From a virus, in IMG/VR virus record IMGVR_UViG_3300043446_005562, positions 62,001 to 126,000 of that record: a DNA stretch of 64,000 nt. The stretch is one strand, 5' to 3'. This document shows, piece by piece, positions 1 through 64,000 of the stretch. Made by a program: the position numbers and the translations under genes. The notes beneath the pieces were generated by a model that made no database searches, had not been told where the DNA came from, and saw nothing but the letters and a program-made list of their open reading frames with translations. Each line of letters opens with the position of its first letter. The stretch's first letter is position 1.

Positions 1-1
1 T

Positions 2-709
2 TTAACGATCAAACGGTTTCTTTAAAGTATTGGTTCCGGCAAGCGGAAGGCCTCTAGCAATAATATCATCAATTGATCTAGTCTTATCTATTCGAGGGTT
101 TGGAGTAGTTGTTTCAGAAGTCGGTACTGGTTCTTCTTCAATTTGGGAGTCAGCTGGTTCCACCTCGTTGGCCGGGTGTTCATACGGAACCTCAACCGGT
201 TCAGTCTTGGCCTCAACCTGCTCGGCTTGAGGCTCATCAGCCTTGGAAAGGGTCGATTCAGCCTCTACTGCAATCTCGCTGGGTTTAATGTAGTCAACTA
301 AAGATTTAATAAAGCCAAGCGCAACAACTGGTAAAATTGCACCGCTGACTATTGAGAGCATTCTCTTTTGATAGATTAACTCCTCATCAACTAGCCCAAA
401 CAATTCAATCCAGCCCTGAAAATCATGCAGGTGAGTGAATGCATAGTAAGTATTACCCATGGCCTGCATTGCGGTTAAGATTATGAAAAGTCCCCAAACA
501 ATGCCCTTGTTCATTTTTTCAAGGGTTATGAGAGACGCAAGAGATGCGGCTGCTCCAACTTCAAATGCAATCGCTAGACTTATGGCCAACCAGGTTGGAT
601 TGGACAACATAAAGAAGTCAATTACGTGAATTGTTGAAATTACTGAAACTAGTAGATAAAGGGTAACAAATGTACCGATTATGAAATAGCCAGTTGCCTT
701 TTTTCCCAT
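2..709 (-). CDS. Membrane protein with acidic C-terminal tail, function unknown
   Basis: A 235-residue protein with four hydrophobic segments at about residues 7-30, 38-60, 68-90 and 117-138. They are followed by a roughly 95-residue tail rich in Glu, Pro and Thr that ends in a short basic stretch. The layout suggests an inner-membrane protein with a long soluble, probably cytoplasmic, tail. Its ATG overlaps the stop of the preceding small membrane gene by one base (TAATG), so the two are probably translationally coupled. I do not recognise the family. A role in the host membrane during infection is possible but has no sequence support beyond the topology. The stop codon lies at the very edge of the window, so the gene is complete. 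Confidence 0.7.
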   Translation of the reverse strand: MGKKATGYFIIGTFVTLYLLVSVISTIHVIDFFMLSNPTWLAISLAIAFEVGAAASLASLITLEKMNKGIVWGLFIILTAMQAMGNTYYAFTHLHDFQGWIELFGLVDEELIYQKRMLSIVSGAILPVVALGFIKSLVDYIKPSEIAVEAESTLSKADEPQAEQVEAKTEPVEVPYEHPANEVEPADSQIEEEPVPTSETTTPNPRIDKTRSIDDIIARGLPLAGTNTLKKPFDR

Positions 710-1002
710 TATTTACTTGATTCTAATTTTTTGATCTCGTTATCGATTTCAGTTTGACGATTTACATCAAGAATCTTACGATCGGTCGATTGAATCATAC
801 GCTTCTCGGCCTTTAGTCCCTCAATCTCAAGAAACTTGTTAAGCTCTTTGGTTGTGCATAGCGAATCCAGGTGAGAATTTGTAATTTTTTCCTGTTTTTC
901 AATTTTAGAGATTCGGCTTGAATTGCCGCATTGTTGTACGAATAGGATCAATAACAGACCCAATACAATCTTGTTGAAATGCTTATTTAAGAAATTCATC
1001 AT
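709..1002 (-). CDS. Small single-pass membrane protein with coiled-coil tail
   Basis: A 97-residue protein with an N-terminal hydrophobic segment (about residues 10-26) ending in a cysteine (LFVQQCG), then a charged, probably helical region rich in Lys and Glu. The Cys could suggest a lipoprotein, but the bases before it do not fit a classical lipobox. A signal-anchor followed by a coiled coil is the safer reading. Small proteins of this shape occur among phage spanins and lysis accessory proteins, but nothing here proves that. Two ATGs in tandem (1002 and 999) can serve as start. A late-type promoter motif lies 17 bases upstream, so this gene and the next form a short late unit. Confidence 0.6.
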   Translation of the reverse strand: MMNFLNKHFNKIVLGLLLILFVQQCGNSSRISKIEKQEKITNSHLDSLCTTKELNKFLEIEGLKAEKRMIQSTDRKILDVNRQTEIDNEIKKLESSK

Positions 1003-1019
1003 TTTTAAAAAGACTTTTT

Positions 1020-1029
1020 GTTATTTATT
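1020..1029 (-). promoter_or_regulatory. T4-like late promoter motif AATAAATAAC
   Basis: On the minus strand this reads AATAAATAAC, one of eleven [G/A]ATAAATAA copies found next to gene starts here. It lies 17 bases before the ATG at 1002 and overlaps the stop codon of the gene upstream. By analogy with the T4 late element (TATAAATA at -13 to -6), transcription would begin near 1016. Confidence 0.55.
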
Positions 1030-1535
1030 TATTTTCGGTTAAAGAAGTTAGTGATAGCCTCTCCGATCTCACGATAGTGTAGTGCACCCTGAGTGATCCA
1101 ATAAATTAAAAAGGCTGCTGCTGTTAACCAAGTAAGAACATAAAAATAGTCCCTAAATTTAGCAGATGGTCGATACTTGATTTGAATGAGATAGGCGTAA
1201 TAGTCTTCGGTTTTGATTCGCTCGGTCTTGGCCTCAATCAATTCACCAAGCTCAGCCTTTTCAAAAATTGGTTTTCTTAGACCCAGTGACTCAAAAACTC
1301 GGCTTCTTTCCAACTCTAAAGCATCAGCTCCGGCCATTAGGGTCTCGGGCTCTAAATTGAGAATGTAATAGGCTCGGGATCTCATATCGAGTCTCATGCT
1401 AAGCTGTTTTAGAGAACCGTCATTTTTTAATTTTTTGACCTGCGATTTATAAAATCTGTGATTAACAATATTTCTTACGCACCTGACTAGGGTCTCGTAA
1501 AACGTAATGGGATTAAGTAGATTAAGTATTTCCAT
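1029..1535 (-). CDS. Unknown protein with C-terminal membrane segment
   Basis: A 168-residue protein I do not recognise. The N-terminal 110 residues are charged and predicted helical, with a basic patch near residues 28-40. One hydrophobic segment lies at about residues 129-150 and is followed by a short tail ending in NFFNRK. This is a tail-anchored or single-pass topology. It starts two bases after the ECF-like sigma gene ends, so the two are probably co-transcribed. A gene beside a small sigma factor with a membrane segment could suggest an anti-sigma factor. No anti-sigma domain is visible, so I treat that only as a possibility. Confidence 0.55.
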   Translation of the reverse strand: MEILNLLNPITFYETLVRCVRNIVNHRFYKSQVKKLKNDGSLKQLSMRLDMRSRAYYILNLEPETLMAGADALELERSRVFESLGLRKPIFEKAELGELIEAKTERIKTEDYYAYLIQIKYRPSAKFRDYFYVLTWLTAAAFLIYWITQGALHYREIGEAITNFFNRK

Positions 1536-1537
1536 AA

Positions 1538-2164
1538 TTAAAAGTATTGTTCTAAATTATCTTTCATTTGCGGATTTTTCTCCAGCACCCGGTCCCTAAC
1601 CATTTTTCTGGCTTTGCGAATTTTGGTCTTGACTGTATTGAGATTCATGCTGTATTTTTCAGCAATTTCATTGCCTTTCATTGAATGAATCTCCTTGTCA
1701 ATTAGGATGGACTTTTCAATGCACTCAGGTAAATCAGCCATCTCCATTTGAGTCATTGTGTAGAGAGAATCAAGATAGAGTTCCTTTTCAAAATTAAAGG
1801 CTGAATCATCCTCAATCGCAGGCGGTGTCAACATATTATCCAAACGAACTGCCCATTGTTTTTGAAGCTTATGTTTGTGTAGTAGAGATTCGTTCTTGGC
1901 AATCGTATAGATCCAGGTCGTGAATCTAAAGTTGTCGTTGTACGATGAGATTCCCTTGAATATTTTAAAAAGAGTGTTGTGTAGCACCTCGTCAGTCTCG
2001 TCTTGATCGTTAAAGAACTTCCAAATAAAATACTTTAATTTTGGATACATGATTGAGGCTAATCGATTGCGATCGCGTTCAGTGTACTCTCCACTCTTGA
2101 TTTTTTCAGCTAGGGATTGCATTTCATCGTTTAGCTGTCTGTTGATTAAGTCGTATGACGTCAT
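1538..2164 (-). CDS. ECF-like sigma-70 family RNA polymerase sigma factor
   Basis: A 208-residue protein with the two-domain layout of ECF-type sigma factors. Region 2 is seen at about residues 45-105: a YPKLKYFIWKFF helix, then DETDEVLHNTLFKIF, then RFTTWIYTIAKNE, which matches the usual F..WL..IA.N segment. Region 4 is at about residues 140-190, with a helix-turn-helix reading MKGNEIAEKYSMNLNTVKTK. Members bind core RNA polymerase and redirect it to specific promoters. It sits 7 bases downstream of the PhoH gene. The window also has a separate gp55-like late sigma, so this factor may serve another temporal class. Its target promoters cannot be assigned from the sequence. Confidence 0.85.
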   Translation of the reverse strand: MTSYDLINRQLNDEMQSLAEKIKSGEYTERDRNRLASIMYPKLKYFIWKFFNDQDETDEVLHNTLFKIFKGISSYNDNFRFTTWIYTIAKNESLLHKHKLQKQWAVRLDNMLTPPAIEDDSAFNFEKELYLDSLYTMTQMEMADLPECIEKSILIDKEIHSMKGNEIAEKYSMNLNTVKTKIRKARKMVRDRVLEKNPQMKDNLEQYF

Positions 2165-2171
2165 TTATTTT

Positions 2172-2894
2172 TTAGTTAAAGAATTTATGATTTGGGTTTT
2201 CATCTTTCCATTTTTCGTATCGTTCGGTAATCTGTATTAGAATACGGTTGCGAACAATATCTTCATCTCCGAATTTGTGTATCGATATGCCTTGAATGCC
2301 AGTCATCAATTTTATAAAATCAGGTAGAGCTACTTTACTCTTATTAATATCATATTGGCTTACGTCGCCGCAAATTAATGTTTTAGAGTCCTTACCCATT
2401 CTGGTCAAAAAGAGCATAAGCTGTTTGAAATCAGCATTTTGAGCCTCATCAAGTATCATTAGACAATTATCAAAGGTAGCGCCTCTCATATAGGCAAGAG
2501 GTCTAAATTCAATAACGCCAGCTCCTTCGAGCCAGTTAACAAGATTTGGATCATGTAATATCTTTACCAAATTTGATCGATAACTTTCCATGAATGGATC
2601 AATCTTATCCTTGATTTCACCGGGTAAAAATCCCAGTTTTTCGCCGGACTCTTGAATCGGCTTGGATAGGATGATCTTTTTTATTTTACCTGAAATATAG
2701 AGATTTAGCGCAGCTAGACATGCAGTAAACGTTTTGCTTGTGCCGGCTGGTCCATAGCAAAATGTGATTTCGCTAGAGAGTATTCGATTTAGGTATGCCT
2801 GTTGAGAAGGCTTGAGTGAGATTGGACGTATGTCCTTTTCAGTAATTTCAGTAACTGTGCGTTGAGTTTTCCTAGAGGATTTGTTACTTGGCAT
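2172..2894 (-). CDS. phoH: PhoH family P-loop ATPase
   Basis: A 240-residue protein with the PhoH/PhoL ATPase core. The Walker A motif reads GPAGTSKT (about residues 45-52) and the Walker B motif reads LMILDEAQNA (about 145-154). It also carries PGEIKDKIDPFM and the sensor-like TLICGDVSQYDINK, both typical of the family. PhoH-like proteins are common in large phages. Proposed roles include RNA metabolism and phosphate stress, but the phage function is not settled. The start overlaps the preceding 99-residue gene by 11 bases. The position between terminase and a sigma factor indicates a packaging/regulation operon. Family assignment is secure; role is not. Confidence 0.93.
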   Translation of the reverse strand: MPSNKSSRKTQRTVTEITEKDIRPISLKPSQQAYLNRILSSEITFCYGPAGTSKTFTACLAALNLYISGKIKKIILSKPIQESGEKLGFLPGEIKDKIDPFMESYRSNLVKILHDPNLVNWLEGAGVIEFRPLAYMRGATFDNCLMILDEAQNADFKQLMLFLTRMGKDSKTLICGDVSQYDINKSKVALPDFIKLMTGIQGISIHKFGDEDIVRNRILIQITERYEKWKDENPNHKFFN

Positions 2895-3183
2895 TGCGTT
2901 TTGTTTTTTTAATTGGCGTTGTTATTTTAACCTGCAGAGTTTTACAGAATTGGCAGGCTTCATAATCTTCGACCTGTTCAAATAGAGCCAGTGCTTTATC
3001 CAGACAGGTTGGCCAGTCTTCTCGATTCGCAATCACGTCCAAGTTTTCGTCCATTATTCTTAATTTCTTAATGTAGATTCTTGGCGCGCCCTTTTTATGA
3101 GCTTTATCGATTGCATCGACTATTTTTGAAAAAATCTCGTGTTTGTTATCTAGATAATCCTTTATTTCGGTTGGGCTTTTCAT
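2884..3183 (-). CDS. Small hypothetical protein between terminase and PhoH
   Basis: A 99-residue protein, mostly helical and charged, with a closely spaced cysteine pair (EACQFC) near residue 77 and a basic C-terminus (KKTKRNAK). It begins directly after the terminase stop codon and runs 11 bases into phoH, so it is part of the same transcript. The CxxC-like pair plus another Cys upstream (WPTCLDK) might bind a metal, but there are too few ligands to claim a zinc finger. I do not recognise the family. Confidence 0.55.
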   Translation of the reverse strand: MKSPTEIKDYLDNKHEIFSKIVDAIDKAHKKGAPRIYIKKLRIMDENLDVIANREDWPTCLDKALALFEQVEDYEACQFCKTLQVKITTPIKKTKRNAK

Positions 3184-5130
3184 TTAGGTATTTCCATAGA
3201 ATTTTTGCAAAGTCTCCCTATAATAATCCACGTACTCCTGATCAGCCTGTCTGGTTGTACCAGCTCGTTTTGCAAGATTCGACTGATTTAGATTGCGTAG
3301 AGTTTCAAAATCGTACTTTGAATCTTTTGTTAAATATACTTCATTTAATAACTTTGAGTAGACCTCGGCCAAATATTCCTTTGGTTGATTGTCGATTTCC
3401 TCATTTGCAATTTCCCAAAAATTAGGTGATTCAAAAAAGGCAGAAGTATTAACACATGTCATGGCTAAATCGTCATTACCGCTCTGGCTTCGATAGGATC
3501 CGTTTGAGGATTTACCAAAGGAGCCAAGCTCATGAATTGTCTTGAATTCATTTGGCAAAATTTTATTGACTGCCGCAAGATACTTGAATCTTTCGCAGAA
3601 TTTTATCTTATTGGTCATGGTCAGTTTTAAACCAGGCTTCCAACCCTGAGCGGCTTCAGTATGTTTTGAAAAGACGAGCATGCCGTTCCAATAGGCTTCG
3701 TTTTTCATGATCTTATCCATTACGTACTCGCCCTTGTGGTTTAACTCAATCAACATTCTAACCTTTTCCGGATTAAAAACGTTAAAGATGATGTGCTCTA
3801 GAGAATTGCAGAACTCATTAATGTCTTTCTTATTGGTTCTAAATGTTGCAACCTGCACAAGTGCAAAAATATCGGTTTCATTCTTGATAAAGTCTTTCAC
3901 CTGCTCCAGCATTTTTATGGGTAGAGCAACAAACTTGAATACATTGACAACCGAATAGTCTCGACTCAGGCCATCCGCTGTATCGACCGAGATAACGTAA
4001 TAATTGGGATCGGCTTTAATGTCATCTGGTGATAACTTGTTAAAGTTTGGATGAACCGAAAATCCGTCCAATATGTCTAATCTATCCGGGGTTTGGGCCC
4101 ATTCTGGGATGAGATAGTCAGTCCTGAGATTGAATATTTTTTTAAGATCCTTGGACGGCAATAGCAGCTTATCAGATGAAAAGAACTGGAGCCCATATTC
4201 CTGATTGAAATCTTCCTCTGATCCCAAGTTGGCAATCGTCATCTTCTTCCATTCATCGTCACGGCCAGGTACCTGCCACCAGTCAACCCTAAGCGGCACA
4301 TAGGCGTTCTTTTGTTCAAGCGCATCCATGTAGATCTCATAAAAACGGTTCATTCCGTTCGGCGTGGATGTGATGATAATTTTTGAATTGGTTGAGGCTG
4401 AAATTGTCGGATAGATTGCTCGATAAAAGAAATCCAGATAGGATGGATTGATGTGCGCAAATTCGTCAATATAGAGTACGTGAATCGTAAAACCAATACC
4501 CGTGTTTTTGGTGGTAGTACGCCCAATCAAGCGACAGCCGTTGTCGAACTTCATTGACATTACGTTATTTGAAATACAGCCAGGTTTTAAAAAGAATGGC
4601 AGATTCTCAAATACTGATTTGATTTTATCCAATACCTCTTTGGTCGTGGATGCAATGTTTGCAACAGCTAACACATTTTTATCAGTGTGAAATATGAGAT
4701 ACCAGGCAATGAATACGCCTGACATGACAGTCTTTCCAATTTGTCGACTTGCCATTAGACAATTGAATCGATTGTTCTTAAAGGACCTAATGATCTCTTC
4801 TTGATAATCACGCAGTTTGATCTGTTGAATTCCGTCCTCGGTCATTACCTGCGCGTACTTACTTGCAAAATAGACTGGATCGGCCTTACATCGCTTGATT
4901 TCCTCAAGCTCCTCCGGCGTGTATTCAAAAACAATATTGGCTTTTTTCCAAACAGGATCATTGTCTTTGAACGGCGAATTTTTGATTGTTTTAATATCAA
5001 TCAAACCATTCTCAAAATCAGCCAATAGCTGATCGACTTTTGCGGTGGTCCAAATTGCACTATTCTCTTGATCAAGATTGGATAGCTTGATTCTAGAAGC
5101 TCCACCTGCATTGGTTAAGAAATCTTTCAT
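3184..5130 (-). CDS. 17: Terminase large subunit (T4 gp17-like)
   Basis: A 648-residue DNA-packaging motor protein. The ATPase domain carries a Walker A-type motif MASRQIGKT (about residues 128-136), as in T4 gp17 (SRQLGKT), and a Walker B motif VLYIDEFAHI (about 218-227). The coupling motif ITSTPNG follows near residue 254. The C-terminal RNase H-fold nuclease begins near VISVDTADG (about 376-384), where the first catalytic Asp is expected, and a late acidic segment SGNDDLAMT supplies further metal ligands. The length is close to gp17 (610 aa). The start codon overlaps the stop of the gp16-like gene by four bases (ATGA), which is typical of coupled terminase subunits. It would pump DNA into the prohead and cut the concatemer. 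Confidence 0.95.
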   Translation of the reverse strand: MKDFLTNAGGASRIKLSNLDQENSAIWTTAKVDQLLADFENGLIDIKTIKNSPFKDNDPVWKKANIVFEYTPEELEEIKRCKADPVYFASKYAQVMTEDGIQQIKLRDYQEEIIRSFKNNRFNCLMASRQIGKTVMSGVFIAWYLIFHTDKNVLAVANIASTTKEVLDKIKSVFENLPFFLKPGCISNNVMSMKFDNGCRLIGRTTTKNTGIGFTIHVLYIDEFAHINPSYLDFFYRAIYPTISASTNSKIIITSTPNGMNRFYEIYMDALEQKNAYVPLRVDWWQVPGRDDEWKKMTIANLGSEEDFNQEYGLQFFSSDKLLLPSKDLKKIFNLRTDYLIPEWAQTPDRLDILDGFSVHPNFNKLSPDDIKADPNYYVISVDTADGLSRDYSVVNVFKFVALPIKMLEQVKDFIKNETDIFALVQVATFRTNKKDINEFCNSLEHIIFNVFNPEKVRMLIELNHKGEYVMDKIMKNEAYWNGMLVFSKHTEAAQGWKPGLKLTMTNKIKFCERFKYLAAVNKILPNEFKTIHELGSFGKSSNGSYRSQSGNDDLAMTCVNTSAFFESPNFWEIANEEIDNQPKEYLAEVYSKLLNEVYLTKDSKYDFETLRNLNQSNLAKRAGTTRQADQEYVDYYRETLQKFYGNT

Positions 5131-5864
5131 ATTAGCGAGTTAACATCATCCGAAAAATCCTCTTGCGATTCCTCGGGCTGAATTACATCGGTAAGGCCAC
5201 GTTCGTGCATTACCTCGGTCTTTTTTCCAGGATGAGTCAGATGACGTGAGTCGTCCTCATCTTCAACCTCTTCAGCAGTTATCTCTTTAATTAAATTTTT
5301 TGTGCCGGCTGTGATGTAGTAATCGTTAGCTGATGCCAATAATGGAGTGACTGAACCGGTGCCGCCGGTCGCGCGCTGTTCAATTTCACCGTGCATCTTT
5401 TTGTAAGTATCCTCAAGAAATAGAATATAATTTGCTTGGGTCTTGATCACCGTTGTTAATTTATCTTGCAGCTGTCCAAAAACCTCAAACAGGCGAGGAT
5501 GAGCGTTGCCTTGATTAATCTCTTCTGCAATTTTTTCAATAGCCATTCGAATTGTCTTTAATTGAAAGAAGATATTTTGAATATTTGTGTTGTCTAGTTG
5601 CTGCTTTTGTTTTAGATAGTCGTGCTTGTCTAGCACACCAAGATCTACGTAAAATTTAAGCATTGAGCCGGTAATGTCCTTGGCCTGTTTTTCAAACTGT
5701 GCGTTCATTTCAACAAAATCCAACGGTGGAGCCGCTGCAATTTCACCAAGCTGCTCATCTACAATATCGTCATCGCCGTTTGGTCCGGCTGAATAGCCTC
5801 TAAGTAGATCCTCAAGTTCACTTTTGATTTGGGCCTTCTTTTCCTTGTTGAATACTTGACTCAT
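5127..5864 (-). CDS. 16: Terminase small subunit (T4 gp16-like)
   Basis: A 245-residue protein directly upstream of, and overlapping, the large terminase. It has an acidic N-terminus, then a long central helical region (about residues 60-165). The segment NAHPRLFEVFGQLQDKLTT recalls T4 gp16 around SPRHMEVFATLMGQMTTT, and both are followed by coiled coil and a polar, less ordered C-terminal part. Small terminases assemble as rings, recognise or tether the DNA end and stimulate the gp17 ATPase. This one is longer than T4 gp16 (164 aa), mainly because of an acidic tail. Position and the local similarity agree. I rely on recalled gp16 sequence rather than an alignment. Confidence 0.8.
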   Translation of the reverse strand: MSQVFNKEKKAQIKSELEDLLRGYSAGPNGDDDIVDEQLGEIAAAPPLDFVEMNAQFEKQAKDITGSMLKFYVDLGVLDKHDYLKQKQQLDNTNIQNIFFQLKTIRMAIEKIAEEINQGNAHPRLFEVFGQLQDKLTTVIKTQANYILFLEDTYKKMHGEIEQRATGGTGSVTPLLASANDYYITAGTKNLIKEITAEEVEDEDDSRHLTHPGKKTEVMHERGLTDVIQPEESQEDFSDDVNSLI

Positions 5865-5871
5865 ATAATTA

Positions 5872-6117
5872 TTAGTTTAATCGATTTTCGTTCTTGTCAA
5901 GAGCCGGGTTTGCAAATATCTTGATCTGTTTCACAGCCTCAATGTGTTCATAAATATAGGTTTCAATGTAACCCATGAAACTGTCTAATACAGGGTTTGC
6001 ATCAAACATTTGATTAGACAGAGTTCTTTTTAATAGACTGCCCTTGTATTTAAAACCTAGGTGTAAGCGTCGGTCCTTTCGATTGTAGATTGTCCAATAG
6101 AGAGAATTTCTTATCAT
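5872..6117 (-). CDS. Small hypothetical protein between gp16-like and gp6-like genes
   Basis: An 81-residue basic protein with an aromatic N-terminal half (SLYWTIYNRKDRRLHLGF) and a helical C-terminal half. It overlaps the stop of the gp6-like gene upstream by four bases (ATGA) and ends eight bases before the gp16-like start, so it belongs to the same operon. It could be a small neck, baseplate or packaging accessory protein. No family is recognised. Confidence 0.5.
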   Translation of the reverse strand: MIRNSLYWTIYNRKDRRLHLGFKYKGSLLKRTLSNQMFDANPVLDSFMGYIETYIYEHIEAVKQIKIFANPALDKNENRLN

Positions 6118-7802
6118 GATAAAAGTCCTAATTTTTTACGAATTGACTTGTCCGGTTTTATTTCAATATTTAATGCGCTCAGCGTGCTATCTGAAATCCC
6201 AGCCTGATAGGCATTACCGCTACGATCTGTCCAACCTCCTCTAATTACTGGAAATTCAGACGGCTTAATAATAATATCGTTAAATTCATCCAGCCCAACC
6301 CGTTTGGTTTCGTCCCGATTTGGATTGTCCTTAAAGGCTTTTTCGTTCAGTTCTGACAGAATGGCCACGCTAACAGAATCGACTCCGTTTATCTCTTCAA
6401 TGATTTTAATTAAATCGCTCTTTGGCACACGGTCATTACGATTAAGTTTTATAAAGTAATTACCGACCGCGTCTGCAATATCCGATTTAATAATATCGGT
6501 TGCAACATCGTCAAATGCAACAACGCTGACGTTTAAAACATAGCGAGTAATTATGGGATCCAATAGATTAATCTCGGATGAAATCATCTTGGTACCAGAT
6601 TTTTCAATGTATTTTAAAAGTTCTTTCTTTTGAAACTCCGTCAATTTGAATTTGGTTAGAGATAGTTTAAAGTAGTCAGTGCCGGTTTTAAATAATTTAG
6701 AGACGTCCGGTACCAGAAATAGATTGATCATGCGAGAATCAAGTTCATCCAAAAATACTCTAACCGTTGAGAACATCTGCATTTTATGTAGCAGCACTTC
6801 ATAATTATCAACGTTAACGAGCGCAAAATTCTTTGAGGCTTTTGGCGCAATCAATCTGGTCAATTCAATCTCTTCCGGATCAACTCCAAAACTCGGTGGA
6901 CTTATTGTAAAAATATCAAAATACTCGTTCATATTGACCTCTTCGCCGATTGGAGAAAAGGCTGTTTCCGCGAATGTGAATTGAACTTGGCTTGCACTAT
7001 CGACCAAAACATTACCGCCAGCCCCTTCTGATACAAGATACTCGACGATTATTTCGGATCCAGCTGGTGGAATTTTACCAAATGAACCGTTTCCAAAATA
7101 AATGTCCAGACCGTTTGTTATGCCGGTTTTGGCAATAAAACCTTTACCACCGCGTGGAATGTCCAATAGCGAATCGTATTTTGTCCATTGTTCGCCATTA
7201 ACGTACACGTTAACTCGGAAATGATCAATGTAGTAGTTATATGGATGGCCTAACTGATAGCTCTCCAGCGGCTGACCCTTACCAGTAAATGTTTGGGATT
7301 CAATTTGACCCTGGCGCAAGTTAAAAATTGCAACAGTTTCATCGCCAGTTAAGTTTAGTCTAATCTCGTCCTGTGGTAATTCAATGACGTAGGTTAGGTT
7401 ATTATTGGAACAGGTTAATTTAAAAAGATCGTTAAGTAGAACCTTTGTTGCCGGTGGATTAATATTGGGTTTTCTAACTATTCTAATTTGAGAGGTTGCA
7501 CCGATTGCTCGACTTGGATTGTGACCTGCTAAACTTGCTAATGAATAGATTGAAGAAGGCCGAGTTGCCTCGTTAATGTTAAGTTCGGTGATTGAGTCCT
7601 CAATGTAATAAAAAATTAACTGACTTAAATTTTCAAAAACAATTAGTAATTGACCAAATGGCGAAGATGCCGTGAATATGGTCTTTGCCTGCTTGAATCT
7701 TTCCTGTAGAAATGTGATTGTCTCTCCAAGAATATCATTTATTCGGATTTTTAAGCTGGTAAAAAGCCTAAGGGAAGTATTTTGACTTGATAAATTGGCC
7801 AT
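6114..7802 (-). CDS. 6: Baseplate wedge protein (T4 gp6 / baseplate J-like)
   Basis: A 562-residue protein matching the gp6/baseplate-J family in layout. The N-terminus has helices around FTASSPFGQLLIVFENLSQL. The central part contains the pattern FGNGSFGKIPPAGSEIIVEY (about residues 240-259), a hallmark of the J-like fold. The C-terminal part (NRNDRVPKSDLIKIIEEING and after) corresponds to the J-like domain that pairs between wedges. In T4, gp6 forms the inner iris of the baseplate and links the six wedges. A late-type promoter motif lies 20 bases upstream of the ATG, and the gene leads the packaging operon. The length is slightly below T4 gp6 (660 aa). Confidence 0.82.
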   Translation of the reverse strand: MANLSSQNTSLRLFTSLKIRINDILGETITFLQERFKQAKTIFTASSPFGQLLIVFENLSQLIFYYIEDSITELNINEATRPSSIYSLASLAGHNPSRAIGATSQIRIVRKPNINPPATKVLLNDLFKLTCSNNNLTYVIELPQDEIRLNLTGDETVAIFNLRQGQIESQTFTGKGQPLESYQLGHPYNYYIDHFRVNVYVNGEQWTKYDSLLDIPRGGKGFIAKTGITNGLDIYFGNGSFGKIPPAGSEIIVEYLVSEGAGGNVLVDSASQVQFTFAETAFSPIGEEVNMNEYFDIFTISPPSFGVDPEEIELTRLIAPKASKNFALVNVDNYEVLLHKMQMFSTVRVFLDELDSRMINLFLVPDVSKLFKTGTDYFKLSLTKFKLTEFQKKELLKYIEKSGTKMISSEINLLDPIITRYVLNVSVVAFDDVATDIIKSDIADAVGNYFIKLNRNDRVPKSDLIKIIEEINGVDSVSVAILSELNEKAFKDNPNRDETKRVGLDEFNDIIIKPSEFPVIRGGWTDRSGNAYQAGISDSTLSALNIEIKPDKSIRKKLGLLS

Positions 7803-7822
7803 TATTAACGGACTTCTTTTTG

Positions 7823-7832
7823 ATTATTTATC
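7823..7832 (-). promoter_or_regulatory. T4-like late promoter motif GATAAATAAT
   Basis: On the minus strand this reads GATAAATAAT, 20 bases before the ATG of the gp6-like gene. It is a good match to the recurrent motif and to the T4 late TATAAATA. It probably drives the gp6 - gp16 - gp17 - phoH - sigma operon. Confidence 0.65.
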
Positions 7833-7867
7833 AGTCCAATCTTTTCTTTAGAGAAACCGTGACCTTG

Positions 7868-7876
7868 GATAAATAC
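7868..7876 (+). promoter_or_regulatory. Candidate late promoter GATAAATAC for tmRNA
   Basis: GATAAATAC lies about 28 bases upstream of the predicted mature tmRNA 5' end, so a T4-type start would fall near 7881 and give a short leader needing processing. A second candidate is TATACT at 7894-7899, placed as a -10 element for direct initiation near 7904, but no convincing -35 is seen. Either could be used. Confidence 0.4.
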
Positions 7877-7903
7877 TTTTAGTACAATACTTTTATACTA
7901 CAT

Positions 7904-8272
7904 GGGGGTGCTTGGATTTGACGTGGGCAGTTTAAGTACGCTCGCATGCCGAGGAAGATGCTAAGACTCGTTAAAACGTATCGAAACGATAAGTGGCAAC
8001 ACTACCTTCTGGAGTCTTGTTAACGAGAACGTTAACGCTCCTGTCGCAGAAGAGCTCCTAGCAGCCTAAGCGACCAAGCGGCAACTGCTTGACTAAAACA
8101 AAGTTGCAAAACCAGCATGGCGTGACGGCCAAGTCGAACCGTCACCGACTTTTTGCCCCAAGTCGTTAAAGAACGGGATAGTTTGTCCAGTTAGAAAACG
8201 GGACCAAGCATGTGAACGAGGGCCTATTTAAGGGTCAAACGGACGAGGGTTCGACTCCCTCCACCTCCACCA
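7904..8272 (+). ncRNA. ssrA: Transfer-messenger RNA (tmRNA)
   Basis: The 5' end GGGGGTG pairs with CACCTCC near the 3' end to form the seven-pair acceptor stem (with one G-U at the third pair, as in E. coli), followed by ACCA. The T-arm GGTTCGACTCCC is present and the conserved GCATGCCGAGG occurs near the 5' side. An open frame fits the tag: the likely resume codon is GGC at 7995, the tag starts GNTTFW, ends EELLAA and stops at TAA 8067-8069, giving 24 residues. The Ala-Ala end matches protease-recognised tags. The RNA is 369 nt, a normal length. tmRNA frees stalled ribosomes and marks the product for degradation. The resume codon is inferred from the context and frame. Confidence 0.92.
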
Positions 8273-8280
8273 AAGGTTAA

Positions 8281-8307
8281 GGGCTCTTCGGAGCCCTTTT
8301 TCTTTTT
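8281..8307 (+). terminator. Rho-independent terminator after tmRNA
   Basis: A perfect six-pair stem GGGCTC-TTCG-GAGCCC (8281-8296) with a stable UUCG loop, followed by TTTTTCTTTTT. It starts eight bases after the tmRNA 3' end and separates it from the late promoter of the next gene. Confidence 0.9.
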
Positions 8308-8320
8308 AATTTTCCGGGCT

Positions 8321-8330
8321 GATAAATAAA
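8321..8330 (+). promoter_or_regulatory. T4-like late promoter GATAAATAAA
   Basis: GATAAATAAA ends only four bases before the ATG at 8335. With T4 geometry (motif at -13 to -6) the transcript would begin at 8334-8335, giving an almost leaderless mRNA. Confidence 0.6.
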
Positions 8331-8334
8331 CAAT

Positions 8335-9087
8335 ATGAAAGCTTTAAACACGGACGACATTTTTCTCAGAAATTTAACGATTGCTCTGCTTGATCTGCTA
8401 AACGGCTCAATGAATATTACCTTGTCTCGAGAAGATCACAAGGAGACTTTCACGGTTCCATTTCTCTACAATTTTGGAACGGACGAGGGTTTCTTAAAGG
8501 ATTTTTACATAGGCCTACCCGACAACTGTCAAATTCCAGTCGCGGAAGGTACTTACGATATTATTCCAAGGGGCATAGTTACGCTTAGCTCCTTTCAGGT
8601 AAAATCGTCAGATATTACAAATCGATTCGTTAGAGGTCAGTATGCCGAGCCTGAGAGGGGAGACAATGATCAGAACGTTCTCACAGGCTATTCGGCTCAA
8701 CTCTATTCTCTACCAATGTCGGTTAAATTTGATGTAAAAATCATTTGCGATAATTTAAACAAGGCTTTTAAAATCGCTGAGAGAATGCTAGACATTAACT
8801 ATGCAAATCGAGTGATGTATTTTCAATACAATGGTGTTAGAATCCCGGCGCAATTTCAGTTTCCAACCAATGAAACCATTGATAAAACTTACAAATTCAC
8901 GCTGGTTGAAAACAATAAACTAAATGTTAGCCTTTCAATCGACGTTGAGACCTACTTTCCGAGTTTTGAACAAAGCTCAAAAAGAAAGAGCACAAATGTT
9001 ATTGAGAGATTTAATTACACTAAAAAGGATGCGGGCGGCACAATTATGACATCGGGTTGGGTTGACCAAAATACAAAAGTTGACTAA
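8335..9087 (+). CDS. Probable tail completion / sheath stabiliser protein (T4 gp15-like)
   Basis: A 250-residue protein. The N-terminal part (LLDLLNGSMNITLSREDHK then VPFLYNFG) resembles T4 gp15 around its DLFSNIQIKRQ and VPITYAS segments. The centre has a stretch like IPRGIVTLSSFQV and the later helix KIICDNLNKAFKIAERMLD, parallel to gp15 LSIFTRYEDDMFQIVEQIL. It ends with a beta-rich region and a polar tail. In T4, gp15 caps the tail and joins it to the head. The match is by recalled sequence, so moderate. It is separated from the other tail genes by strand but has its own late-type promoter. Its last base is the first base of the next ATG (TAATG). Confidence 0.55.
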   Translation: MKALNTDDIFLRNLTIALLDLLNGSMNITLSREDHKETFTVPFLYNFGTDEGFLKDFYIGLPDNCQIPVAEGTYDIIPRGIVTLSSFQVKSSDITNRFVRGQYAEPERGDNDQNVLTGYSAQLYSLPMSVKFDVKIICDNLNKAFKIAERMLDINYANRVMYFQYNGVRIPAQFQFPTNETIDKTYKFTLVENNKLNVSLSIDVETYFPSFEQSSKRKSTNVIERFNYTKKDAGGTIMTSGWVDQNTKVD

Positions 9088-9869
9088 TGAAGTATCTATT
9101 GGAATTTAAAACATTTTCTGTGCTCGAGGGCGGTAATGCTTTTCCAGAGGCACAGAGTCTTAAACGCGATCAGGTCGAATCGGCCTTTGCTAAATTTGAG
9201 GCAGCCATGACTCAAGTCTTTGGCGAAGCTGAGCTTGAATTAATTGGTTCATGGAAGCAGAAAGAGATTTCAGGCGATCTTGATACACTATTCTATTCTG
9301 ATTTGACGCTACCTGAAATTTCAGCAAAATTACAGTCACATGATTACGAAACCAAAATTTTCTATGGTTTCAATATTGTCTCAGTTAAATTTGAGATTGA
9401 GCCGGGTCTTTTTGTACAGTTTGACATGTTTGTTAGACCAATGGACACAAATCGAGACGTCAACGATCTCTTCTATAAGTCCCCAGCGGATGAGGAGTAT
9501 TCAACCAAGCACAGGGTGTTTTTGATATTTTGTGCACTTGACTCCATGAAATTTGACAAGATTGAAAAGGACGGGGCCTTGACGCAATTCAAAGGATACA
9601 TGCTCAGACCCGATGGACTCTATCAATTCACCAAGGAGATGAAAAAGGTAAATTACAAGATAACGGATCGTCAAAAACTAACGGACGATCTTGATCAAAT
9701 TTCCCTAATCCTATTTGGCAAGGTCTATCCTTACGAGCAATGGAACACCTTTGAAAAAACCCTGGCTCTACTCGAAAAGAATCCAAAATTGGACATGCGC
9801 CAAATCCTAGAAGAGTATCGTGCCAAGCTTGCAGAAGAGGGTTTAAGAGAGCCGGCCTCAATTAGTTAA
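9087..9869 (+). CDS. Pol-beta/PolX-type nucleotidyltransferase-like protein
   Basis: A 260-residue protein with the signature of the Pol-beta nucleotidyltransferase superfamily: LIGSWKQKEISGDLDTLFY (about residues 51-69). This has the GS helix and the paired catalytic aspartates (GDLDT), as in PolX GS...SGDIDLL. A third acidic residue is expected in VQFDMFV (about 110-116). The polymerase fingers and helix-hairpin-helix region of full PolX enzymes are absent. It may therefore be a minimal nucleotidyltransferase that transfers NMP to a small molecule, RNA or protein, rather than a repair polymerase. The substrate is unknown. It follows the gp15-like gene with a one-base overlap and its 3' end overlaps the convergent gene by four bases. 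Confidence 0.7.
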   Translation: MKYLLEFKTFSVLEGGNAFPEAQSLKRDQVESAFAKFEAAMTQVFGEAELELIGSWKQKEISGDLDTLFYSDLTLPEISAKLQSHDYETKIFYGFNIVSVKFEIEPGLFVQFDMFVRPMDTNRDVNDLFYKSPADEEYSTKHRVFLIFCALDSMKFDKIEKDGALTQFKGYMLRPDGLYQFTKEMKKVNYKITDRQKLTDDLDQISLILFGKVYPYEQWNTFEKTLALLEKNPKLDMRQILEEYRAKLAEEGLREPASIS

Positions 9870-10477
9870 AAATCCAATTCCAAATCAAAATTGAAGTACT
9901 TGAAATCGACAGTGAATGTCTGAAATTGTGGGGTGGTTGATGAATATGACAGCGTGATTGCGCTCATTGCGGTAATCATTGGTCGGTTAAAAATGATTGA
10001 GCTAACTCCGTAACCTTCATTGTTCAATAGGGTCAATCTGATTGGACTAAAGTAGGGATGATTTGCGTTTCTGATCTGATTATTGGTTAGTGCCTGACCC
10101 AGGGATTTTCCCGTGTTATTTTGATTAACGTTTGCGGGTTCAAGGTAATTGAGCACATTATCCATCATGATGAAGTAATTTAGGTAGGCATCAGTCAACT
10201 TAAAGGTCAGCTTAAGATCACGTGAAAACATGTCTGAAATTGGCTTTGCTGACTGCACTTCTTGAATTTTACCTAAGGTTCTGGTTTGGGTTGGCAATTG
10301 ACTTGTTAGTCCAGGAAAGGTCACACTTTGAATAGTCGATGCCATGAAATCCGAAATGGATCGATACGGCAACAGCAAATTACGATAGTACTGTTCATAC
10401 TTATCGTTCACCGTCTGGTTGAAAAAATCCTGCGGTAAATTGACTAAAAAACTGTTCTGTCTAGAATTAAGTATCAT
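9866..10477 (-). CDS. Virion protein, possibly tail-tube or baseplate-tube type
   Basis: A 203-residue protein, largely beta. A segment IQSVTFPGLTSQLPT (about residues 48-62) looks like the conserved early strand of tail-tube family proteins (T4 gp19/gp54 type), followed by RDLKLTFKLTDAYLNYF and a C-terminal strand pair QTFTVDFKYFNFDLELDF. In tube proteins such strands build the ring's inner barrel. Placement at the end of the long structural operon, near gp15-like, fits a tail function. No firm homologue is recognised, so the tube call is a fold guess. Confidence 0.4.
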   Translation of the reverse strand: MILNSRQNSFLVNLPQDFFNQTVNDKYEQYYRNLLLPYRSISDFMASTIQSVTFPGLTSQLPTQTRTLGKIQEVQSAKPISDMFSRDLKLTFKLTDAYLNYFIMMDNVLNYLEPANVNQNNTGKSLGQALTNNQIRNANHPYFSPIRLTLLNNEGYGVSSIIFNRPMITAMSAITLSYSSTTPQFQTFTVDFKYFNFDLELDF

Positions 10478-10487
10478 ATAGAATTAT

Positions 10488-12815
10488 CTATACGAGGCCT
10501 AACACAGTCTTTAATTTATTGATGACTTCGGTTGCCTCAATTGATTTAGAACACTCAAACATTCGGTCTGTGCCCTTGTGTATGGGACACCAATTCCAAT
10601 CGCCTGGATCGAGTCGATGCGTGTTGAAACAGCCCGAGCACTTGTTGGAAGGTGCGCATATTCGGTGAGTGTTATGAAGAGTCTCAGTGTAGTCAAATGA
10701 AAAACCTGAAATTAGAATCAATGGAGTAGTCGTTGCCCAGGCAAGCCAGCTTAAACCGCTGCCTATTCCAACAAAGGCTTGCGACTCTTCCAATTCCCGA
10801 ATCACGGTTGAGAGCGGACCTGACTCAAGTTTTCTAATACCGGTTGGATGAGAATTGCCCATGAACCCGTCCTCCTCTCGAGAGAGTAATACCACTTCAT
10901 AGCCTCGCTCATTACACCAATCAACAACCTCTTGCCAGCCGGTTGGATTATTCCAATACTTTGCTTGGCAGGTGCCGTGAATTCCAATTGCGATTTTCTT
11001 CTTCTTTTCAACCTTTGGAATCTGAATGAGCGGTCTGGTCTCTTGATAGGCTAACCCTAAAATATCAAATGCGCATTTTTGCATAGGCTGGTCCTTGACC
11101 TCCCTGACATTTCGGGCCAGGTCAATTTCGTTCTGGTCATTGTAGTACCAGCCGATGTTGTACATCGCAACAATATTGTCCACCACCTCGCCCGGATTTA
11201 CAAATTCAATTTCCGGATACTGGTCCTTGAACATGTAATTCATGTGCGTTGAACAGACCACCTGGCAACCGTGCTTCTTTCTAAACTCTTCAACCGCTGG
11301 AAACCAGGCTAGGCTGTCTCCAAGCGAGCTTGAATCTAATGAAATGTAGACCCTGCGATCTTTGAGCACAATCGGCTCGTTAACAATCATTCTGCCGCTC
11401 TTGACGTCCGTGACTTGCACTCGCCAGTCGGTGTAAAACTTGCGGCTTGCCTTGACCCACATGTTTCTTTTGATTGTATCGCGATGAATGGTCCTACCTG
11501 AGGTTTGATCTATGAATTCAACTAGGTATTCGTCCTGAGGTCCCCCGGTTATCTCTACGTGAGGCCCGCCAACGAAATGATAGTTAATAACGAATTCTGC
11601 TTCGCGACTCTTGTTCACCTCTCTGATGTGATCTGACCGTTTAGCAATATGATTAGCGGCAAGCTCAGCAACCCTGTCCCAATTAAAATCCGAATGGATT
11701 TGAGCAGATTCCCTAACCGCCTTTTTTCGATATTCGGCTGAATTTTGATACACGTCCAGCATGACCCGGCCCAGGTCCTCAAAATCGGGCTCATAATAAT
11801 TGCCGCTTGCCCCATTGAAATGATTGTAGTCCGCGTCCCTTGCTGGTACCTGACCCAGTATTTTAACTGGATGACCCTTACCCTCAGCAAATTCAAGCTG
11901 ACCTGAGCAGTTTGAGTAGATTGCTGGCACTCCGCATGCCATTGCCTCGATTAGAGGTAGATTCCAACCCTCAGAGCGGGCACACGATAAAAAGGCACCA
12001 CATGATTTTAAAAGGTTAACATACTCTTTTCTGTCTGGAAAATGAATCACCTTGATACGGTCATCGTTGAGTCCAAAATGGGCTAGCCGTTTTTCGGTTG
12101 TCTCAAGGCCATCGCCTGAAAATGGATTATCGATTGAGACAATGAGGTCGACAGGCTCTTCTTTTTTGAATGTTTTTAAAAAGGTCTCAACAATCTCTTT
12201 GGTTGATTTTCGGTAATCCCAACGGCCGGCTAAAAAGAATTTAAAACGACCGTCCTGGGTCAATTCGTGTTTGGCTCCCGGGTCCGGATAGAACACTTGA
12301 GTGTCCACCCCCTCCGGAATAACAAAGATTTTTTCGGCTGGATAGCCTTGCGCAATGGTACAGTCGCGTTGCCATTTTGAAGGCACCCACATTTCATCAA
12401 ACTCCAGCAGTCGCTTAAAGAAATTTTCAGGCTGTTGAGTGGTCTCCCAAACGTTATAGGCTATTCGATAGTTCTGGTAATCGTGATAGAAGTAATGATG
12501 ATCGGTTTCATTTAGCACCAGGTCAATCTCGGCCTCACCCGGATTGGGCCAGGCCTCGTACATTTTAAACTCCATTAATCTCTGGTCCGGCGTCCACAGG
12601 GATTGCTCATGCAGCAAGGTCTTCATCCGGTCCGTTAGATAGGGTTCCTGATTGTGGGGCTCTTCTGACATGCCCTGCCAGGTTTTACCCACCGTAAAAT
12701 TTCTGATCTCAAGAGGCACTCTTTCGGAGAGCTTTGTAAAAAAGGATTGTGCGTGATTGTTGTAACCGGTCGAGCCTATGAATGAGGTATGAACCTTGAT
12801 TTTTGGAAGAGTCAC
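10488..12815 (-). CDS. Fused glycosyltransferase: GT4 domain + TibC/BAHT-type O-heptosyltransferase
   Basis: A 775-residue two-enzyme protein. Residues 1 to about 395 form a GT-B fold, family GT4-like: IPEGVDTQVFYP, the nucleotide-site region FFLAGRWDYRKS, and the E-x7-E type motif SEGWNLPLIEAMACGVPAI (about 281-299). Residues about 405-775 match the bacterial autotransporter heptosyltransferase family (TibC/AAH): an N-terminal beta region, SLDSSSLGDSLAWFPAVEEF, and a four-cysteine end CSGCF...WCPIH...FECSKSI, which in TibC binds iron. TibC-type enzymes put heptose on Ser of repetitive surface proteins. The GT4 half could extend the sugar. The start is GTG. It is last in the fibre operon, after an 80-base gap. 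The donor sugar cannot be read from sequence. Confidence 0.88.
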   Translation of the reverse strand: MTLPKIKVHTSFIGSTGYNNHAQSFFTKLSERVPLEIRNFTVGKTWQGMSEEPHNQEPYLTDRMKTLLHEQSLWTPDQRLMEFKMYEAWPNPGEAEIDLVLNETDHHYFYHDYQNYRIAYNVWETTQQPENFFKRLLEFDEMWVPSKWQRDCTIAQGYPAEKIFVIPEGVDTQVFYPDPGAKHELTQDGRFKFFLAGRWDYRKSTKEIVETFLKTFKKEEPVDLIVSIDNPFSGDGLETTEKRLAHFGLNDDRIKVIHFPDRKEYVNLLKSCGAFLSCARSEGWNLPLIEAMACGVPAIYSNCSGQLEFAEGKGHPVKILGQVPARDADYNHFNGASGNYYEPDFEDLGRVMLDVYQNSAEYRKKAVRESAQIHSDFNWDRVAELAANHIAKRSDHIREVNKSREAEFVINYHFVGGPHVEITGGPQDEYLVEFIDQTSGRTIHRDTIKRNMWVKASRKFYTDWRVQVTDVKSGRMIVNEPIVLKDRRVYISLDSSSLGDSLAWFPAVEEFRKKHGCQVVCSTHMNYMFKDQYPEIEFVNPGEVVDNIVAMYNIGWYYNDQNEIDLARNVREVKDQPMQKCAFDILGLAYQETRPLIQIPKVEKKKKIAIGIHGTCQAKYWNNPTGWQEVVDWCNERGYEVVLLSREEDGFMGNSHPTGIRKLESGPLSTVIRELEESQAFVGIGSGLSWLAWATTTPLILISGFSFDYTETLHNTHRICAPSNKCSGCFNTHRLDPGDWNWCPIHKGTDRMFECSKSIEATEVINKLKTVLGLV

Positions 12816-12847
12816 AGAAAAAGGAGTTTATAGACTTATACTCCAAA

Positions 12848-12885
12848 CCTAATTTTGAGTTTTAGCCATAACCCTGAAAATTAGG
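12848..12885 (-). promoter_or_regulatory. Inverted repeat upstream of the glycosyltransferase gene
   Basis: Nine-base arms CCTAATTTT (12848-12856) and AAAATTAGG (12877-12885) around a 20-base loop, in the only sizeable gap (80 bases) of this part of the operon. It has no T-run, so it is more likely an RNA processing or stabilising hairpin, or an operator, than a terminator. Confidence 0.4.
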
Positions 12886-12895
12886 GCAGCTCTTT

Positions 12896-13657
12896 TTAAG
12901 TACTGATTATGAAGGCTGGGCATCTATAAAAATCAACACCGGCTTGGCCCTCCCAGACGTTATTTGGAGAGTTCTTTGCTGCATCAAGAAACTGGGCCTG
13001 ATGAGCTAATGATTCACCGGTATGATGATCGAGTATGTCTAAATTAACGTTGTAACCGTTGTTAAGATCCTGATTTACAATGGACCAGTAATATCTGACT
13101 CCGCCGTTTGCTCCACTGGTCGATTGGCTTGTACCATTACCACCGGCTGCAATATTGCCGTAAAAATCTACTCCGCCACCGGCTGGCCACATTTGAGATG
13201 GTGGCGGCGCAAACGTTATGCCAGGGATTTGAAAAATCCACTCACTCCAAAGACGTATGTTAACATCAATATTGGTGTTTGGATCATTGGTTACAACTTC
13301 AAGGCGCCCTCGATTGTCAAAGGGCCAGTGATCATATCCTTTAAAATCTCCCCATCGTATTTTGCCATTGCTCCACGCATAATTATAGATATTTTCGCCA
13401 GATGTGCTATTGCGATTAATATAATAAGAAGTTCCTGAATATGTTCCAGCCGTAATGTAGCCGTTCATTGAGCTATGGGGAGCAGGATTCGAAGAATCTA
13501 GATCAAATTGTGCAATATCGCCTGCCGCAAGACTGGCTGTTCCGTTTTGAGTGAATGCTCTGATCAAACTATTGGTCGAGGTTGTGCCGACTGATGTGCC
13601 GTTCCATCCAACTCTCACGCTGGAGCCGCTCTGCATTACGTATGGACTTGTTGCCAT
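12896..13657 (-). CDS. Virion/fibre-associated protein, unknown
   Basis: A 253-residue protein rich in Gly, Ser, Asn, Thr and aromatic residues, with no membrane segment. Stretches such as INRNSTSGENIYNYAWSNG and FPPP-like APPPSQMWPAGGGVDF look like extracellular beta-sandwich or receptor-binding domains. Its ATG overlaps the stop of the 2810-residue fibre by one base, so it is made together with it. It could be a distal tip, a lectin-like receptor-binding protein or a fibre chaperone. I recognise no family. Confidence 0.5.
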   Translation of the reverse strand: MATSPYVMQSGSSVRVGWNGTSVGTTSTNSLIRAFTQNGTASLAAGDIAQFDLDSSNPAPHSSMNGYITAGTYSGTSYYINRNSTSGENIYNYAWSNGKIRWGDFKGYDHWPFDNRGRLEVVTNDPNTNIDVNIRLWSEWIFQIPGITFAPPPSQMWPAGGGVDFYGNIAAGGNGTSQSTSGANGGVRYYWSIVNQDLNNGYNVNLDILDHHTGESLAHQAQFLDAAKNSPNNVWEGQAGVDFYRCPAFIIST

Positions 13658-16600
13658 TAACTTAGTTTATTTTTTAAGTCCTCAATCTGGGCCTGCTGTT
13701 CCTTGATTGCCTCAATCAGGACCGAAACCAGATTTGCATAGGAAACTGCTTTGGTACCGTCCGGATTGGTGAAGACCACCTGCGGGAATGCCGCTTCCAT
13801 CTCCTGCGCAATGACTCCAGCGTAAACTCTAGTCTGGTCTTCTTGATCGTTACGTGTGAAGGTTACACCGCGCATTGCCTTTACCTTAGCCAGGGCGTCT
13901 GTGATGGTTTCAACATTATCCTTAACCGATCGATCTGAAAAGGCTATAATATTACCGGCTGCATAGATATCTCCAGTACCACCGCCGACCGTACCAACTT
14001 CAAGCGTATAACCTGGAGTTGCACCAGCATTCACGCTTAATCTCGCATTGGTTTGATCCCAATAGAGTTGATTCGTATCATCAACTGCTGCACCCGTTGC
14101 TGGGTAATAAGCAACATAGCCTGCATTACCGGAGTTTACCGTACCCGAACCTCCACCGCCGGAAATCGTAACGTCCGCCTGGCTACCCGAAGCGGCAACG
14201 GTTGCGCCCGACACAAAGTTAATAGAGGTAGCGCTTGAAACAATGGTGGTTCCAGCTTGTTTAACCGAGACAGCTGATGCGGTTCCAGAAGTTCCGCTTG
14301 AGCCAGAAGTTCCTGAAGAACCCGCTGCTCCTGTTGCGCCGCTTGTTCCTGATGATCCAGAAGTTCCTGACGAACCTGCGGGACCAGTCGCTCCAGTAGC
14401 ACCGCTTGTTCCTGAAGAACCTGAAGTTCCTGAAGAACCTGAAGTTCCTGACGAACCTGCTGCACCGGTTGCTCCGCTTGTACCTGAAGAACCTGAAGTT
14501 CCTGAAGAACCAGCTGCACCGGTTGCTCCGCTTGTGCCAGAAGAACCTGAAGTTCCGTCTTTTCCATTAAATACCCATGATACTGTGTAGTAAGAGGTTG
14601 TGTTCACTATACCAGTTCCAGCGAGTAGGGTATTTAATTGTATGTCGTAGTATGTTGTCTGATTTGTGAAAGTTCCAACTTTCCATGCTCCAATTGCTGC
14701 GTTGTTGCCAACCTCTGTTATTTGAAGATAAGAGACATTTCCTGCTGCGAGCATTGTGCCCAATGTATTAAACCAAGTTGCGTATGCTGTGCCAAATGTG
14801 TCCTGTCTTGAAATACTTAATTTAGTAGCTGTCCCAAGGTTAGTTGTGTCTAATTTGAATTGACCGAGACCTGGTGAAGAATATGCAAGCGCACTATTAT
14901 CAAACCTCCATCGACCTGAGTTTGAACCGTCATTACCTGCTGCTCCAGCCGCTCCGGTTGCTCCGCTTGTTCCACTAGAACCTGAAGTTCCCGAAGAGCC
15001 TGAAGTTCCAGAAGAACCTGCTGCTCCAGTAGCACCGCTTGTTCCGCTACTTCCACTTGTTCCAGAAGAACCGGCTGCACCGGTTGCTCCACTTGTGCCA
15101 GAAGAACCCGAAGTTCCACTAGAGCCTGATGATCCGGAAGTTCCTGAAGAACCTGCCGCACCGGTTGCTCCGCTTGTTCCTGAAGAACCGGACGTACCTG
15201 ACGAACCAGCAGGACCTGTTGCTCCGGTTGCTCCACTTGTACCAGAAGAACCAGATGTTCCGCTTGATCCAGAAGAACCAGAAGTTCCGCTAGAGCCTGA
15301 TGATCCAGAAGTTCCTGAAGAACCTGCTGCACCAGTTGCGCCGCTTGTTCCAGAACTGCCTGATGTGCCAGAAGATCCTGAACTACCTGATGTGCCTGAG
15401 CTTCCAGAAGAACCTGATGTTCCACTACTTCCACTTGTTCCAGATGAACCTGCAGGACCAGTCGCTCCAGTAGCACCACTAGTTCCTGAAGAACCTGAGC
15501 TACCTGACGTACCTGAACTACCGGACGTTCCCGAAGAACCGGCTGCTCCAGTCGCTCCACTCGTACCTGAAGAACCCGAAGTTCCTGAGCTACCGGCAGC
15601 ACCAGTTGCTCCGCTAGTTCCTGATGAACCAGATGTTCCGCTTGAACCAGACGAGCCGCTAGTTCCCGATGAACCTGAAGAGCCTGATGTTCCACTAGAG
15701 CCTGATGTACCGCTTGCTCCACTTATACCGCTAGTTCCGCTTGAACCGGATGAACCGCTTGTTCCTGAAGAACCGGCAGCACCCGTTGCTCCACTCGTAC
15801 CTGAAGAACCTGAAGTTCCTGAGCTGCCGCTTGAACCTGAAGTTCCCGAAGAACCTGAACTGCCGCTTGTTCCGCTAGAACCGCTAGTTCCCGAAGAACC
15901 TGCTGCACCAGTTGCACCGCTTGTTCCAGAAGAACCAGATGTTCCCGAAGAACCCGCTGCTCCGGTTGCTCCACTAGTTCCTGATGAACCGCTAGTTCCT
16001 GAAGATCCTGAAGAGCCGCTAGTTCCTGATGAACCGCTTGAGCCAGATGTTCCCGAGCTTCCGCTAGTTCCTGAAGAACCTGAGGAACCGCTAGTTCCGC
16101 TTGAACCTGAAGTTCCAGATGAGCCAGATGTTCCTGAGCTACCGCTTGTTCCACTTGAACCACTTGTTCCTGAAGAACCGGCTGTACCGTTTTTACCATT
16201 AAACCACCAGCTAATTACATGTTCATTACCGTTAGTTAAAGTTCCAGTGCCGGCATTCAAGTTTAAATCAACTTGTACAACGTTTCCAACTGGAGAACCA
16301 ACTGCTGTGATTGCATAAACTCCTCCAATTCCAGTAGTTAATTCAAAAATTTCTAAGTATGCTTGATTACCTGCAGTTACTTGAGTTTGAATAGCCGACC
16401 ACCATTGAGTTGAATTGAATGAACTTGGTCTGTATGCCGTTATATTTACATAAAATTTGTTAATTAAACCGACGTTCGTTGTAGCAGTTACACCCGCATA
16501 ATAGTTAATGTTTGTAGAACCTGGTGTAGTTGAAGCGCTTGAATTGAATATCCATGAAACGCCGTTTCCTATTGAACTTGCACCCGAAGTACCTGAGCTG

Positions 16601-19600
16601 CCGCTTGTTCCACTAGAACCTGAAGTACCTGAGCTACCTGAAGATCCGGATGTTCCAGATGATCCCGATGTACCTGATGAACCTGACGATCCACTTGTAC
16701 CGCTGCTTCCACTTGAACCTGATGTTCCACTTGAACCTGAACTGCCTGAAGTACCCGATGAACCGCTAGTACCGCTAGAACCGGAAGTTCCAGATGAACC
16801 TGAAGAACCTGATGTACCGCTTGATCCAGACGAGCCAGATGTTCCTGACGAACCGCTAGTACCAGAGGAACCTGAAGAACCACTAGTTCCGGATGAACCG
16901 CTTGAACCGCTTGTTCCAGACGAGCCAGAACTTCCTGAAGTACCACTTGAACCCGAGCTTCCAGATGTACCAGAAGAGCCAGATGTTCCAGAGCTACCTG
17001 AAGTTCCGCTAGATCCAGATGAACCTGAAGTACCTGAAGAACCTGAGCTACCAGAAGTTCCACTTGATCCTGATGTACCAGAAGAACCTGATGTTCCTGA
17101 GCTTCCACTAGTTCCTGATGAACCTGAAGAGCCAGATGTTCCCGAAGAACCACTACTACCACTTGTTCCACTTGAACCCGATGTTCCGCTACTACCCGAT
17201 GAGCCGCTAGTTCCTGAAGAACCGCTGCTTCCTGATGTCCCACTTGAACCACTTGTTCCAGAAGAACCCGAAGATCCTGATGTGCCAGATGAGCCTGAAG
17301 AACCTGAAGTTCCTGAGCTTCCGCTTGTTCCTGAGCTACCCGAACTACCAGAAGTTCCACTTGAACCTGAAGTACCTGAAGATCCAGAAGTTCCAGAAGA
17401 ACCGCTTGAGCCTGATGTTCCTGAGCTACCAGATGTTCCCGAAGAACCAGAAGTACCTGAAGATCCAGAAGTACCTGAGCTGCCTGAAGAACCTGAAGTT
17501 CCAGATGAACCGGACGAACCAGAGGTTCCAGAGCTTCCTGAAGTTCCTGAACTACCTGATGTTCCAGAGCTACCGGATGTACCGGAAGAGCCTGAGCTTC
17601 CGCTTGTTCCGCTTGAACCTGAACTTCCGCTAGTTCCGGATGAACCGCTTGAGCCTGAAGTACCACTACTACCTGATGAACCTGAAGAACCACTTGTTCC
17701 GCTTGAACCTGAAGAACCGCTAGTACCTGAACTTCCCGAAGTACCTGATGAGCCAGACGTTCCTGAAGAACCTGAAGAACCAGAAGTTCCGCTTGAGCCT
17801 GAGCTTCCTGATGTACCGCTACTTCCACTTGTACCACTTGAGCCAGAAGTTCCTGACGAACCGCTTGAACCAGAGGTACCGCTACTACCTGATGAACCTG
17901 ACGTTCCTGAAGAACCAGAAGAACCCGATGTTCCTGAGCTACCGCTTGTACCACTTGAACCTGATGTTCCACTGCTGCCTGATGAACCGCTAGTACCAGA
18001 AGAACCTGAAGTACCAGAAGATCCACTTGAACCAGAGGTACCAGAACTTCCTGAAGAGCCGGATGTTCCAGAGCTTCCGCTTGTACCAGATGAACCTGAA
18101 CTTCCAGAGGTTCCAGATGAACCACTAGAACCTGAAGTTCCAGAGCTTCCTGATGTACCCGATGAGCCTGAGGTTCCAGCGCTTCCGCTAGTACCAGATG
18201 AACCGCTTGATCCGGACGTACCATTTACTCCAGAAAGACCAGATGTTCCACTTGAGCCTGATGTACCTGAACTTCCTGAAGAGCCAGATGTTCCAGAGCT
18301 TCCGCTTGTACCTGAACTTCCAGATGTTCCAGATGAACCGCTTGAGCCCGAAGTCCCTGAGCTACCAGATGTTCCGCTTGAGCCTGACGAGCCGGATGTT
18401 CCGGAAGAACCTGAGCTGCCAGACGTGCCTGAAGATCCAGAAGTACCTGAGCTTCCACTTGTTCCGGATGAACCTGAAGAGCCGCTTGTTCCGGATGAAC
18501 CTGAACTACCGCTTGTTCCACTTGAACCGCTTGAACCTGATGTTCCTGAAGAACCTGAGGTGCCAGAACTTCCTGAAGTACCAGAAGAACCTGAACTACC
18601 GCTTGTTCCACTAGAACCGCTTGAACCTGATGTTCCTGAAGAACCGCTCGTTCCTGAAGAACCAGAAGAACCTGATGTTCCTGAAGAACCTGATGTACCA
18701 GATGACCCTGATGTTCCACTTGAGCCTGATGAGCCACTTGTTCCTGAACTACCCGAACTTCCACTTGTACCTGAAGAACCACTAGTTCCTGATGAACCTG
18801 AACTTCCAGATGTTCCTGACGAACCAGAAGAACCTGATGTTCCGGAACTACCACTAGTTCCTGATGAACCACTAGTTCCAGAAGAACCCGAAGATCCGCT
18901 TGTTCCGGATGAACCGCTTGAGCCGCTAGTTCCAGAGCTACCTGATGTTCCAGATGAACCTGACGTACCTGAACTACCACTAGTTCCAGAAGAACCGCTT
19001 GAACCTGATGTTCCTGAAGAACCTGAACTACCTGAAGTTCCTGAAGAACCGCTAGTTCCTGATGAACCTGAAGAGCCAGATGTTCCTGAGCTACCACTTG
19101 TTCCACTTGAACCAGATGTACCTGAACTACCTGAAGTTCCTGAAGAACCGCTGCTTCCCGATGTCCCACTTGAACCACTTGTTCCAGAAGAACCCGAGGA
19201 TCCTGATGTGCCAGATGAGCCTGAAGAACCTGAAGTTCCTGAGCTTCCACTAGTTCCGCTTGAACCTGATGTACCACTAGAGCCTGAACTGCCTGAAGTA
19301 CCTGAACTACCACTTGAGCCAGAAGTTCCTGACGAACCGCTTGAGCCTGAAGTACCACTACTACCTGATGAACCGCTAGTACCAGAGGAACCTGACGTTC
19401 CTGAAGAACCGCTTGTTCCTGATGAACCGGATGAGCCAGAAGTTCCACTTGAACCGGACGAACCAGAGGTTCCAGAGCTTCCTGAAGTTCCGCTTGAGCC
19501 AGAGCTACCGCTTGTTCCTGATGAACCTGAGCTACCGGATGTACCGGAAGAGCCTGAACTTCCGCTTGTTCCTGATGAACCCGACGTTCCTGAAGAACCA

Positions 19601-22089
19601 CTTGTACCGCTAGAACCGGAAGTTCCAGATGAACCTGAAGAACCTGATGTACCGCTTGATCCAGACGAGCCAGATGTTCCTGAGCTTCCACTTGTTCCGG
19701 ATGAACCGCTTGAACCGGATGTTCCAGAAGAACCAGAAGTTCCGCTTGAGCCTGATGTTCCTGAGCTACCCGAAGAACCTGAGGTTCCAGATGAACCGCT
19801 AGATCCAGAAGTGCCACTTGAGCCAGAAGTTCCTGACGAACCAGAAGATCCGCTTGTACCGCTACTACCTGAAGAACCAGATGTACCGCTTGAACCTGAA
19901 GAACCAGATGTACCGCTTGAACCTGAAGTACCAGATGAGCCACTTGAACCTGAAGTACCGGATGAGCCAGAAGTACCGCTACTTCCGCTAGAACCAGATG
20001 TTCCACTTGAACCTGAAGTACCTGAACTTCCAGAAGAACCGCTTGTTCCCGATGAGCCTGAAGAACCGCTTGAACCAGAAGTTCCAGACGAACCTGAAGT
20101 ACCAGATGATCCGCTTGAACCAGAAGTACCTGAAGAACCGGATGAACCTGAAGAACCGGAAGTTCCACTTGAACCAGATGAGCCGCTAGTGCCACTTGAG
20201 CCTGAAGAACCTGATGTTCCTGAAGATCCGGAAGTTCCGCTTGAACCTGATGTTCCTGAGCTTCCAGATGTACCGCTACTTCCAGAAGAACCGCTTGTTC
20301 CAGAGCTTCCTGACGTTCCAGAAGATCCTGAGCTACCGCTTGTTCCAGAAGAACCACTTGAACCTGATGTACCGGATGTTCCACTTGCTCCACTTGCTCC
20401 ACTTGTTCCAGACGAGCCTGACGTTCCTGAAGAACCAGAAGAACCAGATGTTCCAGAGCTACCAGAAGAGCCAGAGGTTCCCGAAGAACCTGATGTACCG
20501 CTACTTCCAGAAGAACCGCTAGTTCCTGAACTTCCACTTGTTCCTGACGAACCAGAAGAGCCAGATGTTCCTGAGCTACCTGAAGTTCCGCTAGAGCCTG
20601 ATGATCCAGAAGTACCAGATGAACCGCTTGTTCCACTAGAACCCGAAGAACCTGATGTTCCAGACGATCCTGATGAACCTGAAGTTCCGCTACTACCACT
20701 TGTTCCAGATGAACCAGAGCTTCCCGATGTTCCGGAGCTGCCGCTTGTACCAGATGAACCTGAGGAACCTGATGTTCCGCTACTACCACTAGTGCCAGAT
20801 GAACCAGATGTTCCAGAAGAACCACTTGATCCGCTTGTACCGCTTGAGCCAGACGTACCTGAGCTACCACTAGTTCCTGACGAACCTGAAGAGCCGGATG
20901 TTCCCGAAGATCCAGATGAACCGCTTGTTCCACTTGAACCAGCTGTACCTGAACTTCCGCTTGTTCCTGATGAACCTGAAGAACCAGAAGTTCCCGAAGA
21001 ACCACTAGTGCCAGAAGAACCTGAACTGCCGCTTGTACCAGATGAACCTGATGTTCCAGAGCTGCCAGATGTACCTGACGAACCACTAGTTCCTGAAGAG
21101 CCTGAACTTCCAGATGTTCCAGAAGATCCTGATGAGCCGCTAGTTCCCGAAGAACCAGATGTTCCAGAAGAACCGCTTGTTCCAGACGAACCACTTGAGC
21201 CAGACGTACCTGAGCTACCTGATGTACCACTTGAACCTGATGTGCCCGATGAACCTGAACTTCCACTTGTTCCTGACGAACCAGAAGAACCCGATGTTCC
21301 TGAGCTACCACTTGAACCGCTAGTTCCACTAGAACCTGATGTACCAGACGAGCCGCTAGAACCCGAAGTTCCTGATGAGCCGCTTGAACCGGACGTTCCA
21401 CTAGAACCGGCTGTTCCAGATGAACCGCTAGTTCCGCTTGAACCAGAAGAACCAGATGTTCCCGAGCTACCCGAAGTTCCAGAAGATCCAGAGCTACCCG
21501 AGGTTCCGCTACTTCCGGAAGAGCCGGATGTACCCGAGCTGCCAGAAGTACCTGAACTTCCTGATGTTCCGCTTGAACCGCTTGAACCTGAAGTTCCAGA
21601 AGAACCGCTTGTACCACTACTTCCGGAAGAACCTGAAGTACCACTTGAGCCGGATGTTCCGGATGAACCAGATGAACCGGATGTGCCCGAAGAACCGCTA
21701 GTTCCTGACGAACCAGCTGCGCCTGAACCGCCCTGTATCATGGTGAACATATTGTCACCTTCATATATTATAAGATATTTAGCATGAGCTACGGTAAATG
21801 GTTTATAGGTAGTTGTTCCAATGTTTACTCCATTTACGTACACCGTTAACGCACTATCACTTGAACTTTTTTGAAGTTGAGGTCCAGTTGAGGTAATGTT
21901 ACCGCTCGGGTCAGTTATCTCAAAGGTCTCGCCTTCGTAAATTGTTCCAGTTGAAATACTTGGCAATTGAATAACCGAGGATGATCCGCCAGCACCAGAT
22001 CCACCAATTTTGAATTCAAAATATAATTGAGTATTCAGTGAATGTGGGCCGGTTCCCGTTAACGTTTGTGTGCTCTTAAAAACTGCCAT
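13657..22089 (-). CDS. Giant collagen-like Ser/Thr fibre protein with S74 chaperone domain
   Basis: A 2810-residue protein. Residues 1 to about 120 form a beta-rich head. About 120-1836 is one Gly-X-Y tract built almost only from GSS and GTS triplets. Domain A spans about 1840-1967; mixed repeats with GATGAA triplets run to about 2382. Domain B, alike to A (both end SW.FNGK.G), spans about 2382-2510; a further short repeat runs to about 2600. The C-terminus has beta segments and an intramolecular chaperone (peptidase S74) from about residue 2714: FSDRSVKDNVETI, then YAGVIAQEMEAAFPQVV and a terminal coiled coil. S74 domains trimerise fibres and often cleave themselves off. The likely product is a trimeric long tail or surface fibre. 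Ser/Thr at nearly every X and Y position makes it a candidate O-glycosylation substrate. Confidence 0.88.
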   Translation of the reverse strand: MAVFKSTQTLTGTGPHSLNTQLYFEFKIGGSGAGGSSSVIQLPSISTGTIYEGETFEITDPSGNITSTGPQLQKSSSDSALTVYVNGVNIGTTTYKPFTVAHAKYLIIYEGDNMFTMIQGGSGAAGSSGTSGSSGTSGSSGSSGTSGSSGTSGSSGSSGTSGSSGTSGSSGSSGTSGSSGTSGSSGTSGSSGSSGTSGSSGSSGTSGSSGTSGSSGSSGTSGSSGTAGSSGTSGSSGSSGTSGSSGSSGTSGSSGTSGSSGSSGTSGSSGSSGTSGSSGSSGTSGSSGTSGSSGTSGSSGSSGTSGSSGTSGSSGTSGSSGSSGTSGSSGSSGTSGSSGTSGSSGTSGSSGTSGSSGSSGTSGSSGTSGSSGSSGTSGSSGTAGSSGTSGSSGSSGTSGSSGSSGTSGSSGTSGSSGTSGSSGSSGTSGSSGTSGSSGTSGSSGSSGTSGSSGTSGSSGSSGTSGSSGTSGSSGSSGTSGSSGSSGTSGSSGTSGSSGSSGTSGSSGTSGSSGSSGTSGSSGTSGSSGSSGTSGSSGTSGSSGSSGTSGSSGSSGTSGSSGTSGASGASGTSGTSGSSGSSGTSGSSGSSGTSGSSGTSGSSGSSGTSGSSGTSGSSGTSGSSGTSGSSGSSGTSGSSGSSGTSGSSGSSGSSGTSGSSGSSGTSGSSGTSGSSGSSGSSGTSGSSGSSGTSGSSGTSGSSGSSGTSGSSGTSGSSGSSGTSGSSGTSGSSGSSGTSGSSGSSGTSGSSGSSGTSGSSGTSGSSGSSGTSGSSGSSGTSGSSGTSGSSGTSGSSGSSGTSGSSGTSGSSGSSGTSGSSGSSGTSGSSGTSGSSGTSGSSGTSGSSGSSGTSGSSGSSGTSGSSGSSGTSGSSGTSGSSGSSGTSGSSGSSGTSGSSGTSGSSGTSGSSGSSGTSGSSGSSGTSGSSGSSGTSGSSGSSGTSGSSGTSGSSGTSGSSGSSGTSGSSGSSGTSGSSGTSGSSGSSGTSGSSGTSGSSGTSGSSGTSGSSGSSGTSGSSGTSGSSGSSGTSGSSGSSGTSGSSGTSGSSGTSGSSGTSGSSGSSGTSGSSGSSGTSGSSGTSGSSGTSGSSGSSGTSGSSGSSGTSGSSGTSGSSGSSGTSGSSGSSGTSGSSGTSGSSGTSGSSGSSGTSGSSGTSGSSGSSGTSGSSGSSGTSGSSGTSGSSGTSGSSGSSGTSGSSGSSGTSGSSGSSGTSGSSGTSGSSGTSGSSGSSGTSGSSGSSGTSGSSGTSGSSGSSGTSGSSGTSGSSGTSGSSGSSGTSGSSGTSGLSGVNGTSGSSGSSGTSGSAGTSGSSGTSGSSGTSGSSGSSGTSGSSGSSGTSGSSGTSGSSGSSGTSGSSGSSGTSGSSGTSGSSGSSGTSGSSGTSGSSGTSGSSGSSGTSGSSGSSGTSGSSGSSGTSGSSGTSGSSGTSGSSGSSGTSGSSGSSGTSGSSGTSGSSGTSGSSGSSGTSGSSGSSGSSGTSGSSGSSGTSGSSGSSGTSGSSGSSGTSGSSGTSGSSGTSGSSGTSGSSGSSGTSGSSGSSGTSGSSGTSGSSGTSGSSGTSGSSGSSGTSGSSGTSGSSGTSGSSGSSGTSGSSGTSGSSGSSGTSGSSGSSGTSGSSGTSGSSGSSGTSGSSGSSGTSGSSGTSGSSGSSGTSGSSGSSGTSGSSGTSGSSGTSGSSGTSGSSGSSGTSGSSGSSGTSGSSGTSGSSGTSGSSGSSGTSGSSGSSGTSGSSGSSGTSGSSGSSGTSGSSGTSGSSGSSGTSGSSGSSGTSGSSGTSGSSGTSGSSGSSGTSGSSGSSGTSGSSGSSGTSGSSGTSGSSGSSGTSGSSGTSGSSGTSGASSIGNGVSWIFNSSASTTPGSTNINYYAGVTATTNVGLINKFYVNITAYRPSSFNSTQWWSAIQTQVTAGNQAYLEIFELTTGIGGVYAITAVGSPVGNVVQVDLNLNAGTGTLTNGNEHVISWWFNGKNGTAGSSGTSGSSGTSGSSGTSGSSGTSGSSGTSGSSGSSGTSGSSGTSGSSGSSGTSGSSGSSGTSGSSGTSGATGAAGSSGTSGSSGTSGATGAAGSSGTSGSSGTSGSSGSSGTSGSSGSSGTSGSSGTSGATGAAGSSGTSGSSGSSGTSGISGASGTSGSSGTSGSSGSSGTSGSSGSSGTSGSSGTSGATGAAGSSGTSGSSGTSGATGAAGSSGTSGSSGTSGSSGSSGTSGATGATGPAGSSGTSGSSGTSGSSGSSGTSGSSGSSGTSGSSGTSGATGAAGSSGTSGSSGSSGTSGSSGSSGTSGSSGTSGATGATGPAGSSGTSGSSGTSGATGAAGSSGTSGSSGSSGTSGSSGTSGATGAAGSSGTSGSSGTSGATGAAGSSGTSGSSGTSGSSGTSGATGAAGAAGNDGSNSGRWRFDNSALAYSSPGLGQFKLDTTNLGTATKLSISRQDTFGTAYATWFNTLGTMLAAGNVSYLQITEVGNNAAIGAWKVGTFTNQTTYYDIQLNTLLAGTGIVNTTSYYTVSWVFNGKDGTSGSSGTSGATGAAGSSGTSGSSGTSGATGAAGSSGTSGSSGTSGSSGTSGATGATGPAGSSGTSGSSGTSGATGAAGSSGTSGSSGTSGTASAVSVKQAGTTIVSSATSINFVSGATVAASGSQADVTISGGGGSGTVNSGNAGYVAYYPATGAAVDDTNQLYWDQTNARLSVNAGATPGYTLEVGTVGGGTGDIYAAGNIIAFSDRSVKDNVETITDALAKVKAMRGVTFTRNDQEDQTRVYAGVIAQEMEAAFPQVVFTNPDGTKAVSYANLVSVLIEAIKEQQAQIEDLKNKLS
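14290..14555 (-). repeat. Short Gly-X-Y tract with GATGAA/GATGPA units
   Basis: About 88 residues of collagen-like triplets near the fibre C-terminus. GSS and GTS are mixed with GAT, GAA and GPA, giving a more ordinary collagen-like composition than the main tract. It joins domain B to the pre-S74 region. Confidence 0.75.
14945..16190 (-). repeat. Mixed Gly-X-Y tract between domains A and B
   Basis: About 415 residues of triplets. GSS/GTS runs are interrupted at intervals by GATGAAGSS or GATGATGPAG blocks, plus single GIS and GAS triplets. The insertion of Ala/Pro triplets is absent from the long tract upstream, so this segment has a separate history. Confidence 0.8.
16580..21730 (-). repeat. 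5.1-kb tract coding about 570 consecutive GSS/GTS triplets
   Basis: The translated unit is a strict Gly-X-Y triplet, written with two letters: GTS, followed by one or two (rarely three) GSS. Exceptions are a few GTA, GSA, GAS, GLS and GVN triplets. DNA copies are diverged by synonymous codons rather than identical. The antisense strand is open for most of the tract as a by-product of composition. Confidence 0.9.
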
Positions 22090-22121
22090 TTATCTGCAAT
22101 TGTTTTTTATTATCTATATTT

Positions 22122-25100
22122 TTATCGTGGTCGATTAGTTCCGACCAAGAAATTTGCCCAACCGCTCAATGATGGAGGTAGGGCATTCCAGCTACCTGCT
22201 GGAAAAGGAGTTTGTCCACTAGATACAACGGTTCCACCAATCCAATAGTCATCGGTATGTGTCACATTATCGTTGAATAAAGTGTATGAAGAGACTTCTT
22301 CTGTGTGGAAATAAACGTCATCCAACAGAATACCTTTACTTGTACCTTGAGGATCTGTGTATATGAAATTTGGAGAACCTCCAGTTAGTCCAAGCGAAGC
22401 AAATGTCGTTTGGTGAATACTTAATCTGGATTCAACAGTATATGAAGAATTTAGATCTAAAAGCATCCAACTTTCGCTAGAAGCAGTTGCTGTTCCTGGG
22501 GTAAGTACGCTGTTTGGACGGCGGTTATACATTTCAAAATGGCAACCTCTAATGTATGCAGTAGACTGATCTAGCGATACAAGATAGCAGTACACATTAT
22601 TGTTTGCGCCAGTATCAACAATCTCACAATTTTCCAAATACAGAGATGAATATCTTGCTAAAATTGCATAGGCCCCGTTTGATGAATGGTCTACCTGTAT
22701 TTTGATATTATTCATCTTTAGTGAGCCGTTTGCTACAAATATAGCGTTCATAGTCGGCACTGATATTACGCTGTTATAACGACCCGATCCAGTTATTGTC
22801 AACTCAGCAGCAGTCAACCAAGTATTACCAGCAGAGCCTGATACAGCTAATGTTACGCCTGGCTCAAAGTAGAGAGATACATTGTATGAACTCGATACAG
22901 TTACCGTAGTCGATTCAGTATAGGCTCCTCTAAATACATGAATTGTATAGCTACCTGCTCCAAGAGCAGAAAGGCCATTTAAAGCGCCGTTGATTGTTTG
23001 CCAAGGTAAATCTAATCTACCTAATTGTGCAGTAGTATTATTTCCATTCGGATCAACAAATAAAGTTTGAGCATATCCTATTGCTTGGAAAGAGGTTCCA
23101 CTTGTTCCGCTTGATCCTGAAGTTCCACTTGAGCCAGAAGAACCCGATGTGCCTGACGAACCAGAAGTTCCAGAAGATCCGCTTGAACCTGACGTTCCAG
23201 AGCTTCCACTGGTTCCTGACGAACCACTAGTTCCGCTTGAGCCACTAGAACCAGATGTTCCTGAAGATCCTGAAGTACCTGACGAACCAGACGAGCCAGA
23301 TGTTCCGGCTGAACCTGACGTACCAGATGAACCTGAACTACCTGATGTTCCGGAAGAGCCTGAGCTTCCACTAGTTCCACTAGAACCAGATGTACCACTT
23401 GAACCTGATGAACCTGAAGTTCCTGAGCTACCTGATGTTCCAGATGAGCCACTGGAACCGCTTGTGCCCGAAGAACCTGAAGTTCCACTAGATCCCGAAG
23501 ATCCAGATGTTCCCGAAGAACCACTTGATCCAGATGTTCCGGACGATCCACTAGTTCCTGATGAACCTGAACTACCTGATGTTCCCGAAGAACCGCTAGA
23601 GCCTGACGTACCTGAGCTTCCACTAGTTCCTGATGAACCTGAAGTTCCTGAGCTACCTGATGTTCCAGATGAGCCACTTGAACCTGAAGTGCCACTAGAT
23701 CCTGAAGATCCTGAAGTTCCGCTTGAGCCACTAGTTCCACTAGAACCAGATGTTCCTGAAGAACCGCTAGATCCTGACGTACCGGAGCTTCCACTAGTAC
23801 CTGAAGAACCGCTACTACCGGATGTTCCCGAAGAGCCCGAAGTTCCGCTACTTCCTGAAGATCCTGAGGTACCAGACGATCCTGAACTACCTGATGTTCC
23901 GCTTGAACCGCTTGTTCCTGAAGAACCTGAACTACCTGATGTTCCCGAAGAACCTGAAGTACCACTTGACCCTGATGTACCTGATGAACCTGAGCTTCCG
24001 CTAGTACCAGATGAACCACTTGAGCCTGAAGTTCCTGAGCTTCCGCTAGTTCCTGATGAACCTGATGTACCGCTTGAGCCAGATGTACCGCTTGAACCTG
24101 AAGAACCACTTGTTCCGCTTGAACCTGAAGAACCACTTGTTCCGCTTGAACCTGAAGAACCTGATGTACCTGATGAACCTGAGCTTCCTGAAGTTCCGCT
24201 TGAACCGCTTGTTCCTGAAGAACCCGAGCTTCCACTAGTTCCGGATGATCCACTTGAACCCGACGTTCCCGACGAACCGCTTGTTCCACTTGAACCAGAA
24301 CTTCCGCTTGTTCCAGAAGAGCCTGAGCTTCCTGAAGTACCACTTGAGCCAGATGTTCCACTAGAACCACTACTACCTGAAGTACCAGATGATCCCGATG
24401 TACCGGAAGATCCACTTGTTCCACTAGATCCACTTGAGCCTGATGTACCAGATGATCCTGAAGTACCAGATGAACCGCTTGTTCCGGATGAACCTGAGCT
24501 TCCTGAAGTACCGCTTGAACCTGATGTTCCTGAGCTTCCGCTAGTACCTGATGAACCTGACGAACCGCTTGTTCCGCTTGAACCGCTTGAACCTGATGTC
24601 CCAGAAGATCCACTAGTTCCTGACGAACCCGATGTACCTGAACTTCCTGATGAACCTGATGTACCAGAGCTGCCTGATGTTCCAGATGATCCCGAAGATC
24701 CTGAAGTACCAGATGAACCGCTGCTTCCTGATGTGCCCGAAGAACCAGAGGTTCCACTTGAACCTGATGTACCTGAGCTACCACTAGAACCGCTAGTACC
24801 GGATGAGCCGCTAGAACCCGAAGTTCCTGATGAACCTGAACTTCCACTAGTTCCGCTAGATCCACTTGAGCCGGAAGTTCCTGATGAACCTGACGTACCC
24901 GATGATCCGGAAGTTCCACTTGAACCGCTGCTACCTGATGAACCTGATGTTCCGCTAGAACCTGATGTTCCTGATGAACCTGAACTGCCGCTTGTTCCTG
25001 AAGAACCGCTTGAACCTGAGGTTCCTGAAGAGCCTGAACTTCCAGAAGTACCGGATGAACCGGCTGTTCCGCTAGATCCTGATGTTCCAGATGAACCACT

Positions 25101-28100
25101 CGTACCCGAAGAGCCTGAGCTACCGGATGTACCAGATGAACCGCTTGATCCAGATGTTCCGGAAGATCCACTAGTTCCTGAAGAACCACTTGAACCTGAA
25201 GTTCCGCTACTTCCTGATGAACCTGCTGTACCAGAGCTGCCAGATGTTCCAGAAGATCCTGAGCTTCCGGAAGTGCCAGAGGATCCACTAGAACCTGAGG
25301 TTCCTGAGCTTCCGCTAGTTCCTGAAGAACCCGAAGTTCCGCTAGAACCGGAACTACCTGCTGTACCGGAACTTCCACTAGTTCCTGACGTACCTGAGCT
25401 ACCAGATGTACCGGCTGATCCACTTGTTCCAGAAGAACCGCTTGAGCCCGAAGTTCCGCTAGATCCACTTAAACCTGATGTTCCAGAGCTTCCACTAGTT
25501 CCTGACGAACCACTTGAGCCCGATGTTCCTGACGAACCGCTTGTTCCGGAGCTACCTGAAGTCCCGGCGCTACCGCTGGTCCCTGATGAGCCTGAGCTTC
25601 CACTAGTTCCACTTGAGCCGGATGAGCCAGAGCTTCCCGATGTTCCAGAAGAACCACTAGAACCAGAAGTTCCTGACGAACCGCTAGTTCCTGAAGTACC
25701 ACCACCTACTATGAGATGTGCATGAAAGAACGTTTGAGAGCGTTGATTACTTCCGAAAATAGTGATATTGCTTGAATTTCCACTGTATACTGTGAAATCT
25801 ACATAATCGGTTGTACCGTTCATGTAAATTATTTTATCGTTACCCTGTGTTAAACCAACTGTTGTTGTTATTTGATTTTGCCAAATCGCCTCTTGGCTAT
25901 TTCCATTCTTACGAATTTGCGAATTGTATTGATTTGTGGTTATAGCGCCAGGATCAAATAAAACTTGTAGAGTTATTTGATAATACCCTGAAATGGTCGG
26001 TTTAAATTGATAGGTTGACTGATTCCACCAGTTATTTGGATCAAAATCATCAATGAATTGGATTACAGTATCGCTATTAGGTGTTACTGTTTGGTTAGCA
26101 GCTAGGTAACCCTGAACAACATAATTAGAGGCAACTAAACCAGTTGGAGAAGTTCCACTAGTTCCAGAAGAACCGGAAGATCCGGATGTTCCGCTTGAAC
26201 CTGATGAGCCAGACGTTCCAGAGCTTCCCGATGTACCAGAGCTTCCGCTAGTTCCAGATGAACCTGAACTACCGCTGGTACCGCTTGAACCAGAACTACC
26301 TGACGTACCCGAACTACCCGAAGAGCCAGATGTTCCACTTGAACCTGAAGTTCCGGCGCTACCGCTTGTTCCAGAAGAACCGCTAGTTCCGGAGCTACCG
26401 CTAGAACCTGAAGTTCCAGAAGAACCCGCTGTTCCAGAAGATCCACTGCTACCTGAAGTTCCTGAAGAACCGCTTGACCCTGATGTTCCAGAGCTTCCAC
26501 TTGTTCCACTACTTCCTGATGAGCCAGATGTTCCTGAAGAACCACTACTTCCACTTGTTCCTGAACTACCTGATGTACCACTACTTCCTGATGTTCCAGA
26601 GCTTCCGCTTGTTCCACTTGAACCTGAAGAGCCTGAAGTTCCGCTTGAGCCAGATGTTCCTGACGAACCGCTTGAGCCCGAAGTTCCAGACGAGCCAGAT
26701 GTTCCTGACGAACCGCTAGTTCCTGAGCTTCCTGATGTTCCTGAAGAACCTGAGCTTCCAGAAGTTCCTGATGAACCACTTGTTCCTGATGAACCGCTTG
26801 TTCCTGAAGAGCCCGATGTTCCGGAAGATCCACTTGAACCTGAGGTTCCAGATGTTCCGCTTGCGCCGCTTGCGCCGCTAGTACCAGAAGTCCCGGATGA
26901 CCCTGAGCTTCCAGAAGTTCCTGAACTGCCTGAAGAACCTGATGAACCTGAGCTTCCTGAAGTACCACTTGAGCCAGACGTTCCCGAAGAGCCCGATGTT
27001 CCAGAAGATCCTGAACTTCCGCTAGTTCCTGAAGAGCCTGAACTACCGCTGGTACCGCTTGAACCAGAACTACCTGACGTACCTGAGCTTCCGGAAGTTC
27101 CAGAAGAGCCTGAGGTACCACTACTACCACTCGAACCTGAGGTACCAGATGAACCCGAAGTTCCTGACGAACCGCTTGAGCCTGACGTACCACTACTACC
27201 GGATGAACCTGAAGTACCTGAACTACCACTAGTTCCTGAAGAACCGGCTGTTCCAGATGAACCAGAGCTTCCGCTAGTTCCCGAAGAACCTGAGCTGCCT
27301 GAAGTACCAGAAGAACCGGATGATCCACTTGAACCAGATGTTCCCGAAGAACCCGAGCTTCCACTGGTTCCTGAACTACCAGAGGTTCCTGAACTGCCTG
27401 AAGAACCTGACGTACCTGAACTACCAGAGGTTCCACTAGAACCTGAAGTTCCTGAGCTGCCGCTTGAACCTGAAGTTCCCGAAGAACCTGAGCTTCCAGA
27501 AGTTCCTGAGCTGCCTGATGTTCCCGACGATCCTGAACTACCAGAGGTTCCACTTGAACCTGAAGTACCTGAGCTGCCTGATGTTCCGGATGAACCTGAG
27601 CTTCCACTAGTTCCACTAGAACCTGAAGTTCCCGAAGAACCTGAGCTTCCAGAAGTTCCTGAGCTGCCTGATGTTCCCGACGTACCCGAAGAACCTGAAG
27701 TTCCGCTAGAACCTGATGTACCTGAGCTGCCTGATGTTCCAGATGAACCTGAGCTTCCACTAGTTCCACTAGAACCTGATGTACCAGAGCTGCCGCTTGT
27801 TCCCGAAGAGCCTGACGTACCCGAAGAACCTGAAGTTCCGCTAGAACCTGATGTACCTGAACTGCCTGATGTTCCAGAGCTTCCAGATGTACCAGATGAA
27901 CCTGAAGTTCCGGCAACTTGGCCTACTGAAGTCAATACAAATGAATAATATGAATTGCCTTCCGTGTAAAAATCGATTGAGTGAGCATTGTTATCTAAAT
28001 TATTAAGATAGATTCTGACTCTCATTCGGTCAGTTGGATTAATAGTGGTTGTCGGTAAAGTTATGTCTAGCGTATTTTCAGCTGGCACAACGGCTGACAC

Positions 28101-29666
28101 CCAATCTAATAATTGAAGACCTGTGCTACCTATTAAGGTATTATATGAATTTCCTGCACTATCGCATAAATCGATTTGTGCATAGACCTCAATACTATCG
28201 TTTGAGGCCTGTTTAAGTAAATGAAGATGAAATCTTTGAGTTCCTCCAGGAATAACTGCAAATCCTAATTGATCGGTAATGTATTCTTGAACAAGAACAT
28301 TCATGGCATTGCCGGATAAAGCAGTTGTCTTTATTTGTTGGGCGGCACCAGACGGAGTGATTTCTAATTTCTTAAGTCCTGAAATACTTGAACTTACTGA
28401 TTGATTGAAATAATATACTTGGCCGGCTGATATACCTTGCGGACCAGTTGCGCCAGATGTTCCTGAAGAACCTGATGTGCCAGAGCTGCCAGATGTTCCT
28501 GAAGAACCTGAGCTGCCGCTAGTTCCACTTGAGCCTGAAGAACCGGATGTTCCAGAGCTTCCGCTTGTTCCTGACGAACCGGAGCTACCGGATGTTCCCG
28601 AAGAGCCAGAGGTTCCACTTGAACCTGAAGTACCTGAGCTTCCTGATGTTCCAGAAGATCCTGAACTACCACTAGTTCCGCTAGATCCTGAAGAACCGGA
28701 TGTTCCGGATGAACCGTCTATACCAGAGGTTCCCGAAGAACCTGAAGTGCCTGAACTTCCTGATGTTCCAGAACTGCCAGACGAACCAGAGGTTCCACTT
28801 GAACCTGAAGTACCAGACGAACCGGATTCCCCACTTGTACCAGATGAACCTGAAGTTCCAGATGAACCGTCTATTCCGCTTGTTCCAGAAGAGCCGCTAG
28901 TACCAGAAGAACCAGACTCTCCGCTTGTACCTGAAGAACCTGAAGTCCCAGATGAACCTGAACTTCCAGAAGTTCCGCTAGAGCCAGACGTTCCGCTTGA
29001 ACCAGAACTGCCTGATGTACCAGAAGAACCTGAAGTTCCACTTGATGTTGATATACTTCCTAAAGTTTGACCTATATAATAAAATCCTCTGATGTATGGA
29101 TTTACGCTACCGTAGGTTGTCTGCAAATAGGTTACCATTGAATCCGATAAAAGAAGTAATCCATTATCGTAATTGAATACCCAGCTTACTTCTGAACCAG
29201 CATTCGTTGTTGTAGCAATTTGCGTGCCACCGGCAGTAGGATCGCCGTTCCAAAATTCAGCAGTCCATCCAATTGATGGTGAACCGTTTGCTTGTAAAAT
29301 CTTTTGAGGTTGAATCCAATCTAGGATTTGGGTTGTAATATCGCCGTATGTTGAGGCAGCGACCCATGTTGTGTTATTACCAGTTATGACTTGCGTTAAT
29401 CTTACGGCATTTCCACTAGAATAGGCATTTTCAACTATACCGTCAAGCGGATTGCCTGAGCCCAATAGGGCAAGAGCAGCTGCTTTATTTGCAACTGGAT
29501 TAGCTTTGACCTGATCAAATTGAGTTAGAACCCGATCGGCAGAAATATTTGGATTGAATGCAAATTTTGCTTCATACCAATTGAAGTTTGAGGCTGAATC
29601 TATTACGTTCGCAGCCTGGACCTTAAATACGAGTTTTAACCTTTCATTATCGGTATATCCAGCCAT
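22122..29666 (-). CDS. Giant collagen-like Ser/Thr fibre protein with beta-helix end
   Basis: A 2514-residue protein with alternating globular and Gly-X-Y parts. Residues 1 to about 208 form a head with a segment resembling other fibre heads. Repeat 1 spans about 208-405 and includes charged triplets GES and GID. A jelly-roll-like domain starts at GPQGISAGQVYYF (about 405-588). Repeat 2 spans about 588-1170. A second jelly-roll or C1q-like domain spans about 1172-1320 (SGYYQITLQVLF). Repeat 3 spans about 1320-2190. The end (about 2190-2514) looks like a right-handed beta-helix: LFVDPNGNNTTAQLG, then repeated short strands ending in asparagine-rich turns, as in pectate-lyase-like phage depolymerase or receptor-binding folds. 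It lacks an S74 domain. It lies 32 bases upstream of the 2810-residue fibre gene and probably forms a second trimeric fibre. Confidence 0.85.
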   Translation of the reverse strand: MAGYTDNERLKLVFKVQAANVIDSASNFNWYEAKFAFNPNISADRVLTQFDQVKANPVANKAAALALLGSGNPLDGIVENAYSSGNAVRLTQVITGNNTTWVAASTYGDITTQILDWIQPQKILQANGSPSIGWTAEFWNGDPTAGGTQIATTTNAGSEVSWVFNYDNGLLLLSDSMVTYLQTTYGSVNPYIRGFYYIGQTLGSISTSSGTSGSSGTSGSSGSSGTSGSSGTSGSSGSSGTSGSSGTSGESGSSGTSGSSGTSGIDGSSGTSGSSGTSGESGSSGTSGSSGTSGSSGSSGTSGSSGTSGSSGTSGIDGSSGTSGSSGSSGTSGSSGSSGTSGSSGTSGSSGTSGSSGTSGSSGSSGTSGSSGTSGSSGSSGTSGSSGSSGTSGSSGTSGSSGTSGATGPQGISAGQVYYFNQSVSSSISGLKKLEITPSGAAQQIKTTALSGNAMNVLVQEYITDQLGFAVIPGGTQRFHLHLLKQASNDSIEVYAQIDLCDSAGNSYNTLIGSTGLQLLDWVSAVVPAENTLDITLPTTTINPTDRMRVRIYLNNLDNNAHSIDFYTEGNSYYSFVLTSVGQVAGTSGSSGTSGSSGTSGSSGTSGSSGTSGSSGTSGSSGTSGSSGTSGSSGTSGSSGSSGTSGSSGTSGSSGTSGSSGTSGTSGSSGTSGSSGSSGTSGSSGTSGSSGSSGTSGSSGTSGSSGTSGSSGSSGTSGSSGTSGSSGSSGTSGSSGSSGTSGSSGTSGSSGTSGSSGSSGTSGSSGTSGSSGSSGTSGSSGSSGSSGTSGSSGSSGTSGSSGSSGTAGSSGTSGSSGTSGSSGSSGTSGSSGSSGTSGSSGTSGSSGSSGTSGSSGTSGSSGTSGSSGSSGTSGSSGSSGTSGSSGSSGTSGSSGTSGSSGTSGSSGSSGSSGSSGTSGSSGSSGTSGTSGASGASGTSGTSGSSGSSGTSGSSGTSGSSGTSGSSGTSGSSGSSGTSGSSGTSGSSGTSGSSGTSGSSGSSGTSGSSGTSGSSGSSGTSGSSGTSGSSGTSGSSGTSGSSGSSGTSGSSGSSGTSGSSGTSGSSGSSGTSGSSGSSGTAGSSGTSGSSGSSGTSGSSGTSGSAGTSGSSGTSGSSGSSGTSGSSGSSGTSGSSGSSGTSGSSGTSGSSGTSGSSGSSGTSGSSGSSGTSGTSPTGLVASNYVVQGYLAANQTVTPNSDTVIQFIDDFDPNNWWNQSTYQFKPTISGYYQITLQVLFDPGAITTNQYNSQIRKNGNSQEAIWQNQITTTVGLTQGNDKIIYMNGTTDYVDFTVYSGNSSNITIFGSNQRSQTFFHAHLIVGGGTSGTSGSSGTSGSSGSSGTSGSSGSSGSSGTSGSSGSSGTSGSAGTSGSSGTSGSSGTSGSSGSSGTSGSSGTSGLSGSSGTSGSSGSSGTSGSAGTSGSSGTSGTSGSSGTAGSSGSSGTSGSSGTSGSSGTSGSSGSSGTSGSSGSSGTSGSSGTAGSSGSSGTSGSSGSSGTSGSSGTSGSSGSSGTSGSSGSSGTSGSSGTSGSSGTAGSSGTSGSSGSSGTSGSSGSSGTSGSSGSSGTSGSSGTSGSSGSSGSSGTSGSSGTSGSSGTSGSSGSSGTSGSSGSSGTSGSSGSSGTSGSSGSSGTSGSSGTSGSSGTSGSSGSSGTSGSSGSSGTSGSSGTSGSSGSSGTSGSSGTSGSSGTSGSSGSSGTSGSSGSSGTSGSSGTSGSSGTSGSSGSSGTSGSSGTSGSSGTSGSSGSSGTSGSSGTSGSSGTSGSSGSSGTSGSSGTSGSSGSSGTSGSSGSSGTSGSSGTSGSSGSSGTSGSSGSSGTSGSSGTSGSSGSSGTSGSSGSSGTSGSSGSSGTSGSSGSSGTSGSSGTSGSSGTSGSSGTSGSSGSSGTSGSSGSSGTSGSSGTSGSSGTSGSSGSSGTSGSSGTSGSSGSSGTSGSSGSSGTSGSSGTSGSSGSSGTSGSSGTSGSSGSSGTSGSSGTSGSSGTSGSSGSSGTSGSSGSSGTSGSSGTSGSSGTSGSSGTSGSSGSSGTSGSSGSSGTSGSSGTSGSSGSSGTSGSSGSSGTSGSSGTSGSSGSSGTSGSSGTSGSSGSSGTSGSSGTSGSSGSSGTSGSSGSSGTSGSAGTSGSSGSSGTSGSSGTSGSSGSSGTSGSSGTSGSSGTSGSSGSSGTSGSSGTSGSSGSSGTSGSSGTSGTSFQAIGYAQTLFVDPNGNNTTAQLGRLDLPWQTINGALNGLSALGAGSYTIHVFRGAYTESTTVTVSSSYNVSLYFEPGVTLAVSGSAGNTWLTAAELTITGSGRYNSVISVPTMNAIFVANGSLKMNNIKIQVDHSSNGAYAILARYSSLYLENCEIVDTGANNNVYCYLVSLDQSTAYIRGCHFEMYNRRPNSVLTPGTATASSESWMLLDLNSSYTVESRLSIHQTTFASLGLTGGSPNFIYTDPQGTSKGILLDDVYFHTEEVSSYTLFNDNVTHTDDYWIGGTVVSSGQTPFPAGSWNALPPSLSGWANFLVGTNRPR
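23095..25705 (-). repeat. Gly-X-Y (GSS/GTS) tract 3 of the 2514-residue fibre
   Basis: About 870 residues of GSS/GTS triplets between the second globular domain and the beta-helix end, with occasional GTA, GSA and GLS. The word pattern is the same as in the other giant fibre, so the two tracts share an origin or exchange sequence. Confidence 0.88.
26150..27910 (-). repeat. Gly-X-Y (GSS/GTS) tract 2 of the 2514-residue fibre
   Basis: About 585 residues of GSS/GTS triplets. One block near 26850-26890 reads GASGASGTSGTSG, the same interruption that appears in the large tract of the other fibre, which suggests duplication or recombination between the genes. Confidence 0.85.
28450..29045 (-). repeat. 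Gly-X-Y tract 1 with charged GES and GID triplets
   Basis: About 200 residues. Here the GSS/GTS pattern is broken by GES and GID triplets (near 28710-28920), the only charged residues inside any of the long repeats. They may set chain register in a trimer. Confidence 0.8.
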
Positions 29667-29673
29667 TTAATTA

Positions 29674-29892
29674 TTAGTTTATTTCGATACTTTCAGTAGT
29701 TGTAGTGATAGAATTTTCGTCAATTCCGGCATCAAATAGCTGAGCTTGATACTCTGCAATCATGATGTTGAATTCCGATAGGCTGGTTTTAAATACATTT
29801 ACCATCTCATCCGAAACCTTCATACTAAGAGATACTGACTGTTTTTCTTTATCTATTTTTACCTTTAGCTTTTTATCGAAAGTCTTTTCCAT
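29674..29892 (-). CDS. Small hypothetical protein in the fibre operon
   Basis: A 72-residue acidic protein with a basic start (KTFDKKLKVKID), a central helix (VNVFKTSLSEFNIMIAEYQ) and a short Thr-rich end (ITTTTESIEIN). It lies between two fibre genes with 15-base and 7-base gaps. A fibre chaperone or assembly factor would fit the position and size, as in many tail-fibre operons, but no family is recognised. Confidence 0.5.
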   Translation of the reverse strand: MEKTFDKKLKVKIDKEKQSVSLSMKVSDEMVNVFKTSLSEFNIMIAEYQAQLFDAGIDENSITTTTESIEIN

Positions 29893-29907
29893 TGTTTAAA
29901 CTTATTT

Positions 29908-32088
29908 TTAATTAAATGCGACCGTTATTGTGTCAATTTTTATAGCAGAATTACAGATTTGAACCTCAACATAGATTCCGTTTGTTGCATTGAATCCGCC
30001 AAAAGTACCGTTGATTGTACCACCGCTTGATGATCCGAGTCTAATGCCTGGAGTGTCGGTACCTGAAGTGCTACCATCATTGAATGTTCCAAAATCATAT
30101 TCTGCACCATGTAATAATAAAGGTGGCGAACCTGTTCCGGAGTTTCCAACGGTTGCTCCAATCTTTCTAACAAATACTTTTAAGTATTGATTTTGCAGAT
30201 CGCTTAGTGCTGTTCCTACAAACGTTCCGGCGAATACCATTGAAAAACTTGGGATTGGGGTAGAAGATACACCTAGAGTTGTATAGAATAATCTGTAAAA
30301 GCTTGCGTTACCAGTTAACGAAGAGTAATTTGGATTTGCGCCGTTTTTATCAGGTTTAAATGAACTTAGATTTGGTTGAATCGTTGCAGTACTTGGATCG
30401 GTCAAGAAAAATCGATCCGGCCGTACTATTGTTCCGCCAACCACACAGGCTTCCCCGTTTGATAGAGTCGCGGTTGGATCCCAGGAGGTTGTGTAATCTG
30501 AGGCTTTTCTCCATTGTTCATCATTAAAAGTTTCAACGTATTGTGTGCTATTACCTGAAGTTGAGTAAGTATCAACTAGGATTGAATGATTAGTCGATGA
30601 ATTTGCTCCGCCAGTATTCCATGGATCGAATAGGGTTGCAGTCGCAGCCCCACTTGTTCCACGATATCTAAAGCTGGCAGCTGTGATTGTCCAATCCGAG
30701 ATATCATACTGAGCATTTGCATTGTTATAGTAATTGGTCCAACCGGTAAAAGAACCGGAAGATGGACTCCATGCATACTCTGAAATGGTCGGTAGACCGT
30801 AGTTTGCTGCTGTGAATTGAAAATTTTGAGAGGCTGCGCCTGAGCGGCCCTGTGTGTTTGCATTCAAGTTGTCAATATCATCAGTATGAGCATCGAACTT
30901 TGAACCAAGTATGTAATACTCTACACCACTTAGGTGCTTGGTAACAATATTAGCAGACGTACCAGACTCAGAGATTGTGGTTGATGCGGCTCCACCAAAG
31001 CTTGGAGTCGATGGATTCTTGTCTAAGAAAACATCACTTTGTGTGTATGTGAATGTTTGTGCACCGTCCGTTGTTGAATCCGTAACATTGGTAATTACAA
31101 TGTGATATCGACCCCCACTCAAACCGTTTGCGGTTAAAATAGTATCAGCATTTACTGAAACTGAAATGTTTGCTTTGTATTTTAGGCTATCTGCTCCGTA
31201 ATTTGAGATGGTGACTGTGATTCCAGCATTCGCGCCGCTTGATGAGTTTGAACCATCACCAGTTATGGCTGGAGTTGTGTAGGTTGCAAGTAGAGTTGTC
31301 CCGTCAGCGTCATAAACATCAACCGTTATTGTTGAATCCCCGCCCAATCCAGTAACAGCGTTTGCAGTTGAAAAGCTTGGAGTGGTCGATGTGGTTGCTG
31401 ACCGAGTTGAGGCAGCCCAGGTGTTGGTTTTAAAAGGTGAACCTTCTGAAGTTGGCGTACTAATTCTCACGCTGTATCGACTAAGAGATTCGCTTACATA
31501 ACCGGAAGAAGTTCCATCATTTGTGTTAAAATGGCTTGAAAAGGTTGGAGTTGGAATATACACGTTCAGAGTAGTATTGTCTCCAGGCTTTTGATCTGCA
31601 AAAACGTCTGCTCCAACAAAATTTACCTTTGAATAGGTTCCGAGCGAGGTGCCTTCATCGTAAAATTCAATTGCGCCGCCTGATACTGATACATCAACTT
31701 GACCGGAAGTTCCGCTGGTTGACACGGTTATGCCTGAGCCAAAATTAATTATCTGTGTTCCAACTAGCGCGGAAGTTCCATTTGACTGAACCTCTAGCGA
31801 AGAGCCCGCTGCTCCCGATTGAAAAACTGTCCAGTCGCTCAATTGAGTTGAGTCTGTGCCAGGCTCATTTGTTAAAGAATAATAGGTTCCGCTGGTACCG
31901 CTGATTCCAACGCCGACTATCATACCCAAACGACGTCTGTCCTTGGTGATGGCAAGCATTGCAGAAGTATCGTCAACGTTTCGTAGACCGTCCCGACCAT
32001 ACACGGCGTCGGTCACCGCATAGATATCTGTGGTGTCCGTTGGTGCAACTATACCTGTTACTGTAACTGATCCGGTTATTTGACTCAT
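29908..32088 (-). CDS. Tail fibre/appendage protein
   Basis: A 726-residue Ser/Thr/Gly/Asn-rich beta protein. The N-terminal 60 residues (DIYAVTDAVYGRDGLRNV then DRRRLGMIVGV) have the form of a common phage fibre attachment module. About residues 95-145 carry a segment ending VTVSTSGTSGQVDVSVSGG that also appears before the S74 domain of the 2810-residue fibre. Later parts look like Ig-like or lectin-like sandwiches (TITVDVYDADGTTLLATY). It is probably a fibre or adhesin. The gene sits 14 bases after the 299-residue gene and belongs to the same transcript. Confidence 0.65.
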   Translation of the reverse strand: MSQITGSVTVTGIVAPTDTTDIYAVTDAVYGRDGLRNVDDTSAMLAITKDRRRLGMIVGVGISGTSGTYYSLTNEPGTDSTQLSDWTVFQSGAAGSSLEVQSNGTSALVGTQIINFGSGITVSTSGTSGQVDVSVSGGAIEFYDEGTSLGTYSKVNFVGADVFADQKPGDNTTLNVYIPTPTFSSHFNTNDGTSSGYVSESLSRYSVRISTPTSEGSPFKTNTWAASTRSATTSTTPSFSTANAVTGLGGDSTITVDVYDADGTTLLATYTTPAITGDGSNSSSGANAGITVTISNYGADSLKYKANISVSVNADTILTANGLSGGRYHIVITNVTDSTTDGAQTFTYTQSDVFLDKNPSTPSFGGAASTTISESGTSANIVTKHLSGVEYYILGSKFDAHTDDIDNLNANTQGRSGAASQNFQFTAANYGLPTISEYAWSPSSGSFTGWTNYYNNANAQYDISDWTITAASFRYRGTSGAATATLFDPWNTGGANSSTNHSILVDTYSTSGNSTQYVETFNDEQWRKASDYTTSWDPTATLSNGEACVVGGTIVRPDRFFLTDPSTATIQPNLSSFKPDKNGANPNYSSLTGNASFYRLFYTTLGVSSTPIPSFSMVFAGTFVGTALSDLQNQYLKVFVRKIGATVGNSGTGSPPLLLHGAEYDFGTFNDGSTSGTDTPGIRLGSSSGGTINGTFGGFNATNGIYVEVQICNSAIKIDTITVAFN

Positions 32089-32102
32089 TTACTTTTCTTT
32101 TT

Positions 32103-33002
32103 TTATGATACAATCATTGACACTGCGCCAACGAGAGGATTTTTTGATCTAAATACATTATATGTGGTGGTCTGACCAAAATCGTTTGTGATTGATATTG
32201 GCAGATACGTAATATTTCCGCCTCCGCTTGAATAGCCGTCTCCTGAATCTGCAAGCGCAAACGGTAAGCCGTTATAATATATTGAACCCGGTACTCCATA
32301 ACTTGCTGGAATTGCAAGATACTTATAATCATTTGCACTAAATGAATATGTTCCAGCCTTGCCTCCAAGCAATTGTCCATTTGTTAGATTTTTGACGAAT
32401 GACGCGGTTGGAGTTGATGTAGAAGATGAAGTACCCCAATAAACTTTCCAAAACCAATACTTGGTTAAAGAAGAGGCATAGGTGCCGTTCAGAGTATTTG
32501 TGCCGCTGATGCTCCAAGTGTATGAACCGTAAGTGTTTAGGCTAACTGCACTGCCGTAGGTATGAGAGTTGGAACCGTCAGCTGGCTGACCGGTTAAAAG
32601 AGTACCGGTCGTATCAGTAATTACAATTGAATTTGGAGAAACGTTAGAGTCTTGAGTTGAATTCCAGCTAAAGGTTAACGAAGTAGGTAGAGCATCCCCA
32701 ACCTCCAACACGGAGGCTCCGGAAACTCCAAAGCTGCTGAACGCTGGATTTAGGTATGGGTAGAGTAAATAATCCCACATTTGCTGCATTGTTGCCCCGT
32801 TAAAGGTTTGCCCAACAGTAATACCGCCCAGGGCAGATTGAATTGGAGTTAAATTGGTATAGGTGATACTCGCTCCGCCGCCAGCAACATCATTGCTCCA
32901 GGAGAGATTGCCATTGGAATCTATTACTAGAAATCTGGTCTTGGCATTATCCTGGGTGACCCCGCTAAGATCTACCTGTTTTATTTTTAACTTATGGGAC
33001 AT
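32103..33002 (-). CDS. Virion appendage protein, unknown
   Basis: A 299-residue beta-rich protein. The start (HKLKIKQVDLSGVTQDNA, then FLVIDSNGNLSWSNDV) resembles phage fibre heads that fold into a short attachment module. The region after residue 90 looks like one or two Ig-like sandwiches (DALPTSLTFSWNSTQDSN). It opens the fibre sub-operon: a late-type promoter motif is 28 bases upstream. A role as a fibre adaptor or decoration is likely, but no family is recognised. Confidence 0.55.
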   Translation of the reverse strand: MSHKLKIKQVDLSGVTQDNAKTRFLVIDSNGNLSWSNDVAGGGASITYTNLTPIQSALGGITVGQTFNGATMQQMWDYLLYPYLNPAFSSFGVSGASVLEVGDALPTSLTFSWNSTQDSNVSPNSIVITDTTGTLLTGQPADGSNSHTYGSAVSLNTYGSYTWSISGTNTLNGTYASSLTKYWFWKVYWGTSSSTSTPTASFVKNLTNGQLLGGKAGTYSFSANDYKYLAIPASYGVPGSIYYNGLPFALADSGDGYSSGGGNITYLPISITNDFGQTTTYNVFRSKNPLVGAVSMIVS

Positions 33003-33030
33003 ATTAGATTGATACGTTTTTCTCTACAGA

Positions 33031-33040
33031 GTTATTTATC
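33031..33040 (-). promoter_or_regulatory. T4-like late promoter GATAAATAAC
   Basis: On the minus strand this reads GATAAATAAC, 28 bases before the ATG at 33002. It is well placed to drive the fibre cluster (299-aa protein through the fused glycosyltransferase). Confidence 0.65.
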
Positions 33041-33061
33041 AATCCAAAACCGATTAAGAAA

Positions 33062-34018
33062 TTAATTACGTCTTTCTTTTGCGTATAAAATTGCCTCAAC
33101 GTATTTTGCAGAAGCCGTATTTGGGTCAATGCTGGAAAAGTCAGCTTCGAATGGATTTTTATTGATAAATTCACCCTTATAAAACAACTTTCCGCCATTA
33201 TTATTTGTGACCCCGGCGTTATGCATGATATTGTGTTTGTTATAGTCATTAAGGGATGAAGTTCCCCAGCTAAAATCCAGTTCAGGTTCAATTAGGGTCT
33301 GTGCACCCATTTTCCAGGCACCCCAAAGAACTGCCCACATATCTGCGCACCATTTTTGAATTGGATGATATTTTGCAAGTTCATCCGGGGGTAAAGTTTC
33401 GCGTTCATGTGCTTCTCGATCTGCCATGTATCGATAAAGGGCTAGGGAAACCTCTTTTACGTCTTGCCAATATTCGGCTGAAACCCCCTTCATTAGATAT
33501 TGAGCTCCGCCTGAATTATTTTGATTTTGTTCCACCATCTCGGGTAAAATCTTGGCAAGAGAACACATATCGACAAAAAGATCATTTGATTTTGATTTAA
33601 TGTATTCGGCTCCAATGTAAGAGACAGTATCGCTGACATACCAGTATAGGTTATCTCGCATTTCATCAAAATTCGGCAGTTGCCTAAAGATGATGTCAGA
33701 ATCATGATAGAAGATGACCTCTTTGTTGAGCTCAGGATGGGCTCTGAAATGCTGCTCAATTATGTCGGGTCTAAGAATTGGAATGTAACCGAAATTATTG
33801 GTAATGGTCTTGCGATAAGAAAAAAATCTAACGTATGGGTACTTTGCAGCAAGGGCATTAAGCTCTTGGGAAGGCGTGCCTGCATGCGCCCAAAGTACTT
33901 CAATCCAATTTGGATTTATTCCGGCTTTTATAAAATTATGAATCATTACCTCAACCTGCCAATGAAAGTATGGCACATCAGGTTGAGCTGATAAAAATAC
34001 AATCTTCTTAGATAACAT
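33062..34018 (-). CDS. GT-A glycosyltransferase resembling peptidyl Hyp/Ser O-glycosyltransferases
   Basis: A 318-residue enzyme. The DxD metal/nucleotide-sugar motif lies in VIFYHDSDIIFRQLPNF (about residues 100-116). This parallels plant hydroxyproline O-arabinosyltransferases (PDHIFVRPLPNLA). Further parallels are GGAQYLMKGVSAEYWQDV, then VSLALYRYM, and the late motif WCADMWAVLWGAWKMGA, like the EMYA...A...G segment of HPAT/SGT1 enzymes. A conserved-looking His follows (NIMHNAGVT). There is no signal or membrane segment, so it would act in the cytoplasm. It stands between the poly-Thr protein and the fibre cluster. The likely reaction is sugar transfer to a hydroxyl, possibly Ser/Thr of the fibres. 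Acceptor and donor are inference. Confidence 0.72.
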   Translation of the reverse strand: MLSKKIVFLSAQPDVPYFHWQVEVMIHNFIKAGINPNWIEVLWAHAGTPSQELNALAAKYPYVRFFSYRKTITNNFGYIPILRPDIIEQHFRAHPELNKEVIFYHDSDIIFRQLPNFDEMRDNLYWYVSDTVSYIGAEYIKSKSNDLFVDMCSLAKILPEMVEQNQNNSGGAQYLMKGVSAEYWQDVKEVSLALYRYMADREAHERETLPPDELAKYHPIQKWCADMWAVLWGAWKMGAQTLIEPELDFSWGTSSLNDYNKHNIMHNAGVTNNNGGKLFYKGEFINKNPFEADFSSIDPNTASAKYVEAILYAKERRN

Positions 34019-34049
34019 ACTAAATTATACTAGAAATTGCCTATTGGAT

Positions 34050-36884
34050 TTATGGACATGCTTGAAAATCCATCACCGTACCGTCATCATAAATTTGGAT
34101 AACTCCGGTCGATATTCTAAACCATTGTGAATTACCTACAAAGCCAGAGGTTGGTGGATAATCGACTGTAACTGTATCACCAATTGTTGGATAGATGCCC
34201 ATTCCTGTGTGATAGAGTAGAGTATCGATTGTAAAGCTGCATGCTGGGTTAGGAACCGGGCTTCCAGCACTAGAAATCATGAAGGAGCCGGCTGCTAGCG
34301 TTGTAGTAGTCGTTGTTGCAGCCGCCGTTGTAGTAGTCGTTGTCGGAGCCGCAGTTGTTGTAGTCGTTGTCGGAGCCGCAGTTGTTGTAGTCGTAGTTGG
34401 AGCAGCTGTTGTGGTTGTTGTAGTTAAGCACGGACCGGCACTCATACAATCACCAAAAATTGCACCGCTTATTGTTGCAGCCGGCGTAGTTGGGAAAGTT
34501 GTTGCGAAATTAGTATAAACATATCCGTCATCTCCTAACGCATAATCACTAGGAGTTAGCCACATTAAGCTGCTAACAATTACCCCAATTCCAGTTTGAG
34601 TACATGTTCCGCATTCTAATTGATCAGCCGTGTAAATGTATATTACTGCGCCAGTCGTAGTTGTTGTAGTTGGAGCCTCAGTCGTAGTTGTTGTAGTTGG
34701 AGCCTCAGTCGTAGTTGTTGTAGTTGGAGCCGCAGTTGTTGTAGTTGTTGCTGGTGCATTGGTTGTTGTAGTGGTAGTTCCGCTACATGGAATTGATACG
34801 CCAGTTGCAGCATCATAGCATTGTTCACAAGCACCTTTGGAAATATTGATTATACTGGTTGTAAAGTCGCCTATTGTAAAACCTATTGGCGAGTGAGCTA
34901 ACACTACTCCAAGAGTTGATGAATTTCCATCATTAACTGATAATGAGAAACCTTCATTGTTTATGATATTAATGTTGGAACCGTCGGACGATACTAGTAC
35001 ATCATACACTGGACAAGTTGTGGTTGTCGTTGTCGGAGCCCCAGTTGTTGTAGTTGTAGTTGGAGCCTCAGTTGTTGTAGTTGTAGTTGGAGCCTCAGTT
35101 GTTGTAGTCGTAGTTGGAGCCTCAGTTGTTGTAGTCGTTGTCGGAGCCGCAGTTGTAGTCGTAGTTGGAGCAGCGGTAGTTGTAGTCGTAGTTGGAGCTG
35201 CCGTTGTAGTAGTTGTGGTAGGAGCAGCAGTCGTCGTTGTAGTCGTAGGCGCGGCTGTTGTGGTTGTCGTAGCAGCAGTTGTGGTTGTTGTGGTTTCACC
35301 TTGAATAGGCACAGTCACAGTATATTCGCAAACTCCTTTGGAGAATGTGTAAACCCCTACCACATTTGGAATTCCTGCAAAAATTGGATTTGCAACATTG
35401 AAGGTCCAAGGTAGAGTTACGTATTCACCAATTATACCGGTTAAATCGTGAGAATCATTACTTTGATCAACGAACGTAATTGTGTATGGCCCGCTTGGGG
35501 TTCCGCTGAATGTTATGCTAGTCGGCAAAGCTCCATCTCCTGGAGAATAGGCTAGTCCATTTGGCGCGCACGTTGTTGTAGTAGTTACGCCTGAGGTTGT
35601 AGTTGTTGTGGTTGCCGCTGTCGTTGTAGTTGTTGTTCCAACCAATTCCGGTATCAAATAGAATGGGCTAAACGAAGTAACTTGCGCATAAATTGATCTG
35701 GTTGCATAGTTTGGAACGTATACATCACCGGCGATATCCCCAGCCTCGATGGTCTCATCCGTTAAGACTCCGCTAACTTCATGAAATATTCTGACTAGAT
35801 CAAATTCTGCTTCGCTGATGCTTTGCGGTAGGGTAAATTTAACTATTGTACCGTTGGGCATGACAGAATTCCAATCGGTTATGCTAAATGCATAAATTGA
35901 ATTTTGTAGATAGAATCCAGCAGGCAATGAATCTCCGTTAGTATTATCGATTGGATTTGGCATTTTACAGATTGTAACTGGGCTTGCCTCAGTTGGGGTA
36001 CCGATTAGCTGAATGCCAAAATTAAAATTAGTTGAGCTTCCGCTTACAATATGGGTATTACATGAATATCCGGCTTGCGAGCAGTATGGATCCTCTGTGA
36101 AGTAGTGTAGTAGTAGTTTATCGCCCGTATCTAAATTAAAACCAGCAACACTAGGATTCCAATAGAGTTGACAAGTCGAATCCGCTTCATTAAAGGTTAC
36201 GGCGGTTGTGCCGCCATCACTGCTTAAATAGGCGGGCGCAGTAATATCCCCATCGCCAACTGGAATTAATTGACCGTTCACAAATAGCATGAACGCAGTT
36301 GAAGCCAACGGAGCTGGCACCAAAAATATTCCATTTTCGGATGCATTTGTGTTGTTTGTGGAAACCGCATCGGCTGTTGCCTGCATCACAACTTCTTGCA
36401 TGCACTTTGCGCCAGAGCCTCCGCCCGACAACAGGGTCCAGCCAGTTGATGTCAACCAGACGTAGACACCCTCAACGTAATTTCCTTGAGCCGCAATATA
36501 GACAATTTCACCAGGAACTCCAGTCGTTGGTAATTCGCCAAACACCCTGAGTCTTAATCTCAATATCTCAGCAACATCCTCTGCAATAAAATTCTTTGCA
36601 GTAACAGTTCCGCTTGGGGACAAGTTGATTACGGTTGGATAGACTGAATTGACCAGCTGTGTTCCGTATACTGAGAGACCTTGTCTTACTTTTACCAGAT
36701 CAGCAGATACTGTATTAATATCAACAGTAACCGCTGAGGTTCCCTGATTATAATTTATTGATGATAGAAATTCTTTGATAGCAGAGGTAATTTCTCCAAA
36801 GTTAAAATTGGAGAGCTCAACAACGGATGTTGTGCTGGAATTTGATAGTTTTTTGACCGCTGTTAATTTTACCTGTACTGACAT
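34050..36884 (-). CDS. Virion protein with multiple poly-Thr linkers
   Basis: A 944-residue protein. Residues 1-410 form a beta-rich head (ending near SFSPFYLIPELVG). The rest alternates small beta domains with mucin-like linkers of six-threonine blocks separated by AAP, EAP or GAP (about residues 415-438, 528-625, 705-745 and 815-861). The small domains carry cysteine pairs (KGVCEY, KGACEQCYDA, ECGTCTQTG). Such T-rich linkers are flexible and are natural O-glycosylation sites. It begins a unit with its own late-type promoter 23 bases upstream and is followed by the GT-A glycosyltransferase 31 bases later. I infer a surface appendage. Confidence 0.7.
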   Translation of the reverse strand: MSVQVKLTAVKKLSNSSTTSVVELSNFNFGEITSAIKEFLSSINYNQGTSAVTVDINTVSADLVKVRQGLSVYGTQLVNSVYPTVINLSPSGTVTAKNFIAEDVAEILRLRLRVFGELPTTGVPGEIVYIAAQGNYVEGVYVWLTSTGWTLLSGGGSGAKCMQEVVMQATADAVSTNNTNASENGIFLVPAPLASTAFMLFVNGQLIPVGDGDITAPAYLSSDGGTTAVTFNEADSTCQLYWNPSVAGFNLDTGDKLLLHYFTEDPYCSQAGYSCNTHIVSGSSTNFNFGIQLIGTPTEASPVTICKMPNPIDNTNGDSLPAGFYLQNSIYAFSITDWNSVMPNGTIVKFTLPQSISEAEFDLVRIFHEVSGVLTDETIEAGDIAGDVYVPNYATRSIYAQVTSFSPFYLIPELVGTTTTTTAATTTTTTSGVTTTTTCAPNGLAYSPGDGALPTSITFSGTPSGPYTITFVDQSNDSHDLTGIIGEYVTLPWTFNVANPIFAGIPNVVGVYTFSKGVCEYTVTVPIQGETTTTTTAATTTTTAAPTTTTTTAAPTTTTTTAAPTTTTTTAAPTTTTTAAPTTTTTTEAPTTTTTTEAPTTTTTTEAPTTTTTTGAPTTTTTTCPVYDVLVSSDGSNINIINNEGFSLSVNDGNSSTLGVVLAHSPIGFTIGDFTTSIINISKGACEQCYDAATGVSIPCSGTTTTTTNAPATTTTTAAPTTTTTTEAPTTTTTTEAPTTTTTTGAVIYIYTADQLECGTCTQTGIGVIVSSLMWLTPSDYALGDDGYVYTNFATTFPTTPAATISGAIFGDCMSAGPCLTTTTTTAAPTTTTTTAAPTTTTTTAAPTTTTTTAAATTTTTTLAAGSFMISSAGSPVPNPACSFTIDTLLYHTGMGIYPTIGDTVTVDYPPTSGFVGNSQWFRISTGVIQIYDDGTVMDFQACP
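34297..35640 (-). repeat. Poly-Thr (TTTTTTxAP) coding microsatellite blocks
   Basis: Four separate blocks (about 34297-34425, 34650-34770, 35015-35300 and 35570-35640) code runs of six threonines with AAP/EAP/GAP spacers. The DNA is GTT/GTA/GTC-type triplet repeat on the plus strand, likely to change length by slippage. Confidence 0.8.
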
Positions 36885-36907
36885 TTAGAATTTGGAATAT
36901 TTCTTTC

Positions 36908-36917
36908 TTTATTTATT
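36908..36917 (-). promoter_or_regulatory. T4-like late promoter AATAAATAAA
   Basis: On the minus strand this reads AATAAATAAA, 23 bases before the ATG at 36884, in the 31-base gap after the amidoligase-like gene. Confidence 0.55.
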
Positions 36918-38265
36918 ACTTTTGATCCAGGTTGTCAGATCTTAGTTCTTTTAAAAATTCTGTTTTTGAATCAACTTTGCAGTTGAAACCGACTGTGCCT
37001 GAGCTAATTATGCATTCATTAAGATCTCCATAAATTACAACGCCTGGCTCGTTTTTAATGTAACTTAGATCAAGCCGATTGTTGCCGTCCCTTTCAAATG
37101 AGCAGTGTTTTAAGTATGAGTATCTAATATCGTTGCCTGTAATTATTTTAGACTCCTTAATTCTTGAAGATCTTATTTTGCAGCCATAGAGCACACAGTC
37201 TTGGATTTCGCCTTCAATTGAACAATTTATAAAATCAATTCCATGAATTGAAAAACCCTCTTTTAATTTTACGTCTTTTAGCTGAACTCTATTTGAAGAG
37301 GTGTCGTAATTAAAAATTCCCTTTTTAAGATTACCGGTAGTAATGAGTTCAAATAATTTTTCTTTAAATGCTTGATAGTTTGACTCAACAATCCGTGGAT
37401 CATTTCGTAAATCAACATAGAGTTCAATTTCAGGATACGCCTTTATAAAACTCTCATAGGTTTTTACTGAGTCCAGTAGGGTTTTATGACGCGTTAAAAT
37501 TTCAGAAATTCTGCGAGTTTCATTAACCGAATAGGAATTATTTTCGCTTAGCGTCTCGTATAGGCTCTCTGCCATGTAATTAATAAGTTCAACTGCATCT
37601 TTCTTTTTGGTCTCATAACCTGTGCCGCCAGCATATCTAACTTCAAGATAGTTATTTGATAGCTTGGTGAAATTTAGACCAAAATACTTTGCATGTGGCA
37701 GTTTAAAATCTAGAGGACTTGCTGGATAGGCATAGTTTAGACCAGTCTCAGCAATAAATTTATTCTTTGGATAGATATTTAGCACCGAGTTCTTGTAAAT
37801 CTTCTGCATTCTAGATTTAGCAGAAGGCCACATTTCAAAAATTTTGGCCTCATTTAGGTTAAGAATGTACTTGAAAACATTCAAATTCTGTAATCTATCC
37901 CTTAATCCAAGGTCAAGTTCATTGAATGAGATATTGACGTGGATTCCCGTTCTTTCGCTTGTGAAACCGTGCTCATTTATAAAATTAAAAACTTTAAAAA
38001 GCACATGAACCGCCTCATTATACGGCATCACTCCAGTAACAAGCTCATTCATTTTGAATCCGCCTGAAAAATCTGGCTCAATCTTGAAATCGTTTTCTGC
38101 AACTGGCATCGATGAATGATAACGATCTGTCCAGTGTACGTTCTTTTTTAATACCTTTGACAATTTCTCAGAGAGCTCCTTTCTGCTTAACGGCGAAAAG
38201 AATTCAAATTCAAAACCTAGATTTACGTTATCGAACAGGTACTTTTTATTAATATCTTTATACAT
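36916..38265 (-). CDS. Amidoligase-like protein with pentapeptide-like C-terminal repeats
   Basis: A 449-residue protein. The N-terminal 320 residues fit the Amidoligase_2 (glutamine-synthetase-like) family: LGFEFEFF (about residues 16-23), the metal/ATP-type segment ERTGIHVNISF (about 101-111), and LNFTKLSNNYLEVRYAGGTG (about 197-216), like the family's N-(x)n-EFR motif. Such enzymes form amide bonds on peptides, sometimes on peptidoglycan. The C-terminal 120 residues read as stacked short repeats (SIHGIDFINCSIEG, CVLYGCKI, KHCSFERDG) resembling a pentapeptide-repeat helix. The gene is in the late structural operon with a promoter motif just three bases upstream of the ATG. The substrate is unknown; virion or cell-wall modification is possible. 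Confidence 0.72.
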   Translation of the reverse strand: MYKDINKKYLFDNVNLGFEFEFFSPLSRKELSEKLSKVLKKNVHWTDRYHSSMPVAENDFKIEPDFSGGFKMNELVTGVMPYNEAVHVLFKVFNFINEHGFTSERTGIHVNISFNELDLGLRDRLQNLNVFKYILNLNEAKIFEMWPSAKSRMQKIYKNSVLNIYPKNKFIAETGLNYAYPASPLDFKLPHAKYFGLNFTKLSNNYLEVRYAGGTGYETKKKDAVELINYMAESLYETLSENNSYSVNETRRISEILTRHKTLLDSVKTYESFIKAYPEIELYVDLRNDPRIVESNYQAFKEKLFELITTGNLKKGIFNYDTSSNRVQLKDVKLKEGFSIHGIDFINCSIEGEIQDCVLYGCKIRSSRIKESKIITGNDIRYSYLKHCSFERDGNNRLDLSYIKNEPGVVIYGDLNECIISSGTVGFNCKVDSKTEFLKELRSDNLDQK

Positions 38266-38268
38266 AGA

Positions 38269-38278
38269 GTTATTTATT
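38269..38278 (-). promoter_or_regulatory. Late promoter AATAAATAAC abutting a start codon
   Basis: The minus-strand motif ends three bases before the ATG at 38265. With T4 late geometry, position +1 would be the A of that ATG, so a leaderless transcript is predicted if this copy is active. Confidence 0.5.
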
Positions 38279-38283
38279 AAAAT

Positions 38284-40356
38284 TTATCGGTTTATTGCAA
38301 TGAACGGCACATTTAGACGAGGTCTGGCATTGTCAATGATTGAGAGGGTAGATTCATCCCTAATGAACAATTGACTCACTACAAATTCATGATCCTCGCT
38401 CTGAATCATAGTGTTAAATAGTCTGATATTTGCAATTAGATAATTTGCGCTAGGTACACACCAGGTAGCAGTTGTTTCAAAACTAAATGCGCCTGGCTTA
38501 ATCACATTGGACTGGTATACGGTTTCAAGCTTATTAAAATTCTTGATATTGGCAGGATCCTGTCTTAGCTGATAAAGATTAATCTCAAATTGGCCAAATT
38601 CGCTTGAAATTGGAATAATTAGCGGATACCATCTAAAATACTCAATGTTACCGGCTGAGTAGGTGTATTCTTGTGAATTTATTGTGATCTTAATACTTAG
38701 ATTTGGTGTACCAGAAAGATCCTGGACAATAGCCTGGATGATTAAACCTTTCTGATCATAGTCATCATAACCTCTGAATATCGTCACATCCTGGCTGCCC
38801 CTATTAAAATTAATTAGTGCAGCAAAGGTCATATTTGGAGTCTCAACCGTTGAGGCTGACTTTTTATAGACGATTGCATTCTCAGCCTGTTTGAAATTAA
38901 CTATGCCCGAGCCGGTCGTGGTTTCCAAAATGGGTCGTTTTTCGCCAGTTTTGAAACCCAAAGTTTTATAGCCTTCAACTATTACGTATTTGCCCTTGGC
39001 TCCAAAAGAATCCTTTGGGCCATTCATTTTTATTCTGGCCTTGTTGGCATTTAGGTCAGCCACATTAATATCGCCAGTCACCAACTGATTTTGGCGCCAG
39101 GTTTTAAAAATTTCACTGTCCTCATAGGCATAGATCTCATTGTCTGGTGAAAATTCCTGAGTGGTCGGTAGAGCATTTGAAACCAGAGTATAGGAATTTA
39201 TTTTATGATTGATTGCGCTTAGGTCGTAATAGTATTCAATTAACGGTGCATAATTGAATGTGATATCCAAAATTTTATTTTTGATATCCGGATGAATGGT
39301 CCGACGTGACTCATCGAATCTCGTTGAAATTGTTGAAAACTGCTGTTTATCAAGAGCATCGGCAGTTTGAACCCTGGCCTCAGCTCCAAATAATTCTTTG
39401 GATGATGTGATGATATTATCTAGGAAAGTTCGGTCAGCTGCTTTCATCAACATATCGATGTTGGGATGGAATTTAGTCAATTGAATTTTCCAATAGATTG
39501 GCTCCATCATAAAACCTCTATAGAGATAAGAGCCCTGAATTTCGTACATACGATTGACCAATGGAAAGAAGAGATAGTCTCTCTTTCTGGGCTGGGAGCC
39601 TTTGCCGAAAATCATCTGAAAATAGCTGTGATCTATGTGAATTTCAAATGGAACCTCAAAATCAACTCCAAATTCTGTAAAATTGGGCTTGTTATCCGGA
39701 AATTTATTGTCTGGCACCATTATCTTGATGCACTTACGTTCGGTTGTTTTAAAAAGAGTCCACTCCTTAAAAATGAAGTCGGCGCCGTCCCGGTCGGGTT
39801 CAGTTTTAAAATAGACAACCTCATGCCCGAATATCTTATTGGTTTGTAGACTTAATTCCTTGGCAATACCGGTTGCTGTGCCAACTTCATAGGGTCTGAA
39901 AGTTGATTCGCGTTCAGCAATTATGGCTGGGCAGCGTTCGTCTGAACAAAATACGCTTGGCGTAAAAAGATCAGCCTGAGGCTGCGCGCTCTTTACTCTA
40001 ATCTTGACTTCATTTATTTTTAGTTCGGTTGAGAGAGCCTCGTATGTTGAATCATCGTACTCGTATTTTACCTCAAAAAATACTGATTTTTGACCAAATT
40101 CCAGATCTGTTAAATTTGTTAGGTCGTCTGGTGTAAAATTGTACCACAATGACCAGTTTGCACGGTCGTTGGAGTATCTTAACTTTCGGATTATGTAACC
40201 TGAATTTGCAGAGCCCAGGGTCAAATCTTCGTCAAACCCGGTAATCTCTACCGCTTTCTGCACGGGCTCGCCGGTCGAAAAAATTCGGTAGTTCTTAGAG
40301 AAGCTTATTGAATTTTTTGACTGATCTGTGATAATTTTATAGGCTACTACTTGCAT
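38284..40356 (-). CDS. Large virion structural protein (start revised)
   Basis: A 690-residue beta-rich protein from ATG 40356 (MQVVAYKIITD). The open frame extends 17 codons further to 40407, but that stretch contains the late-type promoter GATAAATAAC (40372-40381). The transcript would begin inside it, so 40356 is the better start, 15 bases below the motif. The protein has no membrane segment. It carries a cysteine pair near VFCSDERCPAI and many beta stretches (FGVDFEVPFEIHID; SGIVNFKQAENAIVYKK). A LamG/laminin-like sandwich may lie in the C-terminal third (MTFAALINFNRG..FRGYDDYDQKGLIIQA). It is probably a tail or baseplate-attached component. No family is recognised. Confidence 0.65.
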   Translation of the reverse strand: MQVVAYKIITDQSKNSISFSKNYRIFSTGEPVQKAVEITGFDEDLTLGSANSGYIIRKLRYSNDRANWSLWYNFTPDDLTNLTDLEFGQKSVFFEVKYEYDDSTYEALSTELKINEVKIRVKSAQPQADLFTPSVFCSDERCPAIIAERESTFRPYEVGTATGIAKELSLQTNKIFGHEVVYFKTEPDRDGADFIFKEWTLFKTTERKCIKIMVPDNKFPDNKPNFTEFGVDFEVPFEIHIDHSYFQMIFGKGSQPRKRDYLFFPLVNRMYEIQGSYLYRGFMMEPIYWKIQLTKFHPNIDMLMKAADRTFLDNIITSSKELFGAEARVQTADALDKQQFSTISTRFDESRRTIHPDIKNKILDITFNYAPLIEYYYDLSAINHKINSYTLVSNALPTTQEFSPDNEIYAYEDSEIFKTWRQNQLVTGDINVADLNANKARIKMNGPKDSFGAKGKYVIVEGYKTLGFKTGEKRPILETTTGSGIVNFKQAENAIVYKKSASTVETPNMTFAALINFNRGSQDVTIFRGYDDYDQKGLIIQAIVQDLSGTPNLSIKITINSQEYTYSAGNIEYFRWYPLIIPISSEFGQFEINLYQLRQDPANIKNFNKLETVYQSNVIKPGAFSFETTATWCVPSANYLIANIRLFNTMIQSEDHEFVVSQLFIRDESTLSIIDNARPRLNVPFIAINR

Positions 40357-40371
40357 TAAACCCTTCTTTTT

Positions 40372-40381
40372 GTTATTTATC
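40372..40381 (-). promoter_or_regulatory. Late promoter GATAAATAAC (leftward of a back-to-back pair)
   Basis: On the minus strand this reads GATAAATAAC, 15 bases above ATG 40356. With 40407-40416 on the other strand it forms a divergent pair in a 77-base gap. Confidence 0.68.
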
Positions 40382-40406
40382 CGATTGTTGCCGGCTTTAC
40401 TCCGCA

Positions 40407-40416
40407 AATAAATAAC
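40407..40416 (+). promoter_or_regulatory. Late promoter AATAAATAAC (rightward of the pair)
   Basis: The plus strand reads AATAAATAAC, 17 bases before ATG 40434. It is the only visible promoter for the isolated plus-strand gene that follows. Confidence 0.6.
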
Positions 40417-40433
40417 AAGAAACGGGTTAGCTT

Positions 40434-41231
40434 ATGAAATCTCTTAACCCCAACCAGGTACTAGATCCAACTTGGATCTGCCAAGCCTACAAAGTTGACT
40501 TGGAATACTACACGTATCTCCTACTTGGAGCTCAACAAACCTATCTTAAAAATCTAGAATTAGGCAGGTTTGACTACTTTTATGAAATTGCATTTCACTA
40601 TCTAAATCTAAATACAATTATTGCGGATAGCAAAATGTACGACGCTGGCCTCAAACCAGTTACCACAGACCAAAATTTATTGCTGTTGATTGCGCAGCTT
40701 GCGGACAAAGAAAATAGTCAGGGTAAGGACATCATCAGGCAGACTTCCAAGATTTTGGCCGACACCATGAATCAATACTTGGAGAAGCAGATCATTAGCT
40801 TAGACAAGATTCACTTCTATTTCAACAATAATTGGATTCACAAGCAGGATCTTATCTACTTTGTGTGTAAAACCATTGAACCTGATAATTACGAAATTGT
40901 TGAACTTGAACTGGCGTCTTCTCAAAATCTGGGCTATTCGGTAAAGACTGTTGCTGAGGTTAAATTACCAGACCTAAAGGAAAATCAATTTAAGAATCGA
41001 TTACTTGAAAAGCTGCCTAATCTGGAAAAATTTGACCCGGAAAAAAATGTGATGGTAATCGGTGGAGGCGTTAATATTGATCCAGTAAATAGAGTATGCC
41101 TTGCAAAGGACACTGTGCTATTAAACCGAATAATGAATCATCAACATGGTTTTGATGGAAATGTTCTATTGGATTTTCATAGGCTTTTAGAAAAACAAAA
41201 GAGTATTCCATTCAAATTAAAGATTGGTTGA
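40434..41231 (+). CDS. Unknown protein, lone plus-strand gene in the tail region
   Basis: A 265-residue soluble, mostly helical protein without signal or membrane segment. Distinct stretches are YYTYLLLGAQQTYLKNLELG near the start and MVIGGGVNIDPVNRVCLAKD near residue 207. I do not recognise a family. It is flanked on both sides by minus-strand virion genes, is driven by a late-type motif, and its stop codon touches the stop of the convergent gene (41231/41232). An assembly factor or virion protein is likely from timing alone. Confidence 0.6.
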   Translation: MKSLNPNQVLDPTWICQAYKVDLEYYTYLLLGAQQTYLKNLELGRFDYFYEIAFHYLNLNTIIADSKMYDAGLKPVTTDQNLLLLIAQLADKENSQGKDIIRQTSKILADTMNQYLEKQIISLDKIHFYFNNNWIHKQDLIYFVCKTIEPDNYEIVELELASSQNLGYSVKTVAEVKLPDLKENQFKNRLLEKLPNLEKFDPEKNVMVIGGGVNIDPVNRVCLAKDTVLLNRIMNHQHGFDGNVLLDFHRLLEKQKSIPFKLKIG

Positions 41232-43604
41232 TTAGCCGGCTGGATCCTGTTGCGCGCCGCCGCCTGCATCTATTTGTTCAGCAATACTGCCTGAATAAAC
41301 GCTATTTGTAACTTGGTGATTGGTTAGATAGGTGCCGTTTATGACAACCCATGTTTTATTGGCCGCTGTGCTGCCTTGATCGTATTTCACAAAATCGTAA
41401 ATACTTACATAGCATGGAATTGATGAATTTATGCCGGTTGAGTCTTGACGAAAACCTCTTAGTATTAATTGTGGATAATTTACCTGATTTACGCCATAAT
41501 AGCTAAATTGCGCAAAGACTGAGCCTGGATCAATAGCCCGTGCCGTGAATTGTGAGCTCGTCCCGGCTCCAGTTCCGCCGAATTTGTAAGTCATTGGAAA
41601 TGATCTCATGCCAGGTCTCCAAGTTTGGCCATAAATATTTACGTTGAATTTGACATTATCAATGCTCCAAGGCCAATGATTTGGAATACCTCTAACGTTT
41701 ATGCCATAGGACTCATAACCATATCGGAACGGGTCCGTAGCAATATTACCAATGTTTTTAAGATCACCAGTTGTTAAATCGACTGCTGCATGACTTGCTG
41801 TTCCAAGTGTACCTAAATCATTTAATACCCAATCTGTGATTGAGAATATTAATTGAAAGGTCACAACCTTTCCGACTTTTGTGTAATAACCGGCCTCATC
41901 GCCAATTGTAGGCTGTGCATTCTTAAGACCAGTATTTGAGGTTGATGCTGGTGCAGGCAGTGTTGAATTTCCAGCAAACCGTATGACCGGGGTAAAGGTT
42001 CCTTCTTGATACTCGTCTAACACATTTGCGTCCGTGCTATTGGCAGTTGGTACGGTACTGGTTGAAACTGGGAATGGTACTGCGCTATTTAGTCTATTTG
42101 CTTTAATACGTAGCGCATAATCGCTTGTGCTAGACGTACCTGCTCCAAGAAATATCTCCTTTGCGGTATTTGGTGCAAGCAACATCAAGTTACCACCGCT
42201 TGCTCCACCGCTCTTTACGGTCATATCGCCATTTGAGCCAGTTCCAGTAGAGGTGATTATGAATGCTGTGTTTGAGGTAAGATCAGTATCGGTCAAAACT
42301 GCAGTCGATGAATTATTCTTGAGAGTTAGTGAAATTTGATCAAGTACAACATTATCGATTGAATTGCCTGAATCTGATTTAATTAGGATATTATTGGTTG
42401 AGTTTGCAACGTTATTTGGGTCAAAACCAATTCCAAATTTGTAGAGGCTGTCCCAATTAAAATGTAGCCCGTCAACCAACGCGCCAGTTATTTTTGAGTT
42501 AGCGTTTGAGCTGTTTTCAAGTATGCTATTGCTAAAACCAAATTTAAGAATTCTATTATTTGGCGGAGAAGACGTTGTTGCGCCAGCCGCTGTTTTCTTG
42601 TTTATGGTCCACGTGAATCTAGAGTTAAGAGCCGGTGTTGTTGTTGTGTCAGCCGAGTGCAGATTAAAATCCACGCGAATCACAGCTTTTCCTGGAATTG
42701 AAGTGTCAGATATTCTAAATTTGCGGACTCTTAGATTTTGATAGGTTGGGCTTATTACGTAATTTGCGGTACCTGAATTTGTTAAATGACCTTCTGCTAA
42801 ATCGTCAACTGATCCCAATTCAAGTTGATGACGGTGACCGGTTGCGCCGTTTAAATGATCAGCTTCGGTTGCTGCATTCGAGGCTTCATAATAAGAATAC
42901 AACGAGAGCAGTGAAGTGTATGGAAAGGCATCCTCATTTATGTCTAACGAAGGCAATGAGCCTAAACGATTGGTGCTTGGAGTTACAGCGTAACCATTGA
43001 TTGAGCTTGCGCCAGAGACTATATTTTTTGCAGTATTTGGATCAAAATTAAAGAGAACTGTTTGAGAGTTTTGAGCAGTTCCGCCTGAAATTATCCAGTT
43101 GGGTGCATTTGTTGTATAGGCTCCCTGCGTACCGGCTGTTGTAATTCTATCAATTCCTCTAGAATTTTTAATTGGAATTAGAATCTTTGAAATCGCGGAG
43201 GCATTGATACCTAACTGCCAAGTAGAACTGCCAGCTAATGAGATAGAGTTAAAAATATCGTAAAAGTCGGTAATAACATCCCAGCCGCTTGAGCCGCTTG
43301 CAGTTTTCTTGTAAATCTTATCGTCTGTTATAAAATAATCCCCAATCACGGCGCTAGTTACAGCACCGGATGTAATTGTTACGCCTGTCGTTAGGGCAGT
43401 ATCTGAATATATTTGTGGGCCAGCCTCACCCTGAGGTCCGATTGGGCCCTGTGGACCAGCTGCGCCAGTTGAACCGGTTGCACCGGCTGGACCAGGTTCG
43501 CCAAAGCCTAACGCAAGGAGCTGGTTAAAATTAAAATTAAGTTTGCTGGCTAAGTCGGCCGGATTGTCTACCGAGAAGACTTCTTTTAGATTAATGTTTA
43601 TCAT
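41232..43604 (-). CDS. Tail appendage protein with short classical collagen-like segment
   Basis: A 790-residue protein. A helical start (SVDNPADLASKLNFNFNQLL) is followed at about residues 36-65 by Gly-X-Y triplets rich in proline (GEPGPAGATGSTGAAG, GPQGPIGPQGEAGP), as in ordinary phage collagen-like trimerisers. The remaining 720 residues are beta-rich and Ser/Thr/Asn-rich (for example DGLHFNWDSLYKFGIGF) and end in GGGAQQDPAG. It is probably a trimeric fibre or baseplate appendage. The proline-rich collagen here contrasts with the proline-poor repeats in the two giant fibres. It starts one base into the stop of the 2058-residue gene. Confidence 0.65.
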   Translation of the reverse strand: MININLKEVFSVDNPADLASKLNFNFNQLLALGFGEPGPAGATGSTGAAGPQGPIGPQGEAGPQIYSDTALTTGVTITSGAVTSAVIGDYFITDDKIYKKTASGSSGWDVITDFYDIFNSISLAGSSTWQLGINASAISKILIPIKNSRGIDRITTAGTQGAYTTNAPNWIISGGTAQNSQTVLFNFDPNTAKNIVSGASSINGYAVTPSTNRLGSLPSLDINEDAFPYTSLLSLYSYYEASNAATEADHLNGATGHRHQLELGSVDDLAEGHLTNSGTANYVISPTYQNLRVRKFRISDTSIPGKAVIRVDFNLHSADTTTTPALNSRFTWTINKKTAAGATTSSPPNNRILKFGFSNSILENSSNANSKITGALVDGLHFNWDSLYKFGIGFDPNNVANSTNNILIKSDSGNSIDNVVLDQISLTLKNNSSTAVLTDTDLTSNTAFIITSTGTGSNGDMTVKSGGASGGNLMLLAPNTAKEIFLGAGTSSTSDYALRIKANRLNSAVPFPVSTSTVPTANSTDANVLDEYQEGTFTPVIRFAGNSTLPAPASTSNTGLKNAQPTIGDEAGYYTKVGKVVTFQLIFSITDWVLNDLGTLGTASHAAVDLTTGDLKNIGNIATDPFRYGYESYGINVRGIPNHWPWSIDNVKFNVNIYGQTWRPGMRSFPMTYKFGGTGAGTSSQFTARAIDPGSVFAQFSYYGVNQVNYPQLILRGFRQDSTGINSSIPCYVSIYDFVKYDQGSTAANKTWVVINGTYLTNHQVTNSVYSGSIAEQIDAGGGAQQDPAG

Positions 43605-46600
43605 TAAATATATTTAATTTTTAATTTTGGCACCAAGCTTATTCCAGTACTCGGTTTTTTAAGAATCGATCCTGATAAGATTGCTGAATTAGAATTATTT
43701 ATTTTGACCCCTTTAATTAGAGAATAGTCTAGATTATCTAACTGATTGTAAGGCACGTCTGCAATACTAAAGTTTGCAGCATAATTTGGTTTTTCGTAAA
43801 AATCTATCATGTCTAGCGCATAGAGTTTCACTAGATTTTGAAGGGTGTAATTGGTTAGATACTGCTCAAATGTTGAATTTGGGAAAAGTAGATCAGACGA
43901 TTCAATCGGTTGATTATTTGCGTCCTTAAAGAATTTTTGGAATTCTGATCTTAATCCATTATTGATTAGAGCCTTTGCAATGATCTTTCTCAGGTTGAAT
44001 TTTAACTTTATTTCAGCAGTATACTCCGAATAGATGATATCGATTGATTCGCCAGTTGCGTCTTTTAGATTTGCAAAGTATGAATCAGGATTTTCAAAAA
44101 TCTGATTTGTAACTGAAAGCACATTAAAAGAACCGACTGTGAAATTCTGTGGAACGTTCAATAGTTTTGAAACAAATGAATAGTCTTCGATTACGCGCTT
44201 TGTACCAGCTAGCGGATAGCGATTGGCTTTGTTAAAATATGCATAATGGTATCCTAGATCCCAACTGCTGGCTAGGCAGTTATAAGTAGATTGATCAATT
44301 GGAGTTTCTGCAATTAATGGGTATTGGGCCTTATACGAGCTATTTCCTTCAAAATCTAAAATCGCTTTTGTTGAATATTTTACAAATGAGAATTCTGGTA
44401 ATTTAAAGAAGTTAGCCACTCTTGGATTCAATAGTGAATTTGAGCCGCTTACTTCAAAATTACCAAGCTGAGTTGAATATTTAAAACCAGTCAATGGTCT
44501 AAATAGAATATCGTATTCCCCAGAATATCTGAATATTTCGTAATTGTTTGAGTTAGCTTCGTAAATTTGAAATCCTCCCAGTACTTCAGCACTCGCTGTT
44601 TGTACATAGGTTTCTTTAAGTGCAACTTGCGTATTTTTATTAATTTCATCAGCTCTTTCAATTGCTATTGAAATTTTTTGATTCTCCAGTAATTGACCGC
44701 CATCATAGGTTTCATAAGAGATCAACGGTGAATTTCTTTCCAATAGTTTGACAAAATTTGCAAACGAGATATTCTTAAATAGATTTGCAAAATAATCCTT
44801 TCCGCCAAAGAGCTGGAATTGCTGAGATGAATTCAACCAGGTATTTGAACTTCCGCCCGGAAATGAAACGCCTGAGATTGAAATAGTTGGCCCAATTGAT
44901 GTTGCTGATACTACTGGTTGTATTATTGAAAGCTGGCGCTTACACTGAATTTGCCAGTCATTTGAATTTGAGCCGCTGCCAACATTACTTCTGACAACAA
45001 ATTGCAGATAAAGATCAGTAAGATTTGGTGCAATCGTTATTTGAGTAACCTGGCCTATTAAATATTGGGTTGGATCTGCTAGATCTGAAACTGTTATGAT
45101 ATCGCCCAATTTAAGTGGAGTTGAGGTTACGCTGCTTAGCGTTGCTCTAAGATACAGATCAGTATAGTCATTTGCAAGATCAATTCCCGGAAATGCGGTT
45201 GTGGTAGTTGTGGTTGTGGCCGGCGCTGTTGTTGTGGTTGTTGTACCAGCGGCTGTTGTAGTTGAGGTTGTTGTAGTGGTCGCCGGATCAATGATTATGA
45301 AGCTTGAAAAACCTGCATCTATGGTTTCCGGCGATTCAAAAAGTAGTATATTATCATTGACGATTCGTAGTAAGTGAGACGTAATTGTTGAATTAGATAG
45401 ATCACTCTTGATAATATCTTGTTGAGCCGTTGAATCTAATATTGTACTTGTTCTTACTGGTATTGAAATTTCTCCGTTTTTTCCAATAAACATTAATGGC
45501 GCAAATGCAGGCAACGGTGAAGAGTTACCAAGTGAAGTATTGGTCAGATAATCGTGAGATGCACTAATTGGATTAACAAAGTCTTCAAGTCTAAAGCTTA
45601 GTTCTGGCATTTGAAAAAGCTGTGCAGCATTCGTTAAATATTTTGAACCTGTAATACTAACTCCAGTTGGACTAATGTCTACACCGGTTGCAAGTTTAAC
45701 CGTTGAAAATGATGACTTTGTGCTATTGTATTTTTTATCCCTAGCTGCGTAAATGAAATTGTAAGTTAAGTTTGAAACTCCATTTTGATTGAATTTAAGT
45801 CGGTAATCTCCAAATACTCCTAAATAGCTTGGCTTGGCTGAAATGATGCTAAGTTTGTTGTCTAGTGTTAATTGAATTTGGGTTAGATTTGGAGAATCGG
45901 TTGAATTATCGTAGAGTCTAACTATTCTAGAGCTGGTCGTTCCTAACAGGGCATACGCTGGCTGACTAATTGTAAAAAATTGAGTTGCTAATTCCCCGTT
46001 AGAAGATCCGCTTAATAGCTGTTGGGAAGTTGATTTTGTGTAAATTTGACTATCTCCAAATGCCATGATGAATTGGCTATCGGTTGGGTCACTACCCTTT
46101 TTAACCAAAATCACTGAATTTGAGGTTGGTGTGTATGAAAAGGTCTGACCAGTTGCCGGATTCGTAAATGTACCAGATAGATTTGAAACATCTGGATAGG
46201 CACCTGCTTTTAATGAAGTAAACTCCAGATCGCCATATCCGCTAGGATCATCAAGAGTTTCATAAATTGCTGAAATTGTGTAAATTGTTGGAGCAGCATC
46301 ATTTAGGATATTTTCATCCAAAAATAATTTAGTTTGATCCAATCTATTATCTTGGAATTGCAGCGACTCGGCCAGCAGAACTGGATTAATTTGACTAATA
46401 TCACTTAATGCTAGCTCAATCAAAATCAAGATTGATTTAGCATTGGTATTTTCAATAACTCTAAATTTAACTGGAGATTGAGGGCCAGTTAAGTCCTCTG
46501 GGATAGGCTTTAGCAAAATACTAAAATTGTAGTCTTCGAATCTATCAGTTGTTATTGAGATTTGATCGTTGACTATTTCTGAGAATACAAATTTTGCTCC

Positions 46601-49600
46601 ATTGAATACTGTGGTATACTGATTTGAAAATTCATCCTTTATTAATTTAGAATATCTAAATTGAGGTCGATCTATTTCAACTCCATCAAATGTTGGAATA
46701 TAGGTAAAATATCTTTCAAAATAAGCAGACTCATTAATAAGAGAGGATACGCTTAATGGTTCATCAAAGTAATAGTAATTCTTTTTTATTAAATTAGCAT
46801 CCTTTGTATAATCAAAATCAGATTCAATATAGAACCATTCGTGTGTTAATTTTTCAGCGGTGGGTGCGGTTTCACGATGAGATGGGCCAAAATTATCTTT
46901 ACCAAATAGTATATCAGAATTCAAGCGATAGGTATTTCCCCTAGAATCGGTTGAATTACTGATTCCCCATTTAGAAATATACGGTATGATCTTACCTTCA
47001 TTTGCAAATTCAGTTGAATAATTCTCAAGGTAGATATCGTATTCTGTTTTTAAATTACTGGTTGTAAATTTTTCACGATAAGGATAGGTCAAAGCCTCTT
47101 GGTTTGGTTTTGTGTGGTCTGCGCCTAATCCAAAAAATCCAGTAAAAGTCTGTAAATTATTATCTTGATCTTGCATGCCAATATCAAGCCTTACTGAATT
47201 TGCTGAATACGGTAAATATTCGGATTTGGTTAGGATGACATCTCCTGATACTACTTGATATGAATGTAAGCCAGTTAAATTAAACCACACGGTATTATCT
47301 CCAGCTGAGTCAGTATCAATTTGCTGACCGTTAATCAAGATGGAACCTGATCCAATCATTGTGTATCGGTATTGCGTAAAATCCAATATTTTAGTATTTA
47401 CTGGTACGTAATAGTATTGATATAGATCTAATTCTGGAATTTTAGAGTATTCTGAAATGTGTCTTGTAAAATCAATATCCTTTGTGTCAAAAATTGATAA
47501 TATTCCAAATTTGGGTTTAAAAAGATTACGTATCTCAATTTTATCGTAGCTGATGAGGGTAGATTCTTCATCTTGCAACATTAGCGTTGAGTATTTGCTA
47601 AATGCCAAAGTCTTTTCCAGATTTAGTCCACCGGTTTCATTGTTGATATTCGCAGCTGAATTGCAGACTCTCAATATTTTAGACCAGTTCTTGTCAGTTT
47701 TTACAACGATATCGTTGATTACTGGAAGAATTTTATCAATGTTTTGAACCGGTATAACCGCTTGTGTCTGACCAACAAAACCACCATCTGCGTAAATCAC
47801 ATTTTGAGTCAATGCTGAGTTAATCAAAATGGCTGAACCACTTTGTAGAGTTTGAACAGCTAGCATTCCGAACTTATTGCCATAGGCTTGAGTCTGAATG
47901 TAGGCTTTATTCAAAAATGAATCGCCTGTTAAAAAGGAGTTATTTAAACTCTTTGCAATTTTTACAATGGTTTTTGCCAATTGAGTTAGATCCGTGTGGA
48001 CAGGCGCTGAGGTCGTTGTTGTAGTGGTTGTGCCCGCAACCGTCGTTGTAGTTGTAGTGCCGGCAATCGTTGTTGTTGTAGTGGTCTGTAATGAATTTTC
48101 AAGATTCACATAGATTCTTGAGCCAAGTGCTCCTTTAACATAGTTAGAGCCATCCCAAATCCATTTCGATCCGTTTGCTGAAGAAATGTATTGAGTTCCA
48201 ATTATTTGTGGAGTTCCTGTAAAAATGCTTGATGCATCATTTGGTGAGGCTGTACTAAATTCAACCTCAAGTATGGTTGGATATTCCAATGAATATTCTT
48301 CGCCATTTGTAAAGTAATTGCTTACAAACACAATATCATCATATCGACCATCATTATTGGAACGATCAAAGGTTGATCCATTTTGATGATACACTCTAAT
48401 TGTGTCTAGATGATTTGGAACCTGATCTAGAGTTAATTCAACGGTTGATCTTGTATTTAGAGTGTATGCAGTTGCAAGTTCTTGTGAAAATATATCATTT
48501 GGGCCAAACATTGTTCCCAAGTCCAATGCTGTGTCGTCTATTGTAAATTCAGCGGTTGTTCCAACCTGAGAAAAGGTCTGTTGATTAAGATCATCGTGTT
48601 GAATTTTTAAAAAGTGTAAATTATCTTTACTACGAAGATACGGAAAGAAAAGAGTATCTTCATTACTTAGCGCTGAGTTAAAAAATGTAAGATCCGAGTT
48701 CACACTGCTTGCTCTAAGCTTGATTCCATTTGGATTTGTAATGTTAACGCTAACATCATCTGACTGGCTAAATTTACGAGGTAATGGATTGTCGTTATCT
48801 TGTTCATTTTCATACATTTGATCAAGGTCAATATTGATTGACTCTAGATCGATTGCATTGCAATAAAAACCTAAATACCTATTGAATGAATATTGATCGG
48901 AGACTGTGTCGTCAAATAAAAATTCAAGATTTAATATTTTTGGATAGATGACATTATTTCTCTCAAAACCTTCAGTAACGTATTTTTCAAGTTTTAATTG
49001 AGGTGATGCTTTGTATAGAGCGTCTGCTAGGATTTCAGGTATTTCAACGTAGGTCCCAGCATTAATACTGGCGCCGCGATACAGCGAATATTTACTCTCT
49101 TTAAAATTAACATAGAGCGGATTGACTGGATACATTGGATCAGCCACCATATTTCGAATGTATTTACCAATTTTAGAATTGGCATTTAGGGGTATTGCCT
49201 TTAGAATAGTTGCATCCTGAAAAAGATTCAGCGCAAAGGTTTTGTCGCTAATTGCTGGCGTTGCATAGGTTTCAGTTGGTGAAACTCCTAATACTGAGTT
49301 ATCTAGCCATTGGCCAGCTGTATAGTTTGAGGCACCAGGTATTCTAAGTATTACAAAGTATTCAGGCAAAACTTTATCAACGTAAAGTGGTGCAAAATAG
49401 CTAAACTTTTCTGAATAGTTTTTAGTGGTCAAGTATTTTGCGCCGCTGGAATAGAGATCAAAATCGTATTGGTCCTTTAGGTCTTTTGCAACCACATCGG
49501 TTCTAATTGAAGAACCCAATGCATACGATATTGAATTGGGAGTCTTTCCCATATCGTAAAATTTAAAAATATTTACGGCATGATTGGAATTTTCCCCAAT

Positions 49601-49780
49601 TGGAAATTTCTTGTACTTTTGACTTGCGAGTGAACTTGTTGCATCAATTGAATTAAACCACAAATTTCCAACCGAATCTACTGTTAACTTTAAATTAGAA
49701 GTTAATTTTGGATTGGTTCGAAGTAGACCAAAGCTAACGTTTCGGTCAGTTAATTTTGTGTATGATAAATTACTTGACAA
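43604..49780 (-). CDS. Very large virion protein (2058 aa) with poly-Thr linkers
   Basis: A 2058-residue beta-rich protein. Two mucin-like linkers of threonine blocks (TTTTTTIAG/TVAG and TTTAAG/APATT types) lie at about residues 563-595 and 1497-1530 and divide it into three parts of about 560, 900 and 530 residues. No membrane segment or catalytic motif is visible. The N-terminal part begins SYTKLTDRNVSFGLLRTNPK. The size, the late operon and the neighbours make a baseplate- or tail-associated structural protein likely. I recognise no T4 counterpart. The gene is spaced 15 bases from the 1210-residue gene. Confidence 0.6.
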   Translation of the reverse strand: MSSNLSYTKLTDRNVSFGLLRTNPKLTSNLKLTVDSVGNLWFNSIDATSSLASQKYKKFPIGENSNHAVNIFKFYDMGKTPNSISYALGSSIRTDVVAKDLKDQYDFDLYSSGAKYLTTKNYSEKFSYFAPLYVDKVLPEYFVILRIPGASNYTAGQWLDNSVLGVSPTETYATPAISDKTFALNLFQDATILKAIPLNANSKIGKYIRNMVADPMYPVNPLYVNFKESKYSLYRGASINAGTYVEIPEILADALYKASPQLKLEKYVTEGFERNNVIYPKILNLEFLFDDTVSDQYSFNRYLGFYCNAIDLESINIDLDQMYENEQDNDNPLPRKFSQSDDVSVNITNPNGIKLRASSVNSDLTFFNSALSNEDTLFFPYLRSKDNLHFLKIQHDDLNQQTFSQVGTTAEFTIDDTALDLGTMFGPNDIFSQELATAYTLNTRSTVELTLDQVPNHLDTIRVYHQNGSTFDRSNNDGRYDDIVFVSNYFTNGEEYSLEYPTILEVEFSTASPNDASSIFTGTPQIIGTQYISSANGSKWIWDGSNYVKGALGSRIYVNLENSLQTTTTTTIAGTTTTTTVAGTTTTTTTSAPVHTDLTQLAKTIVKIAKSLNNSFLTGDSFLNKAYIQTQAYGNKFGMLAVQTLQSGSAILINSALTQNVIYADGGFVGQTQAVIPVQNIDKILPVINDIVVKTDKNWSKILRVCNSAANINNETGGLNLEKTLAFSKYSTLMLQDEESTLISYDKIEIRNLFKPKFGILSIFDTKDIDFTRHISEYSKIPELDLYQYYYVPVNTKILDFTQYRYTMIGSGSILINGQQIDTDSAGDNTVWFNLTGLHSYQVVSGDVILTKSEYLPYSANSVRLDIGMQDQDNNLQTFTGFFGLGADHTKPNQEALTYPYREKFTTSNLKTEYDIYLENYSTEFANEGKIIPYISKWGISNSTDSRGNTYRLNSDILFGKDNFGPSHRETAPTAEKLTHEWFYIESDFDYTKDANLIKKNYYYFDEPLSVSSLINESAYFERYFTYIPTFDGVEIDRPQFRYSKLIKDEFSNQYTTVFNGAKFVFSEIVNDQISITTDRFEDYNFSILLKPIPEDLTGPQSPVKFRVIENTNAKSILILIELALSDISQINPVLLAESLQFQDNRLDQTKLFLDENILNDAAPTIYTISAIYETLDDPSGYGDLEFTSLKAGAYPDVSNLSGTFTNPATGQTFSYTPTSNSVILVKKGSDPTDSQFIMAFGDSQIYTKSTSQQLLSGSSNGELATQFFTISQPAYALLGTTSSRIVRLYDNSTDSPNLTQIQLTLDNKLSIISAKPSYLGVFGDYRLKFNQNGVSNLTYNFIYAARDKKYNSTKSSFSTVKLATGVDISPTGVSITGSKYLTNAAQLFQMPELSFRLEDFVNPISASHDYLTNTSLGNSSPLPAFAPLMFIGKNGEISIPVRTSTILDSTAQQDIIKSDLSNSTITSHLLRIVNDNILLFESPETIDAGFSSFIIIDPATTTTTSTTTAAGTTTTTTAPATTTTTTTAFPGIDLANDYTDLYLRATLSSVTSTPLKLGDIITVSDLADPTQYLIGQVTQITIAPNLTDLYLQFVVRSNVGSGSNSNDWQIQCKRQLSIIQPVVSATSIGPTISISGVSFPGGSSNTWLNSSQQFQLFGGKDYFANLFKNISFANFVKLLERNSPLISYETYDGGQLLENQKISIAIERADEINKNTQVALKETYVQTASAEVLGGFQIYEANSNNYEIFRYSGEYDILFRPLTGFKYSTQLGNFEVSGSNSLLNPRVANFFKLPEFSFVKYSTKAILDFEGNSSYKAQYPLIAETPIDQSTYNCLASSWDLGYHYAYFNKANRYPLAGTKRVIEDYSFVSKLLNVPQNFTVGSFNVLSVTNQIFENPDSYFANLKDATGESIDIIYSEYTAEIKLKFNLRKIIAKALINNGLRSEFQKFFKDANNQPIESSDLLFPNSTFEQYLTNYTLQNLVKLYALDMIDFYEKPNYAANFSIADVPYNQLDNLDYSLIKGVKINNSNSAILSGSILKKPSTGISLVPKLKIKYI
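45195..45285 (-). repeat. Poly-Thr coding block in the 2058-residue protein
   Basis: Threonine runs with AAG and AP spacers (about residues 1497-1530), of the same type as in the 944-residue protein. A likely slippage site and flexible linker. Confidence 0.7.
47995..48090 (-). repeat. Poly-Thr coding block in the 2058-residue protein, N-terminal
   Basis: Threonine blocks separated by IAG and VAG, ending TTTSAPVHT (about residues 563-595). It separates two large beta-rich parts. Confidence 0.7.
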
Positions 49781-49795
49781 ATGTTAATAGTATTT

Positions 49796-52700
49796 TTATA
49801 TGGTGTTGGTGGTTGGTGCAACGGCTGTTGTATTAGTTATTGTAGTGAACGACGTTGGAACGGTTTTTGTTGTTTCTTTGTCGTATTCCGCGCTCACCAA
49901 CACATCAAAAGAAAAAGTCTCTTCTTTTAGAGAAATGTCTAATCCAATCTTTTTTGCGTATTTTACATTTACTAATCCAGAAGTTGCATTTCCACGATAG
50001 CCTCCAACGTATTTTAAATAGTCGGAGCAACGATATTGAAATATTAATGGAATTTGTATAGCTGAGGTTGTGCCAAATTCAATAAGGCGTTTTGCTGCGG
50101 TTGGGCTAAAAGAGGTTGCGCCAATATCTTCATACGACTTTGGAGCAATATACAAATACGCGCCGCATGTGTATTTTCCAATTAAGTATCTGTCATTTTC
50201 GGTATAGCCTAATTTAATTGGATAATTTTCTTCTCTCATACCAGCTGAGGTCAACACCAACGGGCTTGGTGTGATTGGCGTTGAGTATGCAGCCTGCTGT
50301 TCGTAGCTTGCACCGAATGCATTTGTATTATCAGATACGGCAGTTTCACTGTGAATTGCTTGGCTAAACGGTAGAGTTATCTGTTTGGTTGCAGAGCTTG
50401 ATGAATAGACTGGTCTGTATAAATTTGACCAAGTTGAATTGTATTTTCCTCCAGCTTTAATATCCGGATGGTCAATTGAAATACAGAATTCTGAAAGAAG
50501 TCCTCCACCAATCGGCGAAGAGTTTGTATCAAGCAGACCGTTCCAAACGTTTGAATTTGGAGAATAGGACCCCAACAGAACAGTTAAGTTGCTCAAGGTT
50601 GGATCATAAGGTAGATAATGACCTGCTGCATACGGTACAGTTTGACCACCAATATTTACACCTTGATAACCGTAATTGCTGCTACTTAAAGTAGTATCGT
50701 ATGAAATATTATCTGGATCAGCGGTAGTTATCAACTGACGATCGCCTTCAACTAATTTTGTTGCTAAATTTACCGATTTACCTCTACGATAAATGATTTG
50801 ACCTTTTACTTGAGAGGATTGGTATCCACTAATTTGTCTAATTGCTGAAATATCACCTGCTGTAACATTTGAGATTGAAATCGGCGCAGCATCATATCTT
50901 AAACTTGTATGATATGCATCAGATGGTGAATTTGCAGGGTTGGAAACTGGTGCTTTTTCGCCAAGACCTCCAAGTAATGATGAAATTAATTGTAAAGGAG
51001 TTTGCGAAGCATTTTCTAACTGAATATAATATTGAGCAGTTATTATTTTACCGTGATCATAGGTAACGGTTGCGCCTGCACTATTTTTAATCTGATCTTT
51101 GTAATAACCTGCAAAGATTTCAACAGTTTGGCCGTTTTTGACTGAAATTTGGCCGCCGCTTTGATCAACCAGGCTCACCTTTAATTGGCCTGCACCCGTT
51201 GCAATTGACGTTTGAATTGCTGCAAGAGAATCTGTTATTGATTTTAGTTTGGTATAAAGATCAACAATGCTACCGTCTGACGAAAAGAATCCGCTTGCAA
51301 CGTCCTCCGCTCTGTGAGCGAAGTACTTGTCTCGACTCGTAAATGCGGTGCTTAAGTGAATGTCTAGGCCCTTTGCATTTAATTCATCTTGGAAATTTAT
51401 TCTGGCCTCTTCGGCAAAAACCTGCTGAGATATTACTGAAATATCTTCAATGCTTTGTAGGTTTGCTGGAAATTCTACTAATACTGAGTTTGACCAATCT
51501 GATTCGGTTGGATTTTCTGGCCAGCCTGCCTCGGATAGACTTTTTACCTTGATTTCAAGAACTTCGCCTTTATTAATGGGTAATTCTAATTGATTCGAAT
51601 TTACTACAGTTGGGTCAGATATTGACTCTTCTTGCCAAACATAAAAACCAGTTAATGGATCTAATTTTTTTACTCTAGGCTTTGTTAAAAATTCTTTCCA
51701 TGGAGATATTGAACCCTGTGTTTGATTACCGGCGCTGTCTGTTACCGGTATTTGAGTGGCCTCTTCACTTGCTCCAGTTTTACTTAGAATCCGATATTGA
51801 ACTTTAAACTGAACAATCTGTTGTAATCCATACGCCGTATCCTTTCCTGCTGGAATTGCCCAAAAGCCCTTTACCTTGTAAACTGGCGGTGAAATTAATT
51901 GAGGAGTTGAATTAACTGACGTTGTTACTGAGCTAACATAACTTGAATATTGAGTTGTTAGTGTGTTGCGCTCATCGGTTAATGTTGAAAGATCTTTGTT
52001 TAACTTTAATTTGATTGACTCTGTTAATTGAGCATTGGTATTTAACTCAGAACGCTTAGAACTAATTTGCTTATCGACTTCTCTAATTTGAGCCTTGAGA
52101 GACTCAATTGAAGAAATATTTTGCTTTACGTCCGCAATATCGTTGTCTGCTTGAATATGTGCATCTGTTCTAACTACTTTAAAACTTGCTGTGTCTAGCG
52201 TAACAAGGTTTGGAATTTGACCAAGCGCTGATGGTAATTTTTTCTCCTTTGCGTAATTCACAAACATTAAACCAAAATCTGACACGAATTGTTTGTAAAA
52301 ATCGCTCATTGTCATGGTCTTACCGTTGTTGAGACCTATTGTTAAAGTATTTGAAAATACTCCAACTCCTTTTGAATAACTCTCAGTTGAAAGCTTTAGC
52401 CTTGAGCTGATTGGTTTCAAAAAGATGACCTGACGATCATTATAGCCTATGTTAATCGGTAGAGTGGTTGCTGCTGCAATCTCTGGTTTTATTCTTAATT
52501 CTGTGCCTTGCGCAAGAGTTCCTATTCCAAATATTCTATTTAAAATAACAACTGAACCTGCGGTTTCAACTCCTTTTACTTCATATTCAGAGTTGTCTGC
52601 TGTTAAAAGACGATCTCCTATTTTTAAGGTTCTTTGCACCAAGCCATTTGGTGAAGATGCAAGTTTTTCATCGTATTTTAGAGTGTCTAACTTGTATTTG

Positions 52701-53428
52701 GTAACGGTGGTTGAAACTGCAACGCCCGCCACAATATCAGTAGAAGGAACATCTCGGTTGATTCCGGATATGTTAAATACTCCGGTTTTCTTATTTTGAG
52801 AAGGCGGTAGAGAAACTTCGTTTGTGTCTTCAAAATAAGGAATTCCTCTTGAACTTAAATCTTTAATTAGTTCCGAATAGGCAATGTTGTTTTTACCAGA
52901 ATAGGTTTGATCAAAGTAGGTTGTATTGGTCTCAAGCTGAGATGTCATCAAGACTCTAAGAACTTCAAATCTATCAACATCCGCTGTTACAATTGATTGA
53001 ATCGGCAGATCAATATAGATTAGCGGATTTAAAAATGATTCAAAAAACCAGTTAGTTTTATATTTAAAGGTTTCAGGTATTTCGATTGCGGCATTTGAAA
53101 CAGAATCTAGATCTGAAATTACTTTTGAAACGTCCTGTAATTCAAATGTTTTTAGCGTGCCGTTTGCATCTTTAACTCCAATTTGATTGCCGTTTGCAGA
53201 AAGCAGAGAATTAAATTTTGTGTCAATTGAATTTATTTTATCGCTAAGATGAGCAAATGACGGTACATTGAATGTTTTGACAGTGCCGTCCTGTAAAGTT
53301 TGATTAATATTTACGGTGTCGGACGGAGTTGTTAACATCAATGAGAGTTTATTTAAAAACTCTTGCATGTTGTTTATGTCAACGCCAAGTTCAGCTAAGT
53401 AATCGGATAATGTCGATTTGTCTGCCAT
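49796..53428 (-). CDS. Large virion protein (1210 aa) with coiled coil and FN3-like region
   Basis: A 1210-residue protein. The N-terminus is helical (LSDYLAELGVDINNMQEFLN). A coiled coil lies at about residues 429-500 (SLKAQIREVDKQISSKRSEL). A fibronectin-III-like segment follows at about 515-655, ending VLEIKVKSLSEAGWPENPT. The extreme C-terminus is Thr-rich (PTSFTTITNTTAVAPT). Layout and operon suggest a tail or baseplate component; the coiled coil suggests an oligomer. No close family is recognised. Four bases separate it from the 741-residue gene, so they are co-translated. Confidence 0.62.
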   Translation of the reverse strand: MADKSTLSDYLAELGVDINNMQEFLNKLSLMLTTPSDTVNINQTLQDGTVKTFNVPSFAHLSDKINSIDTKFNSLLSANGNQIGVKDANGTLKTFELQDVSKVISDLDSVSNAAIEIPETFKYKTNWFFESFLNPLIYIDLPIQSIVTADVDRFEVLRVLMTSQLETNTTYFDQTYSGKNNIAYSELIKDLSSRGIPYFEDTNEVSLPPSQNKKTGVFNISGINRDVPSTDIVAGVAVSTTVTKYKLDTLKYDEKLASSPNGLVQRTLKIGDRLLTADNSEYEVKGVETAGSVVILNRIFGIGTLAQGTELRIKPEIAAATTLPINIGYNDRQVIFLKPISSRLKLSTESYSKGVGVFSNTLTIGLNNGKTMTMSDFYKQFVSDFGLMFVNYAKEKKLPSALGQIPNLVTLDTASFKVVRTDAHIQADNDIADVKQNISSIESLKAQIREVDKQISSKRSELNTNAQLTESIKLKLNKDLSTLTDERNTLTTQYSSYVSSVTTSVNSTPQLISPPVYKVKGFWAIPAGKDTAYGLQQIVQFKVQYRILSKTGASEEATQIPVTDSAGNQTQGSISPWKEFLTKPRVKKLDPLTGFYVWQEESISDPTVVNSNQLELPINKGEVLEIKVKSLSEAGWPENPTESDWSNSVLVEFPANLQSIEDISVISQQVFAEEARINFQDELNAKGLDIHLSTAFTSRDKYFAHRAEDVASGFFSSDGSIVDLYTKLKSITDSLAAIQTSIATGAGQLKVSLVDQSGGQISVKNGQTVEIFAGYYKDQIKNSAGATVTYDHGKIITAQYYIQLENASQTPLQLISSLLGGLGEKAPVSNPANSPSDAYHTSLRYDAAPISISNVTAGDISAIRQISGYQSSQVKGQIIYRRGKSVNLATKLVEGDRQLITTADPDNISYDTTLSSSNYGYQGVNIGGQTVPYAAGHYLPYDPTLSNLTVLLGSYSPNSNVWNGLLDTNSSPIGGGLLSEFCISIDHPDIKAGGKYNSTWSNLYRPVYSSSSATKQITLPFSQAIHSETAVSDNTNAFGASYEQQAAYSTPITPSPLVLTSAGMREENYPIKLGYTENDRYLIGKYTCGAYLYIAPKSYEDIGATSFSPTAAKRLIEFGTTSAIQIPLIFQYRCSDYLKYVGGYRGNATSGLVNVKYAKKIGLDISLKEETFSFDVLVSAEYDKETTKTVPTSFTTITNTTAVAPTTNTI

Positions 53429-53432
53429 TTAG

Positions 53433-55658
53433 TTATCTTATTATTTTATCCACTTGAAATACAAAGTTTACTGGATCAATGCAAGTAATTTCAATGATAG
53501 GTCTGCCGGTTCTACCGTAATTAACTGGAAAATCGGCTTGAGTTAACGTATCAATTATTACGCTGTATTCAGCTACTTGATTTGATGCATTGGCTGCATC
53601 TGTTTTAATGTATATTGTGTAGTTATTTGGTACAATTTGAGTGTCAATTACAAGCCTAACCGTTTGGCCCTTTCTCCAGTTATAAACAGAGTCGTCTAAT
53701 TTTATCGTTTGATCCGATGTTAGGGTCCAACTTGCTGGATTCAAATTATTTTGTGAAATTGGCTTGTAGTGCTTGTAGTAGGTATTTGAAGTACCTAGAG
53801 TAAGCGTGGTAACATTTAAAATATTGATTAGGGTACTTGATAAATCAACTTGTGACATATTTGAATAGGCTTGAACGTCTGATGCAATTGTCATTTGACC
53901 TGGCACAGTTTTATCCAACACAATACCGTAGCCCTTTTTAAATGGGGCTAAATTATAAGATAGTTGTAGAGAAGTTTGATTATTGTGTAGATCGTCTAGT
54001 CTTGAATTGAGGCTATCAATTAAATCCATAATTGCTGCAGCATTATCAAAGGCCTCGGTTGAGGCAGCAACAGTTGTTTCAACCTGAGAAATCCGTGTTG
54101 CAAGCGCAGCTATCCCAGTTGTATTGGTTAGTGCCTGTTTTGCAGCATCAACGTCAATTTTTAGAGCCTCTAATTCAGCAAGCTTATCATTGAATTTTGT
54201 TTGAAGCTTTCTAAACTCTGTTAACACATCCAAGAAAAGATCTAATCCGACTGTTGTGTAGTCGTTTATTGATTTTTCGACCGCAACGTCTTCAATTGAG
54301 GTATCAAATTTTAAATTTACTTTGAATGCAAATGCATTACCGTTGGTTTTGTTGATTGGATCCGGCTTTTCTTTGGTAATCATTGGTATAATAAAATCAA
54401 TACCGGATTGTTCTACTTTATTTAAAAAGTAAACTCCATATAGATTTGTTGCAGTATCGGTTGGATTGGCTGGATCAAATACATCATAGTAAACCAAGAT
54501 AGCATTGAATTCAAAATCATAATTGCCAACTGAATCATTTAATTGTGCAAGGCTATTAATGTTGCTGTTTTGTTGAGCAACTTTGTAATTAGCTAAATCA
54601 AAATCAATCACGGCACCGTCTAGCGTAGATCTTAAATATTCAACTGATCTAACTGGTGAAGCGTTTTTCTTGTAAATCTTTTGGGTTTTTATAGCAGAAG
54701 AGGCGCTTGAATTTGTCCCGGTTCTAGCCCCATAGTAAGCAGCTTGATCCGTATGATAACTGTTTACAAGTTGATTTGCACCCCACCAAAAACCAACTCC
54801 AGTTGGATTTGAAACTGCATTATATGGAGAAGTTATTGAAGTCCAGTTAATGACAGTATTGGTTACATCTGACATTTTTTGAGTAGCTGAATCTGAATCC
54901 AGATCATAATAGGCTAATAGATCCATGCCGGTGTATGGATGACTATCTGTGTAATGACGGCCCGCTAGGTATTCAACGTCTAACGGATCGCCTGGCGAAT
55001 TTACAACCAGCATGCCTGGATGATAGTTGACATCGGCGATTGAATTAAATAGAACGGTTGGTGAGGTTCCAACATTGGTTGGCACATGTATGTAAAGTTC
55101 GCTATAGGAATTTTCTTTACTCCTAACTGAGTTAATTACATCAATGTCCGCAATGTATTGGACTACTCGATTGTATGAAGTTGAGCTTGCATCTCCCCAA
55201 TCTTCAGCCCAACGGCTTTGATTTACTGGAAGAGTTGAAATTACCTCGGTGTTGTTAGCCGCTCTCCAACGAATTGCACCAGTCTCTTTAAGCCATTTCC
55301 AAAAAACACGTTCGCTTACATTCAATTTTTGCTCACGAGCATAGGCCTCTTGGGATATCAATAGCGTCTCTAAATTAAGAGCATAATTTTGAAAGCTCTT
55401 GGCTAAGTTGATATTTTGATTTGCGCTCAATCCGGTAGTGATTGGTGTTTCGCCAACCGCTAAAAATTGAGTACGATTATCTGTTGCCATTGTTGTTGGA
55501 ATTCCTATTTCAGGAATTCGCAAAAGAGCAAATTTTGAAAATCTAAATTTATTCGTATTATTATTGAATGTTAAACTTAGATCCTCAAGCGAACTCTGGA
55601 ATGTATAGAACATTCCTTTTTGAGTCTGAATTGGTTTTATTAAGGGTGCAACTGCCAT
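53433..55658 (-). CDS. Large virion protein (741 aa) with coiled coil
   Basis: A 741-residue protein with an N-terminal part containing KLNVSERVFWKWLKETGAIR (near residue 113), a helical motif that looks like a specific contact region, and a long coiled coil at about residues 459-560 (RKLQTKFNDKLAELEALKID). The C-terminus is beta-rich. There is no membrane segment. It lies between two other long structural genes with gaps of 4 and 12 bases. It is probably part of the baseplate or tail periphery. I do not recognise a named family. Confidence 0.6.
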   Translation of the reverse strand: MAVAPLIKPIQTQKGMFYTFQSSLEDLSLTFNNNTNKFRFSKFALLRIPEIGIPTTMATDNRTQFLAVGETPITTGLSANQNINLAKSFQNYALNLETLLISQEAYAREQKLNVSERVFWKWLKETGAIRWRAANNTEVISTLPVNQSRWAEDWGDASSTSYNRVVQYIADIDVINSVRSKENSYSELYIHVPTNVGTSPTVLFNSIADVNYHPGMLVVNSPGDPLDVEYLAGRHYTDSHPYTGMDLLAYYDLDSDSATQKMSDVTNTVINWTSITSPYNAVSNPTGVGFWWGANQLVNSYHTDQAAYYGARTGTNSSASSAIKTQKIYKKNASPVRSVEYLRSTLDGAVIDFDLANYKVAQQNSNINSLAQLNDSVGNYDFEFNAILVYYDVFDPANPTDTATNLYGVYFLNKVEQSGIDFIIPMITKEKPDPINKTNGNAFAFKVNLKFDTSIEDVAVEKSINDYTTVGLDLFLDVLTEFRKLQTKFNDKLAELEALKIDVDAAKQALTNTTGIAALATRISQVETTVAASTEAFDNAAAIMDLIDSLNSRLDDLHNNQTSLQLSYNLAPFKKGYGIVLDKTVPGQMTIASDVQAYSNMSQVDLSSTLINILNVTTLTLGTSNTYYKHYKPISQNNLNPASWTLTSDQTIKLDDSVYNWRKGQTVRLVIDTQIVPNNYTIYIKTDAANASNQVAEYSVIIDTLTQADFPVNYGRTGRPIIEITCIDPVNFVFQVDKIIR

Positions 55659-55670
55659 GTAGTTTTAAAA

Positions 55671-56819
55671 TTAGTTTACAACACAAATATTGTGACTGCT
55701 AGTTATTGTGAAATATGATGAGTTTGTTTCCTGTTGAGTTTTTGTTAAACTAACGCTAGATCCACGATATTGAGGAGTTGCTCCGCTTTGAACGTTTGTG
55801 TTGAACATTTTGATGTAGGCTTTATTATCAAGAGTTGAACCTGACGTGCTTGCGGTTACTGCCGCAGTTGCGCTACCCGGCAGAGAGTTCCAAAGAGCAC
55901 TATTGATGTAGCCGGTTTTTAGATTACCACTACCGGTTGAGGCACTTTGTGTGAAACCTGAAATAATATTGATTCCCACAGTTGGGCTAGTCGCTGGGTC
56001 ATTTGGAGCTGGCCAGTTTGCAACAGCAACCGCAGTTGATCCATTAGACTCGTAAATTTTATTGATAATAATTGTAAAAGTTTGACCAACCGCTGGGCGA
56101 CTTGTTGAGCTTGTATAGTCTTCATGCAGAAGTAACCAAATTGGTTTTGAACTTGTTTGTGTGTAACCTGCTGGTAAAACTAGATCAATATAGATGAATT
56201 GTGGATCGGTTTTAGCAAGGGTTAGATTTGCATAGGTATAGGTTGTACTGTTTGCAGTCAATTGAATTGTTCTTGAAAATATTGAACTCTGTTGAATTGC
56301 CTGCTTTGCAAAATTGGCTTCTCCGTAAAATCTAGAAGGGATGGCGGTTGAACTGTCCGGATCTCCAACATATAAACCCTTATCAGCAATACCCGATCCG
56401 CCTGAGGTTGGAAAACCTAGAGCCGTTCCACCAGCAGTTGTTCCAATAACAACGGTTGGGGTTGAAACTTTTGAGCCAGTTGCAGTTGACTGTAGAGTCT
56501 TTGTGAATGAGATATTATCCGCTAAAAATGTTGATACTCCAGCACTTTGAGTCAGCGATGCAATGGTTGCAGCTGCGCCACTTGTTCCAGCCTTGAATAG
56601 GATTTGGTTGGAAACAACCACGTTGTTAGAGTAAACTTTTTCAACTGGATTATCGACGCCGATGTATTTATTGACCAGGTCGATTTCAAGTTCATTAATA
56701 ACGTCTTCTAATTGAGTTCTCAATAGAGTAACGTTTGCGTTAACGATCAATCTCATATCTGAGATGAAAGTTGTCTCCAGAAGTGGAGTTGTTGATAGAT
56801 TGGTTGGAGTAAATGCCAT
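55671..56819 (-). CDS. Virion protein, fibre/baseplate associated (start revised)
   Basis: A 382-residue protein starting at ATG 56819 (MAFTPTNLSTTPLLETTF). An upstream in-frame TTG at 56855 exists, but it overlaps the late-type motif GATAAATAAA (56844-56853), so it would lie at or above the transcript start; the ATG, 24 bases below the motif, is preferred. The protein opens with a helix (DMRLIVNANVTLLRTQLEDV) and continues as Ser/Thr/Gly-rich beta sequence, ending SYFTITSSHNICVVN. It could be a fibre-like or decoration protein. The family is not recognised. Confidence 0.6.
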   Translation of the reverse strand: MAFTPTNLSTTPLLETTFISDMRLIVNANVTLLRTQLEDVINELEIDLVNKYIGVDNPVEKVYSNNVVVSNQILFKAGTSGAAATIASLTQSAGVSTFLADNISFTKTLQSTATGSKVSTPTVVIGTTAGGTALGFPTSGGSGIADKGLYVGDPDSSTAIPSRFYGEANFAKQAIQQSSIFSRTIQLTANSTTYTYANLTLAKTDPQFIYIDLVLPAGYTQTSSKPIWLLLHEDYTSSTSRPAVGQTFTIIINKIYESNGSTAVAVANWPAPNDPATSPTVGINIISGFTQSASTGSGNLKTGYINSALWNSLPGSATAAVTASTSGSTLDNKAYIKMFNTNVQSGATPQYRGSSVSLTKTQQETNSSYFTITSSHNICVVN

Positions 56820-56843
56820 TTTACTAGTTTCTTTTTTTCTGTT

Positions 56844-56853
56844 TTTATTTATC
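56844..56853 (-). promoter_or_regulatory. T4-like late promoter GATAAATAAA
   Basis: On the minus strand this reads GATAAATAAA, 24 bases above ATG 56819, close to the 3' end of the 1212-residue gene. It probably starts a unit running through the long structural genes below. Confidence 0.65.
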
Positions 56854-56861
56854 AAAACCCA

Positions 56862-59800
56862 TTAGTGGTGGGTCATTTTGAGCTTTCGGTCGTTGAGTTG
56901 TTTTTCGATTGTCCTAAAATAGTCAATTGGGGACAGTACATTACATATTGCGGTTTGAGTTGGAGTTGAGAATTCATTACTTCTAGAGTCTCGAGTAACC
57001 GCGGTTAATTTGTATTGGCCTGGCTCTGGGAATCTCCAAACAAAATAGGATGGAGTTTTCAACTTTATTATTGTATTGCCAATCATGTCACTTAAAGTCC
57101 ATTCGGTTTCAATATTAGAACTGATATTTGAAATTATTACAAATATTGGATGAAACGTTGGAATTGTTAGAGTATCACCAGTTATTTTTGTATTGACCAA
57201 ATTAAATGAGTTTTCATCATAATACGAAGGTAAATAGCCGGTTTGAACTGGCTCAATGCTTGCGCTTGGATCCTCTGGCACAATATATTCGAATTTTATG
57301 TAGCCGTTGTCTATCCAATACTGAATATTTGAAGCCGGCGCAGGTTTACCCAGATTCAAGTCCTTTACAATATCATCAAATGGACTTGCTAGAAATAGAA
57401 GATCTTCGTCCACGACTTTATTGACCTGGGAGAGTGTTTGTTGAATACTGCTAAACGCAGTATTGTCAAAGATATTTCTAGGATTATTAAAGGTATAGAC
57501 TGGAATTATTTGAAGTACAATAAACGAGTTTAAATCTCCGCCGCTATCCATTGCGGTTGAGGCAATCATAGTTAATGAGGTTTCATCAATCTGAGTAATT
57601 AAACCCTCAACGTAATCCGTTCCGCCCGATGGGCTGTAACCTGTGCTTAATATTTGTATTTGGTCGCCAACTGCTAAATAGGAGTTTAGATTTAAGTCGG
57701 TGAGAAGTGGATCTTGTGTAAGAGTGTAGGTTTCGCCTTCTGTTATTGTGGTGGTTGATAGTGAGGCAACTCCGTCTGTTAGTTCGTAGCCTGAACCTAA
57801 ATTATCCAATCCAGTAACCCTCTTGGTTAATTTAATAATCATGCTATTGCTCTTTTGTTGCAATTTAGCGGTGGCTTTGATATTTGAGCCAATTTTTTGA
57901 TATCTAAAATTATTCCAGCCAGGATAAGAAGTTGTCTGTAGGAAATCGAGTAGATCATCAACGGTAAAGGTTGCGCCAATCTCAGAAGTTAAGTCAAGCT
58001 CATTGAACCCTCCAAATCTTAGGCTAACTAAATTTGAATTTGGTGAATCGTTTAGGTCAATTAGATTGGTTAGTGTGTAACCGTTTAAGGTATCACCAAT
58101 GTATCCAAAATCGCTAAAGTCCAAATGATATATTTCATTTATTTTTGCGGTTGCGTAATCTGAAATTGTTGGTTGGCCGTTTTTTATGCCGGTGCCCCAA
58201 TATTTTTTGTTTGCATTGGTTGAGACTGAGTAGGGTTCGTATCCTGTTGAAAGGCTGTTAAATATCTGAATTTCGTCCTGATGGCCGCCTACTCCATAAT
58301 AATTAGAATAGGTGTACCAGTCTAAATATTGATTTGAGATTGTTGTTATTGCACCGTTTTCTCCATTTGGATTAATGATGTTTGCAAAAGGATCATACAG
58401 TGGACTGTTGGTAAGATCACCAATTGTTACATTGTGAAGTGATCTAAAATCGTACTTGAATTTGTCTTGAATTTTTGTAAATACTTGTATTGTTGGAATT
58501 TCGGTATTCACAGTTATGGTTTTGTAGTCAACCGAGATTCCACCCTGTAAATCATAAATTTTTATCTGAATATCGTAGTTTCCAACATAAGGTAAAATAT
58601 GAGGCAATTTAGCAAGATCGCCGACTGCTCCACGAATTTCAAAATGATAACCTTTAGGCCCATCAATTATCCACTCTAATTCATATCCATTTTTATATTT
58701 TAGATTAGACAGAGTAAAATGGGTATCAACAATGTGAATTGTCCAACTTGTGTTGTTTGTCGCGTATCCATTGTAATCGGTGATTAAAACCTCAATTGTA
58801 TTTGTGGCTTGGCCTATTGGATTCACAGCTGTCACTTTGCCTAAAATCCATTGTGAAGTGTCTGTTGTGATGTATATTTTTATGGGAGTATCAACCTTGA
58901 ATGGCTGAACCGACGCACACGTAAAATACTTTGTTCCCGTGCTAATATTGTTGGAGGTTGATGAAGTTGACGGTGAAACTACTGTGAAATCGATAAATGA
59001 TAAGCTGTCTAATTCCTGTAGAGTTAAATCAGTTATAAAGGCCTCAAGTACAACTGGGCAGCCGATTGTGTCCAACACGTCATCGCCTGGAGTCAGTGGG
59101 CTTGCTTCACCAATATTTGTGTATTCATGTTCGGTAACCGCTGTGTAATAGCTCTCAATTGCATCGTTTAGGTAACTAATTTGTGCAGTTGGATACTTTT
59201 GATCCGACGAATAGGGATTTGCTGTGCCATAATTAAAGCTTAGCGCTGGAAAGGCTGATGTTCCATTTATTTTTGGATAAAGCGTTTTAATATCTCTAAT
59301 CTTTAGGTTTAGCGCAGTTAAGTTTGGAGAGAGTATTTTTATTGAATAGACATCATTTACTTTGAGCTCCTCAATTTGAGTCTCGTCCAACCAATTACGT
59401 AGATTAAACTTATTGAAATAGATGAATTCACCAATGATGTCTTTGATGATTACGTTGACTGGAATGACTTCGTTTTTAAGTTTTCTAGCAAGACCGTGTA
59501 GTTTGAAAAATATTTCGTCAACTGTGAAATCAGTTGTTGCCTCTACCTCCGGTAAACCATCATCATCGTATACGTCTGTTGCTACGGTAAATTCATAAGC
59601 CAATGCTAAAAACTCGGTCTTTCTAAATTTTAAACCATTTCTAATTTGGCTGTTTTCGTCAACTAGATTAACTTTGTTAATGTCTCCCAACTGCATTAGA
59701 TCAGTTACGTCAACCATTGCAAGTTTATTGTAGTAGGTTGAATTGGGATCGCGGTCTCTCCAGTATTCTTTGACTCTGAGCACATCCTTATAGCCCATTA

Positions 59801-60500
59801 ATGTGATTAGGTTAAGTAGGCCCTTGTAGGTACCAACGTATGGATAAACTTGGTCTACACTGACTAGTAATTGCTTTCTAGCCTGGTTAATTTGTGCCCA
59901 GTCAGGTAAGCCCTCCTTAAGATCGTAATCCTTAAGTAGTAGAGCGTCTTCTCGATTGAATTTTACTCCAAAATTGCTTAGCCATATCCTAAATCTCTCG
60001 TCCTCGTCTTCTCCTTCTCCGTAAAATGTCATCTCCAACACAAGAGTTGATTCGCTCGCGGTTGTGTAGTAGACTTGAAGAACTCTGGAATAGGATTTTT
60101 CTTGAGCTGGGGTAAATGCAACATTAAGCTGCATTGGATAGCTTATGTCTAAAGGTTGTGCTGAGACTCCAAAATCACTGTGATTGATTGTTAGAGAATC
60201 TTGTTTGGTTAAAAAATTATGAGTTCCGTCTGGCAGTTTTTCTTGAGAAACTGTGAATATGAAAAAGTTGTCAGCTGAGTCAGCAGTTTTCCATTTAAAC
60301 TCGAATTTTGTGTCAGGATCTAATTTTGGATAGGAATAGACACCGTTTGTATTTTCAAGAATAAAGATATTGGAACAATCGTACAGAGCGGTTGAAATTG
60401 GCAAAAAATAGTCAGCTCCAGCCCAATAACCGTCGGTTGTTTGGCTTAAGTTATAAGCTTCTCCGTTCTTGTCAAAAAAGACGAGATTGTTAATATCCAT
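56862..60500 (-). CDS. Large baseplate-type virion protein (1212 aa), possibly gp7/gpI-like
   Basis: A 1212-residue protein. Residues about 175-260 (LSNFGVKFNREDALLLKDYD, then QVYPYVGTYKGLLNLITLMGYKD, split here by short gaps) resemble the tail-protein-I type segment in which a chain length is followed by GT(y)xgl..l...lgy, found also near the end of T4 gp7. PKD-like sandwiches are suggested near residues 600-665 (HILPYVGNYDIQIKIYDLQG) and at the C-terminus (RFPEPGQYKLTAVTRDSRSN). A late-type motif lies 20 bases above the ATG. It heads the longest structural run. The wedge assignment is a guess from one segment. Confidence 0.5.
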   Translation of the reverse strand: MDINNLVFFDKNGEAYNLSQTTDGYWAGADYFLPISTALYDCSNIFILENTNGVYSYPKLDPDTKFEFKWKTADSADNFFIFTVSQEKLPDGTHNFLTKQDSLTINHSDFGVSAQPLDISYPMQLNVAFTPAQEKSYSRVLQVYYTTASESTLVLEMTFYGEGEDEDERFRIWLSNFGVKFNREDALLLKDYDLKEGLPDWAQINQARKQLLVSVDQVYPYVGTYKGLLNLITLMGYKDVLRVKEYWRDRDPNSTYYNKLAMVDVTDLMQLGDINKVNLVDENSQIRNGLKFRKTEFLALAYEFTVATDVYDDDGLPEVEATTDFTVDEIFFKLHGLARKLKNEVIPVNVIIKDIIGEFIYFNKFNLRNWLDETQIEELKVNDVYSIKILSPNLTALNLKIRDIKTLYPKINGTSAFPALSFNYGTANPYSSDQKYPTAQISYLNDAIESYYTAVTEHEYTNIGEASPLTPGDDVLDTIGCPVVLEAFITDLTLQELDSLSFIDFTVVSPSTSSTSNNISTGTKYFTCASVQPFKVDTPIKIYITTDTSQWILGKVTAVNPIGQATNTIEVLITDYNGYATNNTSWTIHIVDTHFTLSNLKYKNGYELEWIIDGPKGYHFEIRGAVGDLAKLPHILPYVGNYDIQIKIYDLQGGISVDYKTITVNTEIPTIQVFTKIQDKFKYDFRSLHNVTIGDLTNSPLYDPFANIINPNGENGAITTISNQYLDWYTYSNYYGVGGHQDEIQIFNSLSTGYEPYSVSTNANKKYWGTGIKNGQPTISDYATAKINEIYHLDFSDFGYIGDTLNGYTLTNLIDLNDSPNSNLVSLRFGGFNELDLTSEIGATFTVDDLLDFLQTTSYPGWNNFRYQKIGSNIKATAKLQQKSNSMIIKLTKRVTGLDNLGSGYELTDGVASLSTTTITEGETYTLTQDPLLTDLNLNSYLAVGDQIQILSTGYSPSGGTDYVEGLITQIDETSLTMIASTAMDSGGDLNSFIVLQIIPVYTFNNPRNIFDNTAFSSIQQTLSQVNKVVDEDLLFLASPFDDIVKDLNLGKPAPASNIQYWIDNGYIKFEYIVPEDPSASIEPVQTGYLPSYYDENSFNLVNTKITGDTLTIPTFHPIFVIISNISSNIETEWTLSDMIGNTIIKLKTPSYFVWRFPEPGQYKLTAVTRDSRSNEFSTPTQTAICNVLSPIDYFRTIEKQLNDRKLKMTHH

Positions 60501-60519
60501 GTGAGTGTTCTACCTTTGA

Positions 60520-60529
60520 ATTATTTATT
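60520..60529 (-). promoter_or_regulatory. T4-like late promoter AATAAATAAT
   Basis: On the minus strand this reads AATAAATAAT, in the 45-base gap below the gp55-like gene and 20 bases before ATG 60500. Confidence 0.55.
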
Positions 60530-60545
60530 AAGGGTAGGACTAGAG

Positions 60546-60989
60546 TTAAATAGTGTAGATCTCGCTCTCGCCCGTAAAACTTAATGAGACGAATTCCACC
60601 TTTTCACCCTTGCCTATGTGCTTGTAAATCTTTTTGTACTCTTTAGCATAGCCGTTCTTGGCAATTTGAGTGAAATAGGCAAATGCATTATTGGATTTTT
60701 CTTCGTTGAAGTTTTTCCAGTAACGCAAAAGATCCAAGAGGGCGGATTGAATACAGTCTTCGCGGTCTAATGGATTCGAAAAGGTCAATTTTTGAATTGC
60801 CCGGTTTGCAAGCAGCATAAAATACTCAATTGCCTTTGGTGAAAGCTCTCCAGCTTTGTGCTGATAGCCAGTTTCCTCATTAAGTAGTCCATGTTTACAC
60901 CTTATAATTTCATTAGTGAAATCTCGGTTGTTGATGTAGTACTTATTTTGTTTTGCTTTACTTAGGGGTTTAACTGGATCGGTTGCCAT
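60546..60989 (-). CDS. 55: T4 gp55-like late-transcription sigma factor
   Basis: A 147-residue protein resembling gp55, the small divergent sigma of T4-type phages. The N-terminus reads KYYINNRDFTNEIIRCK, like gp55 YNYVNNKELLQAIIDWK. The sigma region 2-like core is LLANRAIQKLTFSNPLDRED, then CIQSALLDLLRYWKNFNEEK and AFAYFTQIAKNGYAKEYKKI, like gp55 ...[25 protein letters not shown]. There is no region 4, as expected, because gp55 reads only the -10-like TATAAATA element and is helped by the sliding clamp. It lies one base after the RuvC-like gene. The many [G/A]ATAAATAA motifs in this window are its probable targets. Confidence 0.85.
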   Translation of the reverse strand: MATDPVKPLSKAKQNKYYINNRDFTNEIIRCKHGLLNEETGYQHKAGELSPKAIEYFMLLANRAIQKLTFSNPLDREDCIQSALLDLLRYWKNFNEEKSNNAFAYFTQIAKNGYAKEYKKIYKHIGKGEKVEFVSLSFTGESEIYTI

Positions 60990-60990
60990 G

Positions 60991-61659
60991 TTAATTGGGT
61001 TCTTTTAGCGACTCGTGTATTTTTAAAACGGCTAAATAAGCGTCAATCATGTCCATAAATGGTGATTTAACCTCTTGGCCCTTGAGAATCTGGTCCTCGT
61101 ATCTATTTATTGCATTATGTAGATCGCTGTTTATTGCGAGTCTTGGATTTTCTTTAAATATTTTGTAAATATCAAACTTTCCGGCATTACCCTTTGCACC
61201 AATTGCATTTTTAAGCTCGCCGGGTGAAAATATGAATACTCTTTCGCTGTGACCAGCTAAAATTCTGTCTAAAATAGCCTTTCTCATCATACCTGTCGAT
61301 TGGGCTATGTCTAATAAGGCATTGCCTTGGGCGCCGTACGCAATACCCTCAATTGAAACTATGACCAGGTCTTCATTTTTGACCTTGGCTAAAATCTCGG
61401 TCACTAGCGCATCGACTAGGGTTGAATAGTTTGATAGCTTAGACCTTTCTATTGCTGAATAGGTATCTTGGCCCTTTTGCCTAGCTGGTAAATGAACAAA
61501 TTTAAGCCCCTTGAACTCTGATTCAATGTCGTCTAGGAACTTTTTGTAAATTTTAGTGGTATTAGTATTGACACAGGCGATCCAGCTGAAACTTTTGAAG
61601 TCTCGACTAATGCAGACTGCTGGGAACTGTATTGAAAAATCTATGCCGACGATTATCAA
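60991..61659 (-). CDS. RuvC-like Holliday junction resolvase
   Basis: A 222-residue RNase H-fold nuclease. The first catalytic Asp is in IVGIDFS (residue 7), the Glu in VSIEGIAYGAQG (about 104), and the last pair in FMDMIDAYLA (about 203-206), matching the D-E-D..D layout of RuvC. The start must be the TTG at 61659: a TGA lies two codons upstream in frame and no ATG precedes the first catalytic Asp. The role is cutting branched recombination and replication DNA, probably before packaging, where T4 uses gp49. It starts the late-sigma transcript; a sigma70-like element is seen upstream. Confidence 0.78.
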   Translation of the reverse strand: MIIVGIDFSIQFPAVCISRDFKSFSWIACVNTNTTKIYKKFLDDIESEFKGLKFVHLPARQKGQDTYSAIERSKLSNYSTLVDALVTEILAKVKNEDLVIVSIEGIAYGAQGNALLDIAQSTGMMRKAILDRILAGHSERVFIFSPGELKNAIGAKGNAGKFDIYKIFKENPRLAINSDLHNAINRYEDQILKGQEVKSPFMDMIDAYLAVLKIHESLKEPN

Positions 61660-61682
61660 CTTTCATGGGTGTCATTTTGACT

Positions 61683-61712
61683 ATTCTACTCATAAAAAAA
61701 ATTTAGTTTTTA
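61683..61712 (-). promoter_or_regulatory. Candidate sigma70-like promoter for resolvase and gp55-like genes
   Basis: On the minus strand TTGACT and TATGAG are 17 bases apart, about 25 bases upstream of the TTG start. No late-type motif occurs in this 229-base divergent region, which fits earlier transcription by host polymerase. The spacer is A/T-rich and the match is moderate, so chance is possible. Confidence 0.3.
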
Positions 61713-61888
61713 GTCAAAACCTTTTGAGTGCATACTGTAAAAAAAGGGTGTTGGGCGGGTATAGAGCCTTAGATTCTTAGTCTACTTATTTTTATAAAAT
61801 AAAGAATAAGGATTCTTAGAAACTTAGCACTTAGCAACCAATTCTGGCCCAATTTTAGTAAATTGTCACTAATTTTAAACGTAATCAC

Positions 61889-62632
61889 ATGTTCGATCAA
61901 CACCAAATTGAAAAATTTTTATTTTTTGACATTGAAACTGCCGGTATTGAGGCAGACTTTTCAAAATTATCACCCAGATTACAGCAGCAATGGGAACATC
62001 GAGCTGAATTCCTAAGAACTCAGCTTTCTCAAAAGTATCCAGATAATGCAGGCCGAGACACCGCAGACCTCTTTGCTGAAAAATCAGCCTTACAGGCAGA
62101 ATTTGGCAGAATTGTGTGCATTTCATTCGGTAAGGTCAAATTTAACGAGGATGGAGAGCCAAGCGCACAAATCGTTTCATATACTGGCTCCGAAGAAGAG
62201 ATCCTAACAAATGCTTTCAAACTTATTAGCGGTCTAACCAAACAAGGCAGTAAATTACTAGGTCACAATATTAAAAGATTTGATATTCCATTCCTGTGCA
62301 AACGAGCCTTCATTAATCGAATTGAGGTTCCAGCTGCTCTTCAGGTCTGGGATCGTAAGCCTTGGGAAATTCCAGTGGTCGATACCTCAGAATTATGGAG
62401 CTTTGGCGCATGGCAGGAGGGTTTCACCTCACTTGATCTGCTCTCAGCCGTTTTGGGAATTCCTTCACCAAAGGACGAGATGCAAGGCTCACAGGTTCAT
62501 TCCGAGTTTTACGCTGGCAATATTTTAGAGATTCAAAAATACTGTCAAAAAGACGTTATCTCCTTAATAAAGATAATTCTTTCGCTTGCAAACCTAAACC
62601 AAGTGGAAGAATCTAATATAATAATCAAGTAA
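61889..62632 (+). CDS. DEDDy-type 3'-5' exonuclease (PolB-exonuclease-like)
   Basis: A 247-residue protein with three exonuclease motifs: ExoI FLFFDIETAG (DxE, about residues 9-18), ExoII LLGHNIKRFDIPFL (about 128-141) and ExoIII YCQKDV (YxxxD, about 224-229). This is the layout of predicted exonucleases related to the proofreading domain of family B polymerases, here without a polymerase domain. A lone enzyme could trim DNA 3' ends in replication, repair or recombination, or act on RNA. It diverges from the resolvase gene and precedes groEL by 14 bases, so it may share its transcript. The first ATG gives the ExoI motif at the expected distance. Confidence 0.85.
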   Translation: MFDQHQIEKFLFFDIETAGIEADFSKLSPRLQQQWEHRAEFLRTQLSQKYPDNAGRDTADLFAEKSALQAEFGRIVCISFGKVKFNEDGEPSAQIVSYTGSEEEILTNAFKLISGLTKQGSKLLGHNIKRFDIPFLCKRAFINRIEVPAALQVWDRKPWEIPVVDTSELWSFGAWQEGFTSLDLLSAVLGIPSPKDEMQGSQVHSEFYAGNILEIQKYCQKDVISLIKIILSLANLNQVEESNIIIK

Positions 62633-62646
62633 AATAACCAAATTAG

Positions 62647-64000
62647 ATGAAAGAAATCATTTTTAAGACTGATGCTAGAACTCAGTTAGGTAATGGAATC
62701 AATGCTCTAGCTGAAGCCGTTAAAGTGACACTTGGTCCACGTGGCCGCAATGTTGTCATCTCACGCGATAACAGTGTTGCTATAACAAAAGACGGAGTGA
62801 CCGTTGCTAGGGAAGTACATTTAGAAAATAACTTAGAGAACGTTGGAGCCCAGATGGTGAAACAGGTCGCAAACAAAGTTGCAATCGAAGCTGGTGACGG
62901 TACCACAACTGCGACGGTATTGGCTCATGCTATTTTTAACGAGGGTAATAAACTTGTTGTAGCTGGAACACACCCAATGGAACTTAAAAAGGGAATTGAA
63001 CTTGCCTCAAAGCAAATCATTGAATCTCTAAAATCTCAAGCCATCATGGTTGAAGACTTTGCAACAATCAAACAGGTTGCAACAATCTCAGCCAATAATG
63101 ATGAAGAGATCGGACAAATTATAGCTGACGCAATGGAGGCTGTGGGTTTTGATGGAATCATTACAACCGGTGAGAGTAAAACTGGGGAAACCTATGTTGA
63201 ATTAGTTGAAGGTATGCAATTTACAAGCGGCTATCTTTCGCCGTACTTCATCAATACCGAAAAATCCACAGTTGAATTTGACAAACCTCTTATTCTACTG
63301 TATGACGGCCGTATCACAAATTTACAAGACTGCTTGCAGTACTTGGAACACTCAAACAAATCAATGCGCCCGTTACTAATCATTAGCGAGAGCGTTGATG
63401 GTGAAGCCCTAAATACCCTATTGGTCAATAAGATCAAGGGAACTCTTAGAGTTGCTGCCGTAAAATCACCAGGCTTTGGCGATCAACGTAAATTAAAACT
63501 AGACGATATTGCCGTTTTAACCGGTGCAAAAACCGTATCTGAAATGGAAGGAGATACTCTAAAAGAGTCAATCGCTGCTAATTTTGTTGGTAGTTGTGAT
63601 CGAGTTGTGATTACCAACGATTCAACAATGATTATCGGCGGTCACGGCCAATCTTCTAAAATTGAGGCACACGTTAAAGATCTTGAAGCACAAATTGAGA
63701 ATCAAACGGACGACTCTAAAAAGTTGGTACTAAAGGAGCGCCTTTCTAAATTTAAAGGTGGAGTTGCAATCATCAAGATTGGTGCAACCTCTGAAATTGA
63801 AGCTCGCGAAAAATTCGACAGAATTGATGATGCGCTAGGCGCAACCCGATCAGCTGTGTCAGAGGGAATCATTCCAGGTGGAGGTATCACTCTTGCGCTA
63901 ACCGCCGATTCTTTAACCATTAATTTACCAAATCGCGAACAGCAACTTGGTGTAGAATTATTAAAACGGGCATGCCAGCAACCATTTAGAGTTATTTTAG
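62647..64000 (+). CDS. groEL: Chaperonin GroEL (phage-encoded, truncated at window edge)
   Basis: The first 451 codons of a group I chaperonin are open to the window end (the E. coli protein is 548 aa). Features are VKVTLGPRGRNVV, the ATP-site GDGTTTATVLAHAI (about residues 84-97), a complete apical domain, and the second equatorial signature SEGIIPGGGI (about 407-416). No frame break is seen. GroEL folds proteins in an ATP-driven ring. Known phage copies (for example phage EL) can work without GroES, and none is seen here. It likely folds large phage proteins such as the fibres. It starts 14 bases after the exonuclease gene, with no clear ribosome-binding site. Confidence 0.95.
   Translation, partial: MKEIIFKTDARTQLGNGINALAEAVKVTLGPRGRNVVISRDNSVAITKDGVTVAREVHLENNLENVGAQMVKQVANKVAIEAGDGTTTATVLAHAIFNEGNKLVVAGTHPMELKKGIELASKQIIESLKSQAIMVEDFATIKQVATISANNDEEIGQIIADAMEAVGFDGIITTGESKTGETYVELVEGMQFTSGYLSPYFINTEKSTVEFDKPLILLYDGRITNLQDCLQYLEHSNKSMRPLLIISESVDGEALNTLLVNKIKGTLRVAAVKSPGFGDQRKLKLDDIAVLTGAKTVSEMEGDTLKESIAANFVGSCDRVVITNDSTMIIGGHGQSSKIEAHVKDLEAQIENQTDDSKKLVLKERLSKFKGGVAIIKIGATSEIEAREKFDRIDDALGATRSAVSEGIIPGGGITLALTADSLTINLPNREQQLGVELLKRACQQPFRVIL

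What the first reader, a model, noticed from the sequence alone, without database searches (positions are those of the whole stretch)
10488..12815. GT4 glycosyltransferase fused to a TibC/BAHT-type O-heptosyltransferase in a phage
The C-terminal 370 residues hold the family hallmarks, including the four-cysteine iron-type site (CxxC, WCP, FEC). BAHT enzymes usually sit beside autotransporters that they hyperglycosylate on Ser. Here the neighbour is a Ser-rich fibre, so the same logic may have been taken into a virion. The fused GT4 half suggests that a disaccharide is built.
Basis: partly seen in the sequence, partly recalled or inferred. Interest (0 to 1): 0.85.

Follow-up and report, generated by a model that had tools for sequence, protein, structure and literature searches.

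The report
Phage enzyme glycosylating collagen-like tail fibres
A virus of bacteria carries a two-part sugar-attaching enzyme that is inherited together with giant tail fibres built almost only of glycine, serine and threonine in a collagen-like three-residue rhythm, which suggests the virus sugar-coats these fibres and opens a family of bacterial protein-glycosylating enzymes to a new kind of target.

Summary
The 775-aa protein lies on the minus strand. Its C-terminal half scores above the curated cut-off of the TibC/Aah model and carries all four iron-finger cysteines. The predicted fold matches TibC (TM 0.86). The N-terminal half is a GT4 with its EX7E motif.

This is a recurrent phage family, not an oddity. 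About 70 relatives were fetched, with GT4-TibC and methyltransferase fusions.

The main new result is the partner. The fibres are Pro-free G-X-Y repeats (GSS/GTS). Of 64 phage contigs chosen only for such fibres, 31 carry the TibC family; of 46 chosen for proline-type collagen repeats, none do. The two features also come and go together within the window's own terminase lineage. In methanotrophs and two gammaproteobacterial MAGs, TibC-like genes sit beside secreted G-T-S proteins. A tree separates this clade from the autotransporter clade with full support.

The "O-heptosyl" label is the weak part. Arg286, which reads adenine in TibC, is Val here and lost in most phage members. No ADP-heptose pathway gene was found. 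Donor, disaccharide and triple helix are inferences.

Best explanation: a TibC-like Ser O-glycosyltransferase hyperglycosylating collagen-like phage stalks, the sugar probably extended by the fused GT4.

The parts
10488..12815 (-). GT4-TibC fusion glycosyltransferase, 775 aa
11633..12785 (-). GT4 half (about aa 11-395); EX7E motif E282/E290, R202/K203 invariant in 32 aligned relatives
10500..11606 (-). TibC-like half (aa 404-771): D500 (catalytic base D110 in TibC), T615/K619 (T226/K230), W690 (W305), V671 replacing R286, G685 replacing P300
10551..10640 (-). iron-finger cysteine region C726, C729, C743, C755
13657..22089 (-). collagen-like fibre A, 2810 aa: 747 G-X-Y triplets, longest run 573, 411 GSS and 282 GTS, 3 Pro; C-terminal region resembles a chaperone-type fibre end (by eye)
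22122..29666 (-). collagen-like fibre B, 2514 aa: 554 G-X-Y triplets, 314 GSS and 221 GTS, 1 Pro
12896..13657 (-). 253-aa ORF between fibre A and the transferase; no Pfam or PHROG match
3184..5130 (-). T4-type terminase large subunit (places the locus in the virion gene cluster)
6114..7802 (-). baseplate wedge subunit

Best explanation
The protein is a two-domain glycosyltransferase of a phage-type branch of the TibC family. Its TibC-like half most likely attaches a sugar to the Y-position Ser of the Pro-free collagen-like repeats (G-S-S and G-T-S, about 1,240 such Ser in the two fibre genes) of the phage's own tail fibres, inside the infected cell, turning them into densely glycosylated stalks. 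The fused GT4 half most likely extends that sugar. SHOWN here: family, fold, catalytic and metal-ligand residues, recurrent co-inheritance of enzyme and repeat, similar gene pairs in bacteria. INFERRED: that the repeat is the acceptor, Ser rather than Thr, order of action of the two halves, glycan purpose (stiffening or protecting a proline-free stalk, or altering adsorption). NOT KNOWN: the donor; loss of the adenine-reading Arg argues against assuming ADP-heptose.
For: TIGR04414 above cut-off, TibC fold, D/T/K/W active-site residues and Cys4 kept. Contigs of at least 30 kb chosen only for (G-S/T-S) repeats carry TIGR04414 in 31/64, against 0/46 for GPx-repeat contigs (p about 1e-9; significant in each of three length bins). 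Generic GT4 genes do not show this bias (4/33 against 9/44). Among relatives by terminase, 13/16 TibC+ records have the repeat and 0/7 TibC- records do; one record has a broken TibC gene and no repeat. From the other side, 27/31 TibC+ contigs have the repeat against 0/20 GPx contigs. Methylobacter and Methylococcaceae genomes hold a two-gene unit, secreted G-T-S/T/A repeat protein plus stand-alone TibC-like gene; a gammaproteobacterial MAG has a TibC-like gene flanked by two GTS/GSS-tailed proteins. TibC itself modifies Ser, not Thr, at N-S-G and T-S-A sites (PMC4358343), close to the phage [ST]-S-G context.
Against: No biochemical evidence. TibC's known acceptor is a beta-helix inside a dodecamer ring; a G-X-Y stalk is structurally different. 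33 of 64 repeat-bearing contigs had no TIGR04414 hit (contigs are fragments, but some phages may do without it). Association contigs are not phylogenetically independent. One marine clade (L008-L014, L032, L033) lost all four Cys yet keeps the fusion, and several of its loci have the repeat nearby.
Confidence: 0.72

Rival explanations
1. It is a true O-heptosyltransferase (BAHT) that uses host ADP-heptose, acting on the fibre.
For: Equivalog-level TIGR04414 score, D110/T226/K230/W305 and Cys4 conserved. Some related phage proteins keep Arg286.
Against: Arg286, whose mutation abolishes or largely diminishes TibC activity, is Val here and V/T/I/L in most phage members, while it is Arg in 78/91 bacterial sequences. 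P300 is Gly. PF01467 hits in the phage are not HldE-like and PF00483 gave none. The host may supply the donor, so this is not excluded.
Confidence: 0.25
2. It modifies the host envelope (LPS or S-layer glycan) for superinfection exclusion or serotype conversion; the fibre link is by gene order only.
For: GT4 and GT9-type enzymes often act on LPS; weak hits to heptosyltransferase I.
Against: It lies in the structural cluster; TibC homologues act on protein Ser; association with the repeat holds across contigs even when genes are far apart, and in bacteria as gene pairs.
Confidence: 0.08
3. Co-occurrence is a by-product of phage lineage: large T4-like phages of some hosts happen to carry both genes.
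For: Many positives are large contigs of related phages; near-identical contigs inflate counts.
Against: Presence and absence track each other within one terminase lineage, in every length bin, and in unrelated bacteria; generic GT4 genes do not show it.
Confidence: 0.15
4. The two domains act on different targets (for example GT4 on DNA or another virion protein) and the fusion only co-expresses them.
For: In some phages the two domains are on separate genes or separated by other domains.
Against: Fusion or adjacency recurs in many divergent loci, often with FkbM or other methyltransferase domains as in glycan-tailoring clusters.
Confidence: 0.2

Closest known systems
TibC/Aah bacterial autotransporter heptosyltransferases (BAHT, TIGR04414; PDB 4RAP/4RB4; PMC4358343)
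   Same: Fold (TM 0.86), catalytic Asp, Thr/Lys phosphate site, Trp, four iron-finger Cys, hydrophobic thumb tip (F265/V266 align with F651/M652 in the HMMER alignment), partner gene with many Ser.
   Different: Phage-encoded; Arg286 and Pro300 replaced; fused to GT4; partner is a collagen-like fibre, not an autotransporter; separate clade with 100% SH-aLRT support.
Mimivirus collagen glycosyltransferases (L230 and the galactosylhydroxylysyl glucosyltransferase, PMC9546862)
   Same: A virus that encodes both collagen-like proteins and its own enzyme to glycosylate them.
   Different: Those act on hydroxylysine in eukaryotic-type collagen (own knowledge plus abstract); here the expected acceptor is Ser in Pro-free repeats and the enzyme family is different.
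Phage collagen-like fibres with G-P-X repeats (e.g. E. coli prophage proteins, PMC3368898)
   Same: G-X-Y periodicity in phage proteins.
   Different: Those carry Pro and in our sample never co-occur with the TibC family (0/46); these are Pro-free with Ser at Y.
phrog_2170 phage glycosyltransferases and Streptomyces phage GT genes
   Same: Match the GT4 half (23-25% identity).
   Different: No TibC half matched; function unknown.

Membership tests
TIGR04414 / TibC fold family | score above curated cut-off | tested here: met
   260.5 against 200 bits
TIGR04414 / TibC fold family | TibC fold: N-terminal beta-barrel, GT-B core, iron finger | tested here: met
   Foldseek TM 0.86 over 378 columns; PF21129 TibC_1st itself is subthreshold (14.7 against 27 bits)
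TIGR04414 / TibC fold family | four iron-coordinating Cys | tested here: met
   C726/C729/C743/C755; iron binding itself not testable
BAHT (ADP-heptose, autotransporter) | catalytic D110 and T226, K230, W305 | tested here: met
   D500, T615, K619, W690
BAHT (ADP-heptose, autotransporter) | R286 that contacts adenine | tested here: not met
   V671; R in 78/91 bacterial sequences
BAHT (ADP-heptose, autotransporter) | partner autotransporter gene | tested here: not met
   neighbours are phage structural genes; partner is a collagen-like fibre
BAHT (ADP-heptose, autotransporter) | falls in the clade with TibC | tested here: not met
   opposite side of a branch with SH-aLRT 100
BAHT (ADP-heptose, autotransporter) | dodecamer, thumb F265/V266 | tested here: inconclusive
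   hydrophobic pair F651/M652 by the HMMER alignment, shifted by one in MAFFT; oligomer not testable
BAHT (ADP-heptose, autotransporter) | ADP-heptose as donor | not testable with these tools
   no PF00483 hit and no HldE-like PF01467 hit in the phage; host could supply it
GT4 retaining glycosyltransferases | EX7E motif and GT4 profile match | tested here: met
   PF00534 52.6 bits against 26.4; E282/E290 invariant in 32 relatives
Collagen-like proteins | long uninterrupted G-X-Y | tested here: met
   573 consecutive triplets in fibre A
Collagen-like proteins | Pro/Hyp-rich triple helix | tested here: not met
   3 Pro in 747 triplets; helix formation itself not testable

The most novel reading that the evidence does not exclude
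A previously undescribed prokaryotic glyco-collagen system: a TibC-derived subfamily with a changed donor densely O-glycosylates Ser in proline-free (G-S/T-S)n stalks, the sugars taking the place of hydroxyproline in stabilising the fibre; it is widespread in phages and present in methanotrophs and other bacteria.
Probability: 0.35. Interest if true: 0.9.

Novelty: new variant of a known kind. Interest (0 to 1): 0.78.

Why it matters
It would give the TibC/BAHT family a second, non-autotransporter class of acceptor and explain why giant proline-free collagen-like fibres exist in phages. It predicts which virions are glycoproteins, and it warns that automatic annotation as 'autotransporter O-heptosyltransferase' is likely wrong for a whole clade. 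Cultured Microcystis phage Mel-JY01 carries a homologue, and Methylobacter luteus carries the two-gene version, so the idea can be tested at once by glycoproteomics.

Tried and rejected
Phage-made ADP-heptose: PF01467 found a HAD/nucleotidyltransferase-like and a large ligase-like ORF, not HldE (identity judged by eye); PF00483 none; PF01370 found one 303-aa sugar epimerase, best but subthreshold hit GalE (167.7 against 262.3 bits), with HldD models well below cut-off. 'Cytidylyltransferase' annotated beside the Mel-JY01 homologue: weak PF01467 hit only, no NCBIfam hit, so not taken as heptose synthesis. Generic glycosyltransferase richness as cause of the association: rejected. Recent DNA duplication as the whole reason for the repeat: rejected, since 67 and 47 different 9-mers encode GSS and GTS in fibre A. 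No paper in the held library links this enzyme family with phages or collagen-like repeats; subscription literature is not covered.

Full report
WHAT IS THERE. The ORF at 10488-12815 is real, on the minus strand, 775 aa with a GTG start. Residues 404-771 match TIGR04414 hepto_Aah_TibC at 2.2e-77 and 260.5 bits against a curated cut-off of 200, and PDB TibC 4RAP at 7.7e-57. The N-terminal half matches GT4 models and phrog_2170. An AlphaFold2 model made with 32 relatives (pLDDT 86, pTM 0.59) matches TibC at TM 0.86; GT4 enzymes follow in the hit list. The low pTM means the relative placement of the halves is unsure. The record is a 252,618-base virus contig with a T4-type terminase and baseplate genes beside the locus.

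ACTIVE SITE. Residues proven in TibC (PMC4358343) map as D110=D500, T226=T615, K230=K619, W305=W690 and Cys339/342/358/370=C726/C729/C743/C755. Two that read the donor do not: R286, which contacts N1 of adenine, is V671, and P300 is G685. Across 80 phage-type sequences plus the window, position 286 is V or T in 48, R in 15 and other residues in the rest; in bacteria it is R in 78 of 91. So the catalytic machinery is kept but the donor pocket differs, and 'heptosyl' should not be carried over.

A FAMILY. 71 IMG/VR loci encode relatives, about half with the same GT4-TibC order at 44-63% identity, plus Microcystis phage Mel-JY01 at 47%. Other arrangements include GT4 and TibC on neighbouring genes with FkbM or other methyltransferase domains, and a 1519-aa protein with GT8, GT25, GT4, TibC and FkbM matches.

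THE PARTNER. The two large ORFs upstream of the enzyme gene (13657-22089 and 22122-29666, minus) are not merely Ser-rich: they are G-X-Y repeats. Fibre A has 747 triplets, 573 in one run, 411 GSS and 282 GTS with 3 Pro; fibre B has 554 triplets. About 1,240 Y-position Ser are offered (700 + 541). The codons are diverse (67 different 9-mers for GSS in fibre A), so the protein pattern, not the DNA, is what is kept.

ASSOCIATION TESTS. (a) 120 loci were drawn by a DNA pattern for GTSGSSGTSGSSGTS alone and 120 by a GPxGPx pattern; ORFs were checked (44 of the 46 long GPx records have a verified proline-type run). In records of at least 30 kb, TIGR04414 is found in 31/64 against 0/46, p about 1e-9, and p below 0.03 in each of three length bins. 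(b) GT4 in general shows no such bias: 4/33 against 9/44. (c) Relatives drawn by the window's terminase: 16 of 23 records carry the TibC family; 13 of these have the repeat and none of the 7 without TibC do, p 0.0005. Two of the three exceptions have TibC close to a contig end, and the third has a TibC gene broken by a stop. Many of the 23 are near-copies; the count of independent lineages is under ten, so the p-value is optimistic. (d) 27/31 TibC-bearing contigs have the repeat against 0/20 GPx contigs.

BACTERIA. A scan of GTDB genomes gave 77 loci. Those in the autotransporter clade show no such repeat within the flanks held. In the phage-type clade 9 of 15 do by pattern, and Methylobacter luteus by eye. 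In Methylobacter and Methylococcaceae a secreted protein with G-T-S/T/A repeats lies directly upstream of a stand-alone TibC-like gene. In a gammaproteobacterial MAG (L368) the gene is flanked by two proteins with GTS/GSS tails, and L369 is similar. A tree of 134 sequences separates the autotransporter clade with TibC (55 rows) from the phage-type clade (79 rows) at SH-aLRT 100 (quick method, long branches present; some close relatives of the window such as L002 were not in the set). Some MAG contigs may themselves be phage.

MECHANISM. TibC glycosylates Ser but not Thr, at N-S-G and T-S-A. The phage repeat offers [S/T]-S-G every three residues. The most economical reading is that the TibC half glycosylates Y-position Ser of the fibre before assembly and the GT4 half extends the sugar. 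In collagen, Y is where hydroxyproline stabilises the helix; a Pro-free stalk might need sugars instead. That last step is inference from general knowledge of glycosylated collagens and is not tested.

STATUS. Member of the TibC fold family: yes. Member of BAHT in the strict sense (ADP-heptose, autotransporter): defining features R286, partner and clade were tested and not met. It works like a BAHT; it should be named a TibC-like fibre glycosyltransferase. Novelty: new variant of a known kind. I found no prior report in the open library, which does not cover subscription journals.

Noticed in passing
L008-L014, L032, L033 (marine phage loci): A clade of the fusion protein has lost all four iron-finger Cys (replaced by T/P/E, Y, Y, E/K/Q) while keeping D, T, K and W; a natural iron-free TibC-like enzyme.
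   Followed up: partly
L016:10286-11161, L018:10289-11167, L028:10289-11164: A second, 292-aa TibC-like gene without the beta-barrel follows the GT4-TibC gene, with the G-S-S fibre next or near on the opposite strand.
   Followed up: partly
L358, L359, L361, L362 (Methylobacter, Methylococcaceae): Two-gene unit of a secreted Pro-poor G-T-S/T/A repeat protein and a stand-alone TibC-like gene in methanotroph genomes.
   Followed up: partly
L368:6530-9899: Gammaproteobacterial MAG with a TibC-like gene (Arg286 kept) between two lipoprotein-like ORFs ending in GTS/GSS repeats and a short Asp-rich tail.
   Followed up: partly
L041:5244-9800: A 1519-aa phage protein with GT8, GT25, GT4, TibC and FkbM matches in one chain.
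   Followed up: no
L514:1489-2400 (own record, about 198-199 kb): A GalE-like sugar epimerase of 303 aa lies among structural genes of the window's phage; possible source of the donor sugar.
   Followed up: partly
G159:C1:32081-32992 (record of L481): TibC-family gene broken by a stop in a terminase relative that also lacks the repeat fibre; looks like joint decay.
   Followed up: partly
window 12896-13657: 253-aa ORF between fibre and transferase without any family match.
   Followed up: no

Follow-up and report, generated by a model that had tools for sequence, protein, structure and literature searches.

The fibre locus and its phage

How could a collagen-like rod be built from chains that hold neither proline nor charge? 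This question is raised by a fibre locus on the minus strand of the window, the whole stretch of 64,000 nucleotides analysed here, which corresponds to bases 62001-126000 of a 252,618-base virus record. Genes for a large terminase, baseplate wedge, tail-sheath stabiliser, head closure, PhoH and GroEL neighbour the locus and point to a jumbo T4-like myophage. The terminase is nearest to those of uncultured 630-640 kb phages, Sphingomonas phage PAU, Prevotella Lak phages and Tenacibaculum phage PTm1. The GroEL-like chaperonin gene (62647-63999, plus strand; phrog_5725, E=2.8e-136) is truncated by the window end.

Four minus-strand genes succeed one another at the locus: ORF B, ORF A, an ORF of 253 aa and the gene for a two-domain glycosyltransferase of 775 aa (Table 1). 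The 253-aa product has no family match and its structure model was unusable (pLDDT 30); it may be a tip or an accessory protein.

Table 1. Features of the fibre locus. Coordinates are those of the window.
Feature	Coordinates	Strand	Description
ORF B	22122..29666	-	2,514-aa second collagen-like fibre protein, upstream of ORF A
ORF A	13657..22089	-	2,810-aa trimeric-type fibre protein
Main Gly-X-Y tract	16576..21732	-	proline-free, aa 120-1838 of ORF A, 573 uninterrupted triplets
Knob 1	16198..16575	-	aa 1839-1964 of ORF A, globular insert between tracts
Second Gly-X-Y tract	14920..16197	-	142 triplets, mostly GSS/GTS plus GAT/GAA, two GPA
Knob 2	14566..14919	-	aa 2391-2508 of ORF A
Third Gly-X-Y tract	14278..14565	-	32 triplets
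C-terminal tail-fibre domain	13657..14277	-	with Peptidase_S74 intramolecular chaperone (PF13884)
253-aa ORF	12896..13657	-	between ORF A and the glycosyltransferase gene
775-aa glycosyltransferase	10488..12815	-	two domains, N-terminal GT4 (PF00534), C-terminal TibC/AAH-type
TibC-type O-heptosyltransferase domain	10488..11606	-	aa 404-775 of the 775-aa enzyme

ORF A carries a proline-free Gly-X-Y shaft

The N-terminal domain of ORF A (aa 1-119) is followed by three Gly-X-Y tracts of 573, 142 and 32 triplets, with a knob after each of the first two and the S74 domain after the third. For the longest of these the initial annotation had claimed a collagen tract of about 570 triplets at 16580-21730, with glycine at every third residue. 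Both claims were borne out: the tract spans 16576-21732, glycine occupies the first position in 573/573 triplets (residues 120-1838), and no frameshift or stop is met across 1,719 codons. Position X holds Ser (341), Thr (225), Ala (4) and one each of Gly, Leu and Val, while position Y holds Ser (568), Ala (4) and Asn (1). The description of X and Y as Ser/Thr only is thus right to about 99%, the remainder being a few Ala, Gly, Leu, Val and Asn. Charged residues are absent, and proline occurs at none of the 1,146 X and Y positions. 'Near proline-free' was therefore correct as to proline poverty, but the qualifier can be dropped, since the tract is entirely without proline. For the same reason the tract is called collagen-like here and not a typical collagen. 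The Pfam Collagen profile (PF01391) matched the whole ORF A protein with E=2.5e-293. At 0.286 nm per residue, the computed triple-helical length comes to ~492 nm for the main tract, in agreement with the earlier estimate near 490 nm, and to ~641 nm for all three tracts together.

At the C-terminus, PF13884 was matched with 48.3 bits (cut-off 22), together with 38 PHROG families, mostly tail fibre. From this S74 module, ORF A is predicted to be a trimer. The two knobs share about 30% identity. A confident AlphaFold2 model was obtained for knob 2 (beta-rich, pLDDT 93.5), and it gave no significant match when compared with the PDB. Homologues of knob 2 adjoin Ser/Thr tracts in other phages.

ORF B contains 68, 196 and 290 proline-poor triplets (554 in all), with globular inserts between them. 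Elsewhere in the window, a 790-aa protein (41232-43604, minus strand) has a short sub-threshold collagen-like stretch at aa 35-62.

Long tracts of this kind were also found in other phages. The closest relative among the sequences compared (G101/G102) is about 77% identical at the nucleotide level across 12.5 kb of flanking genes and carries a C-terminal tip different from that of ORF A; in this relative (G102/L449), which comes from another metagenome, at least 566 triplets occupy the main-tract position before the contig ends. Six further contigs have tracts of about 540-890 triplets, and in other phages overall the range was 542-887. The main tract thus belongs to a wider class, and any suggestion that it is unique is not supported. 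Knobs and tips vary among the relatives, and the kind of shaft is retained. Contigs G109-G112 (about 271 kb), L450 and L451 are similar to one another (270-271 kb) and come from several samples.

The tract is an old, selected protein sequence

A long run of low-complexity codons could be an assembly artefact, or the functionless product of a recent slippage expansion. The number of 573 triplets is a count from assembled sequence and in its exact value provisional, as several related contigs break off within a tract of this kind; these contig ends, like the low complexity of the coding sequence, are what speaks for such an origin. Against it, the glycine codons are mixed (GGT 282, GGA 213, GGC 74, GGG 4), the serine codons are drawn from both families (TCN 652, AGY 257), and exact DNA repeats in the tract reach no more than 80 nt. 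Invariant glycine, well-mixed synonymous sites and repeats of at most 80 nt indicate an old protein sequence under selection and not recent slippage. The reading frame is intact over all 1,719 codons, and the relative from another sample, with its at least 566 triplets at the same position, makes an assembly artefact unlikely. An artefactual or functionless origin is therefore considered extremely improbable.

In the main tract, 98% of the gaps between successive threonines at X are 2 or 3 triplets long (38% when shuffled), with a period of 2.53 triplets. The same holds for 96% of gaps in the tract at 23091-25700 on the minus strand (shuffled 38-39%), and in both tracts (16576-21732 and 23091-25700) the spacing has low long-range variance. 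A structural code was considered for this spacing and rejected, because other phages space threonine differently within the same glycine register. The spacing is attributed to ancestry from a 45-bp unit, to which a weak constraint is perhaps added.

A plus-strand ORF of 1,759 aa (16508-21787) opposite the tract was also rejected as a gene. Its frame stays free of stops when the tract is recoded synonymously (a stop in 0/50 randomisations), and the ORF is thus a by-product of the Gly/Ser/Thr codons. In Ser/Thr-type Gly-X-Y tracts one antisense frame is always open. In the genome of Microcystis phage Mel-JY01 (PP395634.1), the annotated minus-strand CDS (739-2298 and 1-651) lie antisense to a plus-strand Ser/Thr tract at 836-2176, so that the fibre gene was probably missed in that annotation.

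A TibC-type glycosyltransferase is encoded two genes downstream

The gene for the 775-aa enzyme is located two genes downstream of ORF A. Residues 404-771 matched TIGR04414, the NCBIfam equivalog 'autotransporter strand-loop-strand O-heptosyltransferase', with 260.5 bits (cut-off 200), and comparison with E. coli TibC (PDB 4rap) gave E=7.7e-57. In TibC, Asp110 serves as catalytic base and Thr226, Lys230, Arg286 and Trp305 bind the sugar (PMC4358343). Four of these residues are kept in the window enzyme, where Asp500, Thr615, Lys619 and Trp690 are the equivalents of Asp110, Thr226, Lys230 and Trp305; all four cysteines of the iron finger are likewise present (Cys726, 729, 743 and 755). The same pattern was seen in 69 non-redundant phage homologues: Asp110, Lys230 and Trp305 are kept in 69/69, Thr226 in 66/69 and the four cysteines in 62/69. 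Arg286, the heptose contact, is replaced by Val671 in the window and is Arg in only 7/69 of the phage homologues, and TibC Pro300 corresponds to Gly in the window enzyme. In view of these two replacements, the donor may not be ADP-heptose. From its sequence, the 775-aa protein is a homologue that probably works like TibC, and not a proven heptosyltransferase.

A GmhA or HldE-type gene was looked for in the window's own phage and none was detected. Only a few relatives encode such genes. GmhA carries out the first step towards ADP-heptose, and GmhA-like proteins of TibC-bearing phages were matched with 251.5 bits, over the curated cut-off (W03, LR756504.1 430182-430640), and with 180 bits (G026:C1:64359-64814).

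The partner fused to the TibC domain varies among phages (GT4, FkbM methyltransferase, GT25-like), and such variety would be expected if the domain is a module for building glycans. With the patterns used, no GT4-TibC fusion was confirmed in bacteria among 84,980 species genomes. Contig G109, which has >1,200 Gly-X-Y triplets, encodes separate GT4-FkbM and methyltransferase-TibC proteins.

The enzyme accompanies Ser/Thr-type, not Pro-type, tracts

Two independent searches of IMG/VR were carried out by DNA pattern alone, the first for Ser/Thr-type and the second for Pro-rich Gly-X-Y tracts; the matches listed are samples. TIGR04414 was then sought across the whole contigs of both pattern sets. 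Among the matches listed, a TibC-type enzyme was present in 24/53 Ser/Thr-pattern contigs and in 0/47 Pro-pattern contigs (p=1e-8). The two positives of the second batch, G051 and G052, came from the Ser/Thr-pattern search and were counted in that set. The difference persisted in long contigs among the matches listed, with 16/20 against 0/11 at >=60 kb (p=1.6e-5) and 18/32 against 0/21 at >=40 kb. As a control, GT2 (PF00535) showed no bias in contigs of >=40 kb among the matches listed (11/32 versus 7/21, p=1). These p-values somewhat overstate the evidence, because related jumbo phages are not independent samples. About half of the Ser/Thr-tract contigs among the matches listed lack TibC; many of these are fragments, but G017 (148 kb) and G018 (96 kb) cannot be called short.

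Enzyme and tract are also linked in position. When loci were selected by the enzyme, a Ser/Thr tract lay within 10 kb in 13 of the 18 non-redundant loci with full flanks. Among the matches listed, 16 of the 24 tract-selected contigs with the enzyme have a tract within ~10 kb of it; for the other 8, none was seen in the roughly 10 kb examined. Control loci around PhoH of related phages gave a Ser/Thr tract in 0/28. A detectable homologue of the TibC domain occurs in only 4 of 50,697 deposited phage records. One of the four is the cultured Mel-JY01, in which the homologue is a GT4-TibC protein and a Ser/Thr tract lies about 5 kb from it. Thus, among the matches listed, this enzyme family associates with Ser/Thr-type and not with Pro-type phage collagens.

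A glycosylated triple helix as the preferred reading

We favour, with a probability of roughly 0.62, the reading that the fibre is a trimeric, collagen-like triple-helix shaft whose serines are hyper-O-glycosylated by the GT4-TibC enzyme that the phage itself encodes. ORF A would form a very long trimeric virion fibre of the jumbo myophage, presumably placed on the tail. Three chains would trimerise through the C-terminal S74 module, and the shaft, made up almost wholly of Gly-Thr-Ser and Gly-Ser-Ser triplets, would zip up. Within the infected cell the enzyme would glycosylate serines, mostly those at position Y, either ahead of assembly or in its course. The first sugar, heptose or a related one, could be added by the TibC domain, and the glycan could be extended or supplemented by the GT4 domain. 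The sugars would hydrate and stiffen the rod and perhaps shield it from proteases, and the rod would keep the receptor-binding knobs and tips, which are exchangeable, at a great distance from the baseplate. TibC itself modifies serine and not threonine, and its known substrates are beta-helical autotransporters, not collagens (PMC4358343).

The fold assigned to the shaft depends in part on tracts found elsewhere. Five of them switch between Pro-type and Ser/Thr-type blocks within one unbroken glycine register, and because the register is kept, the easiest reading is that both block types lie in the same triple helix. Together with the S74 trimer module, these hybrid tracts suggest a triple-helical fold for the main tract. 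The shaft might instead be a glycosylated 'bottle-brush' that is not triple-helical, an extended and largely disordered Ser-rich stalk comparable to the streptococcal serine-rich repeat adhesins, with its glycine spacing set by recognition by the glycosyltransferase. The Ser-rich composition, the lack of proline and charge and the linkage of a dedicated glycosyltransferase would fit such a stalk, but glycine is invariant in 573/573 triplets though X and Y tolerate some substitution, and neither the trimer module nor the switching of block types without loss of register is accounted for; we regard it as unlikely. A further candidate is an unmodified bundle of polyproline-II (polyglycine-II) helices, with the glycosyltransferase serving LPS, capsule or other virion proteins. 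In the snow-flea antifreeze protein and in the phage S16 gp38 adhesin, Pro-poor Gly-X-X repeats make up bundles of this kind. They need regular turns, however, whereas 573 triplets are unbroken here, and an unrelated role of the enzyme does not predict that, among the matches listed, TibC occurs only with Ser/Thr tracts (p=1e-8). This arrangement is judged very unlikely.

It could also be that the triple helix is unmodified and owes its stability to extreme length, a cool habitat and capping by S74, the co-occurrence of tract and enzyme being due to the shared ancestry of large phages. Related jumbo phages do have many genes in common, and EPclA, the best-studied phage collagen, needs neither hydroxylation nor glycosylation to be stable (PMC3368898). 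Its authors credit the many prolines at X together with charged residues, and cite glycosylated threonine as a further known means of stabilisation (PMC3368898); bacterial collagens average 19% proline at X (PMC8968730). With no proline and no charge, the main tract lacks both routes proposed for an unmodified phage collagen. Moreover, among the matches listed the association holds across enzymes of varied architecture and across varied gene orders, and GT2 shows none of this bias. An unmodified helix is thus quite unlikely. The initial annotation had held that a Ser/Thr shaft needs either modification or another fold. The first alternative has gained from the TibC-type gene two genes downstream and from the association of the families; the hybrid tracts speak against the second.

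The glycosylated triple helix may extend beyond this phage. In large phages, near-pure Gly-Thr/Ser-Ser rods of hundreds of triplets might be stabilised by TibC-type serine O-glycosylation, with glycan taking the place of proline. This generalisation is tentative, and we put it at somewhat less than an even chance. If true, it would provide a natural route to collagen without proline or hydroxyproline, and would add virus particles to the autotransporter adhesins as targets of TibC-type serine O-glycosylation. A large set of jumbo-phage genes that lack annotation would gain a function, and the repeat and the enzyme would make a compact two-gene system for glycosylated collagen rods in bacteria. 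It would also pose a testable question of collagen physics, namely whether O-glycosylated serine at Y can replace hydroxyproline.

Comparison with known systems

Collagen-like phage fibres, TibC enzymes and glycosylated bacterial collagens are already known separately. In the open-access literature, no report was found of a TibC-type enzyme combined with a proline-free collagen in phages. None of the open-access papers naming both TibC and phage deals with a phage-encoded TibC, the jumbo-phage reviews consulted there do not mention collagen, and no open-access paper on Mel-JY01 was found.

The streptococcal serine-rich repeat glycoproteins resemble the ORF A locus in having a very long Ser-rich repeat stalk and locus-encoded glycosyltransferases that include GT4. 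To our knowledge, they have no Gly-X-Y register and are not trimeric, and they are Gram-positive cell-wall adhesins, unlike ORF A. Bacillus BclA differs from ORF A in its Pro-containing (GPT) repeats and its unrelated glycosylation genes. This exosporium protein is a glycosylated collagen-like filament (PMC8968730), as is proposed for ORF A, the glycosylation of which is predicted.

TibC and AAH (the BAHT family, TIGR04414; PMC4358343) share with the 775-aa enzyme the Asp, Lys and Trp residues, the iron-finger cysteines and the location of the gene near that of a long Ser-rich protein. The 775-aa enzyme is unlike them in being phage-borne and fused to GT4, in adjoining collagen-like fibres instead of autotransporters, and in the replacement of Arg286. 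EPclA and EPclB of E. coli O157:H7 prophages (PMC3368898) have, like ORF A, a Gly-X-Y shaft, globular ends, a C-terminal trimerisation module and a fibre role. EPclA, however, has proline at X and charged residues, and its recombinant form is unglycosylated, whereas the main tract of ORF A has neither kind of residue, is far longer and is linked to a glycosyltransferase gene.
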